Notes: generated by a model not told the origin, from the sequence alone. Positions 1 through 43,872 are shown, numbered from the stretch's first letter. The stretch: DNA of 43,872 nt from Myxococcales bacterium (GCA_903642325.1 CAHJWM010000040.1:1-43872); one strand, 5' to 3'. Program-made: numbers and translations.

Positions 1-1
1 T

Positions 2-985
2 GTCGCCCCGCCGCCCGCGACCGCCTGGGACCATCCGCCCGCCGCGCAACACTACGCGCCCCCAGCCGGGGCACCTTGGCAGCCGGCCGGCGCCGCCGGC
101 TCAGCGCAGCCGTCTTGGAATTCCCCCCGCGCGCCAGGCGAGGCCGGCAGCTTCGCCCCCGTCGTAGACCGATCACGTTTTGGCGCGCCGGAGGGCATGA
201 ACCCGTTTGGCGCCACCGTGGGTCAGGATTTTCCCGGCGCTGCTCCAGGACCGCAAGCGTACGCCGCGCCCAATGGCGCGTACGGGCCGCCACCGGCGCA
301 GTATGCCCCGCCACCGGCTCACGCTCACGCCTACGCGCCGCCACCGGCGCCTCCTCAGTACGCGCCGCCACCCGCTCAAGCCTACGCGCCGCCGCCGGCG
401 CCTCCTCAGTACGCGCCGCCACCCGCTCAAGCCTACGCGCCGCCACCTCTGCAGTACGCCCCGCCTGTTGGCGCAGCGCAGTGGGCGCCCCCCGCGCCGC
501 CGCTGGCGCAGCAATCTCACGATCCCTCAGCGTTTGCCGCCACCTCCCCGCCGCCCACGAACGAAGAACACGACGCGAACGTCCGACCCAGTGGCCATGC
601 GCCTGCAGCAGCGTTGCGGCCACCGGCGGGTCGTGATCCGGAGCTCGTGGAAGCGAACGCAATCCGCACGCTCGCCGGCTTCTTAGTCAGCTTCGACCAG
701 AGCGAGCTCGGGATGTTTTGGCCACTGTATCAGGGCCAAAATACCTTGGGCCGCAAAGGAGCGGCGCCGGGGCTGGACATCGAGATCGATAGCCCAACGA
801 CTTCGTCTCGGCACGCCGTGCTGTACGCTGCCGCCCGCCCGGGGCGAATCAAGGTGGAAGACGGCGGCAGTACCAACGGCACGTTCTTGAACGACGCATC
901 GCTCGAACGCGGCAAAAAGGTCGAGCTCCGCGACAACGACGTGCTGCGCTTCGGCGGCTTCAGCGTCACGGTCAAGATCATCTGA
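2..985 (+). CDS. Proline-rich FHA-domain protein (5' end outside window)
   Basis: The frame is open from base 2 with no stop, so the gene starts left of the window; the internal ATG at 197 is probably not the start. The visible 327 residues are a long Pro/Ala/Gln/Tyr-rich disordered region followed by one C-terminal forkhead-associated (FHA) domain over the last ~90 residues. The FHA signature residues are present: LGRK, SSRH and STNGT, which in this family bind phosphothreonine peptides. No membrane segment is seen, so the visible part looks cytoplasmic. The next two genes on the same strand also carry FHA domains, and a Ser/Thr kinase follows at 7190, so a role in reading kinase marks is inferred. 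The FHA call is firm; the partner and the N-terminal content are unknown. Confidence 0.85.
   Translation, partial: VAPPPATAWDHPPAAQHYAPPAGAPWQPAGAAGSAQPSWNSPRAPGEAGSFAPVVDRSRFGAPEGMNPFGATVGQDFPGAAPGPQAYAAPNGAYGPPPAQYAPPPAHAHAYAPPPAPPQYAPPPAQAYAPPPAPPQYAPPPAQAYAPPPLQYAPPVGAAQWAPPAPPLAQQSHDPSAFAATSPPPTNEEHDANVRPSGHAPAAALRPPAGRDPELVEANAIRTLAGFLVSFDQSELGMFWPLYQGQNTLGRKGAAPGLDIEIDSPTTSSRHAVLYAAARPGRIKVEDGGSTNGTFLNDASLERGKKVELRDNDVLRFGGFSVTVKII
332..460 (+). repeat. 51-bp in-frame tandem repeat (Pro-rich)
   Basis: Two adjacent 51-bp units (332-382 and 383-433) differ by about one base, and a shortened third unit begins at 434. Each unit encodes a 17-residue YAPPPAPPQYAPPPAQA block. The near identity at DNA level points to recent duplication by slippage or recombination. 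The repeat forms part of the disordered arm ahead of the FHA domain. Confidence 0.85.
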
Positions 986-1112
986 GGTCCCACCGTCGTC
1001 GGGCGGCCGCGCCCCGGCAACCGCGGAGTACCCCGCGCGTCAATCCGAGCTTTAGGGCCTGCGCCCTGATCGATTCTTCCTCGTACGTACCTCGAAACGG
1101 AAACAAGCAGTG

Positions 1113-3323
1113 ATGCAGCTCTCACCGAATCATTCATCCAAGCGCCGCGCGCTCGTCGCTCTCGCCAGCCTGTTGGTCATCTGGTTCACCGCGCTGGCCG
1201 CTCTCGCCTCGCCCGAGGCGAAAATATTGCGCGTCGACCCGCGTGCCGCTCAGGAGAATGGCAATCCGATCCTGACGAGCGTGATCGAAGTTTCGCAGAG
1301 CAAACGGGTGAGTGACGCCACCGCTGCATGCGGCACTTTGACGGGTAACGGGCAGCTCGATTGCATGAGCCAAGCCCTGGAAAAACCCTTCGCCCTCTAC
1401 ACGCCGTTTCCGTTTCCGTCGGCTAACGCCATCTTTACGGTGACCGTCGACGGCGCGGCCGTCCCCGCAAAATTCGTGAGCGACGCCGCCTGGGGTGACA
1501 GCTTGCAGCAGCCCAGCGTGGGCACGGCTTGGTTGATCTTGATCGACGCCGATCGCCGCATGGGCAAGAGCTTCACGGACGCGCGCCAGCTGGCCGCGCA
1601 ATTCGTGGCCAGTCTGGGCGCCAACGATATCGTCAACGTGATGTTCTTCAACGATCGCCAGATCGTGAAAGATTCGAAGTGGGTGAGCGCCGCGCAAAAG
1701 GCACGCGCCACGAGCCTGATCAACACTACCCCGGAGACCTTCGTTTCGTCCGGGCGCAATCGCTCTCTGCTCACCATCATCAAGACCGCCGCCACCGATG
1801 GCTTTGGCGCGCTGGGCAACGTGGGCGACGACGTGGCGTTGCCGCTGCACCAAGCCATGATCGTGCTCTCCAATGGCTTTGGCGGGGCTGACCCATCGAC
1901 CACCGGCCCCGGCGCGTTGCAGCTTCAGCAATACCTCACCGGGGGTCGCTTCCCCGAAGAAAATACTGCGCTCCCGAAAGCGCCGGTGCCGGTAATCAGC
2001 ATTTGGTATCCGCCGGGCGTGGTCGACGAGTTTCGCCAGAATTCTCTGGAATTCATGCAGAATCTGGCCAATACGGAGATCGGCGGGTTCTTCAGCGTCA
2101 TGCGCGAAGGCCAAGGCTCGCGCTCAAACGCGATCGTCAGCACCGTGCGACAGCGCTTTTCGAAGATGCACATCGTGAAATGGCTTGCGTCGTGCGTGGC
2201 TCCCACCGTGACACAGACGTTTGGGCTGGTATTCAATAACGTAAAGCCGCCAATTTTAGGAGACAACACCTTCAAGGACGTACCGGTCGGCATCGACCCC
2301 ACGACTTGGCCGCTGAACGTGAACGTGCAGTACACGGAGGACACGGCTAAAGCGCAAGGCGGCGTGTACCCGAACGGCAGCTTCAAGGTGTACGGGGATT
2401 TCTGCTGGGGCGGCGAGAAGGAACGCGCGGAGGTGTACTTTTTGCCCACCGGGCAACCCCTACCCGCCGCGATGGCTGGCGCGGACATCGAGCAAGCCAA
2501 GCGCACCCAGCAACAGCTGATCGCCATGGGCATGAAGGGCACCACCGTCGAGGCCAGCGACACCTACGCGCAATTCACCGCGCCGGACAAAGACAAAATC
2601 TTGGCGGGCTCGGGCGACCAGGCGGTCGTGCGGTTGGTCATCTACGACAACAAGGCCCACCGCACGAGCGGTGTGACCTCGACCACGATCATCCAGCTGA
2701 AAGGCACCACCCAGCCACTCCCGTTGCTCTTGATTTTGAGCGCACTGTTGGCGCTCGTAGTGATCGCGCTCTTGATCGTAGTGATCGTGCGCAGCGGCGG
2801 TAAGAAGCGCGGCGGCGGTGGCGGGGCCCCACCTTCCCCCGTCGTTGCGGGCGGCTATGGCGGGCCTCCGGGTCAAGGCTATGGGCCACCACCGGGCGGC
2901 TATGGTCCGCGCGCGCAGGGCAACGGCGTCAGCCCAGAGTTGATGTACGGCGGCAGCCCGCCCGGTCAGGTGTACGGCGGTCAGGCGCCCGCGCCCCAGG
3001 CGCCTCCGCCGAACCCCTACGGGGGGAGCGCATCTAGCGCGCTCTTACAATGCTCGGCGGGCGTGTTCACGGTGTTGCAGGGCCAAGAGATGCGCGCGGG
3101 TCGCGATGCCGCGCAGTGTGGCATCGCGCTGGCCGAGCCGCGCATCTCCGCCGTGCACGCCACGTTCAGGTTGGAAAGCGGACAACTCGTGGTGCGCGAC
3201 GAGAACAGCAACAACGGCACTCTGGTCAATAACAATCGCCTGTCGCCGGGCGTTTGGGCGCCCGTACCCAACGGCTCCGTCGTGCGGCTCGGCCCGGTCG
3301 AATTCACCGCGCGCGTGCAATAG
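1113..3323 (+). CDS. Membrane-anchored VWA-like protein with C-terminal FHA domain
   Basis: This 736-residue protein has an N-terminal signal sequence (hydrophobic stretch at ~15-33), an extracytoplasmic von Willebrand A-like domain (~130-340), a further beta-rich region, one strong membrane helix (~535-558), a Gly/Pro/Tyr-rich linker and a cytoplasmic FHA domain (~650-736, with GRD, SAVH and NNGT). The layout suggests an outside sensor or adhesion module coupled to an inside phosphothreonine-binding module. The first metal-binding motif of VWA domains, DxSxS, reads DADRR, so classical MIDAS metal binding is probably lost. ATG 1113 is chosen; a GTG lies directly before it at 1110. The gene lies 18 bp before the FHA-ABC transporter gene, so the two are probably cotranscribed. 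Domain calls are firm; the biological role is inferred. Confidence 0.85.
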   Translation: MQLSPNHSSKRRALVALASLLVIWFTALAALASPEAKILRVDPRAAQENGNPILTSVIEVSQSKRVSDATAACGTLTGNGQLDCMSQALEKPFALYTPFPFPSANAIFTVTVDGAAVPAKFVSDAAWGDSLQQPSVGTAWLILIDADRRMGKSFTDARQLAAQFVASLGANDIVNVMFFNDRQIVKDSKWVSAAQKARATSLINTTPETFVSSGRNRSLLTIIKTAATDGFGALGNVGDDVALPLHQAMIVLSNGFGGADPSTTGPGALQLQQYLTGGRFPEENTALPKAPVPVISIWYPPGVVDEFRQNSLEFMQNLANTEIGGFFSVMREGQGSRSNAIVSTVRQRFSKMHIVKWLASCVAPTVTQTFGLVFNNVKPPILGDNTFKDVPVGIDPTTWPLNVNVQYTEDTAKAQGGVYPNGSFKVYGDFCWGGEKERAEVYFLPTGQPLPAAMAGADIEQAKRTQQQLIAMGMKGTTVEASDTYAQFTAPDKDKILAGSGDQAVVRLVIYDNKAHRTSGVTSTTIIQLKGTTQPLPLLLILSALLALVVIALLIVVIVRSGGKKRGGGGGAPPSPVVAGGYGGPPGQGYGPPPGGYGPRAQGNGVSPELMYGGSPPGQVYGGQAPAPQAPPPNPYGGSASSALLQCSAGVFTVLQGQEMRAGRDAAQCGIALAEPRISAVHATFRLESGQLVVRDENSNNGTLVNNNRLSPGVWAPVPNGSVVRLGPVEFTARVQ

Positions 3324-3341
3324 CGGTCCACGGTACGAACC

Positions 3342-6323
3342 ATGATCCCTGGTTTCGGCAAGTCATCGATCCTCATCGGCAGCGCGCCTCACTGTGATAT
3401 TCGGCTCGGCGCCCCCGGCGTTGCGCCCGAGCACGCGCGCATCGAGCACCGCGGCGGCGGCAGTTTGTCGTTCATCGACAACGGCGTTGGGCCATCCTTC
3501 GCCAATGGCGCGCCCATGGCATCCGGGTCGAGCGCGCCCTTCGACTTTCACGCCGAGTTTTCCGTCGGTCAGGCGCCGGTACCGAAGGCGCACCCCGCGC
3601 TCACGCTCATGCTCCTGGAGCGCGGCAAGGCGGGCGTCAGTCCAGGGCAGTTGGTCTTCGGTCGCGATCCCGCGCGTTCCAATATCGTCGTTCACCATCC
3701 GAACGTCTCCAGTCACCACGCGACTTTTCAGCTCAATCCGTTAACGGTCACCGACCACAACTCGACCAGCGGCACGTGGCTCAATCAAAAGCGCATCCCG
3801 CCGAATCAAGCGCAGGCCCTCGACCCGCGCGGCTTCGTGGCGCTCGGCCCCGTGGCGGTGCCCGTCGATTTGGTGCTGCACTTGGCCGGTCAAATCGGCG
3901 CCTCCGCCGGCGCTCCCGCGCCGGGCAAGGCCATACTCGGTAGCGCGTCCGCGCCGCCCCAGGCCGAGCCGGGAGCCCTGGGCGATCGCGCCTCGAGCCC
4001 CACGCCGCGGCCCAAGCACAAAACCGTGATGGGCCAAATCCGGGTCGCGGATTCGAGCGGCGGCGCGAAGACCATCGGCCGCACGCCGGAAAATGACATT
4101 CAGATTCCGCACCCGCAGGTCTCCAGCCGGCACGCCGTGCTGCACGTGTCCGGGGGGCAGCTGTTCATCGAGGACAAAGGAAGCGCCAACGGCACCTACG
4201 TGCGTGGCCAACGCATCCCTGCCAATCAGCGCGTCCCGGTGCAACATGGCGAGAAGGTCCTGATCGGACCGATGCCGCTCTTGCTGCAGGCCGCCGGCGG
4301 CGAGGTGGCCGTCGTCGTCGAGGACGCGGCGCACTGGGAGGGTCGCCCGCTGTACGAGATCGAGGCCTGGGACTTGCTCATGCAGGTTCCGGATCGTGAC
4401 AACCCGGGCGAGCTCAAGACGCTGCTCGACCATGTCAGCTTCAAGGCGCTGCCAGGGGATTTGATCGCGCTCATGGGGCCAAGTGGCGCGGGCAAGACCA
4501 CACTGCTCCTGACCTTGAACGGCTACCTGCCACCGTCGGCGGGACAGGTGCGCATCAATGGCGAAGATCTCTACGCAATCTACGATGCGCTCCGCGGCTC
4601 CATCGGTTACGTGCCCCAGGACGACATCGTTCACCCCGAGCTCACGGTCTGGGAAGCCGTGCGCTACAGCGCAAAATTCCGGTTGCCCCCCGACTACTCC
4701 GAGGAGGAAATCGAGCGCCGGGTTCAGACGACCCTCGCGCAGCTCGGCCTGGAGAACGTCGCGCATCTGCAGATCGGCAAGCCCGAAAAGAAGGTGCTCT
4801 CCGGCGGCCAGCGCAAGCGCGTGAACATCGCGATGGAGCTCGTCACCGATCCGGTGATCATGTTCCTCGACGAGCCAACCAGTGGTTTGGCCGCCGACGA
4901 CACGGCCGCTCTGGTGCAACTGCTTTCGGAGCTCGCCAAACAGACCGGAAAAACGATCATCACGACCATTCACCAGCCGGCCAAAGAAGAATTCGAGAAA
5001 TTCAATTTGGCGCTGATTTTGGGCCCCGGCGGGCTGCTCACTTTTTACGGGTCACCCAAAGACGGCTACCGTTTTTTCGGTTCATGGCTGGAGCGCCAAG
5101 GTAAACCGAACAGTGTCGACAACCCACGCGACATGTTCGACATGTTGAACCAGCGCGAGCGTCCGATCTTCGACGCCATGCGTGCCCAGAACCCAGGTGC
5201 GCCGCGCTACGCCGCGCGTGCGCAAGCCGCCCGCGAGTGGAACGCGGAGTACCTCAGCCCTCAGAACCCCGTGTTCCAGAAGATGTTCGCGGGTCGGCGC
5301 GCCGTCGGCACGCCGACCGATCATCACGGCGTCCCGGGCGGCCGTGGCGACACCAGCGGACAATTTTGGCTGCTCTTTGGGCGCTACGCCAAGATCAAAA
5401 TGCGGGACGTCGGCGGCACGGCCATCATGCTCCTGCAAGCGCCGATCATCGGCGTGCTCTTGGCTCTGGTTTTCGGCGGGCAGAAGGACGCCATTCCGTA
5501 TTGGTGCTTGGGTGCCCTACAGGAGCTCGCGCGCAAATCCGGCGGCGTGGGCGACGGGCTCACGCAGACGCTGAATGGCATGCAAGCGACGCCCGATCAT
5601 TCGGGCTCGATCTTCTTCGTTGTCGTCGCCGCCGTATGGTTCGGCACCAGCAACGCCGCCCGCGAAATAGTCAGCGAGCGTGCCATTTACATGCGTGAGC
5701 GCATGGTGAACCTCGGGCTCTTCAACTACGTGTTCTCCAAGTTCGTTCTGCTCAGCTTGTTCTGCGTGGTGCAGTGCACGATCTTGTTGGCGATCGTGTT
5801 CTTTGCCCTCGGCTATTCGGGGGGGGGCGCCGCGTTCGGAGTGTCACTGCTCACCTTGACCGTGACGGCGATGAACTCCGTCGCAATCGGCTTGTTCTTG
5901 AGCACGCTCGTCGGCAGCGGCGAAGCGGCCATGGCGCTCACGCCGATTGCGTTGATTCCGCAGGTCGTGCTGGGGGGCCTGATGGTACCCATGACGACCA
6001 ATGCCATGCTCCAATGGCCGATGTACCTGATGCCCGCGCGCTGGGGGTTTCAGGGACTGATTGCGCAAGAGCGCTTGGCGATCTTGCGCAACCCGGCCTG
6101 GGTCATCGACATCAAAAAGCCAGACCTGACGAGCGTAGAAAACTTCATCACGGCCGGCCGTTTTCGCTGCGCGGAAGCGCAGATCGCGAGCTCGGACTTC
6201 ATGGGAGCTTGGGGATTTGGGTCCTACAATCTGCCCTGGTTACCGCCCCTGATCTTATCGGTGATGATGTTCCTGACCTTGGTCGTGATCTTGATCGTGC
6301 TAAAGCAGCGCGACGCGATCTGA
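3342..6323 (+). CDS. FHA-regulated ABC transporter (three FHA domains, ATPase and permease fused)
   Basis: A 993-residue half transporter. FHA-like domain 1 (~8-70) is degenerate, with GS replacing GR and PEH replacing SxxH. FHA 2 (~100-165: FGRD, SSHH, STSGT) and FHA 3 (~240-325: IGRT, SSRH, SANGT) look intact. The ATPase follows: Walker A GPSGAGKTT at ~379, signature LSGGQ at ~486 and Walker B VIMFLDEP at ~505. The C-terminal third (~690-993) is an ABC2-type membrane domain with about six helices. The ATPase-then-permease order is that of ABCG-type exporters. A known parallel is mycobacterial Rv1747, an FHA-ABC exporter phosphorylated by the kinase PknF. Substrate unknown. By analogy I infer control by a Ser/Thr kinase, perhaps the one at 7190. 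Confidence 0.92.
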   Translation: MIPGFGKSSILIGSAPHCDIRLGAPGVAPEHARIEHRGGGSLSFIDNGVGPSFANGAPMASGSSAPFDFHAEFSVGQAPVPKAHPALTLMLLERGKAGVSPGQLVFGRDPARSNIVVHHPNVSSHHATFQLNPLTVTDHNSTSGTWLNQKRIPPNQAQALDPRGFVALGPVAVPVDLVLHLAGQIGASAGAPAPGKAILGSASAPPQAEPGALGDRASSPTPRPKHKTVMGQIRVADSSGGAKTIGRTPENDIQIPHPQVSSRHAVLHVSGGQLFIEDKGSANGTYVRGQRIPANQRVPVQHGEKVLIGPMPLLLQAAGGEVAVVVEDAAHWEGRPLYEIEAWDLLMQVPDRDNPGELKTLLDHVSFKALPGDLIALMGPSGAGKTTLLLTLNGYLPPSAGQVRINGEDLYAIYDALRGSIGYVPQDDIVHPELTVWEAVRYSAKFRLPPDYSEEEIERRVQTTLAQLGLENVAHLQIGKPEKKVLSGGQRKRVNIAMELVTDPVIMFLDEPTSGLAADDTAALVQLLSELAKQTGKTIITTIHQPAKEEFEKFNLALILGPGGLLTFYGSPKDGYRFFGSWLERQGKPNSVDNPRDMFDMLNQRERPIFDAMRAQNPGAPRYAARAQAAREWNAEYLSPQNPVFQKMFAGRRAVGTPTDHHGVPGGRGDTSGQFWLLFGRYAKIKMRDVGGTAIMLLQAPIIGVLLALVFGGQKDAIPYWCLGALQELARKSGGVGDGLTQTLNGMQATPDHSGSIFFVVVAAVWFGTSNAAREIVSERAIYMRERMVNLGLFNYVFSKFVLLSLFCVVQCTILLAIVFFALGYSGGGAAFGVSLLTLTVTAMNSVAIGLFLSTLVGSGEAAMALTPIALIPQVVLGGLMVPMTTNAMLQWPMYLMPARWGFQGLIAQERLAILRNPAWVIDIKKPDLTSVENFITAGRFRCAEAQIASSDFMGAWGFGSYNLPWLPPLILSVMMFLTLVVILIVLKQRDAI

Positions 6324-6328
6324 GGCGC

Positions 6329-7141
6329 ATGCTTCTGCCGCGCGGCGCGCAAGCTTCGCTGGTTTTATGCGTCGTGCTCGGTGGGCTCGCAGTCTCGGCC
6401 CGTCGTAGTGGCGCCGAGCTCGGCGCTAGTTCGTCGGCTCCTGTTGCAATCGCCGATCCGGCCCCGGATGCAGGAAGCCCGCCGCCCGTATCGCCGCCGA
6501 ATTTTCGATTCGTGGACGCAACTTGGGACCGGCCCATCCGCGTCCTGCCCGCCGCGACGCCAGGCCCGCGCGCGCTCGTGTATTTGCACGGCTATTGCGG
6601 CGACGTAAACGCAGTGGGCGCGTTCGTACCGGCTGCGGCAGCGCATGGAACCTTGATCGCCCTGCTCGGGGACCAGCCATGCCTGGGTAGGCCAGGGCGC
6701 TTCAAGTGGAGCAACGACATCCGCGGTCTCGACGGGCGCATTCAGCGCGCCGTGCGCCGCGTCAATCGAGCGCTCGGCCTGCGCCTCGATCCGGACGACA
6801 TCACGCTCTTCGGCTATTCCCAGGGCGCGTCACGCGCAGAATCGCTCGCCCGTTATTACGGCAGCCGCTATCCACGGCTGATTCTGGGTGGTCCCCCGCA
6901 GCGGCCCAAACCAGCGCACTTACTGCGAGCGAAAGCGGTCGCGGTCTTCGGCGGCGAGCTGGAAGACACTCACGACATGGTGGGCGGAGCCGCAGAGCTA
7001 GCTGCGGCAGGTTTACGCGCGCAGTTTTTTTTGTTGCCCGGCGTGGACCACGGGGACTTCGGCGGCGAGAGTGCCGGAAACTGGGCGCTCTCGCAGATCC
7101 TCGATTATGTCTCGGGCGCGGGGACCTCCTCTCCCCCCTGA
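6329..7141 (+). CDS. Secreted alpha/beta-hydrolase
   Basis: A 270-residue protein with an N-terminal hydrophobic signal-like segment (~8-25) and an Ala/Pro-rich spacer before the catalytic fold. The strand-turn motif LVYLHGYCGD matches the oxyanion region, GYSQGA is the nucleophile elbow (GxSxG) and GVDHGDF supplies the likely catalytic histidine; the acid may be in the ELEDTHD stretch. It probably hydrolyses an ester or similar bond outside the cytoplasm; the substrate cannot be told. The frame is open much further upstream into the ABC gene, but the ATG at 6329, 5 bp after the ABC stop, gives a sensible signal peptide and avoids overlap. Close spacing suggests it is in the FHA-ABC operon. 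Confidence 0.82.
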   Translation: MLLPRGAQASLVLCVVLGGLAVSARRSGAELGASSSAPVAIADPAPDAGSPPPVSPPNFRFVDATWDRPIRVLPAATPGPRALVYLHGYCGDVNAVGAFVPAAAAHGTLIALLGDQPCLGRPGRFKWSNDIRGLDGRIQRAVRRVNRALGLRLDPDDITLFGYSQGASRAESLARYYGSRYPRLILGGPPQRPKPAHLLRAKAVAVFGGELEDTHDMVGGAAELAAAGLRAQFFLLPGVDHGDFGGESAGNWALSQILDYVSGAGTSSPP

Positions 7142-7189
7142 CGCTCCGGCTTCTGGCCTTCCCGAAGCTCTGCGTCTACCCTAGCCGCG

Positions 7190-8695
7190 ATGAGTATGAT
7201 CGTGGTCTGTCAGTCGTGCGGCGCTCGCCGGACGTTGCCCACGTCGCTCTATGAAACGCGGGTCGCAGGTCGCGTCGTCAATATTCCGTGCAAGAACTGC
7301 GGGGAGTCGATCTTGGTGGACGGCACCGCGCCGCCGCCGGCCGGCGGAGATCCGAACGACCTAGCGCCGATCATCCCGAGAGCTGCCGATATGCCGGCGC
7401 TCGATCTTCATGTGCACGCTCCGCTTCTCGGGCCGCCACGCGAACGACAGATCAGCCATGTCGACGGACCGATCTCCGAGCGCGGGCCGACCGCGCGCAT
7501 TGGCCGTTACGCCTTGTTCGAGCAATTCGCGGCCGGCGGCATGGCCACCGTGCACCTGGGTCGGCTCGATGGCGCGGGGGGGTTCTCGCGCGTCGTGGCG
7601 GTCAAGCGCCTTCTGCCACATCTTCTGGCAAATAGCGAGTTCACCCAAATGCTTTTGAACGAGGCGCGCCTGGCCGCCCGCGTGCGTCACCCCAACGTAG
7701 TCGCAACGCTGGATGTCGTCGCCTCCAAGGGCGACGTTCTGCTCGTGCTCGACTATGTCGAAGGCGAAGCGCTGAGCACGCTGTGTCGCGCGCAAGCCAA
7801 AGAAAAGCGCGAGCTGATCTCGGTCCCGATCGCGGTTGGCATCATGCAAGACGTGCTGCATGGTTTGCTCGCCATCCACGAGGCAACCGACGAAAAGGGC
7901 CGCGCGCTCGACCTGGTGCATCGTGATATTTCTCCGCCCAACGTGCTGGTGGGGGTGGACGGGGTCACGCGCGTGCTGGATTTCGGCATTGCCAAGGCCC
8001 TCCAGCACTTGGACGACTCCATCACGGGGCGCCGCATGGGCAAAATGGGTTACATGTCACCTGAACAGATCCGCGGCGAGCGTCTCACGCAGCGCTCGGA
8101 CGTGTTCTCGACCGGTATCGTATTCTGGGAGCTCCTGGCAATGCGGCGCCTGTTCCCGGCCGACCAACCCGAGGAGCGGATGGAGAGCATTCTGCGCGGC
8201 AACTACGCGCGTCCGAGCTCCCTGCGCGACGACGTCACGCCCGAGCTCGAGGCGGTGGTCATGAAGGCGCTCGAGCTGTCGCCGGATGCGCGCTTCGCCA
8301 CGATTCGAGACTTCTCCGCGGCACTCGAGCCCGCCGCACGCGCCGCATCGCGTGGTGAGATCGGCGGTTGGGTGAGTGAGCTTGCGCACAACGCGCTGGC
8401 CGAGCGCACGCGCATGGTGGCCCGTTTGGAAAATTGGACGGAAGGGCCTCTGATTCCGCTGAGCTCGAGCCCCTTCGCGTCGGAAATACCGTTGCCCATC
8501 GTGCGCCCGGCAACCATGCCCCCGGCGCCGTCGGAAAGCGGCGCGCTTGGCGAAGCACGCGGCGAAACTTCGAGCGTCAGCGCGGTCGCCCTCGCCAATG
8601 CGAGCCAACGTCCGGCGGACCGCTCGTCCAACATTATCTGGATTTTGCTCGCGATCTTGCTCGCGGCGGTGATCGGCTACGCGGCCCATCGCTGA
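7190..8695 (+). CDS. Ser/Thr protein kinase with N-terminal zinc ribbon and C-terminal membrane anchor
   Basis: A 501-residue Hanks-type kinase. Residues 1-45 hold two CxxC pairs (CQSC, CKNC) that form a zinc-ribbon-like module. The kinase domain covers ~104-375: glycine loop FAAGGMATV, Lys139 in VAVKR, HRDISPPN with Asp246, DFG at 264 and SPE in the activation segment. HRDISPPN, with Ser in place of the usual Lys, is a variant I associate with myxobacterial kinases. After a Pro/Ser linker a single helix (~481-498) ends the protein, so the kinase faces the cytoplasm and is tail-anchored. All residues needed for phosphotransfer are visible. It follows FHA-domain genes on the same strand, which makes it a candidate writer of the marks they read; this is inferred from context. 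Confidence 0.92.
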   Translation: MSMIVVCQSCGARRTLPTSLYETRVAGRVVNIPCKNCGESILVDGTAPPPAGGDPNDLAPIIPRAADMPALDLHVHAPLLGPPRERQISHVDGPISERGPTARIGRYALFEQFAAGGMATVHLGRLDGAGGFSRVVAVKRLLPHLLANSEFTQMLLNEARLAARVRHPNVVATLDVVASKGDVLLVLDYVEGEALSTLCRAQAKEKRELISVPIAVGIMQDVLHGLLAIHEATDEKGRALDLVHRDISPPNVLVGVDGVTRVLDFGIAKALQHLDDSITGRRMGKMGYMSPEQIRGERLTQRSDVFSTGIVFWELLAMRRLFPADQPEERMESILRGNYARPSSLRDDVTPELEAVVMKALELSPDARFATIRDFSAALEPAARAASRGEIGGWVSELAHNALAERTRMVARLENWTEGPLIPLSSSPFASEIPLPIVRPATMPPAPSESGALGEARGETSSVSAVALANASQRPADRSSNIIWILLAILLAAVIGYAAHR

Positions 8696-8744
8696 CCGCT
8701 CGAGCGATCGCCAAACCAGGCGACCAGACCGATGCGCTCTCGCA

Positions 8745-10424
8745 TCACGCTAAGAGATCCACGGCCGCGCCCGCGGCGGGCCGGGTGACGCGGGCCACGC
8801 CGACGCGCTCCAAGTGCGCAAGGACTTGCAGCACGCACGCCTCGTCCCAGGCATCCCCAACGATCTGCAGACCAATCGGCATCCCGTTGCGATCCTGGCC
8901 CACCGGCGCAACCGCGGCCGGCACGCCGGTGACATTGGCCAAGAACGCGAAGCGGCACACCGCATCGAGCAACGGCGGATCGATGAAGCCGTAGCGCGCT
9001 TCTTCGTCGCTGATTGGCGGCGCGCCCACGGCAGTGGCGGGCAGCGCCAGCACATCGACGCGGCCAAGCAGCTCCGCCAGCTCGAGGCGCAGGGCGGCCC
9101 GAATGCGTTGCGCGTCTACGTAGTCGTCGGGACGGAAGGCCTCGAAGCCGCCCAAAAAGAGCTGCATGTCCTGGCCGAGCTCGTCCATGTGCGCGGCACG
9201 GATTTCTGCCATCGCGGCAAAAGCTTCCACGCCAATCGTCAGATAGCCAATGGCCGCCGCGTGGCAAGCCAAGCGTAGCTTGACGCCGACGAGCACGGCG
9301 CCCTCATGCTCCAAAGCGTCGAGCGCCTCGCGTCCAGGCCCCGCGACGTCGTCGGGCAGCGAAGCCCAATCGTCCTCGTCGATCCCGATGCGCAGGCCGC
9401 GCACGCCGCGACCCAGCGCGCTCGTGAAGGTTTCGCGCGCCGCCGTCGGCGCGCCTGCCGAAGCGGGGTCGCCCTCGTCGGCACCGCTCGCATGCTCCAG
9501 GAACAACGCGAGATCGTGGGTGGAGGTTGCGATAGGACCCAGGTGCACCACCGACGTTGCGCCCGGCAAGCCGTGGCCGGTTTGGGGTACGCGGCCGTAC
9601 GTCGGCTTCAACCCGAACACGCCGCACAGCGCCGCGGGGATGCGGATGGAACCGCCGCCGTCGCAGCCGAGCGAGAGAGGAGTTATTCCCGTGGCCACTG
9701 CCACGGCGGACCCGCTCGAGCTACCGCCGGGCAGGCGCCGCGGGTCGTGCGGGTTTCGCGGCATGTGCCGATTTGCATTGCCGCCCATCGGAGAAAGCCC
9801 GAACTCGGTCATCGGCGTTTGACCGATGATGATCGCGCCTGCTGCCCGCAGGCGAGCGACGGCCACTGCGTCCGCGCTGGCCGGGCTTCGCCGCAAACAA
9901 TTGGACCCCATGCGGGTGACGAAACCGCGTGTATCCACTTCCTCTTTCACGGCGAGCGGAATGCCTTCGAGCGCGCTTCGCGCCGCGCCGTTGCCCAGGC
10001 GTCGCGCGCTATCCCGGGCGGCATCGAGCGCGCGCTCATCGTCGTAGCCGCACAGGGGACCGAGTGTCGGAGAACGCAGCGCCAAGTCTCGCGCATGCGC
10101 GAGCGCCCGCGTCACGACCTCGACTGGGCTCGCCTGGCCGCTCCGGTAACCATCACCTATGCTCGCCGCGGAGCGCGGCCAGCCGCACGGCGGCGAAACG
10201 TGCAAGGCGAGCGAGGGGCGCGCGTGCCCTGCCCGCGCTTGCAGTGGCGCATGGGAAAAAGGCAAGGGTGCGCGCGTGTCGTAGCTCAGCGCCCGCAGCG
10301 CATCGATTCCGAGCCGAGCTCGAAAGAGCCGCGCGAGCGGCGCCCGCGCGGGCGTCCTCCTAACGGCAAGCACGAGCGCGCTGAGCGCGCGGCCGGAAAT
10401 TCGGCCCAGTGGGAGCGTCGACAT
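8745..10424 (-). CDS. Amidase-signature family hydrolase
   Basis: A ~559-residue amidase-signature enzyme (GatA/fatty-acid-amide-hydrolase superfamily). The Ser-cisSer-Lys triad motifs are present: AVKEEVDT (Lys), PGGSSSGSA (cis-Ser) and GCDGGGSIRIPA (nucleophilic Ser). It should hydrolyse a carboxamide; the substrate is not evident. No gatB or gatC lies next to it and the N-terminus is long and Arg/Ala-rich, so a tRNA amidotransferase role is unlikely. ATG 10424 is used; an in-frame GTG at 10442 would add six residues. It is convergent with the kinase at 7190 and divergent from glycogen phosphorylase. Confidence 0.88.
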   Translation of the reverse strand: MSTLPLGRISGRALSALVLAVRRTPARAPLARLFRARLGIDALRALSYDTRAPLPFSHAPLQARAGHARPSLALHVSPPCGWPRSAASIGDGYRSGQASPVEVVTRALAHARDLALRSPTLGPLCGYDDERALDAARDSARRLGNGAARSALEGIPLAVKEEVDTRGFVTRMGSNCLRRSPASADAVAVARLRAAGAIIIGQTPMTEFGLSPMGGNANRHMPRNPHDPRRLPGGSSSGSAVAVATGITPLSLGCDGGGSIRIPAALCGVFGLKPTYGRVPQTGHGLPGATSVVHLGPIATSTHDLALFLEHASGADEGDPASAGAPTAARETFTSALGRGVRGLRIGIDEDDWASLPDDVAGPGREALDALEHEGAVLVGVKLRLACHAAAIGYLTIGVEAFAAMAEIRAAHMDELGQDMQLFLGGFEAFRPDDYVDAQRIRAALRLELAELLGRVDVLALPATAVGAPPISDEEARYGFIDPPLLDAVCRFAFLANVTGVPAAVAPVGQDRNGMPIGLQIVGDAWDEACVLQVLAHLERVGVARVTRPAAGAAVDLLA

Positions 10425-10547
10425 CGGGCGCCCGTCTAGCACTGCTCGCCCCCAAAGCGTCTTCGAATCGTGCGCAGTCGGGCACCGCCCAGCAACGTTT
10501 CACGAGCGTTGCGCGCGCCGCGCCCCGGCGCGGATCTATCGAATTTC

Positions 10548-13160
10548 ATGGCCCGACAATCGGGCGCGGCGCCGTTCCGAGAGAAGCCTTTGAAAGGCGG
10601 CCAAGCATTGGTAGTAACGGTAACTGTGTCAAATTCGGCCAAGTACAACATCCCCGTCGACGAGCTTGCGCTCACCTCCAACTCGATCCGCGACAGCTTC
10701 GTCAATCACGTGCAGCACTCGCTCGGCAAACACCCGAGCGCGGCCACGAAGCTCGACCATTTCGTGGCCACTGCGCGCTTGGCGCGCGACCGCATGTTCG
10801 ATCGCTGGACGCGCACCTGGCAGAAACGCGAACGCCAGCAGCCTAAGATCGTTTATTATTTGTCGCTCGAATTTTTGATTGGGCGCCTGTTGGAAGACGG
10901 CTTGTTGAACTTGGGGGTGTTGGAAGAGACGCGCACTGCGCTCAGCGAGCTCGGCATCGACCTGCAACAAGTGCTCGAGCAAGAGCCGGACGCGGGCCTG
11001 GGTAATGGCGGTCTCGGTCGCTTGGCCGCGTGTTTTCTCGACTCCATGGCGACACTCGGGATATCGGGCATGGGTTATGGCTTGCGCTACGACTACGGTA
11101 TTTTCCGGCAGGACATCGTGGGCGGCATGCAGCAAGAGTCGCCCGACCAATGGTTGCAATACGGTAGCCCATGGGAAGTCGCGCGCCCCGAACGCACTTA
11201 CAAAGTGCGCTTCGGAGGTCGGGTGATTCAATACACCGGGAGCTCCGGCCGGCTCGTACACGAGTGGGTCGACACGCACGACGTGCTGGCCATGGCTTAC
11301 GACGTGCCGGTCCCGGGCTATAAAAATCACGTCGTCAACACGCTTCGCCTGTGGTCGGCCAAGGCCACGCGCGATTTCGACATCGCCTGGTTCAACCGTG
11401 GCGACTACATCAAGTCGGTCGAAGAAAAGAGCGCGACCGAGAACATCACGCGCGTGCTGTACCCGAACGACTCGCAGCCTGCTGGCAAAGAGCTGCGCCT
11501 GAGCCAAGAATTTTTCCTGGTGTCCGCCACGCTGCAGGACGTGCTGAGCCGCCACTTGCGCTACCACGCGGACCTCTACAACTTGCACGAACAAGCCATT
11601 TTCCAGATGAATGACACGCATCCGGCGCTGGCCGTCGCCGAGCTGATGCGGCTCTTGGTGGATGAGCACGCCATGCCCTGGGACCACGCGTGGGCCTTGG
11701 TCAAACGCTGTTGCGCGTACACGAACCACACCATTTTGCCCGAAGCGCTCGAGCGCTGGCCGGTGTGGCTGATGGAAAAACTGCTGCCGCGCCACCTGCA
11801 AATCATTTACGACATCAACGCGCTGTTCCTGGCCGAGGTGAAGAAACGCTTCCCGGGCGACGACGACCGTCTACGGCGCATGTCCATCATCGACGAAGGC
11901 AGCGAGAAGCGAGTCCAGATGGCAAATCTGGCCGTCATTGGCAGCACCCGCGTCAATGGCGTATCCGCGCTTCACTCGCAGCTCCTGCGCGAGCAACTGT
12001 TCCGCGACTTCTATGAGCTCGATGGCGCGAAATTCCTGAACGAGACCAACGGCGTCACGCCACGCCGCTGGCTCATGAAGTGCAACCCAGGGCTATCGAA
12101 GCTCATCACCCATCGCATCGGCCCCGGCTGGGAGGTCGATCTCGACCAGCTGCAGCGGCTCGCACCCTACGCCACCGATCCGGAATTTCAGGGCGAGTGG
12201 CAGAGCATCAAACGCCAAAACAAGGTGCGTTTGGCCGACGCGCTCAAACGTCGCTTTCAAATCGAGCTCGATTCCACGCACCTGATCGATGCTCAAGTGA
12301 AGCGCATTCATGAGTACAAGCGCCAGCTGCTCAACATCCTGAACGTCATCTCCCTTTATCTGACGTACAGAACCAAGCCCCCGCTGGACGTCACACCCCG
12401 CACTTTTTTATTCGCGGGCAAGGCCGCGCCCGGCTACGACATGGCCAAGCGCATCATTCATTTGATCAACTCGGTTGCCGCCGTGATCAACAACGACGTC
12501 AACGTGCGGCCGCATTTGCGCGTGATCTTCGTGCCCAACTACAGCGTGTCGCTGGCCGAATTGATCGTACCCGCCACCGACGTCTCCGAGCAGATTTCGA
12601 CGGCGGGTACGGAAGCCTCTGGCACCGGTAACATGAAGTTCGCGATGAACGGCGCCCTCACCGTCGGCACCCTCGACGGCGCGAACATCGAAATCAAAGA
12701 CGCCGTCGGCGAGGCCAACATGTTCCTCTTCGGCCTTACTACGGAGCAAGTCGCATCGACGAAGGCCAAGGGCTACGATCCGATGCAGCTCTATTACAGC
12801 GATCCTCTGCTGCGTTCGGCGTTGGACGCCATCAGCACGGGCGTGTTCTCTCCCGACGACCCAAGCCGCTTCAAACCGATCGTCGACTCACTGCTGTATC
12901 ACGGCGATACCTATCTGATTCTGGCCGACTTCCTGAGTTACGTACATTGCCAGCGCAGCGTGGAGACCGCCTATCACGATGCCAGCGGCTGGACTCGCCG
13001 CGCGATCCTGAACGTCGCCAACATGGGCGTCTTCTCCAGCGACCGAACCATTCTCAGCTACGCGCGCGATATCTGGGGGGTGTACGTCCCACCCCCCGGC
13101 TCCCCGCGCTCCGAGGTTCCGCCACCACGCAATGTAGCCCCCTTGTCCGTCAAATCCTGA
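10548..13160 (+). CDS. glgP: Glycogen (alpha-glucan) phosphorylase
   Basis: An ~870-residue family GT35 enzyme that phosphorolyses alpha-1,4-glucan to glucose 1-phosphate. The N-terminal SFVNHVQHSLGK block and the EPDAGLGNGGLGRLAACF motif are typical. The PLP-binding lysine is in TGNMKFAMNG (about Lys697), and FAGKAAPGYDMAK and RVIFVPNYSVSLAE also fit the family. The frame stays open to a GTG at 10470, but that extension is Arg/Pro-rich and unlike the family; ATG 10548 still gives a longer N-terminus than usual, so a start near 10611-10635 is possible. It stands alone, without other glg genes nearby, in a cytoplasmic carbon-storage role. Confidence 0.95.
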   Translation: MARQSGAAPFREKPLKGGQALVVTVTVSNSAKYNIPVDELALTSNSIRDSFVNHVQHSLGKHPSAATKLDHFVATARLARDRMFDRWTRTWQKRERQQPKIVYYLSLEFLIGRLLEDGLLNLGVLEETRTALSELGIDLQQVLEQEPDAGLGNGGLGRLAACFLDSMATLGISGMGYGLRYDYGIFRQDIVGGMQQESPDQWLQYGSPWEVARPERTYKVRFGGRVIQYTGSSGRLVHEWVDTHDVLAMAYDVPVPGYKNHVVNTLRLWSAKATRDFDIAWFNRGDYIKSVEEKSATENITRVLYPNDSQPAGKELRLSQEFFLVSATLQDVLSRHLRYHADLYNLHEQAIFQMNDTHPALAVAELMRLLVDEHAMPWDHAWALVKRCCAYTNHTILPEALERWPVWLMEKLLPRHLQIIYDINALFLAEVKKRFPGDDDRLRRMSIIDEGSEKRVQMANLAVIGSTRVNGVSALHSQLLREQLFRDFYELDGAKFLNETNGVTPRRWLMKCNPGLSKLITHRIGPGWEVDLDQLQRLAPYATDPEFQGEWQSIKRQNKVRLADALKRRFQIELDSTHLIDAQVKRIHEYKRQLLNILNVISLYLTYRTKPPLDVTPRTFLFAGKAAPGYDMAKRIIHLINSVAAVINNDVNVRPHLRVIFVPNYSVSLAELIVPATDVSEQISTAGTEASGTGNMKFAMNGALTVGTLDGANIEIKDAVGEANMFLFGLTTEQVASTKAKGYDPMQLYYSDPLLRSALDAISTGVFSPDDPSRFKPIVDSLLYHGDTYLILADFLSYVHCQRSVETAYHDASGWTRRAILNVANMGVFSSDRTILSYARDIWGVYVPPPGSPRSEVPPPRNVAPLSVKS

Positions 13161-13232
13161 GCGCGTTCCCCCCGAATTTTCTGCCGCCTTCGCGGGCGGG
13201 CGAGTGAACGCATCAGCGAGAGGGTTGGGTGA

Positions 13233-13379
13233 ATGGTCACGCGCTACGGCGCCGCCGTCATTGCCTTCGGCGCCGGATTGCGAGCAGATATTCCACGCTT
13301 CGTGCTGCAGTCGATTGAGCTCGTTCGACTGACCCGCGCCTACTTCGGTTTCAGCGAGACTGCGCGCGCCGACGATTAA
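13233..13379 (+). CDS. Possible 48-residue small protein
   Basis: A short reading frame with ATG at 13233, a Shine-Dalgarno-like GAGAGG about 8-13 bases upstream and a mostly G/C third-codon preference similar to the neighbours. The product begins MVTRYGAAVIAFGAGL, mildly hydrophobic, and has a mixed C-terminus ending in acidic residues. It fills the gap after glgP and overlaps the end of nrdB by 4 bp on the opposite strand. I recognise no family. It may be a chance frame; the only support is the ribosome site and codon bias. Confidence 0.25.
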   Translation: MVTRYGAAVIAFGAGLRADIPRFVLQSIELVRLTRAYFGFSETARADD

Positions 13380-14398
13380 AATGCCAGATCGAACGCGACG
13401 TCTCCGGTGACGCCGGTCTGGTAGGCCGAGACCCGCCGTTCGAAGAAATTCGTCACTTCCTGCACGTCCTGGAGCGCCATGAAGGAAAATGGATTCTTCG
13501 TGCCGTACTGCTTGTCGAAACCCAGGGTGACCAACCGCTGATCGGCACAGTATTCCAGATACTGCGTCACGTCCCCCACGGATAACCCAGCGATGCCCCC
13601 GCCCAGAAGGTCTTCGGCGAACTGCACCTCGCAGGCGATGGCCTCGCTCAACATGGCCGACACATCAGCACGGAATTGCAAGTCCACGAGCTCTGGCTCT
13701 TCGTTCCGTACCGTACGCACGACCTCGAAGGCGAAGGCCATGTGCGCGCTTTCGTCGCGGAAGACCCAGTTCGTGCCCGCGGCCAGACCGTGGAGTAGCC
13801 CGCGTGAACGTAAGAAATACACATACGCGAAGGCGCCGAAAAAAAACAAGCCTTCGATGCAGGCTGCAAAGCAGATCAAGTTGAGCAAGAACCGGCGACG
13901 GTCGACGACCGTCTCTAGTTTCTCGACGTGTTCCAGTGAGGCTAGGTACTTGTTGCAGAACTCGGCCTTGCGCCGGATCGAAGGAATGTTTTCCACCGCG
14001 TCGAAGGCGCGCTCGCGGTCCTCGGCGTTCGGTACGTAGGTATCGAGCAGCGTGAGGTAAAATTGCACGTGCAACGCCTCCTCGTACAGCTGACGCGACA
14101 GATACATGCGCGCTTCGGGCGCGTTGATGTGCTTGTACAAGTTAAGCACCAAGTTATTGGCGACGATCGAGTCACCCGTCGCGAAAAAGGCTACTAAACG
14201 CTGCACCAGATGTCGCTCCGGCTCGCCCATGCGCTGGGTCAAGTCGCCAACGTCCGTCGAGAAGTCGACTTCCTCCACCGACCAAGTATTCTTGATCGCC
14301 GCGCGATACATTTCGAAGAAGGTTGGGTAAGCCATTGGCCGCAGGGTCAAGCACAACCCCGGGTCGAGGATCTTCGATGGCCGACTCGCGCCGCTCAT
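13376..14398 (-). CDS. nrdB: Ribonucleoside-diphosphate reductase, beta (R2) subunit
   Basis: A 340-residue class I small subunit that houses the diiron-tyrosyl radical cofactor. The expected ligands are visible: Asp in ATGDSIV, Glu-x-x-His in EEALHVQFY, Glu in CIEGLFFFG, and Glu-x-x-His in RDESAHMAF. The Tyr four residues after the first His matches the radical tyrosine, so this is a tyrosyl-radical rather than a Phe-type (Ic) enzyme. The start ATG 14398 overlaps the nrdA stop as ATGA, implying translational coupling. The open frame continues upstream inside nrdA and is ignored. It makes deoxyribonucleotides with NrdA and shares its B12-riboswitch leader. Confidence 0.96.
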   Translation of the reverse strand: MSGASRPSKILDPGLCLTLRPMAYPTFFEMYRAAIKNTWSVEEVDFSTDVGDLTQRMGEPERHLVQRLVAFFATGDSIVANNLVLNLYKHINAPEARMYLSRQLYEEALHVQFYLTLLDTYVPNAEDRERAFDAVENIPSIRRKAEFCNKYLASLEHVEKLETVVDRRRFLLNLICFAACIEGLFFFGAFAYVYFLRSRGLLHGLAAGTNWVFRDESAHMAFAFEVVRTVRNEEPELVDLQFRADVSAMLSEAIACEVQFAEDLLGGGIAGLSVGDVTQYLEYCADQRLVTLGFDKQYGTKNPFSFMALQDVQEVTNFFERRVSAYQTGVTGDVAFDLAF

Positions 14399-16881
14399 TG
14401 GCATGCCTCGCAGCCCGCCGGGTTCTCGAGTGAGCAGGCCACCGCCGCCGCATCGTCGGACGGACCCAGCGCAGGCGGCACGGGCGTGTAGCCTGGCACC
14501 GAATGGGGGTCTGCCTCGCTGCGCGCCGCCGGAGCCGCTTCCACCGTCGTCTTCGCGATGCGCGTCGCCGGTCGCGAGCGCAGATAATACGTGGTTTTCA
14601 GGCCCTTTTTCCAAGCATAAAAGTACATGCTGGAGAGCTGACCGATGTTTGGATTCTCGATGAACAAATTCAATGATTGGCTCTGGTCGATGAAGGCGCC
14701 GCGATCAGCGGCCATGTCGATCAGCGAGCGCATCGGTACTTCCCAAGCCGTGCGATACACCGCGCGCAGGCTCTCCGGCAGCTCTTCGATGCCTTGCACC
14801 GAGCCTTCCGCCATTTTCAACCGTGACCGTAGGTTTTCGTTCCAGAGCCCGCGCGCCTTGAGGTCGCTCACGAGGTACCGGTTGAGCTGCAAGAAGTCGC
14901 CGGAGAGCGTCTCGCGCTTGAACAGGTTCGAGACCTGCGGCTCGATGCACTCGTAACAACCAGCGATGGAGGCGATGGTCGCCGTCGGCGCAATCGCCAC
15001 CAAGAGCGAATTTCTTAGCCCATGCACGCGCACTTTGTCGCGCAGCGCGAGCCAGCGCTCGGTCGCGGGCACTGGCCCGTCCCAGGCGTCGAATTGAAGC
15101 TCGCCGCGCGCCGCGCGCGTTTCGGCGAAGGCCTCGTGCGCGCCGTTTGCGATGGCGAGGTCGAGCGACGCCGACAGCGCGTGGAAATAGACCTCCTCGG
15201 CGATTCGCCGCGAAAGCTCGCGTGCTTCCGGCGAGTCGAAGGCCAGTTTGAGCTGGAAAAAGACGTCCTGTAAGCCCATCACGCCCAGACCGACGGGCCG
15301 CCAACGAACGTTCGACGCGCGCGCCTCGGGGATCGGATAAAAGTTCAGATCGATCACGCGGTCGAGCTGCGGAATCGCAATGCGTACGGTGCGCCCGAGC
15401 TTTTCGAAGTCGAAGGCGAGTGAGCCGTCCGGCTGCGCGCTCACATGGCGGCCGAGATTGATGGAGCCGAGATTGCACACGGCGGTCTCCCCCGCCGATG
15501 TCACTTCCAAGATCTCCGTGCACAGGTTCGAAAGGTGCACGGCACGCCCAGGCAGCGCGGTCTGATTGCACGCGCGGTTGGACTTGTCCTTGAACGTCAT
15601 CCAACCATTGCCGGTCTGCGCCAAGGTGCGCATCATGCGCGCGTATAGGTCGCGGGCTTTGATTGTTTTCACGGCGAGGCCGGCGCGCTCCGCCGCCTCG
15701 TACGCCTGCTCGAAGGCTGCGCCGTACAAATCCGGCAAGCTCGGAACCGACTTGGGATCGAAGAGGCTGAAATCCGCGTCCGCCTCCACGCGCCGCATGA
15801 AGAGGTCACTGACCCAGTTGGCCAAATTCAAGTTGTGGGTGCGGCTGGCTTCCTCCCCGGTGTTATCGCGCAGTTCCAGGAATGCCTCGATATCCGCATG
15901 CCAGCTCTCCAAATACACCGCGCAGGCACCTTTGCGTTTACCGCCTTGATTCACCGCCGACACCGAGGCGTCGAGGGTTTTCAGCCAGGGAACGATGCCG
16001 TTCGATTTACCGTTCGTGCTCTCGATCAAAGAGCCCCGCGAGCGCACGCGATGGTACGCGAGCCCGATGCCGCCCGAGAATTTCGAAAGCAGAGCGATAT
16101 CGGTGTAGCTCTTGTAAATCTTTTCCAAGTGGTCGTCCGGCGAATCGAGCAAAAAACAACTCGAGAGCTGCTCGTGGATCATTCCGGAATTGAACAGGGT
16201 CGGTGAGCTGGGCAGGTACTCGAGGGTCGAAAAAAGGCGGTACATCTCCAGCGCGTTGCCGACGTCGCCCGACAAAGCGCTGGCGATGCGCATGAAGAAC
16301 TGCTGTGGCGTTTCGATCACGAGCCGCGTCTTGGGGTGCTTGAGCAGGTAACGGTCGTACAGCGTGCGAAGGCCGAAATATTCGAATTCGCGGTCACGCT
16401 CGGGGGCGATCGAATCGTTCAATTTTCGCGCATTTTTTGCGGCAAACGCGGCCAAACGCGCGTTCACCAAACCGAGCTCGTGCGCATGCGAAATCGCCTG
16501 CGAATAAGCGTGGATCTCCTGGCCGCGCACCTCTTTTTCGATGTAGGCGGACAGTAACCGCGCCGCGAGCTTCGCGTACTGCGGCTCTTCGACGATCAAG
16601 CCTGCCGCGGTCTGAATCGAGAGCTGATCGAGCTCGCGCGTCGACGCGCCGTCGTAGAGCCCGCTGATCGTCTTCGTGGCGACGCGGAGCGCGTCGACGT
16701 CCGGTAGGCCGGCACAGCAACGATTGACCGCGCGCACGATCTTGTTGACGTTCACCGGCTCGCTTCCGCCGTTGCGCTTGCGAACGCGCATCGTGGTTTG
16801 CGGATACGAAGAGTCGGAGTCGGACGATTGGGACGCGAACGGAGACACTCCGTTCGAAGCAATGATCGATGAGCTCAACAT
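14395..16881 (-). CDS. nrdA: Ribonucleoside-diphosphate reductase, alpha (R1) subunit
   Basis: An 828-residue catalytic large subunit. An N-terminal ATP-cone (~30-115) gives overall activity control by ATP/dATP. The active-site cysteines are in LSSCFLL (Cys242), SNLCTEI (radical Cys454) and AVCNLGSINL (Cys469). The radical-transfer tyrosine pair is in KTTYYLRS and the C-terminal redox pair is CEAC. ATG 16881 is chosen because a GGAG site lies 8 bp before it and because the frame further upstream, though open to 17109, lies in the riboswitch. The enzyme itself needs no cobalamin, yet its leader holds a cobalamin riboswitch, so expression should fall when B12 is plentiful. A B12-dependent class II enzyme elsewhere is predicted. 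Confidence 0.96.
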   Translation of the reverse strand: MLSSSIIASNGVSPFASQSSDSDSSYPQTTMRVRKRNGGSEPVNVNKIVRAVNRCCAGLPDVDALRVATKTISGLYDGASTRELDQLSIQTAAGLIVEEPQYAKLAARLLSAYIEKEVRGQEIHAYSQAISHAHELGLVNARLAAFAAKNARKLNDSIAPERDREFEYFGLRTLYDRYLLKHPKTRLVIETPQQFFMRIASALSGDVGNALEMYRLFSTLEYLPSSPTLFNSGMIHEQLSSCFLLDSPDDHLEKIYKSYTDIALLSKFSGGIGLAYHRVRSRGSLIESTNGKSNGIVPWLKTLDASVSAVNQGGKRKGACAVYLESWHADIEAFLELRDNTGEEASRTHNLNLANWVSDLFMRRVEADADFSLFDPKSVPSLPDLYGAAFEQAYEAAERAGLAVKTIKARDLYARMMRTLAQTGNGWMTFKDKSNRACNQTALPGRAVHLSNLCTEILEVTSAGETAVCNLGSINLGRHVSAQPDGSLAFDFEKLGRTVRIAIPQLDRVIDLNFYPIPEARASNVRWRPVGLGVMGLQDVFFQLKLAFDSPEARELSRRIAEEVYFHALSASLDLAIANGAHEAFAETRAARGELQFDAWDGPVPATERWLALRDKVRVHGLRNSLLVAIAPTATIASIAGCYECIEPQVSNLFKRETLSGDFLQLNRYLVSDLKARGLWNENLRSRLKMAEGSVQGIEELPESLRAVYRTAWEVPMRSLIDMAADRGAFIDQSQSLNLFIENPNIGQLSSMYFYAWKKGLKTTYYLRSRPATRIAKTTVEAAPAARSEADPHSVPGYTPVPPALGPSDDAAAVACSLENPAGCEACQ

Positions 16882-16887
16882 GATTTG

Positions 16888-16906
16888 TACTCCACGCTCG
16901 GGAGCA
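16888..16906 (-). promoter_or_regulatory. Candidate SD-sequestering hairpin of nrdA
   Basis: In the nrdA leader, TGCTCC can pair with GGAGTA across a seven-base loop, burying the GGAG ribosome site just before ATG 16881. This would suit a translational expression platform for the upstream cobalamin riboswitch. The stem is short and includes one G-U pair. A longer 10-bp hairpin (16958-16980, apical ACGGC/GCCGT) lies between it and the aptamer; it is not followed directly by a good U-tract, so termination is less likely. Confidence 0.45.
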
Positions 16907-17049
16907 GGGACGACCCGCTCTGAAAACCGAGAGACGCAAAAGACGGCGCGGCGCCCCCACGCACGGCGTAGCCGTACGTGCGAACAGGACCGAGCCGCCT
17001 CCCGCGAGGCCCTCGAGGTCAACCGACACCGGATGACTCCCGGCATCAG

Positions 17050-17254
17050 GTGTTGGCAGGTCTTCGGGCTCACGAGCGCTCCGGGAAAACCCGGCTCCCT
17101 ACCGTCCACTGCTTCCCAGCCGACGCCCCCTTCGATTCTGGGGGCGGCTAGCCGGTGCCACCGTGGAGTTCGTTCTCGTCTACCGCTGCGGGGCAGCCCC
17201 GGCGTTCGACCGGGTTCCCATTTTCAGCCTGCACGTATGCGCAGGCACCAACAC
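17050..17254 (-). ncRNA. Cobalamin riboswitch upstream of nrdAB
   Basis: The minus strand carries the hallmarks of the cobalamin (B12) aptamer. The B12 box AGCCCGAAGACCTGCC is at 17070-17055. GGTGCC follows the 5' closing strand, GGGAACCCGGTCGAACGCC and GGGGCTGCCCCGCAGCGG give the core, and CTGGGAAGC lies in the junction. The closing stem P1 is perfect: GTGTTGG (17254-17248) pairs with CCAACAC (17056-17050). It lies 169 nt before the nrdA ATG and just downstream of a good promoter. In the family, ligand binding lowers expression of the downstream gene. B12 riboswitches on class Ia RNR operons are known in Streptomyces. Confidence 0.95.
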
Positions 17255-17261
17255 ACGGACC

Positions 17262-17290
17262 GATATATTGGGGTCTAAGCGTTCCGTCAA
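17262..17290 (-). promoter_or_regulatory. Sigma70-type promoter for the riboswitch-nrdAB transcript
   Basis: On the minus strand TTGACG (17290-17285) and TATATC (17267-17262) are separated by exactly 17 bp. Transcription would begin about 7 bases further on, close to the first closing-stem base of the riboswitch. The fit of promoter and aptamer positions supports both calls. Confidence 0.7.
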
Positions 17291-17515
17291 CACAATAGGT
17301 TGGGGTTTTCTCGCTGCGCATCGTAAACGAGCGGACCCGTTGAGGAAACATTCGTGCACTGGTCAGCCGAACAAGGCCGACCGTTTGAGCAGTGACTCGG
17401 AGCCGCCAGCTTTTTGAAAGCCGCCGCCAGCGCTGCCCGTTGCGCCGACCCCCGGCGGGGGGCAGGCTGCCTTTCGTCATTCGCATGTATTTGCGTGATC
17501 GATCCCCTGAACTCT

Positions 17516-17520
17516 GGAGG
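17516..17520 (+). promoter_or_regulatory. Ribosome binding site setting the transaldolase start
   Basis: GGAGG lies 7 bases before ATG 17528. It rules out the longer open frame that begins at 17414. Confidence 0.85.
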
Positions 17521-17527
17521 AATTTCG

Positions 17528-18502
17528 ATGTCCCTGCTCGACTCCCTGAAGAAGTACACGACCGTGGTATCCGATACCGGTGACATCGAGACCGTCGGCA
17601 AGCTCAAGCCGCAAGACGCGACCACTAATCCGTCGCTGCTCTTGAAGTCGGCGCAGCAGCCACAATACAAGCACCTAGTGGAGGAAGCCCTCGACTACTC
17701 GAAGAAGCAACCTGGTGATCACACCAGCCAAACCATGGCGTTCATGGACAAGCTGTTCGTGAATTTCGGCTGTGAAATCTTGAAGGTCATCCCCGGTCGC
17801 GTCTCGACCGAGGTCGACGCAAGCTTCAGCTTCGACACCAATGGGAGCATCGACAAGGCGCGCACGTTCATCAAGCTGTACGAGGCGGCCGGGGTGGACC
17901 GCGAACGAGTTCTGGTGAAGCTCGGCTCTACGTGGGAGGGCATCAAGGCCGCAGAACAGCTAGAGAAAGAGGGCATTCACACCAACCTCACGCTGCTCTT
18001 CAGCTTTGCGCAGGCCGTCGCATGCGCCGAAGCAAAGGTCACGCTCATCTCTCCGTTCGTGGGGCGCATTTACGATTGGTACAAAAAGTCGAAAGGTGCC
18101 TCCGACATCCCACGCGACGAAGACCCGGGGGTCGCCAGCGTGACCAAAATTTACAACCACTACAAGAAGAATGGCTACAAGACGCTGGTCATGGGCGCGA
18201 GCTTTCGTAAAGCCGACCAGATCATCGATCTGGCCGGCTGCGATTTGCTCACCATCAGTCCCGAGCTCATTACGGAGCTTGCCGGCAAAGACGGCGAGCT
18301 CGAGCCGAAGCTCAGCGCAAAGAACGCAGCCGCTAGCAATTCTCCGCTCGTCCACCTCGACGAGAAGACCTTTCGGTTCGAGCACAACCAAGACCAGATG
18401 GCAGTCGAAAAGCTGAGCGACGGCATTCGCGGCTTCTATTCCGATGCGCGCAAGCTAGAGAAGTACGCCGCCACACTGGTCGCCAAAGACAGCGCCGCCT
18501 GA
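17528..18502 (+). CDS. tal: Transaldolase
   Basis: A 324-residue TalB-type transaldolase, close to the usual ~317 residues. It moves a dihydroxyacetone unit between sedoheptulose 7-phosphate and glyceraldehyde 3-phosphate in the non-oxidative pentose phosphate pathway. The N-terminal [11 protein letters not shown] block is diagnostic and the Schiff-base lysine is in [11 protein letters not shown] (Lys131). [14 protein letters not shown] and [11 protein letters not shown] also match. The start is fixed by GGAGG. The leader from the divergent nrd promoter region is ~230 nt long, with no clear structure seen. A hairpin terminator follows. The convergent neighbour is a 6-phosphogluconolactonase-like protein, fitting a pentose phosphate pair. 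Confidence 0.96.
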
Positions 18503-18545
18503 GTAAGGGCGTTGCTGCCCCGCGCCGATAGGCGGGTTTCTAACT

Positions 18546-18582
18546 GCAAAGACCGGAGCGCTGACAAGGCCCCGGTCTTTGC
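18546..18582 (+). terminator. Intrinsic terminator after transaldolase
   Basis: A perfect 11-bp stem, GCAAAGACCGG (18546-18556) with CCGGTCTTTGC (18572-18582), and a 15-base loop. The T-rich part lies in the descending stem and just beyond it, so the U-tract is modest. It lies between convergent genes and could act in both directions. Confidence 0.7.
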
Positions 18583-18720
18583 CATTTGACCGCCCAGGCC
18601 GTGAGCGTTTGGATGCACTGCACGCTCGATCACGTTTCGCCGGTCACGCGCTATGCCGCGCGAGCGCGGGGCTCGCTCGGCTGAACATCGCGTCACGAGC
18701 CGCGCCGCGAGCATTTGAAT

Positions 18721-19761
18721 TTAGGTCTGGGCGCTCGCTGAGCTCGTGACACCTGCGCGCTCGCCGATCCAAAACGGCTCTGGAATGCCGGATGTCGTGG
18801 CCAGCGGCGAGAGCGCGCCATTGACCACGTCGATTGCGAACGTGGTCACCGAGCTCGAATCGAGATTGGCGACCAAAAGCCGGGTACCATCCGCAAACAA
18901 GCCGAAGCTCCTCGGCGTTTTGCCGAGTGTGGCCGCGTGCGTGGTAGCCGAAGGAACGCCGCGAGCATCCAGCTCGAACACCGCGATGCTATCGTGCCCG
19001 CGGTTCGAAGCATAAGCAAAACGCCCCGATGGAGCGACGTGCACGTCCGCACCAGTGTTCCCCGGATGCAAGGCACCGCCCGGCAAGGTCGAGCAGACTG
19101 CGAGCGGCGCGAAGGCGCCATCACCGATTGCGTAAGCAGTGAGCTCACTCGAATGCTCGTGCACGACGTACGCAACCGGCAAGCTCGGATGAAAGGCGAT
19201 GTGCCGAGGGCCAGTACCGCTGGGCGCGCGCGTGCGCGGTACGGGTGCAGGCTCTAGCCTGCCGCGAGCCGGGTCGAACGCGTATTGCAACACGGCGTCC
19301 TCACCCAACATTGGCACCGATACCTGACGGTTGGCCAGGTCAGCCGCGACGGAGTGTGGGTGCTTACCCGCATTGACGATTTGCCGCGGGGCCTCGAGCG
19401 CGCCACTGTTGGAAATCGCTAGTACCGCCACCGTCCCGCCCACGTAGTTGGCAACGAAGGCGTGCGTTCCGGCGCGGTCGACCGAAATGTAGGCGGGCCC
19501 CGCGCCGCCGGAGTCGACGCAGCCGATCTGCTGCAGCGCGCCAGCGCGGCCAATCACGAACGAGCGCACGGAAGACGCTCGCTCATCGACCGCATAGGCC
19601 ACGGGTAAGCGCGGGTGAAACGCAAGAAAAGAGGGACATTGCCCGGCGTGGGTCTGAGCTTGCTGCGACAGCTTGCCGGTCAGCAGATCGAGCGTCAGCA
19701 CGAGCACTGCGCCCGAGCCACTGGCTACATACACCACCCGCTCCGTGCTCCACTCGCTCAT
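18721..19761 (-). CDS. Lactonase-family beta-propeller (6-phosphogluconolactonase-like)
   Basis: A 346-residue seven-bladed propeller of the YbhE/Pgl lactonase family. Repeated blade signatures include FHPRLPVAYAVDE, FVANYVGGTVAVL, HSVAAD, GPRHIAFHPSLPVAYVVHE and RFAYASNRGHDSIAVF. Family members hydrolyse 6-phosphogluconolactone in the oxidative pentose phosphate pathway, although some have other lactones as substrate. There is no signal peptide, so it is cytoplasmic. The start is ATG 19761, with AAGGAG eight bases before; the in-frame GTG at 19767 is too close to that site. The adjacent convergent transaldolase supports the pathway assignment but does not prove it. Confidence 0.85.
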   Translation of the reverse strand: MSEWSTERVVYVASGSGAVLVLTLDLLTGKLSQQAQTHAGQCPSFLAFHPRLPVAYAVDERASSVRSFVIGRAGALQQIGCVDSGGAGPAYISVDRAGTHAFVANYVGGTVAVLAISNSGALEAPRQIVNAGKHPHSVAADLANRQVSVPMLGEDAVLQYAFDPARGRLEPAPVPRTRAPSGTGPRHIAFHPSLPVAYVVHEHSSELTAYAIGDGAFAPLAVCSTLPGGALHPGNTGADVHVAPSGRFAYASNRGHDSIAVFELDARGVPSATTHAATLGKTPRSFGLFADGTRLLVANLDSSSVTTFAIDVVNGALSPLATTSGIPEPFWIGERAGVTSSASAQT

Positions 19762-19769
19762 TGCCACCG

Positions 19770-19775
19770 CTCCTT
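19770..19775 (-). promoter_or_regulatory. Ribosome binding site deciding the lactonase start
   Basis: AAGGAG on the minus strand, eight bases before ATG 19761 and only two before the alternative GTG 19767, so ATG is preferred. Confidence 0.75.
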
Positions 19776-19843
19776 AGCCGCTCAGCGTAGCGCCAAAGGG
19801 CCCGCTGCCGCCCTCCCGAACGTCTCCGATCCGTGGTCGAATT

Positions 19844-20170
19844 CTACGGGTTGGAGGCCGGTAAGCCCTCGGCTTTTGCTTTTTGAATCCACTCCTGGAT
19901 CTCGGAATCAATCACTCCCAGGGCTTGGCTCTTGAACGGCCGAAGCAAGAACGGGACGTCGATATCGAGGTCGATACTGCGTTCCAACACTTCCACCACG
20001 CCAGAGAGCGACATGCCCTTCACTTTGAACGACAGCTCGGCGCGGTTGGTGCTCGTCCACGTGACGGTCGGATTATAGCTAGAGTACTTTTGGGCGTATG
20101 CGGCAAGCGCCGACTCAGCGACCTTTTTGGCGCGCTCTTGACCGAGATCGTGGGGGACGGAGTGCTTCAT
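19844..20170 (-). CDS. Polyhydroxyalkanoic acid system family protein
   Basis: A 108-residue protein that begins MKHSVPHDLGQERAKKVAE and contains IDVPFLLRPFK, both typical of the small PHA_gran_rgn family found near or on polyhydroxyalkanoate granules. The fold is small alpha/beta with amphipathic character; there is no signal peptide. The molecular role in the family is poorly known. No PHA synthase or phasin is in this window, so a storage role here rests only on family membership. It is the last of three genes on the minus strand (EEP hydrolase, zinc-ribbon protein, this one), separated from the second by ~110 bp. Confidence 0.8.
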   Translation of the reverse strand: MKHSVPHDLGQERAKKVAESALAAYAQKYSSYNPTVTWTSTNRAELSFKVKGMSLSGVVEVLERSIDLDIDVPFLLRPFKSQALGVIDSEIQEWIQKAKAEGLPASNP

Positions 20171-20280
20171 AGAGTCCTCGTGGCCGAGATTGCCTCGGAG
20201 CTTAGGTACTTAACTCAGTGCGGCGCGAAAACCAACCCTGGTGAAAGCGCGGCCGACGTGGCTCTAGATGGAGCCTAGCC

Positions 20281-20457
20281 TCAACGCCGACCTTTGAAGC
20301 CCATCATCGACTGTACGACGGCCTCGCTATCCTCTGCGATCTGAGTCTGCTCTCGCGCCAAGTCGGCGCATGCCTCGCATAATTTCTTGGCTCGACCGGA
20401 GACCCTGATTGCTATCAGCTCTTCGCTGTCGTCGCCACAGCCTTTGCACTTCGGCAT
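20281..20457 (-). CDS. Small zinc-ribbon protein
   Basis: A 58-residue protein with two CxxC pairs, CKGC near residue 4 and CEAC in the middle, spaced as in a treble-clef or zinc-ribbon, followed by a charged helix. It probably binds one zinc ion and perhaps nucleic acid or a partner protein. ATG 20457 is chosen because the first CxxC starts three residues later; a TTG 18 bp upstream is less likely. The gene starts 10 bp after the stop of the EEP hydrolase, so the two are probably cotranscribed. I do not recognise a named family. Confidence 0.7.
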   Translation of the reverse strand: MPKCKGCGDDSEELIAIRVSGRAKKLCEACADLAREQTQIAEDSEAVVQSMMGFKGRR

Positions 20458-20467
20458 GAGCCAAGTA

Positions 20468-21391
20468 TTAACCAACTTCGCGCCGATTTAGAAGTGTCTC
20501 GGTCTCGCCCGGCGCCGGCCGATTCAGCGACCCGCCGACGGCTAAGTCCGCGAATAGACCAAAGTGATCCGAGGGCCACACCGGCTCGCCTACGGTCGCC
20601 ACCCCGGGGCCGGTCAGAGAGGCGGCGTTGAATGCAAGCTCAGCACGCAGCGGCTCGCCCCGAAACTGACGGTCCGGACCACGCACGAAGATGTAGTCGA
20701 TGCGGCGCGACGGCTCGTGCGCCTTGGCCGCGTAATGGTTCGTGCGATCGAACGTGTAGCCAGGGCCCTGCCCCGCGAACGCCCAAGCGTCGGAAAAATA
20801 GACGGTCTTGCCTTCGAGCGCGCACAATCCGGTCAGGAATCGGATCTCGTCCGCGTCGGGCACGGCGTTGAAGTCACCGATCAGCACGGGCGGCAACTGC
20901 GAAGCGTCGATCGGACACAGCTCTGCGATGCGCTCCGCGATGAAGGTGACCTGGCGCTGGCGCACGGCCCCATGGTGAAACTTCCAGTTCAAATGCGTCA
21001 CGAAGACGGGCAGCACACCGTGTGGCGTGGCGCAAGAGGCGTGCAGCAGCGAGCGCGTCTCGCCACTATTCATGTCCGGCAACGGAATGTTCTGTTCCAA
21101 GATGATTGGATGCCGGCTGAGCAGCGCATTGCCGAACTTCAGACCATTGCCGTAATCGTTGGCAATACCGTATGCCAGCTGAAATCCTAGTCCCTCGGCG
21201 ATCTCCGTGGCCTGATCATTCGTCGTGCTGAACGGCGCCTCGACGCCGTCCGGGCAAAATCGCAGCACCTCCTGCAGCCCCACGACATCGGGCCGCAGGC
21301 GCTCGAGCTCTCGCCGAATCAGCGGCAACCGGTCTAGCCATGGGCCGCTCTTGTTCCAAACGTTGATCGTGGCCACTCGTAGCTCACTCAT
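20468..21391 (-). CDS. Endonuclease/exonuclease/phosphatase-family hydrolase
   Basis: A 307-residue metal-dependent phosphodiesterase of the EEP (DNase I-like) superfamily. Family motifs appear in order: TINVWNKSG, GLQEV (metal Glu), FVTHLNWK, GDFNAVPDADE (Asp/Asn), RRIDYIF and SDHFGLFA (Asp-His). Members cleave nucleic acids, inositol phosphates or sphingomyelin; the substrate here cannot be told. There is no signal peptide. ATG 21391 is chosen because the first motif begins seven residues in and a GAGG site lies just upstream; the frame is open further upstream across the divergent ROK gene and that part is not coding. Confidence 0.88.
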   Translation of the reverse strand: MSELRVATINVWNKSGPWLDRLPLIRRELERLRPDVVGLQEVLRFCPDGVEAPFSTTNDQATEIAEGLGFQLAYGIANDYGNGLKFGNALLSRHPIILEQNIPLPDMNSGETRSLLHASCATPHGVLPVFVTHLNWKFHHGAVRQRQVTFIAERIAELCPIDASQLPPVLIGDFNAVPDADEIRFLTGLCALEGKTVYFSDAWAFAGQGPGYTFDRTNHYAAKAHEPSRRIDYIFVRGPDRQFRGEPLRAELAFNAASLTGPGVATVGEPVWPSDHFGLFADLAVGGSLNRPAPGETETLLNRREVG

Positions 21392-21481
21392 GAACACCTC
21401 GTTCTCTGAAGTCTCAGAATAGCTCACCTTTTTCGGTACGTCTTGAAGCGCCGCGCGCGCCCGGACTAAGGTCCGCGCTGG

Positions 21482-22363
21482 ATGTTGATCGGAGTCGATT
21501 TCGGGGGAACCCAGGTCAGAGCGGGCATCGTCGAAGGCGGCGAAGTCGTGCGCTCGACCGCCACTCCGACGCGTGCAGGCTCGGGCGCAACGGAAGTGCT
21601 CGATACGATCGCCAGCGCGGTGTTGGCACTGGCTGCGAAACCAGATGCCGTCGGCCTGGCTATCCCCGGCGAGGTAAACGCGGAAGGCAGGTGCTGGCGC
21701 CTGCCCAACGTGCCGGGCTTCGAAGGGGTGCACATCGCAGAAGAGCTCGCCCAGCGCTTGCAGTGCGCGATCGCCGTCGAAAACGACGCGACCACGGCCG
21801 CGCTTGGCGAACGCTTGTACGGCCATGGCCGCGAGCACCCGAGCTTCTTGATGATGACCCTGGGCACCGGCATCGGCGGCGGCCTCGTGCTTGGGCATCA
21901 ACTGTACGCAGGTACCAATGGCTTTGCCGCCGAGGTCGGCCATATGAAGGTAGATACGTCGGCCGACGCACCACTTTGCGCGTGCGGTCAGCGGGGCTGC
22001 GTCGAGACGTTTGCTGGAACGCGCGCGCTGCTTCGCGAGTATGCGCGGTACGGCGGCCGGGCCACCGAGGTCCTGTCCATCGCGGTCAGCGCGCGCCGCG
22101 GGCAGGAGGCGGGCCAGAAAACGTTCGAGATGATGGGTAGCGCGCTCGGCAGGCTACTGGCCAACATTCAAAACCTGCTCGACTTGAATGCGGTCGTCTT
22201 TTCGGGCGCCATCTCCGCGTCCTTCGATTTGCTGGAACCCTACGTGCGCGAGGCGCTTCGTGCCCACGCCTTCGCGCCGCCGCTCGCGGAGGTGCCACTC
22301 TTGATCAGTGAGCTCGGTGAGCGCGCCGGCATGATCGGCGCCGCACACCTGACCGCGCTTTGA
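21482..22363 (+). CDS. ROK-family sugar kinase (glucokinase-like)
   Basis: A 293-residue ROK-family kinase. The N-terminal phosphate loop is IGVDFGGTQVRAG, the catalytic region is VENDATTAALGE, LGTGIGGGLVLG is the second ATP motif, and the zinc site is GHMKVDTS followed by CACGQRGC. Such enzymes phosphorylate glucose or related sugars at O6 with ATP. No helix-turn-helix precedes the domain, so it is an enzyme and not a ROK repressor. Glucokinase is the most likely activity, which would fit glycogen phosphorylase and pentose phosphate genes nearby, but N-acetylmannosamine or fructose kinase cannot be excluded. Its stop overlaps the next start. Confidence 0.88.
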   Translation: MLIGVDFGGTQVRAGIVEGGEVVRSTATPTRAGSGATEVLDTIASAVLALAAKPDAVGLAIPGEVNAEGRCWRLPNVPGFEGVHIAEELAQRLQCAIAVENDATTAALGERLYGHGREHPSFLMMTLGTGIGGGLVLGHQLYAGTNGFAAEVGHMKVDTSADAPLCACGQRGCVETFAGTRALLREYARYGGRATEVLSIAVSARRGQEAGQKTFEMMGSALGRLLANIQNLLDLNAVVFSGAISASFDLLEPYVREALRAHAFAPPLAEVPLLISELGERAGMIGAAHLTAL

Positions 22364-23343
22364 AAGCCGTTCGCGTTTTCGAGCCAGGCGGGCCCGAACG
22401 GCTGTGTCTCGTGGACGTGCCCGATCCGGTGCCAGGCCGAGCTGAACTAGCCGTCGACATTCACGCCTGCGCGCTAAATCGCGCAGACCTGCTGCAGCGC
22501 CGCGGTCTCTATCCAGCCCCAAAGGGGGCTACGGATATCCTCGGCTTGGAGTGCGCCGGCGTGGTCAGCCAGCTAGGGCCGGGCTGCTCCGGCGCAATGC
22601 CGCTCGGTGAGCGCGTGATGGTGCTGCTTGCAGGAGGTGGCTACGCCGAACGCATCGTCGTGCCGGAAGCGTTGCTGATGAGAGTACCGCACCGGTTCTG
22701 CTTCGAGGAAGCCGCGGCGATACCGGAAGCGTTTCTAACGGCGCGCGAGGCTTTGCTCGTCTCTGGGCAATTGGCCGGTGGCGAGTCGATATTGATTCAC
22801 GCCGCCGCAGGCGGCGTGGGCAGCGCCGCGCTGCAACTGGCGCGGGCCGCCGGCGCCCGCGTCTTCGCGACCGCTGGAGGAGCGCGAAAGTGCGAATGGC
22901 TGCGGTCGCTCGGCGTAGAAACGGTGATTGACTATAAAAGTCAGAGCTTCGTGGACGTAATCCAGGCCGAGACGTCAGGGCGAGGCGTTGACGTTATCTT
23001 GGACTTCGTGGGCGCAGCGTACGCTTCGCAGCACGCAGCTTGTTTGGCAACACGCGGTCGGCACGTGCTGATTGGTACTCTCGGCGGCGCGCAGGCATCG
23101 ATTGACCTTGGCCGCCTGCTACAAAAGCGTCAGAGTTTGATCGGCTTGGTGATGCGCTCGCGTTCGGTCGAGGAAAAGATCGCTCTCACCCGAGCCTTCG
23201 TTCGGCAAGACTTGCCGCTCTTCGATCAGGGCCGGCTGAGGCCGATCGTGGACCGCGTATTTTCACTGAACGAGGTTAGGCGCGCCCATGAGTACATGGA
23301 GAGCAACCAAAACATCGGCAAAATCGTGCTACGCGTTCGCTGA
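22360..23343 (+). CDS. NAD(P)H quinone oxidoreductase (zinc-independent MDR family)
   Basis: A 327-residue medium-chain dehydrogenase/reductase of the quinone oxidoreductase/PIG3 branch. KAVRVFEPGGPE starts the GroES-like domain, HACALNRADLLQRRGLYP is the typical PIG3 segment, and AAAGGVGSAALQLARAAG is the nucleotide-binding loop. The zinc ligands of alcohol dehydrogenases are absent. It would reduce quinones or enones with NADPH. The start is TTG 22360, whose last two bases and the next A form the TGA stop of the ROK kinase (TTGA), so translation is probably coupled. Why a sugar kinase and this reductase are coupled is not clear. Confidence 0.9.
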   Translation: MKAVRVFEPGGPERLCLVDVPDPVPGRAELAVDIHACALNRADLLQRRGLYPAPKGATDILGLECAGVVSQLGPGCSGAMPLGERVMVLLAGGGYAERIVVPEALLMRVPHRFCFEEAAAIPEAFLTAREALLVSGQLAGGESILIHAAAGGVGSAALQLARAAGARVFATAGGARKCEWLRSLGVETVIDYKSQSFVDVIQAETSGRGVDVILDFVGAAYASQHAACLATRGRHVLIGTLGGAQASIDLGRLLQKRQSLIGLVMRSRSVEEKIALTRAFVRQDLPLFDQGRLRPIVDRVFSLNEVRRAHEYMESNQNIGKIVLRVR

Positions 23344-23351
23344 ACGCGCCG

Positions 23352-23657
23352 TCAACCCAGTTTGGCGCGGATTCTGAGCAGGCCGGGCCCAGCCTTGACG
23401 CGGGCCTGACACGCGAGGCGAGTCGTGCTGTCCCCGCCTAGAATGTCGAGCAACTCTTCTTCCGCTTCCTCGGGCGGCGCGAGCAAACCTGCGCCTTCCA
23501 CGACTTCGATGTGGCACGTGCCACAACTCGCCGAGCGACACGAAAAGGGGATCGGCACTAAGTAGTGATCGCAAATATCCACCAGCTCGCCGCCACTTTC
23601 GACGTCGACGACCTTTGCCGGCCCGATGCTATTGCCCAAAAACTCGATCTTCGGCAC
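23352..23657 (-). CDS. [2Fe-2S] ferredoxin
   Basis: A 101-residue plant-type ferredoxin. The cluster ligands are CRSASCGTC (Cys-x4-Cys-x2-Cys) and a later Cys in RLACQAR. It carries electrons, perhaps to an oxygenase such as the Rieske enzyme at 29628, although that gene is far away. The start is taken as GTG 23657, giving PKIEFLG as the first beta strand; the frame continues open upstream through the divergent kinase gene but that stretch lacks family features. It is convergent with the quinone oxidoreductase, 8 bp apart. Confidence 0.85.
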   Translation of the reverse strand: MPKIEFLGNSIGPAKVVDVESGGELVDICDHYLVPIPFSCRSASCGTCHIEVVEGAGLLAPPEEAEEELLDILGGDSTTRLACQARVKAGPGLLRIRAKLG

Positions 23658-23792
23658 GGCTCGGCCATACCGAAGACGCCGCAACCTTTCAACGAAGAAA
23701 AGGACGGCGCCGACGCGCGCGCAAAACGGCGTTGAAAACCCGGTAACGCCCGTACCTGACGCGGGCGCCGCAGATGTGGTCTGATCTGGCGG

Positions 23793-25796
23793 ATGAGCGA
23801 GCCCAGTGAGGATCCCTTCGGCTGGGTGGGCGCTGCGCTGGACGGCAAATACCAGGTCGATGCCGTCGTCGGGCGGGGCGGGTTCGGGATCGTTTACCGA
23901 GCCCATCACTTGGGCTTCGACCAGACCGTCGCCATCAAGTGTCTTCGCATCCCGCAAACACTGAGCGGGTCAGGTCGAGACGAATTCGAGCGCGACTTCT
24001 TGGCCGAAGGTCGCTTGCTTCATCAGTTGTCTCGCGCCACGGCGGGCATCGTGCAAGCGCTCGATGTGGGCGCGGTGGTATCGCCCAACGCGATCTGGAC
24101 CCCATTCATCGTGCTCGAATGGCTGGACGGGCTCTCACTGGAGGCCGATCTTGCCGAGCGCCGCCGCGTCGGGCTTGGGGGCCGCTCGCTGCGCGAAGCC
24201 GTCGAGCTCCTGAATAGTGCCGCCCGCGCGCTGGCGTTGGCCCACGAGCAAGGCATCGCGCACCGTGACATCAAGCCTGCCAATCTTTTTTTAACCGACT
24301 TGGGCGGCCGGACCACGCTGAAAATACTCGACTTCGGCATCGCCAAGGTAGTCAGCGAGTCGGACAGCATTAGCAAAGCGTTCGAAGAAACAGGGACTTC
24401 GCTGCAGACCTTCACCGCGCGCTACGGCGCGCCGGAGCAGTTCAGTCGCCGCTACGGTGCTACCGGTCCGTGGACGGACGTCTTTGCATTGGCGTTGGTG
24501 CTGATCGAAGTAGTGGCGGGCCACGCCGCGTTGCAAGGCGCCGATGTCGCGCAGCTCTTCATCGCGTCCGCCGATACGGTCCACCGGCCCTCGTTGCGCG
24601 AGCTCGGCTTCGACCCAGGCTCGGGGATCGACGCCGTGTTGCAGATCGCGCTCGCCGTCGATCCGAAGCAGCGTTACGGGAACGCCGCGGCATTCTGGGA
24701 TGCGCTCTCGACCGCGCTCGCGCAGACCGGGGACGACCCCGGTCCACTCCCCAGTGCCTTGGCCCCGAGCGAGCCCACCGCCCGCGCTAACCCGTCGCCT
24801 GACCCATTCGGCTTGCTTGCGGACCGACCCCCGGTCCTGCGTCGCACTCGACTGGCGCTAATTAGTGGCGCGACGGCGCTGCTCGCTGCGCTTTTGCTGT
24901 GGCGTGGACGGGCGCCATCCTTCACGCCACAGGGCGTGAGCTCGAACAGCGCGTCGTCCAACACGGAAAGCAAGCCGATGCCCCGGCCATCTTCCGGTCT
25001 TTTCGAGGGCGGGAGCTCGGCGTTCGCGGGACTGCCCGCCCGAGACGTCAGCGCAGGGCCGGTCCCGTCCAGCAGCGCCTGGCTGGACAAGTTCAGCGTA
25101 ATGCGCCGTGAAGAAAACCAGGGACTGTCGTTCGAGCAAGCCTTCGCGCGCTGCGTAGACGCAGGAAAGACCCTGTGCACTGAGGCCCAGTGGTCACGCG
25201 CCTGCAACGCGTTTCCCGAGGTGGGGAACGCGTCTTCCTGGACCGAGAGCCTCGACGACGGCTTGGTGGTGGTGAGAGGCGGGGGATCGTGCGCCCCGCG
25301 CAAGCTAGTCTCGGAGACAGACCGCGACGCGCAAAACGTGGGCTTGTGCTGCGATCGCGCCGTAGCCATGACGTCCACATCCTTGCAGAAGCCGTTTCTG
25401 GCATCGACCGCAAGCGTCGTGCTCAAGCTGGAGCGCGCCTTGAATCAGCGCAGCATCGACGGATTTCTCGAGCTCACCGAAGATCGCGTGCTCCTGGACA
25501 AGCATATGCGCGATAAGCCAAGCCTGAAAGGGCTGCTGACGCAGTCCTTCGCCAAGGCTCACGATCTCGTAATTATCAACGATACGTGTGAGATCGAGGT
25601 CTTTGCGCGAAAGGTGCTCAAGCACTCACACCGTTCGAAACGGCCGAGCTACGAGACGACTGGCTGGACGGCAGCCTGCCTGCAAACTCGACATCGCGAC
25701 GGCAAGGCGGTGAGCGCCAAGAGCCGCTACGAGTTCTCTGCTAGCAGCCGGCTGCGAGCGGTTGACGACGACGAAGCGCCGCCGAACGGCGACTGA
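23793..25796 (+). CDS. Ser/Thr protein kinase with FGE-like extracytoplasmic domain
   Basis: A 667-residue receptor-type kinase. The catalytic domain (~20-310) has glycine loop VGRGGFGIV, Lys49, HRDIKPAN (Asp159), DFG at 180 and APE in YGAPEQF. A single membrane helix at ~353-369 is followed by a Ser/Pro linker and an outside domain (~435-525) with CVDAGKTLCTEAQWSRAC and GLCCDRA, which resembles the C-terminal half of formylglycine-generating-enzyme (SUMF1) folds with disulfides. A further ~120-residue domain ends the protein. Such tails may bind ligands outside the inner membrane; here that is inferred. Catalytic residues are complete. It is divergent from the ferredoxin and stands alone. 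Confidence 0.9.
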   Translation: MSEPSEDPFGWVGAALDGKYQVDAVVGRGGFGIVYRAHHLGFDQTVAIKCLRIPQTLSGSGRDEFERDFLAEGRLLHQLSRATAGIVQALDVGAVVSPNAIWTPFIVLEWLDGLSLEADLAERRRVGLGGRSLREAVELLNSAARALALAHEQGIAHRDIKPANLFLTDLGGRTTLKILDFGIAKVVSESDSISKAFEETGTSLQTFTARYGAPEQFSRRYGATGPWTDVFALALVLIEVVAGHAALQGADVAQLFIASADTVHRPSLRELGFDPGSGIDAVLQIALAVDPKQRYGNAAAFWDALSTALAQTGDDPGPLPSALAPSEPTARANPSPDPFGLLADRPPVLRRTRLALISGATALLAALLLWRGRAPSFTPQGVSSNSASSNTESKPMPRPSSGLFEGGSSAFAGLPARDVSAGPVPSSSAWLDKFSVMRREENQGLSFEQAFARCVDAGKTLCTEAQWSRACNAFPEVGNASSWTESLDDGLVVVRGGGSCAPRKLVSETDRDAQNVGLCCDRAVAMTSTSLQKPFLASTASVVLKLERALNQRSIDGFLELTEDRVLLDKHMRDKPSLKGLLTQSFAKAHDLVIINDTCEIEVFARKVLKHSHRSKRPSYETTGWTAACLQTRHRDGKAVSAKSRYEFSASSRLRAVDDDEAPPNGD

Positions 25797-25799
25797 ACA

Positions 25800-26576
25800 T
25801 CAGCCGCCGAGCCTAGACTCGTTGTGGCAAAGCTCAGCTAGGTTGTCCGGACATGCGATACGCACGTGGAAGTGGTCGTCGTGAACGCTGGTCCCGGGCG
25901 GTTGCTTCAGCAGCAGCTCGACCTCTGGCACATAGGGCGCGAAGCGCGGATCTTTTTTGCCGTATTCAATCAGCCGCCACCGCAGGCCGCTCGAAACGAA
26001 TATGTGAGCGAGCCCGGCGCGGCTGTCCGTTACCCAAGCACGCAATAACACCCAGTTCCGATAGTCATCGAAGTAGAGACCGCGTTCGTAACGAGATCTC
26101 CCATTCGGATCGAAGGGCGTGAAGTGTTCTCGGACCACGGGGCGCCCCTGCACATCCATCAAATAAAATCCGACGTCCGCGTCCCGCCCGCTTTGATGGC
26201 TGACGTGTCCAGCGAGCGGGCCTCCGTCACGCCTAGAGAGATCCCCCACCATCATCAGCGAGCCTCTTTCAACGCGGGCTACTTCGCGTGCGCTGCGTTC
26301 TAGCATGAGGACCAACGCCGGGTGCGCGTAAGTATTGTCCTTACTGGTGTCCTTCACCCTCAAGATCTCGGAATTCTTCAGTTTTTTAGCGCGCAACTGA
26401 AAGCCGGCGTTGGGGTAACCCACGGTCAGCGACATCACGGAGAAGGGGGCGCCGAGGAAACGCGGCGGAAGCTCGCGCCCAGTGCCGGCGCTGGCGCGAG
26501 GCGCAAGCACGGCCAGCGCACCGGCCAGAGCCGCGATCGAGCCCGCCAAGCGAGCGGTGTTTCGCCGTTGAAGCAT
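25800..26576 (-). CDS. mepA: Penicillin-insensitive murein endopeptidase
   Basis: A 258-residue periplasmic LAS-type zinc peptidase that cuts the D-Ala-meso-diaminopimelate crosslink of peptidoglycan. GHVSHQSGRDADVGFY holds the first metal and catalytic residues and VHDDHFHVRI the last ones. An N-terminal signal peptide (hydrophobic ~10-28, Ala-rich cut site) directs export. Length is close to the family norm of ~270. The stop is 3 bp from the end of the convergent kinase at 23793. It lies downstream of the TonB receptor gene on the same strand with a 73-bp gap. Confidence 0.9.
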   Translation of the reverse strand: MLQRRNTARLAGSIAALAGALAVLAPRASAGTGRELPPRFLGAPFSVMSLTVGYPNAGFQLRAKKLKNSEILRVKDTSKDNTYAHPALVLMLERSAREVARVERGSLMMVGDLSRRDGGPLAGHVSHQSGRDADVGFYLMDVQGRPVVREHFTPFDPNGRSRYERGLYFDDYRNWVLLRAWVTDSRAGLAHIFVSSGLRWRLIEYGKKDPRFAPYVPEVELLLKQPPGTSVHDDHFHVRIACPDNLAELCHNESRLGG

Positions 26577-26649
26577 CGAAGCTCGGCTCTAACACGGCCG
26601 GCCCGAAGCCCGCAAAATTCGCGCGCACGAGACCCGCCGGGCGCGCGAC

Positions 26650-28614
26650 TCACCACCAGGCTTCCAGCGCCAGATGCCAGCTGCGCCCGGGCACCGGATA
26701 ACCGATGAAGTCGAAGTGTCGGGTATCGAGCACGTCGTCGACGGCCAGGCGCGCGGAGAACTGCGAGGCTCCCCCGCACTGCAACGTCGCACCGAGGTCG
26801 AGCTCGCTAGATGCTGGGAGCACGAGCAGTCCTGCTGGATCGGCCAAACGTGAACCTCGATAGCTCAGGCGCGCATCCAAGCCGCCGCGTCGTATGAGCG
26901 GCAAGCCCAGCTCGAAGTAGCCCTCCAGCAGCACACTGCCGAGCAGGCGCGATTGGTATGGCACCAGGTCGTTGTTCAGGTGACGGGAGCCCGTGGTGTC
27001 CCGTGGGTCGAGCAGGGTCAAAGATAGAAGTGATCGAACGTGCCGAGCCCACTCTGCGCTCGCCTCGAGCTCAGCGCCGAGGAGCCGCGCACTTCCCACA
27101 TTATACGGCTGTATCGCGCCCAGAGAGGAGCGCCGATAAGCGATCAGCTCAGAGACGTGGCGCGCGAAGCCAAAGGCATCGACATACGCCCGTAGCGGGC
27201 CAATCTCGCCCTCCCAACGCGCGCCTAAATCCGAGCTCGTGCCCCGTTCCGCGACGAGCGCCGAGCTACCGCGCACCAGTGCCGATACGCCATAAAGCTC
27301 ACCGAGGGTGGGCACGCGGGTATAATGCCCCACGTTGCCTCGAACTTCGACGACTCCCCACTTCACGCGCACACCGACGCGGCCCGCAGGCATGAGCGCA
27401 GCGCAGCTCTGAGCTTGATCGGGGCCGCGGGTGAGCTCGCAGCTCACGGCCCCGAGTGCCGAGAGCCCCAGGTGCTCGCCGAGCGCGGCGGAAAGACCGG
27501 CGCGGGCCGAGCTGGTACTGCGCGTGGCACGCAGGGTTCGGCCGCCGTCGAGCGTTAAACGCTCGGATTCGAAATTAGCAGCGAGGAGCGCCTGAAGTAC
27601 GGTCCCGGACAGCGAGATGTGAGCACTTTGGGCCACGCGGGTGGCATGCGAGTCCACTCGCTCCACCAACAGCCCGAGCTCACGGCGCGGATCGCTCAGC
27701 CGGGCGCTGGACGAGATGGCTTGGCTTCCGAGCACGATTTCACAACCTGGATGCGCGCCGCAAGGCAGTTTAGCGGACAGGCCAGCAAGCAGGCGCGCGC
27801 TCTCCGCACGTGCAGAGAGCGCCGGCACTGCGGCCAGGCCCGTCACTCCTTGCTCGCGCTCGAAGGCATTGAAGACCGTGGTCACGCGCGCGCCGCGCCG
27901 CCCGAGCGAGGTTCGCCCGATCGCCCAAGCATCACGCTCGCTGTAGTCGGCGTTCGGACGCGCACGCGTGCGGTCGTCGTTCGACCCGGAGGTGCCGGCG
28001 TTGTCTAGGTAGGGGTAATCGTTCTTCGCGCTGGCGGCGCGAAAGCTCACCAGAGCCGCGTCATCACGATCAGCGAGCTCGGCGCCTACGAAGCCCGCGT
28101 GCTGACCAAAGCTACCGAGCTCGGCGCCCGCCCCCACGCGGCTCCGTTGGGGCACCCGAGGCTCGAAATAGATCGCGCCGCCGATGCCCAAGCGGTCTGC
28201 GTCCGCTGGTGCATTTCCGCGATAGACTTCCGCGCGCGATAACATCCAAAGCGGCACGAGCGAAAGGTCCGCGGTGCCCGTCAGGTCATCGTTCAAGCGG
28301 ATCCCCGCCAAATAAACCGGCGTCTGAGCGCTGGTCGCACCGCGTAGCGAGGCCGTGGCCAGGTCAGCACCGCCGCCGGTGCGGGAGATCTGTACCCCCG
28401 GCACGTGACTTAAAATCGCGGCCGCGTCTGCACCTGGCCGAGACAGTTCGCGCACGTCCACCCGGGTGCCGGCGAGCGTGGGCTCGCGCGTGGGCCGTGT
28501 ACTTCGCTGTCCCTCGATCAAGACCTCGGGGCCAGCGCTTGGCTCGGCCTTCGCACGCGGAGCGCTGAGTAGGCTAGCGCTGAGCACTGCCCCAACCAGC
28601 GCGCGCACGCTCAA
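26650..28614 (-). CDS. TonB-dependent outer-membrane receptor (BtuB-like)
   Basis: A 654-residue outer-membrane barrel. The signal peptide is followed by a short segment with EVLIEG (possible TonB box), a plug domain (~45-150: LSHVPGVQISRTGGG, SLRGATSAQTPVYLAGIRLND, AEVYRGNAP) and a 22-strand-type barrel ending in a Trp-Trp terminus. The final FIGYPVPGRSWHL is like the C-terminal part of BtuB. Its small size favours a small-ligand receptor such as cobalamin, but ferric siderophores are possible. The start is TTG 28614, overlapping the dtd stop as TTGA, or GTG 28608; the open frame upstream runs inside dtd and is not used. No riboswitch is seen directly in front. Confidence 0.88.
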   Translation of the reverse strand: MSVRALVGAVLSASLLSAPRAKAEPSAGPEVLIEGQRSTRPTREPTLAGTRVDVRELSRPGADAAAILSHVPGVQISRTGGGADLATASLRGATSAQTPVYLAGIRLNDDLTGTADLSLVPLWMLSRAEVYRGNAPADADRLGIGGAIYFEPRVPQRSRVGAGAELGSFGQHAGFVGAELADRDDAALVSFRAASAKNDYPYLDNAGTSGSNDDRTRARPNADYSERDAWAIGRTSLGRRGARVTTVFNAFEREQGVTGLAAVPALSARAESARLLAGLSAKLPCGAHPGCEIVLGSQAISSSARLSDPRRELGLLVERVDSHATRVAQSAHISLSGTVLQALLAANFESERLTLDGGRTLRATRSTSSARAGLSAALGEHLGLSALGAVSCELTRGPDQAQSCAALMPAGRVGVRVKWGVVEVRGNVGHYTRVPTLGELYGVSALVRGSSALVAERGTSSDLGARWEGEIGPLRAYVDAFGFARHVSELIAYRRSSLGAIQPYNVGSARLLGAELEASAEWARHVRSLLSLTLLDPRDTTGSRHLNNDLVPYQSRLLGSVLLEGYFELGLPLIRRGGLDARLSYRGSRLADPAGLLVLPASSELDLGATLQCGGASQFSARLAVDDVLDTRHFDFIGYPVPGRSWHLALEAWW

Positions 28615-29060
28615 AAAGCTCGCTTCGTGTCGACGAGAATGGTCACGGGCCCGTCGTTTTCGAGCGTTACCAACATGTGCGTCCGAAAGCGCCCCGTCTC
28701 GACGTGCGCTCCGCGCAGCCGACACTCGGCGCAGAATTGTGCGAACAGCGCGCTTGCGCGCACGGGTTCGAGTGCCTCGCTGAAGCTCGGTCGCCGGCCG
28801 TTGCGCACGTCGCCATACAACGTGAATTGCGAGATGGCGAGCATGGATCCGCCCACCTCCAACACACTTAGGTTCATCTTGTGCGCGTCGTCTTCGAAGA
28901 TGCGCAGGCCCACGATCTTGTCGGCCAAGGCCGTCGCGTCGAGCTCCGTGTCTTGCCGGCCCACCCCGACGAACACGCACAGCCCGCGCTGTACACTGCC
29001 CACGCTGCTGCCCAGGGCCACGACCTGCGCGTGATTCACGCGCTGGATGACTGCTCGCAT
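28611..29060 (-). CDS. dtd: D-aminoacyl-tRNA deacylase
   Basis: A 149-residue cytoplasmic enzyme that removes D-amino acids wrongly attached to tRNA. MRAVIQRV is the usual N-terminus, SQFTLYGD the active-site motif and GPVTI the Gly-cisPro motif; the length is normal. ATG 29060 is chosen over an upstream in-frame start at 29099 because the family begins at MRAVIQRV. The stop overlaps the start of the TonB receptor, an odd partner for a translation-quality gene. It is divergent from the DUF4112 gene. Confidence 0.95.
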   Translation of the reverse strand: MRAVIQRVNHAQVVALGSSVGSVQRGLCVFVGVGRQDTELDATALADKIVGLRIFEDDAHKMNLSVLEVGGSMLAISQFTLYGDVRNGRRPSFSEALEPVRASALFAQFCAECRLRGAHVETGRFRTHMLVTLENDGPVTILVDTKRAF

Positions 29061-29114
29061 TGCCCGCGAGAGGCTTGCCTCGCGCGCGCGCGAGTTCAAG
29101 CGTAGAGATGCGGT

Positions 29115-29612
29115 ATGCCTCGAGATCCGTTGCCCAGAGCCATGAGTCAGCAGCTCCCGCCGTGGGCTTTCGCGCTCACGCGCCTGTTGGACGACGCTCT
29201 GATGATTCCCGGCACGCGCATCGGCATTGGCTTGGACGCCGTGCTGGGTTTTTTCTTGCCCACGATCGGCGACGCGACGACGGGCCTGGCTTCACTCGCC
29301 TTGTTGGTGCTCGGTCTTCGCATGCGCGTGCCGCGCGTGGTGCTGATGCGCATGGTCTTCAATATCGCGCTCGACGCCTTGCTTGGCTCGATCCCGCTCT
29401 TGGGCGACGTTTTCGACGTGTTTTGGCGCTCGAATCGGCGCAATCTGGGCCTGCTGCAGCGCTACGAACAGGGGCCCCCGCGAGCAGCCACGGCCTCCGA
29501 CTACCTGGTCGTTGCTCTCGGTGGCGTGCTGATCGTGGCCGCGGTGGTCTTGCCGTTGTTGCTCGGCTTCGCGCTGCTCCGCAGCCTGTGGGGCTACATG
29601 TCCGGCCACTGA
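29115..29612 (+). CDS. DUF4112 membrane protein
   Basis: A 165-residue protein of the DUF4112 family. LDDALMIPGTRIGIGLDAVLGFFLP and the later DALLGSIPLLGDVFDVFWRSNRRN (long motifs at ~26-50 and ~87-110) are the conserved signature. Two hydrophobic segments flank them, and a third strong helix lies at ~134-155. It is an inner-membrane protein of unknown function. The start may instead be ATG 29142, nine residues later, where MSQQLPPWA begins the conserved part; neither has a clear ribosome site. Confidence 0.85.
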   Translation: MPRDPLPRAMSQQLPPWAFALTRLLDDALMIPGTRIGIGLDAVLGFFLPTIGDATTGLASLALLVLGLRMRVPRVVLMRMVFNIALDALLGSIPLLGDVFDVFWRSNRRNLGLLQRYEQGPPRAATASDYLVVALGGVLIVAAVVLPLLLGFALLRSLWGYMSGH

Positions 29613-29627
29613 GCGCGTTCACCTCGG

Positions 29628-30689
29628 CTAGGCCAAAAACCGCACCGTGCGTTCCACTACCGGTTCCCCGCCCAGCTCGCCGGCTTCGGCTTGCTTGAGC
29701 AGGCGCCAGATGTGCGGACCCAGAAAGTCGAGCTCGGTGGACGCATACTGCTCGCCACCGAAGCGTCGAATGTTGTCGGCCTGGGCGCGCAAGATATCCG
29801 CGTCTTGCCCGAAGATCCGAAGCGCAAAAGGCTCCAAGATGCGGCTTACCATGCGCCCCGGGAAACGGGTGTGGAACTCGGCTACCGCGTACATCCGGGT
29901 TCGAAAGTCGCTCTCTGGAGTACAAAACGAGGTCACGCGGAAATGCACGTCTTTGCCCAGGCGATATTCGACTTGGGCGATCGACGGCAACATGAAACGG
30001 TCCCAATGCTCGACGATCCCTCCGCCTGGAGACAATACCCGCCCCGCGATCCCACTCGGCCGAGGCTCGCCGTCGTATTGCACCTCCACGCGGTCGGCCG
30101 AGCGTCGCACCGTAGCCAAAATTTCACTCTGTTTGCCGCCACGAAACAGGCCACGGTGCAAAAACGCGGTGTGCGGCACGTCGAGCGCATTTTCGATCGT
30201 CGCGTGCAAGCTGCCGTCGGCCTGCACCTCGCGCACGACGCGGGCGTAGTTGGTGCCGGCCGGAGGCAGCTCGAACGGCGACGATTCCGGCATCGTGTCG
30301 AGCTCTGGATAGACCCAGACCAAGCCGTCTCGTTCTTGCACGGCTGCCGACGGCACACGGCGCTCGCGCGTTTCAGTCTCGAGTAGCCCCGGAATCCGGG
30401 TGCAACGACCATCCCCTCGAAACTGCCAGCCGTGGTAGGCGCACTCCAGAGTACCCTGCCCTACCACGCTACCCAAAGACAGCGGGACGTTGCGATGCGG
30501 GCAACGGTCGAGCAATGCTGAAGCGGCTCCGCCTGGTCCGCGAAACAGAACCAGCGGTACACCCACGACGCTGCGCGCCAGGGGCTTACTTCCTAGCTCC
30601 CCACTCTGACACGCGACGTACCAAAACCGCGCAAGACGAGCCACTGACACGTGGCCCTTGGTCTCGGGCGGAATGAGTTTTGGATGCAT
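29628..30689 (-). CDS. Rieske-type aromatic ring-hydroxylating oxygenase
   Basis: A 353-residue oxygenase alpha-type subunit. The Rieske cluster ligands are CPH and CAYH, 17 residues apart, in the N-terminal third. The mononuclear iron site is DVPHTAFLH (two His) with the third, Asp, probably in FGQDADI. The size and single-subunit look fit the KshA/PaO/vanillate-demethylase class acting on sterols, chlorophyll breakdown products or aromatics. No reductase is adjacent; the ferredoxin at 23352 might serve it. ATG 30689 is chosen, with a GAGG about ten bases upstream; the in-frame TTG at 30707 is less likely. It is divergent from an acyl-CoA dehydrogenase. Confidence 0.9.
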   Translation of the reverse strand: MHPKLIPPETKGHVSVARLARFWYVACQSGELGSKPLARSVVGVPLVLFRGPGGAASALLDRCPHRNVPLSLGSVVGQGTLECAYHGWQFRGDGRCTRIPGLLETETRERRVPSAAVQERDGLVWVYPELDTMPESSPFELPPAGTNYARVVREVQADGSLHATIENALDVPHTAFLHRGLFRGGKQSEILATVRRSADRVEVQYDGEPRPSGIAGRVLSPGGGIVEHWDRFMLPSIAQVEYRLGKDVHFRVTSFCTPESDFRTRMYAVAEFHTRFPGRMVSRILEPFALRIFGQDADILRAQADNIRRFGGEQYASTELDFLGPHIWRLLKQAEAGELGGEPVVERTVRFLA

Positions 30690-30773
30690 CACCAATGGCC
30701 TCTGCAAACTGGATCATAGGCCGGATTGGCGCATGTTGCAGCTCCGCGCCGCGACCCCCATATTGAACACAGC

Positions 30774-30780
30774 AAGGAGG
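30774..30780 (+). promoter_or_regulatory. Ribosome binding site setting the acyl-CoA dehydrogenase start
   Basis: AAGGAGG lies five bases before GTG 30786. It excludes a TTG start 60 bp further upstream. Confidence 0.85.
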
Positions 30781-30785
30781 TCCTA

Positions 30786-32531
30786 GTGGTCGATAAGAAG
30801 ACGGTCAGCTTCATGCGGTCCCTGTGCATGGGTCAAATCGAAGAGGACGTCATTCTGCCGTTCCCAACCATCCCGAGCGCGGAGAAGGAGACCCTGCGCG
30901 GCGTCGTCCGCTCACTCGAACAGTTGCTCGATCCACACGCAGCTGATTTCCGGCATTGGGACCGTGCAGGCGAATTTCCTCTGGAGTTCGTGGAGGAGCT
31001 CAAAGCGTTCGGCTTGTTCAGCTTGGTGATCCCGGAGGAGCACGGCGGGCTCGGGTTCGGGAGCAGCGCCTACTCGCGCGCGTTGCAAGAGGTCGCCAAA
31101 TACGATGCCTCGGTCGCCGTCACGGTCGGCGCGCACAGTTCCATCGGCATGCGCGGCGTGCTGCTATTCGGCACGGACGAACAGAAGGCGCGCTACATGC
31201 CAAAGCTCGCTACGGGCGAGCTGGTAGCTGCCTTTTGCTTGACCGAGCCAGGCGCCGGATCGGACGCCGCATCGATCAAAACCAGCGCCGTGAAGGATGG
31301 CGACGACTGGATCCTAAGCGGCAACAAATTGTGGATCACCAACGGCGGCATCGCCGATTTTTTTACGGTATTCGCCAAAACGGACGAGGTGGACGGCCGG
31401 GGGAAATTGAGCGCTTTTTTGGTGACGCGTGACATGGGGGGGGTGAGCTCCGGGCCCCACGAGGACAAGATGGGCTTGCGCGCTAGCTCCACCACCACCG
31501 TTCACTTCGACAACGTGCGCGTCCCACGACAAAACCTTCTGGGAGAAGTGGGCAAGGGCTTCAAGGTCGCCATGACCATCTTGAACTCCGGCCGCACGGG
31601 CTTGGGCGGCGGCAGCGTCGGCGGAATGAAAAAGCTCATCGCACTGTCGGCGAAGCAGGCCAAAGATCGAGTGCAGTTCGGCAAACCGATCTCCGACTTC
31701 GGCCTGATCAAGCAGAAGGTGGGGCAGATGGTGGTCGATTGTTACGCTTCGGAGGCAGTCGTCAGCATGGTCGCGGGCTTGAACGACGCAGGCTACGAGG
31801 ACTACGCGGTAGAAGCGGCGATCAGCAAAGTTTTCGCTAGCGAAGCGCTCGGGCGCACTGCGGACGAAGCTTTGCAGATCGCGGGCGGCAACGGCTACAT
31901 GTGCGAGTACCCATATGAGCGCGTGGTGCGGGACAGCCGCATCAATCGCATATTCGAGGGCACGAACGACATTCTGCGCCTGTTCATTGCTTTGAACGCC
32001 ATGAACGACGCTGGGCAGACCTTGCGTGAGCTGTCAAAGTCATTGGAGGGTGTGTTCACCGATCCGATCAAAGGCTTCGGTGTGGTCTCCGAGTACACGC
32101 TGCGCCGCGTGTCGATGGCAACCGGCTACAACCGTCATGGAACGACCTTTACGAAGCTCGACCCAAGCTTGAAGCTGGTGGCCGGCATCTTCGAAGGCGG
32201 CACGCGCGATCTCGCCACGGCAAGCGACCGAATCTTGCGCAAACACGGGCGCGCGATCATCGACAAGCAGTTCGCCACGCGACGATTGGCCGATATCATG
32301 ATCGATCTGTTCGTATTGGCTTCGGTGATCAGCCGCGTGGATTCGGCCATTGTCGAAAGGGGCGCCGAGCAAACCAAGAAAGAGCACGAAATAGTCACGG
32401 TGTTCGCACGCCAAGCGGAGCGGCGGATCAAGGCCAACATGGACGAGATCGACAACAACGTGGACGAGTCCATCAAATCCCTGGCCGATCACAGCTTCGA
32501 GCTCGAGAAATTCGGCTGGGATACGCTGTAG
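30786..32531 (+). CDS. Acyl-CoA dehydrogenase (very-long-chain/ACAD9-like)
   Basis: A 581-residue flavoprotein dehydrogenase for fatty acyl-CoA beta-oxidation. The N-terminal helical domain is followed by CLTEPGAGSDAAS and WITNGG (FAD and substrate contacts), RVQFGKPISDFG in the C-terminal helical domain, and the catalytic Glu in RIFEGTNDILR. About 180 extra C-terminal residues, mostly helical, are like those of the VLCAD/ACAD9 branch, which is longer than the ~380-residue short- and medium-chain enzymes. The start is GTG, fixed by a strong ribosome site. It acts in the cytoplasm or at the membrane. Divergent from the Rieske oxygenase; a joint catabolic role is only a guess. Confidence 0.95.
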   Translation: MVDKKTVSFMRSLCMGQIEEDVILPFPTIPSAEKETLRGVVRSLEQLLDPHAADFRHWDRAGEFPLEFVEELKAFGLFSLVIPEEHGGLGFGSSAYSRALQEVAKYDASVAVTVGAHSSIGMRGVLLFGTDEQKARYMPKLATGELVAAFCLTEPGAGSDAASIKTSAVKDGDDWILSGNKLWITNGGIADFFTVFAKTDEVDGRGKLSAFLVTRDMGGVSSGPHEDKMGLRASSTTTVHFDNVRVPRQNLLGEVGKGFKVAMTILNSGRTGLGGGSVGGMKKLIALSAKQAKDRVQFGKPISDFGLIKQKVGQMVVDCYASEAVVSMVAGLNDAGYEDYAVEAAISKVFASEALGRTADEALQIAGGNGYMCEYPYERVVRDSRINRIFEGTNDILRLFIALNAMNDAGQTLRELSKSLEGVFTDPIKGFGVVSEYTLRRVSMATGYNRHGTTFTKLDPSLKLVAGIFEGGTRDLATASDRILRKHGRAIIDKQFATRRLADIMIDLFVLASVISRVDSAIVERGAEQTKKEHEIVTVFARQAERRIKANMDEIDNNVDESIKSLADHSFELEKFGWDTL

Positions 32532-32651
32532 ATTCGGGCGGTTTGTGCCGGGCTCGGGCCGGGCCGGAGCGGACCGGGCTGACACGGCAGCCCTGAAAAC
32601 TGTAGACTTTGCGGCCCGGTTGGCAGCGCCGCCGGCCCGAGCCGCGCCCAG

Positions 32652-33497
32652 ATGACTACAGCCAAGTCGAAGCCGTTGATGCCAAAGGCAACCAAGCCCC
32701 ACGCCGTACAGCCAGAGGCGTTGAAGCCGAAGGTCAGCAAGCCCGAAGCCAAGAGCGGAGATCAGCCGAACGCCAAAGCCGCCAGTCGAACGAAGGTCAC
32801 GAAACCCTCCGTCGCCGCTGTCCGTCCAGGGGCCAAGACCGTATCGAGTAAGAAAAAGAACCCCAAGCCCGGGACGAGTGAGCCCTCGGCAGCCCCGACC
32901 ACACTTGCCGTCGCGAAGCCCAGCGTTGCGCCGGCGAAAATCAAACCGATCGAGCAGGCCGTGGGCGTAAGCAGTGACGCTGTGGCGCGTCGCACCGGCA
33001 AGTCATGGGCGCAGTGGTTCGCGTTGCTCGACGCCGCCGGCGCGGCCGAGCTGGATCACAAGGGCATCGTCGCGGTGTTGGCTCAGCGGCACGGGGTCGG
33101 CCCTTGGTGGCAGCAGATGGTGACCGTCGCGTACGAGAAAGCCCGCGGGATGCGCGAGCACCAACCGAGCGAAGAAGGATTCCAAGCCGGCGTCTCCAAG
33201 ACGCTCGAGCTACCGTTGGCCAAATTGTACCGGCTCTGGGCCGAGCCCGCCGAGCGCAACAAGTGGCTCGGTGACGATCGCTTCTCGATACACAAGGCGA
33301 CGGCATCCAAGTCGATCCGCGCGCGCTGGGGTCGCGGGGTAAGCCGGATCGACGTCGACTTTTGCGCGAAGGGCCCGTCCCAATCGCAAGTCACCGTACA
33401 ACACAATCGGATTGAGACGTCGGATGCAGCCGAGCAAATGAAGGCGTACTGGGCGAAGAAGATCCGCGCGCTGGAAGCGCTGCTTGCGGCACCCTGA
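32652..33497 (+). CDS. DUF4287-SRPBCC protein with Lys/Pro/Ala-rich N-terminal tail
   Basis: A 281-residue protein. Residues 1-105 are a low-complexity Lys/Pro/Ala tail (repeated KPxA, AKP) that resembles histone H1-like tails and should be disordered and basic. Residues ~106-165 match the DUF4287 helical domain (TGKSWAQWFALLDAAGA, GVGPWWQQMVTVAYEKARG). The rest looks like an SRPBCC/AHSA1-type cavity (LYRLWAEPAERNKWL, VTVQHNRI). The pairing of DUF4287 and SRPBCC occurs in other bacteria; the basic tail is unusual and might bind nucleic acid. Function unknown. ATG 32652 follows a ~120-bp GC-rich gap with possible hairpins. Confidence 0.8.
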   Translation: MTTAKSKPLMPKATKPHAVQPEALKPKVSKPEAKSGDQPNAKAASRTKVTKPSVAAVRPGAKTVSSKKKNPKPGTSEPSAAPTTLAVAKPSVAPAKIKPIEQAVGVSSDAVARRTGKSWAQWFALLDAAGAAELDHKGIVAVLAQRHGVGPWWQQMVTVAYEKARGMREHQPSEEGFQAGVSKTLELPLAKLYRLWAEPAERNKWLGDDRFSIHKATASKSIRARWGRGVSRIDVDFCAKGPSQSQVTVQHNRIETSDAAEQMKAYWAKKIRALEALLAAP

Positions 33498-33597
33498 GCA
33501 ATCGCTTACCGCCACGCCCTCGGTTACTTATCGCGAACGCGCGCGATGCCCGCACGAGATAGCTGCGGCGGGTGGCACCGAGAGTAGCGCTGCCCGG

Positions 33598-34896
33598 TTA
33601 CGAGTCGACCTCGCGCCCCTCTTGCAAGCGAGCTGAAAGACCCGCTCTCAGCGGGTGTGGCGCGTGCGCGGGCCGCGCGGCGTTCGGAGCCGAGAGCTTG
33701 AGCAACGGCGTGGTCATCAGCGTGGTGACGAGCGCCATCAGCACCATCATCGTGAATAGTTTCGCGGAAATGACGCCTAAATCTAGGCCGACGTTGAGCA
33801 CGATGAGCTCCATCAGCCCCCGCGTATTCATCAAAATGCCGAGGGCGGCCGAGTCGCGCGTGCTCATACCCGTGACGCGCGCCACGCAAAAAACGCCGCC
33901 GAATTTGCCCACGCAGGCCACGCCGATCAGGGCAAGACAGAGCAGCCAGTCGTTCAGGCCGGCGAGCAACCCGAGCTGGGTGCGGAGACCGCTGAAAGCG
34001 AAGAACAGCGGCAGGAAGGCGACGACGACGAAGTCTTCCAGGCGCTCGGCCAACGCGCGAGCGTAGTCCCCTTGGCGGGGCATGATGGTGCCAAACAGGA
34101 ACGCGCCGAAGAGCGCGTGAACGCCGATCACCTCGCTCGCCAAGGCCGAAGCGAGCAGCAGGACGAAGGTGAGTGCGACGATGTTCTGCGTGAGGTGCTG
34201 GCGTGCCGTGATGTGCGTGCCGAGCCGCGCCAACAGCGGCCTGACTACGGCGAGCATCACGGCGGCGAAGGCCATCGCCTCGACCGTGGTCAACAGCGCC
34301 GCCATGAGGCCGTTCGCGTGGACGAACGAAACCACGAATGCCAGCAGGCACCAGGCAGTCACGTCGTCGGCGGCCGCACATGCCAAGGCAATGGATCCCA
34401 TTTCGGTGCGGGTTAGCTTTTGTTCCGCGAGGATGCGCGCCAGCACGGGAAAGGCAGTGATGCTCATGGCGATGCCCATGAACAACACGAAGGACGCCTT
34501 GCCCACGCCCGGCTCGGCATGGCTGGCGAAGATCCGCATGGCCAAAAGCGCGCCCAGACCGAACGGCACCGTAATGCCGGCGGCGCTGATCGCAACGGAC
34601 GACACGCCCCGGCCGCGCAGAAGGCTGGGATCGAGCTCGAGCCCGATCAAGAACATGAAGAACACCAAACCGACCTGGCTAACCAGCGACAAGCCCGCAA
34701 AAGAGGCGCTCGGAAAGAGCGTTCGGAAGAGCTGCGGCGAGAGTCGACCCAAGAGCGACGGTCCGAGCAGGATTCCCGCGATCACCTCCGCGATCACCGC
34801 TGGCTGTCCGACCCAGCGCGCCAGGGCTCCGATGCCTCGCGCGGCAACGATGATGACGCATGCCTGAAGGATCAGAAGCGAAAGTGGACCGTGCAT
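33598..34896 (-). CDS. CPA2-type cation:proton antiporter
   Basis: A 432-residue integral membrane protein with about 12 helices, of the monovalent cation:proton antiporter-2 family (KefB/NapA-like). GQPAVIAEVIAGILLGPSLLG is the first conserved helix pair region, SITAFPVLARIL the unwound helix and CAAADDVTAWCLLA carries the ion-binding Asp-Asp pair. There is no C-terminal RCK/TrkA domain, so nucleotide gating as in KefB/KefC is not expected. It exchanges Na+ or K+ for protons across the inner membrane. It lies 124 bp downstream of the D-aminoacylase gene on the same strand. Confidence 0.93.
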   Translation of the reverse strand: MHGPLSLLILQACVIIVAARGIGALARWVGQPAVIAEVIAGILLGPSLLGRLSPQLFRTLFPSASFAGLSLVSQVGLVFFMFLIGLELDPSLLRGRGVSSVAISAAGITVPFGLGALLAMRIFASHAEPGVGKASFVLFMGIAMSITAFPVLARILAEQKLTRTEMGSIALACAAADDVTAWCLLAFVVSFVHANGLMAALLTTVEAMAFAAVMLAVVRPLLARLGTHITARQHLTQNIVALTFVLLLASALASEVIGVHALFGAFLFGTIMPRQGDYARALAERLEDFVVVAFLPLFFAFSGLRTQLGLLAGLNDWLLCLALIGVACVGKFGGVFCVARVTGMSTRDSAALGILMNTRGLMELIVLNVGLDLGVISAKLFTMMVLMALVTTLMTTPLLKLSAPNAARPAHAPHPLRAGLSARLQEGREVDS

Positions 34897-35020
34897 CGCG
34901 GGCGAACCGTAGCCGAACTTTCACCAGAATCGGCGCACGAAGCGCCAACACGGGGGCTACACCGAACCGCCAGCCTGTATTTGCGCGCTCGCTTCGGACC
35001 CGAGCCGGCCGTCCACCACA

Positions 35021-36493
35021 TCAACGGTTGAAATGTAAAAACCGCCCAGCTCGAACGTCGGTGGTCCGCCCCCCGACACTTGCCAGCTCGCCGTTGACTA
35101 GGACTAGGTCGATACCAATAGGACTTTGCTTGGGCTCGGCGTACGTGGCGCAGTCAGTGATTAGGTCAGGGTCAAAGAGGAGCAGGTCCGCGAAGAACCC
35201 CTCTTCGATGCGCCCGCGCGACGAAAGGCCAAAGCGCTCGCATGGCAAGCGTGACATCTTCGAAACCGCGAACGCCAGCGAGAAAAGCCCGCGTTTGCGA
35301 GAGTATTCAGAGATTACCCGGGGGAAGGTGCCGTACAGGCGTGGGTGCGGACGCCCCTCAGGATTGGGCAGCCCGTCCGAGCCGACCATCACGAGGGGGT
35401 GACGGAGGTTAGTCTCCACGTCTTCCTCCGCCATTAGAAACGTGATCGCGACGGTGCGCTCCGCGCCTGGCAAGCGCAGGATCTTGACCACGAGCTCGGC
35501 AAGGCCCAGGCCCTCGGTATTGGCGATCTCCGTCAGCCGGCGCCCGTCGTAGGCCGGGCAGGCCGGACAAGAGGCAACCTGAATCGCCTCGGCCAAGATC
35601 AGATCGATCGCCCCTAGATCGAAGTACTCGATCATCGGGCCGCTACCGGCGACGTACGGGTACGCGTCTAGTGTGACGTCCGCCCCGGCGGCATTCGCCG
35701 CGTCGATGCGGGCGAGGGATGCCTTCACCTTTCCCCAGTTACGCTTACCGCCCGATTTATGATGTGAAATCTGCGCGCGACAACCGATGCCTTCGGCGAT
35801 GCTGAGTGTTTCCTCGACGGACTCGAGCAAGCGGTCGCCTTCGCTGCGCATGTGCGTCGCGTAAACCGCGCCATAGTCGGCTAGCGGGCGGCCAACCTCG
35901 ATGATCTCCTGGCTGGTTGCGGCGCGACCCGGGCGATAGATTAGGCCGGTGGATAACCCAGCTGCGCCCTGCTCCAGGGCTCGCTGCACGTGGCCCCTCA
36001 TCTCGCCCAGCTCGGCGGCGGTTGGCTCGCGTTCCTCGTCGCCCACGACGCGGGAGCGGATGGCATTGTGCCCGATCAGGGAGATGGCGTTGACGGCCGG
36101 GCGCGCCGCGGCGAAGGCTCGACGATAGCCTGCGAGGTCGCGAAAGCGTTCGCCAAATCCGGGAAACAGGCTGGCATTACCGGGCGGTTGGGCCCCGCCG
36201 GGCCGCAAAGGCGCCAAGCTGAAGCCGCAATTTCCGATGACGACGCTCGTCACGCCCTGAAGCAGCTTGAACTCCATGTCGGACGCATTGAGCAATGCCG
36301 CATCGTCGTGGGCGTGAACGTCGACAAAGCCTGGCGCAAGCGCGCGGCCGCGGGCGACGATCTCGCGCGTGCCTGAAGGGCCGGGCCCGATGCGCGCGAT
36401 GCGATCGCCCGCGATATGCACGTCCGAAATCCGAGGCGCTTCGCCCGAGCCGTCTACCAACAATGCTTCGCGAATGCTTAGGTCGAATGTCAT
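35021..36493 (-). CDS. N-acyl-D-amino-acid deacylase (D-aminoacylase family)
   Basis: A 490-residue amidohydrolase of the D-aminoacylase family that removes acyl groups from N-acyl-D-amino acids. The metal-site motifs are GFVDVHAHDD (HxH), VVIGNCGFSLAP (metal-bridging Cys), YATHMRSEGD, QISHHK and VGSDG (catalytic Asp). The beta-sandwich halves sit at both ends (LLVDGSGEAPRISDV and GIDLVLVNGELA). There is no signal peptide, so it is cytoplasmic. Some relatives act on dihydropyrimidine-like substrates; the Cys-containing motif favours D-aminoacylase. The start ATG 36493 lies at the edge of the long gene-poor region. Confidence 0.92.
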   Translation of the reverse strand: MTFDLSIREALLVDGSGEAPRISDVHIAGDRIARIGPGPSGTREIVARGRALAPGFVDVHAHDDAALLNASDMEFKLLQGVTSVVIGNCGFSLAPLRPGGAQPPGNASLFPGFGERFRDLAGYRRAFAAARPAVNAISLIGHNAIRSRVVGDEEREPTAAELGEMRGHVQRALEQGAAGLSTGLIYRPGRAATSQEIIEVGRPLADYGAVYATHMRSEGDRLLESVEETLSIAEGIGCRAQISHHKSGGKRNWGKVKASLARIDAANAAGADVTLDAYPYVAGSGPMIEYFDLGAIDLILAEAIQVASCPACPAYDGRRLTEIANTEGLGLAELVVKILRLPGAERTVAITFLMAEEDVETNLRHPLVMVGSDGLPNPEGRPHPRLYGTFPRVISEYSRKRGLFSLAFAVSKMSRLPCERFGLSSRGRIEEGFFADLLLFDPDLITDCATYAEPKQSPIGIDLVLVNGELASVGGRTTDVRAGRFLHFNR

Positions 36494-37114
36494 GGGTTCG
36501 CAGCTAGGCCCGGCGAGTGACCAAGACTACAGGCGCTGACCTCGTGGGCCAACTCTCCGCCATCGAATCCCGCGGGCTACCGCGGCATGCGAGACACCTG
36601 CAGGCATGGGTGAACTCGGACTTCTTAAGGCCGCCACATAAACAGCGTTTGAGAGGCCCCAAAAGCGTGTGCGCCTAACTGCCAATACCGCCCTCCGAAT
36701 ACCGTGCTTTGACATCGACATTGAGCAATCTTTTCCGCGAGGTTTGCCGCCCCACCGTCTCAGGCAGCACCCGTGTGAGATCGGAGCTGCAAAAAAGTTC
36801 GAACAGCAATCCTCGGTCACGAAAGTTTCCGCTGTTTGCGCCGTAGCTCGCAAAAGCACTTCTTTTTTGGCGCCTCCGGTCACACGTAGGTGGGGTGACG
36901 GCGCCTGATCCAATCCCAACGATAATCAGTTACGACAACTCCCAGTTCACGGTTCCCAATCTAAATGACACCGCGTCACGGGCGAGACGGCTCCAAAAGG
37001 CAAATCGCAACAAATGGAAATGGACGCCTTTCAAGATAGGTGGGGACATACTGCCACGCTGAGCTGGTATTCGGGGTTGACAGGAGATGGCTCACAAGAA
37101 TATTCAAGCTCGCC
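36494..37114. other. 621-bp gene-poor region
   Basis: No reading frame here has convincing codon bias or family motifs. Frames of 79 residues (36669-36908, plus) and 130 residues (36527-36919, minus) overlap each other and look like chance. Base composition is visibly lower in G+C than the flanks, with several A/T runs near 36787, 36865 and 37005. An inverted repeat built on two GGCGCC copies spans 36869-36906. A promoter-like pair occurs at 37077-37106. It may be a decayed gene or a regulatory spacer. Confidence 0.5.
37077..37106 (+). promoter_or_regulatory. Promoter-like motif, possibly giving a leaderless mRNA
   Basis: Consensus TTGACA (37077-37082) is followed after 18 bp by TATTCA (37101-37106). 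Transcription would begin within a few bases of ATG 37115, and no Shine-Dalgarno sequence lies right before that ATG, so a leaderless message is possible. Confidence 0.45.
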
Positions 37115-37534
37115 ATGGCAAAGAATTCAGTGAACGATCGTATTCGCAGTCGCGTCGAAGCATTCGCCGAGGAGCTGAGCTCGTTAATCCGCGACTCCGC
37201 GATGGAAACCGTGCGTGACGCACTGGGCGCTGGCTCAGCGCCACGCCGCGGCACCCGCGCTGGGCGCGCGGTCGTGACGGGCCCGGCTGGCTCGTCGGTG
37301 CGCGGCGGGGGCCGCCGCGAAAAAGGTCAGAAGCGTGACCCGGCGGAGATTGAGCGTCTCACTGATCGGCTGCTCGACTACGTCAAAGGCAACGCCGGCC
37401 AGCGCATCGAGCAGATCGCCGCCGGCATGGGCACCGTCACCAAAGAGTTGAATCTGCCGGTAAAGAAGTTAATCGCCCAAAAATCGCTAAAGACCAAAGG
37501 TCAGAAGCGCGCCACGCAATACTTCGTGCGTTGA
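37115..37534 (+). CDS. Small DNA-binding-like protein with basic linker and winged-helix-like C-terminus
   Basis: A 139-residue protein. The N-terminal ~40 residues form an acidic amphipathic helix (RIRSRVEAFAEELSSLIRDS) likely to dimerise. A Gly/Arg/Ala-rich linker (~45-75, with RGGGRREKGQKRD) follows. The last ~65 residues have helix-helix-turn spacing (IERLTDRLLDYVKGNAGQ, IEQIAAGMGTVTKEL, VKKLIAQKSL) and a basic wing ending RATQYFVR, as in small winged-helix proteins. I infer nucleic-acid binding; no target is known. ATG 37115 is preferred over the upstream frame from 37040, whose extra residues lack the protein's composition. It stands alone. Confidence 0.7.
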   Translation: MAKNSVNDRIRSRVEAFAEELSSLIRDSAMETVRDALGAGSAPRRGTRAGRAVVTGPAGSSVRGGGRREKGQKRDPAEIERLTDRLLDYVKGNAGQRIEQIAAGMGTVTKELNLPVKKLIAQKSLKTKGQKRATQYFVR

Positions 37535-37677
37535 CCAATGCGTCGAATGGCCCGTCCGCGGAGCGCCTAACCAACCCGGCGTGATGGCGGGCGGCAAGCG
37601 TTGGCCGCTCAATCCTCCACTGACGGAGGTGCCGTGAGCTTGCCGCGCTATCTCCACTCCGGCCGCTGATCAGATAC

Positions 37678-38751
37678 TCAAAAATGACCAAACAGGCCCG
37701 CCCGGCCCATCCCCAAAAACGGCTGAATGGTCAGATGAGCGGAATCCACACGTTGACTCGGATACGCGAGCCACGTGGTGATGAAAGCAGCCGCGCCAAC
37801 GCCGGCCGTGATGAAGCCCACGGTAGACACCGTCGCAGCGCGGTCATGGTCGTCGATCGCGCGGCTTAAATCGCCGCACGCGCTGGACACGCCAGTGGCG
37901 GGTGAGCCGCACGCAGTCACGTCACCGCGGCTTGCATCATCGATGCGGCCCTGTGCGCTCGTAATCCGGTCGCTGGCCGACGACTCGACCCTCTCGTATG
38001 CAAGGCCGATCACCAAGCCGGCAGCGGTCACCACAGACTCGCCCACCAGCAGGAAAAGCTTGGCTGAGGAGCGCTTGCGCGGCGCATCGACCGGCGCCTC
38101 GTTCTCTGCGCCCTTCGAGGACGGGGCTCGAACGCTCATCGTCGCTCCCACCACAGAGCGAACGGGCGGGACACGCGGCAAGTCCGCGGCGATGTTGGCG
38201 GACTCGCCCTCTCGCAACGATATGCTGCGTCGAAAGGTCCGCCGCCCACTGGCCGAGATCAGAACCTCGTGGGGGCCGGGATCCACGGTGTGACCGAAAG
38301 CAAGCTCGCTCGGCGGCACGACCTTGCCATCGATCATCGGCACCACCTCCCCTGCATCCGCAGGCAGTTCGACCGTCAGGCGCGGGATGCGGGGTTCCAA
38401 CGCGGCGCTGGCCGGCGCGAGCAATTTTTGCACATCGAGTGCTTTGGCCCCGTTGCGGATCAGCTCCGCGGCGCGCTCGTAGTCGGCCGCCGCCTCGACC
38501 AGCAGGCCCTGCTCGGTCTCGCAATGAGCCAAGTGAAAACGCAGACCAGGCGTGTCTTTTACCGCCACCGCCTCACGCAGCTTGAGCGCGGCATCGCCCC
38601 ACCTCGCCGCGTTCTCGAGCTCGACCGCAGCCGCGAAGACGCGCCTGGCGGAAGAAATCTCGGTTGGCGACGGCTCGGCGTGACCCGAACGTGAGACCAA
38701 GGTCGCGACGCAGACCAGCAATGTTTCCAAGCGACAGGAGCGGACGGTCAT
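37678..38751 (-). CDS. Secreted TPR/PEGA-like membrane protein
   Basis: A 357-residue protein. A signal peptide (~5-28) is followed by helical repeats like TPR (~32-125: AAVELENAARWGDAALKLREA, FHLAHCETEQGLLVEAAADYERA), then a beta domain of PEGA type (~135-215: PRLTVELPADA, VDPGPHEVLISASGR), and two hydrophobic helices in the C-terminal part (~245-262 and ~320-340). This layout is frequent among myxobacterial envelope proteins; the function is unknown. The frame continues upstream to 38928, but ATG 38751 gives the signal peptide and lies ~40 nt from a promoter. Confidence 0.75.
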   Translation of the reverse strand: MTVRSCRLETLLVCVATLVSRSGHAEPSPTEISSARRVFAAAVELENAARWGDAALKLREAVAVKDTPGLRFHLAHCETEQGLLVEAAADYERAAELIRNGAKALDVQKLLAPASAALEPRIPRLTVELPADAGEVVPMIDGKVVPPSELAFGHTVDPGPHEVLISASGRRTFRRSISLREGESANIAADLPRVPPVRSVVGATMSVRAPSSKGAENEAPVDAPRKRSSAKLFLLVGESVVTAAGLVIGLAYERVESSASDRITSAQGRIDDASRGDVTACGSPATGVSSACGDLSRAIDDHDRAATVSTVGFITAGVGAAAFITTWLAYPSQRVDSAHLTIQPFLGMGRAGLFGHF

Positions 38752-38796
38752 GAAGAAACCCCATTGGCAAAAACGCGGAGCCGCACGGGACGAGCG

Positions 38797-38826
38797 ATAA
38801 TCGGCACCGCGAATTTGCGCTGTCAA
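38797..38826 (-). promoter_or_regulatory. Sigma70-like promoter of the TPR/PEGA-like gene
   Basis: On the minus strand TTGACA (38826-38821) and GATTAT (38802-38797) are 18 bp apart. The start codon at 38751 would lie about 40 nt from the transcription start. The element also argues against the longer open frame to 38928. Confidence 0.55.
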
Positions 38827-39034
38827 GGCGCCGGCGCACCTCAGGCGCGCGGTTGCGGAAGAACGACCGAGAATAGGGAAGAGCGGGCGAAATTTCTCAC
38901 CGCCTTCCGCGGGCCCAGCTGAGAACACGGCGGGCGCGGGCTGATTCGGGCAATCCGCACGGTAAAGGCGATCGATTTCGGCAAAAGACGCGCTAGAACC
39001 GCATCCCCTTGGCCGCCCGGTCCCCCACGCTTCG

Positions 39035-40291
39035 ATGACTCCGCTTCGCCGCCACTTCCGCCGCTGCGCGACGGCGACACTACTCAGCGCGTTGCTCCTG
39101 TCGGAGAGGCCGGTTGCAGCCCGCGAGAGCGGGGAGCCTCAGCGCTTCCACGTCGTGTACGCCGGTCAGCACCTGAGCACGATTGCCAAGCGCTACAAGG
39201 TCAGCGTCGATGCCATTCGCATGGCCAACGGCCTCGGCAAGGCCACGCGGCTGAAGCCCGGTGACAAGCTCACAATCCCCGGCTTGGACGACCCAGACGG
39301 CAGCCGAGCACGAGCGCTCTACCCGCCCCCACATCCCACGGACGAGCCCACGCTGCCCGCATCGGCCCATACGGACAAGGAAGACCGCGCGCAAGAAGCA
39401 GAGAAGGATGCAGACGACGGCCCACGTACCCACACGGTGTACGCCGGGCAACGCCTGGAATCGATCGCCAAGCGATACAAGGTTTCGCTAGCCGCGCTTT
39501 GCGCGGCGAACGGCATCACGCGGCGGACCAAGCTGCATGCGGGCCAAGTGTTGGCGGTGCCTCGTCCCGGCGACCCGTCGGCCACTAAGGACGACGATAC
39601 CGACGAAGACGCCGCCGGCAAACGAGCTGGGCACAAGCTAACTCGGCTCGGTCTGCGCAAAGGCTATCTGGACCTGTTCAATTACGGAGGTCACTTCCAT
39701 GGCTACGCCATCGACAAGAAGGGCAAAGTGACGGCCGTCGCGGAAACGGAAGTATCGAAGCTGTTCGGCGCCACCAGCCCCCGCCCAATGACCGACCCTC
39801 GGCTGATCGAGCTCCTTTCGAGGGTGAGTGACAGGTTTGGCAGTCGGCCAATCCGGATCGTCAGCGGTTACCGCACGCGTTCGTTTTATCAGGACTCGAG
39901 ACACAAGCTGAGCCGCGCCGTCGACTTCAGTATTCCGGGCATCGCCAACGTGGTGCTTCGCGACTACCTGCGGACGCTGCCCGCGGCAGGCGTCGGCTAC
40001 TATCCGAACTCCTCGTTCGTGCACTTGGACGTGCGCGATGTGGCCACGTACTGGGTCGATTTCGCGGGCCCCGGCGAATCTCCGCGCAAGACCAACGCGC
40101 GCAACCACGATCGAGAAGCAGAGGGCGATCTGCACGATCCGGAGGTCTCCGAAGGGGACCGCCAAGGTCCGAACGACCCGCCGACTCTAGAAGCGCCGTC
40201 GCTCGCCGCGCCGCTCGAACCATCCGCGGCGCCGAGCAGCGATACGACGAGCGATGCGCCGAGCACCGGCCCTCAGATCCCGCCCAAATAG
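39035..40291 (+). CDS. LysM-M15 family envelope peptidase
   Basis: A 418-residue exported protein. A signal peptide (~8-29) is followed by two LysM peptidoglycan-binding repeats (~37-85 and ~134-178, each with VYAGQ and AKRYKVS). The catalytic-fold domain (~200-345) resembles the M15/DUF882 peptidase group: IVSGYRTRSFYQ, SRHKLSRAVDFSIPG (His/Asp) and YPNSSFVHLDVRD (His-x-Asp). A Pro/Ser/acidic tail ends the protein. It should bind peptidoglycan and trim crosslinks or peptides. Its last 19 bases overlap the end of the convergent beta-propeller gene. Confidence 0.85.
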   Translation: MTPLRRHFRRCATATLLSALLLSERPVAARESGEPQRFHVVYAGQHLSTIAKRYKVSVDAIRMANGLGKATRLKPGDKLTIPGLDDPDGSRARALYPPPHPTDEPTLPASAHTDKEDRAQEAEKDADDGPRTHTVYAGQRLESIAKRYKVSLAALCAANGITRRTKLHAGQVLAVPRPGDPSATKDDDTDEDAAGKRAGHKLTRLGLRKGYLDLFNYGGHFHGYAIDKKGKVTAVAETEVSKLFGATSPRPMTDPRLIELLSRVSDRFGSRPIRIVSGYRTRSFYQDSRHKLSRAVDFSIPGIANVVLRDYLRTLPAAGVGYYPNSSFVHLDVRDVATYWVDFAGPGESPRKTNARNHDREAEGDLHDPEVSEGDRQGPNDPPTLEAPSLAAPLEPSAAPSSDTTSDAPSTGPQIPPK

Positions 40292-41529
40292 CGCGGCGGA
40301 AGGCCGAGGCGAGCTTCCGCTTGCAGTACCGTCGGAGCCGCCAACGCGTTCGAGCTGCGGATAGGAAAGCGCAACACGCTGCCGGATGCCCGTTCGGCGT
40401 CGGCCGCGAAGCACACTCCGCAGCTGACCGCACAGCGCACGCCGCCTAGGGTGAAGGGCTGGCTTACCGAACGCAAAAGCTCAGTAACGTGGCCGCGCGC
40501 AGTCTCGAGCTGCCACAATCCGTCGCGCGTCACCGCGCCGGCCTCGTCGATGTGCCCGAGCGTGTCGTAAAGCAGCGAGCCGTCCGCTACGTAGTCGAGG
40601 CCAAAGCCCGTAGGGTCGGCGCCCAGCTCGCGCGCTTCGAAGCTTTTACTCAGGCGCGGGGCGCTCGAGATGTCAATCAGCGCTATCCCGGAGCCCTCGA
40701 GCTTTGGCACCACGCTCTTCAGGTCGTCGCCCGTGCAGCTGACCGCAAGCTCGCGATGATCCGGTGAAAGAGCAAGCGTCTCGCAGCCACGGAAACCTTC
40801 GAGGATGACCGTCCCCAGCAAGCTATTCGTTGCGGGCTCGATCTCGACCACACGCGAAGCGAGCGCGCTCGAATAATCATCCGCATACGACGACAGCAGC
40901 GAGAACACTCTGCCGCCGGTCTGTACGAGCTGGGCCGGGTGCGCTGAGAAACCGCGGGGCGCGCCCACCATTGCCGGTGATAGATCGATGCGCCCGATTA
41001 TTTCGGGCAAGCCTGGATCAACGACGAGTATGTCCGCGCCGGCATCGAAGTTCTCTTTCCCGGGGCTCGGATTCGACTCGTAGCGCGCTACATAGGCTTG
41101 GTGCGGGCTAATCGCCAAGTAATCGTACGGATTGGAGCGGAAGCCGGTGGCGACCGAAAGCTCGGCCGTAACGCGCGCGTTTTCGAGATCCAGGAAGCGC
41201 AGCACGCCCGCGGGATAACGGTCGATGAGCACGACCCGCGATCCACTCTGTGAGGCCGAGGGTAGAACGATGTCCCCGCTCAAACCCACCCCGAAGCCAC
41301 CCGACTCGGTTTGGGAGCTGACGAGCGAGTCAGATAGGACGGCTCCGCCGAAACCCAGCGCGGACACGTTGCTCGACTGGTAATCAGACTCCACGACCAA
41401 CAGGCCTCGACCGCAAGGCCCCGATTCGAGCGTTATGCCCTGGGTGTCGGGGGTGCGGCGGGAGGCGCCACACCCGCACACGTTCGCTGCCAACGCCAAG
41501 CTCGCAATCAAGGCACGCGTCGAAGTCAT
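40273..41529 (-). CDS. YncE-like beta-propeller lipoprotein, B12-regulated
   Basis: A 418-residue lipoprotein with a hydrophobic signal and the lipobox VCGC (Cys20). The body has repeating four-strand blades of the YncE/lactonase propeller type: VVLIDRYPAGVLRFLDLE, YLAISPHQAYVARYES, VVEIEPATNSLLGTVIL, LALSPDHRELAVSCTGDD. Many Cys residues near the end may pair. ATG 41529 overlaps the upstream stop as ATGA, so the pair is coupled and sits behind the cobalamin riboswitch. In Bacteroides the B12-binding surface lipoprotein BtuG is also a seven-bladed propeller next to cell-surface proteins in a B12-controlled locus. A cobalamin-capture role here is inferred from fold and control, not from sequence identity. 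Confidence 0.82.
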   Translation of the reverse strand: MTSTRALIASLALAANVCGCGASRRTPDTQGITLESGPCGRGLLVVESDYQSSNVSALGFGGAVLSDSLVSSQTESGGFGVGLSGDIVLPSASQSGSRVVLIDRYPAGVLRFLDLENARVTAELSVATGFRSNPYDYLAISPHQAYVARYESNPSPGKENFDAGADILVVDPGLPEIIGRIDLSPAMVGAPRGFSAHPAQLVQTGGRVFSLLSSYADDYSSALASRVVEIEPATNSLLGTVILEGFRGCETLALSPDHRELAVSCTGDDLKSVVPKLEGSGIALIDISSAPRLSKSFEARELGADPTGFGLDYVADGSLLYDTLGHIDEAGAVTRDGLWQLETARGHVTELLRSVSQPFTLGGVRCAVSCGVCFAADAERASGSVLRFPIRSSNALAAPTVLQAEARLGLPPRYLGGI

Positions 41530-42212
41530 GGGCACTCCGCGTTCACGATTGAGACTGCATCCAAGTCGAACGTGCCGTTTAGGCCGGTGAGGTCGGCGCG
41601 ATCGGTGATGCGCACGAAGCGCGCCTCGCGCAGCCCAAGGTCGCGCAAGTCGAAGGCGTCTCCTCCCGCCCGCGCCGGGTCGGTCGGATCGACCGAATTG
41701 CGGTCGGGGTTTGCAAATACCGGATGCCAGCCAGCGCAGTCGCCGTACGGGTACTCCGTTGCCGTACAGGGAAATGCGCTAAAATCCTGGCCGTTTGCGC
41801 TGACCGCAACGGTCGCCAACTCCGCGAACGGGCGCTGCTCGTCACCGTCTATGTAGAACGGATTCTCGAACACGATGAAATCCGCACCCTCGCCATCGAC
41901 GATCGTGCTCGGCGCAAAACCGAGCGTGATACTACCGCCGTTGCCGAGCGTTGCGACGTCGAGCGACCCCTGCCCTTTTAGACCGGCCTTGGGCGGACCC
42001 AAGACGATGTCCGGTAACTTATCTTGACCAAACGTGGGTCCCGGCCCAGCCGTGAACGACACGACGGCAGTAGCGAAGCGAGATGGACAGCTGCCCGGCG
42101 CGCCCGCTCCCGTCGCATCGGCGTCGCCGCCGTCAGTCGTGGCGCTGCACGCGGCGCACGCGAAGCATATAAAAACGGACGCGCCGAGGGCGCCCCAACG
42201 AGGACAGACCAT
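41526..42212 (-). CDS. B12-regulated cell-surface lipoprotein
   Basis: A 228-residue exported protein. A short hydrophobic signal ends in a Cys-rich region (Cys16, 19, 22); CAAC gives Cys22 as the likely lipid anchor, though the lipobox lacks the usual Leu. The mature part has features of the cell-surface protein family seen in B12 loci: VLGPPKAGLKGQGSLDVATL, GNGGSITLGF, DFIVFENPF, GCAGWHP-like DCAGWHPVFAN, AGGDAFDLRDLG and FDLDAVSIVN. The ATG 42212 has GGGAG six bases before it; the frame is open to 42311 but that lies in the leader. First gene after the riboswitch, translationally coupled to the propeller gene. A role in cobalamin binding is inferred. Confidence 0.82.
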   Translation of the reverse strand: MVCPRWGALGASVFICFACAACSATTDGGDADATGAGAPGSCPSRFATAVVSFTAGPGPTFGQDKLPDIVLGPPKAGLKGQGSLDVATLGNGGSITLGFAPSTIVDGEGADFIVFENPFYIDGDEQRPFAELATVAVSANGQDFSAFPCTATEYPYGDCAGWHPVFANPDRNSVDPTDPARAGGDAFDLRDLGLREARFVRITDRADLTGLNGTFDLDAVSIVNAECP

Positions 42213-42259
42213 GTGGACTCCCGAGCGAGCTCGCGCTCCGTGGTGGACGGCGCCTCCAC
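42213..42259 (-). promoter_or_regulatory. Candidate expression platform masking the lipoprotein ribosome site
   Basis: On the minus strand GTGGA (42259-42255) can pair with either of two TCCAC copies: one at 42247-42243, forming a local hairpin, or one at 42217-42213, directly between the GGGAG ribosome site (42222-42218) and the ATG. The two pairings exclude each other. A GAGCG/CGCTC hairpin lies next to the ribosome site as well. This is the kind of switch expected below a translational B12 riboswitch; it was drawn by eye only. Confidence 0.4.
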
Positions 42260-42283
42260 GACGAATCGCGGCGACGCACCGAA

Positions 42284-42495
42284 GGACAGGTCTTCCGACT
42301 TCCCTTCCCACACGCGTGTCGCCTTCCCGGTTGCCTGGATCGTTTCAGGCTAGCCAGTGGCGTCAGTGACACGCGAATACTCGGGGTTACGGCGGCGGCT
42401 CCGTGCCGGACTTGCACCGGACTTCCCAAGGTGGACGTTCCACCTCCCCACTCGGGGATCGATAGGCCAGGGACACGTAACCCGAGGCACCCTGC
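42284..42495 (-). ncRNA. Cobalamin riboswitch upstream of the surface lipoprotein operon
   Basis: The minus strand has the cobalamin aptamer landmarks in order: GGTGCC at 42491-42486, the hairpin GGTGG/CCACC, GGGAAGTCCGGTGCAAGTCC in the core, CGGAGCCGCCGCCG, the junction pair GCCACTGG and GGGAAGGC, and a B12 box (AGTCGGAAGACCTGTC) at its 3' end, about 42300-42285. The closing stem is weak by eye, so the outer limits are approximate. The ATG of the lipoprotein is ~70 nt further on. B12 should turn the operon down, as in other B12-uptake loci. Confidence 0.94.
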
Positions 42496-42660
42496 TTGGC
42501 AAGCCCTTGCCCGGGCGCTCCGTGTTGCGGCAGGCGCGCGCTACAATTCTGTGCTTCTGTGGGCTTGCTTTGCCTAGACAAGGTTCGGTTTGGTGTCCTC
42601 GTCTTACGCCGAGGCCGAGACAGGGTTGCGCACGGTCCAGATCTCGAAAGGTAAGCTGCG

Positions 42661-43872
42661 ATGACCAGTAAACCCCAGATCAGAACCGGAGTGATCCTCG
42701 CCGGGCGCTGGCAAATCGAAGATTTCATCGGTAGCGGGGACACCGGTGAGGTGTACGGCGTACGCGACCGGCACGGCAGCGCCACATTCGCGCTCAAGCT
42801 GTTTTGGCCAAGCGCGCTCAGCCATCCGGAGGTCTGGTCGGAAGTGCAGCAGGCGGCCAGAACCGCGGCCGCGCTCGGCGCCGAGGGCGTCGCGCGAGCC
42901 TATGAGTTTGGGATCGACGCGAACGCGGCTCGGCCGTTTTACGTGAGCGAGCGCGTGTCCTGGTCGGCGCTCGACGAGCGCGTGCGAGCCCACGGAACGC
43001 TCACCCCCTCCGAGATCCGCACCATGTTGGACGTGCTGGCGCGCGCCCTCGACGCCGCACACACCGCGGGCGTCGTCCATCGTGACTTGAAGCCCGCCAA
43101 CGTGTTCGTGTCGCCCGACCACGCGCGTTGGGTACGCATCACGGACTTCGGCGTCGCGCACCTCCGGTCCACGGCACCTCCGCCACCGGGCTGGGGCGGG
43201 CCCATCGGCTGGGCCGCCCCCGAAGCGACCGACCCGAACGCACCATCGATCCCTGCGATGGATGTCTTTGCGCTCGGCTTGGTCACTTTCTTTGCGCTCA
43301 CCGGCGGCGCTCTACACCGCGCGGCGCGCGGCACTCCAATCGAGCCGGATGCGCTCCGACATGAGCTCATGCAACCGCTCGATTCGGCTTCACGCCGAGC
43401 GCAAGAGCTCGGCGCGACCCTCGACCCCGCGTTCGATGTTTGGTTTCAGCGCGCGGTAGCGCCCTTGGCGCAAGCACGCTTCAGCTCGATCGCCGAGATG
43501 GCGCGCGCGTTCGATGCCATCGTTAGCAACTTGGCCGCCCCCCGCGCTCCGGACGCGTTTGGCGCCCCGGAAGCGGCCACGGCGAGCTCGCACTCTCCGG
43601 CCTTGCATGCAGACTTTGGCGCATACTCACCCGCGCCAGTGCCGCGACTCGAAGGGTCTGCAGTCGCGGCGCAGTCGACCAGCGCCGAAGACGCGCGGCC
43701 GCCCGGGGTACCGGGCGCGCGCAAGCGTGGCGCGGCGGCCTGGCTGATCGGGGGCGCGGCGCTGTGCCTGGCCTTGACGGCATGGGGAGTTGGCACGCGT
43801 CATCGTCAGCCCGCTGCGGCCGGAGCAACCAGCGCGGCGGCAAGCGCCAATGTCGCGCTTGCCGCCTCGGCC
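42661..43872 (+). CDS. Ser/Thr protein kinase (3' end outside window)
   Basis: A frame open from ATG 42661 to the last base, 404 codons without a stop. It encodes a Hanks-type kinase: glycine loop IGSGDTGEVYG, Lys46 in FALKLF, HRDLKPAN (Asp142), DFG at 162 and APE in GWAAPEAT. The kinase domain ends near 280; a Pro/Ala/Ser linker and a single membrane helix (~358-377) follow, then an Ala-rich start of an outside region cut by the window end. All catalytic residues are present. Its leader shares the region with the oppositely oriented B12 riboswitch. TACAAT at 42542-42547 could be its -10 box, but no good -35 is seen. Domain call firm, signal unknown. Confidence 0.92.
   Translation, partial: MTSKPQIRTGVILAGRWQIEDFIGSGDTGEVYGVRDRHGSATFALKLFWPSALSHPEVWSEVQQAARTAAALGAEGVARAYEFGIDANAARPFYVSERVSWSALDERVRAHGTLTPSEIRTMLDVLARALDAAHTAGVVHRDLKPANVFVSPDHARWVRITDFGVAHLRSTAPPPPGWGGPIGWAAPEATDPNAPSIPAMDVFALGLVTFFALTGGALHRAARGTPIEPDALRHELMQPLDSASRRAQELGATLDPAFDVWFQRAVAPLAQARFSSIAEMARAFDAIVSNLAAPRAPDAFGAPEAATASSHSPALHADFGAYSPAPVPRLEGSAVAAQSTSAEDARPPGVPGARKRGAAAWLIGGAALCLALTAWGVGTRHRQPAAAGATSAAASANVALAASA

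Follow-up and report, generated by a model that had tools for sequence, protein, structure and literature searches.

The use of BtuG and BtuH to capture vitamin B12 at the cell surface has been described in gut Bacteroidetes; BtuH has in addition been found in three Firmicutes (PMC8941943). The original description of the BtuH domain reported that no structural homologues were known, and PKD domains do not accompany it in every Bacteroides BtuH (PMC8941943). In Bacteroides thetaiotaomicron the protein BtuG1 is a fusion of BtuG and BtuH (PMC12751083, PMC10404256), so the two coupled genes described here would make the same kinds of domain as separate chains. We consider it very probable that this pair serves surface capture within a B12 uptake system of the BtuB/BtuG/BtuH type, whose receptor is encoded 12 kb away; both the BtuH-like domain and the propeller seem to be remotely homologous to the Bacteroides proteins.

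The window, meaning the whole stretch of DNA that was analysed, comprises 43,872 nucleotides from Myxococcales bacterium (GCA_903642325.1, CAHJWM010000040.1). The features considered here are given with their coordinates in the window and the evidence for each:

42478..42268, minus strand: cobalamin riboswitch aptamer (RF00174, 58.1 bits, E 5.7e-12)
41526..42212, minus strand: BtuH-domain-like secreted protein, likely a lipoprotein, LIC_13355-like, 228 aa (ORF, NF033170, AlphaFold model)
40273..41529, minus strand: BtuG-like beta-propeller, likely a lipoprotein, 418 aa (ORF, AlphaFold model, Foldseek, profile A6)
26650..28608, minus strand: BtuB-like TonB-dependent receptor, 652 aa (orthology, Plug and barrel domains, PDB matches)
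17038..17267, minus strand: second cobalamin riboswitch, before nrdAB, a separate member of the regulon (RF00174, 88.1 bits)

The preliminary description had placed a cobalamin riboswitch ahead of two translationally coupled genes, and both statements were borne out. The covariance-model match upstream of the pair is full-length (model positions 1-189) and lies above the gathering score of 31.5. A gap of 55 nt separates the aptamer from the ATG of the BtuH-like gene, which is preceded by GGGAG, and the ATG of the propeller gene overlaps the stop codon of the BtuH-like gene in the sequence ATGA. RNA folding 3' of the aptamer gave no structure beyond that of shuffled sequences (z -0.25), and scans of the locus for promoters and terminators returned nothing above chance. 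A genome-wide search of the 5.83 Mb assembly, which is 99% complete, found three cobalamin riboswitches: the one before the BtuH-like/propeller pair, one on contig C3, and the one at 17267..17038, with the class I ribonucleotide reductase genes nrdAB downstream of it. Since there are only three in 5.83 Mb, the placement of one of them here represents more than chance.

The three motifs that had been pointed out in the first protein (GNGGSITLGF, DFIVFENPF and GGDAFDL) are all present, and they coincide with the best-conserved columns in the alignment of the BtuH-like family, whose 63 members include 62 from named genomes. Its description as a lipoprotein was sustained less firmly than that of the propeller: the signal of this copy contains an atypical lipobox only (F-A-C-A-A-C), whereas the propeller carries the near-lipobox V-C-G-C. 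Canonical lipoboxes (LVGC, LAGC, LSAC, LVAC) occur in many relatives of both proteins. Judging from these signal sequences, the assignment is likely for both and weaker for this copy of the BtuH-like protein. Searches against Pfam and NCBIfam returned a single match for this protein, to the LIC_13355 family (NF033170), with E 2.9e-12 and 46.4 and 47.1 bits, which is below the cut-off of 120; within the family, which has no Pfam entry of its own, 61 of the 63 members match NF033170.

A structural model of the BtuH-like protein built with AlphaFold2 from the 63 family members reached a mean pLDDT of 95. Among the best 1000 Foldseek candidates, VIA-align put BtuH2 at the top (BT_1956, 7biz; Z 14.1, 2.6 Å over 151 residues). 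Second place went to the BtuH part of BtuG1 (8blw_B, Z 13.8), followed by PAPP-A and CBM32 domains with Z values of 10.0 and lower. BtuH is thus the closest fold by a clear margin. Foldseek alone gave 8blw_B as the best match (E 3e-5). In profile searches against PDB sequences the same two proteins came first, BtuH2 with profile A2 (E 0.23) and the BtuH part of BtuG1 with profile A4 (E 0.026), neither value being significant by itself.

Within the motif FENxF the Asn is invariant and the Phe nearly so, and these residues align with positions 299 and 301 of the 7biz chain. Should the construct start as published, an offset of 100 residues would make these positions Asn399 and Phe401 of BtuH2, the residues that touch the phosphate and lower ligand of B12 (PMC8941943); the mapping took in these two residues, the other contacts of BtuH2 being Gln333, His476, Tyr510, Trp511 and Trp577. 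Unlike BtuH, the protein encoded here stands alone as a single domain after the signal, lacks the N-terminal PKD/Ig domains, and is 18-22% identical to its Bacteroides counterparts. The absence of PKD/Ig domains is not strictly defining, because some Bacteroides BtuH proteins lack PKD domains as well. The protein is also shorter, with 187 modelled residues against about 270 in the BtuH domain, and may for this reason be missing some of the loops that contact B12.

The propeller gave no match in Pfam or NCBIfam, and its AlphaFold model, made from 14 sequences, has a mean pLDDT of 85.5. The resemblance to a BtuG system that had been proposed for the locus is well founded for this protein. Its 14 best Foldseek matches in the PDB are all BtuG, with E values from 1.2e-13 to 1.3e-11, the next being an archaeal YVTN propeller at E 1.2e-10, and its closest solved structures are BtuG1, BtuG2 and BtuG3 of B. 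thetaiotaomicron (8okv, 8bmy, 8bai, 8bn0, 3dsm). VIA-align likewise placed BtuG first, at Z 29.9, with the next fold following closely at 28.2, a difference of about 1.5 Z units. At the sequence level, a narrow propeller profile (A1) matched BtuG with E 0.4-0.9 only, and the broader profile A6, which takes in more distant receptor-linked propellers, matched it with E 6e-5, its eight best matches all being BtuG. The protein shares with BtuG the beta-propeller fold, a probable lipoprotein signal, the cobalamin riboswitch and, in relatives, a gene position beside btuB. It differs in its low identity (about 14-16%), in its larger size (388 modelled residues) and in the 12 kb that separate its gene from the receptor gene in this genome, the two being adjacent in many relatives.

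That receptor gene (28608..26650) begins 2 nt after dtd. The encoded protein has Plug and barrel domains and matches most of the receptors of the f1-family operons with E values from 1e-155 to 1e-121; against a profile of the operon receptors it scores 742.6 bits, compared with 173.7 bits for the next receptor of the genome. By these sequence comparisons it is orthologous to the receptors found inside the operons of relatives. Among known proteins its best PDB match is BtuB (1nqe from Escherichia coli; 8p98, 8blw and 8bmx from Bacteroides), with a best E of 1.1e-13 for the single sequence and 7.6e-42 for the family profile. It is far under the cut-off of the BtuB equivalog TIGR01779 (61 against 599.7 bits) and is therefore named BtuB-like only. 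A search of positions 24000-34000 gave no RNA family match that would place a riboswitch ahead of it. The earlier observation that the operon contains no receptor is accurate; since an orthologue lies within the window, it is the operon and not the module that lacks one.

In 60 loci of Myxococcota we located the genes for both proteins and for TonB-dependent receptors, as well as the riboswitches. The pair's homologues recur beside cobalamin riboswitches and genes for BtuB-like receptors, in agreement with the cobalamin-capture module originally suggested, which thereby came through each of the computational checks put forward for it (covariance model, structures of both proteins, gene neighbourhoods). 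A TonB-dependent receptor gene followed directly by the propeller gene is a common arrangement. The order riboswitch, BtuH-like gene, receptor, propeller was observed in several families (L086, L090, L092, L093, L095, L097) and also in L138, L143, L146 and L179, while L085 carries the BtuH-like, receptor and propeller genes with no riboswitch detected. In L117, L118, L120 and L123 the riboswitch is followed by the BtuH-like gene and the receptor, with the propeller encoded elsewhere. Receptor-less pairs like that of the window were seen in L103 and L181, the latter with a receptor just downstream on the opposite strand. The idea of a minimal, receptor-less system does not agree with these arrangements, in which the receptor gene sits between the other two in many relatives.

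Homologues of the propeller were found in 58 of the 284 Myxococcota genomes sampled, and those of the BtuH-like protein in 164. Most sampled members of the family of the source genome have both, and the nearest relatives come mostly from this same family. Recent acquisition is not favoured, because the genes occur across Myxococcota and have their nearest relatives mostly within one family; the best reading is that the system is old in the phylum. The proposal that the module was either acquired or convergent loses ground for these reasons and because both proteins look homologous to those of Bacteroides.

A second survey, queried with the BtuH-like family, covered 80 loci from GTDB species and spanned Myxococcota, Planctomycetes, Binatia, KSB1, WOR-3, Sumerlaeota and others. 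With a riboswitch-core profile, a cobalamin riboswitch was detected upstream on the same strand at 53 loci, downstream at one and on the other strand at three, the upstream bases making up less than half of the total searched. All ten of the riboswitch loci checked with Rfam were confirmed.

The source bacterium, which is of soil type, apparently cannot make vitamin B12; neither CbiC nor CobS was found in the 99% complete genome. CbiC occurs in only 3 of the 284 sampled Myxococcota genomes, and B12 scavenging is therefore probably important to nearly the whole phylum. The genome encodes other components that an uptake route would need, namely btuF-, btuD- and btuC-like genes in one operon on contig C1, which includes the only FecCD permease of the genome. 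It also has five matches to B12-binding domains, one of them in a MetH-sized ORF of 1322 residues, and the B12-dependent ribonucleotide reductase NrdJ. Under the proposed scheme, the riboswitch, presumably an off-switch, would permit expression of both genes during B12 shortage. Anchored as lipoproteins and probably exposed at the cell surface, the BtuG-like propeller and the BtuH-like domain would both bind cobalamin and pass it on to the BtuB-like receptor, a TonB-dependent protein whose gene lies at a distance of 12 kb. From there, a BtuF-like protein in the periplasm and an ABC transporter resembling BtuCD, encoded on contig C1, would carry it into the cytoplasm to serve MetH and NrdJ.

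Other functions were weighed against this scheme. It is unlikely that the pair, under B12 control as part of a wider stress programme, binds another ligand, such as a polysaccharide or a surface partner, by means of a discoidin/CBM32-like domain. Such a role is suggested by the discoidin, CBM32 and PAPP-A domains that rank below BtuH among the structural neighbours, by weak F5_F8_type_C matches in two members of the BtuH-like family, and by the Leptospira relative LIC_13355, reported as a binder of laminin and plasminogen (PMC11891782). Nevertheless, BtuH2 and BtuG1 outscore these domains by about 4 Z units, and the genes adjoin BtuB-like receptors under cobalamin riboswitches at many loci and, for the BtuH-like family, in several phyla.

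A periplasmic or vesicle-borne store or carrier of B12, in place of a capture pair at the cell surface, is very unlikely. A sequence does not reveal whether a protein is exposed at the surface, and the B12 binders BtuJ1 and BtuJ2 of B. thetaiotaomicron act on extracellular vesicles (PMC12751083), but BtuG of Bacteroides caps BtuB at the cell surface (PMC10404256) and in many relatives the propeller gene directly follows that of the receptor. BtuJ (DUF4465; 9FCT, 9I2L) is comparable as a beta-jelly-roll B12 binder of B12-regulated loci, but no match to PF14717 was found in the source genome. The presence of nrdAB behind a cobalamin riboswitch in a genome that also encodes NrdJ brings up a B12-sparing function, in which the pair would replace a B12-dependent activity when the vitamin is scarce, as nrdAB for NrdJ, the propeller being an enzyme like gluconolactonase/SMP-30; weak matches to SMP-30 do occur among the propellers of related loci. 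Considering the secreted lipoprotein signals, the linkage to a BtuB-like receptor, BtuG as the closest structure and the window propeller's lack of any Pfam enzyme match, we regard this function as very improbable.

With surface capture of B12 as the preferred reading, the BtuH domain gains a large, unannotated family of relatives, with members in Myxococcota, Planctomycetes, KSB1, WOR-3 and others, which suggests that scavenging of the BtuG/BtuH type occurs well beyond the gut. Most members of this family match NF033170, and the family thereby resembles LIC_13355 of Leptospira; the window protein differs in falling below the cut-off, and the Leptospira lipoprotein has been studied as an adhesin (PMC11891782). 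An alternative reading of LIC_13355 can accordingly be offered, and concrete proteins are named for work on B12. The chances seem to us evenly balanced that capture of this type is old and widely used by Gram-negative bacteria of many phyla that scavenge B12, and not an invention of gut Bacteroidota. In that case the large LIC_13355-like family, including the Leptospira protein, would consist of stand-alone B12 binders associated with propellers that differ between lineages. The literature searched, which does not extend to most subscription journals, contained no earlier account of BtuG or BtuH from Myxococcota.

Two minor observations concern neighbouring genes. At several loci the riboswitch and the BtuH-like gene are separated by a gene for another secreted protein, two of these proteins having weak matches to SMP-30 or NHL propellers. 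On contig C3 of the source genome the riboswitch leads a second propeller lipoprotein gene, whose homologues in the family mostly retain the riboswitch.

The third cobalamin riboswitch of the source genome, on contig C3, immediately precedes a second lipoprotein beta-propeller gene, and the riboswitch is retained at ten other loci carrying homologues of this propeller, some of which match the BtuG-like propeller profile. Within the window a cobalamin riboswitch also leads nrdAB, and the genome encodes the B12-dependent NrdJ as well; together these form the expected B12-sparing arrangement. The coordinates of these two features are as follows:

L113:4448-5746 (- strand); G000:C3:98447-99739 (contig C3): second lipoprotein beta-propeller gene, directly behind a cobalamin riboswitch
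14395-17267 (window): nrdAB, behind a cobalamin riboswitch

Among the Myxococcota genomes, the CbiC/CobH step of B12 synthesis is present in only 3 of 284.

The Leptospira LIC_13355 family model (NF033170) is matched by nearly all BtuH-like proteins of the A4 family (61 of 63), and laminin and plasminogen binding has been reported for the founder of that family in Leptospira (PMC11891782). At four loci from other lineages (L150, L163, L201 and L215), the BtuH-like gene is separated from the riboswitch by the gene for a different secreted protein; at L201 and L215 this intervening protein weakly matches SMP-30/NHL propellers. The BtuH-like gene is also found at L192, on a contig binned as Bifidobacterium breve; the features of this contig match those of L191, from an uncultured proteobacterium, and it is probably mis-binned.
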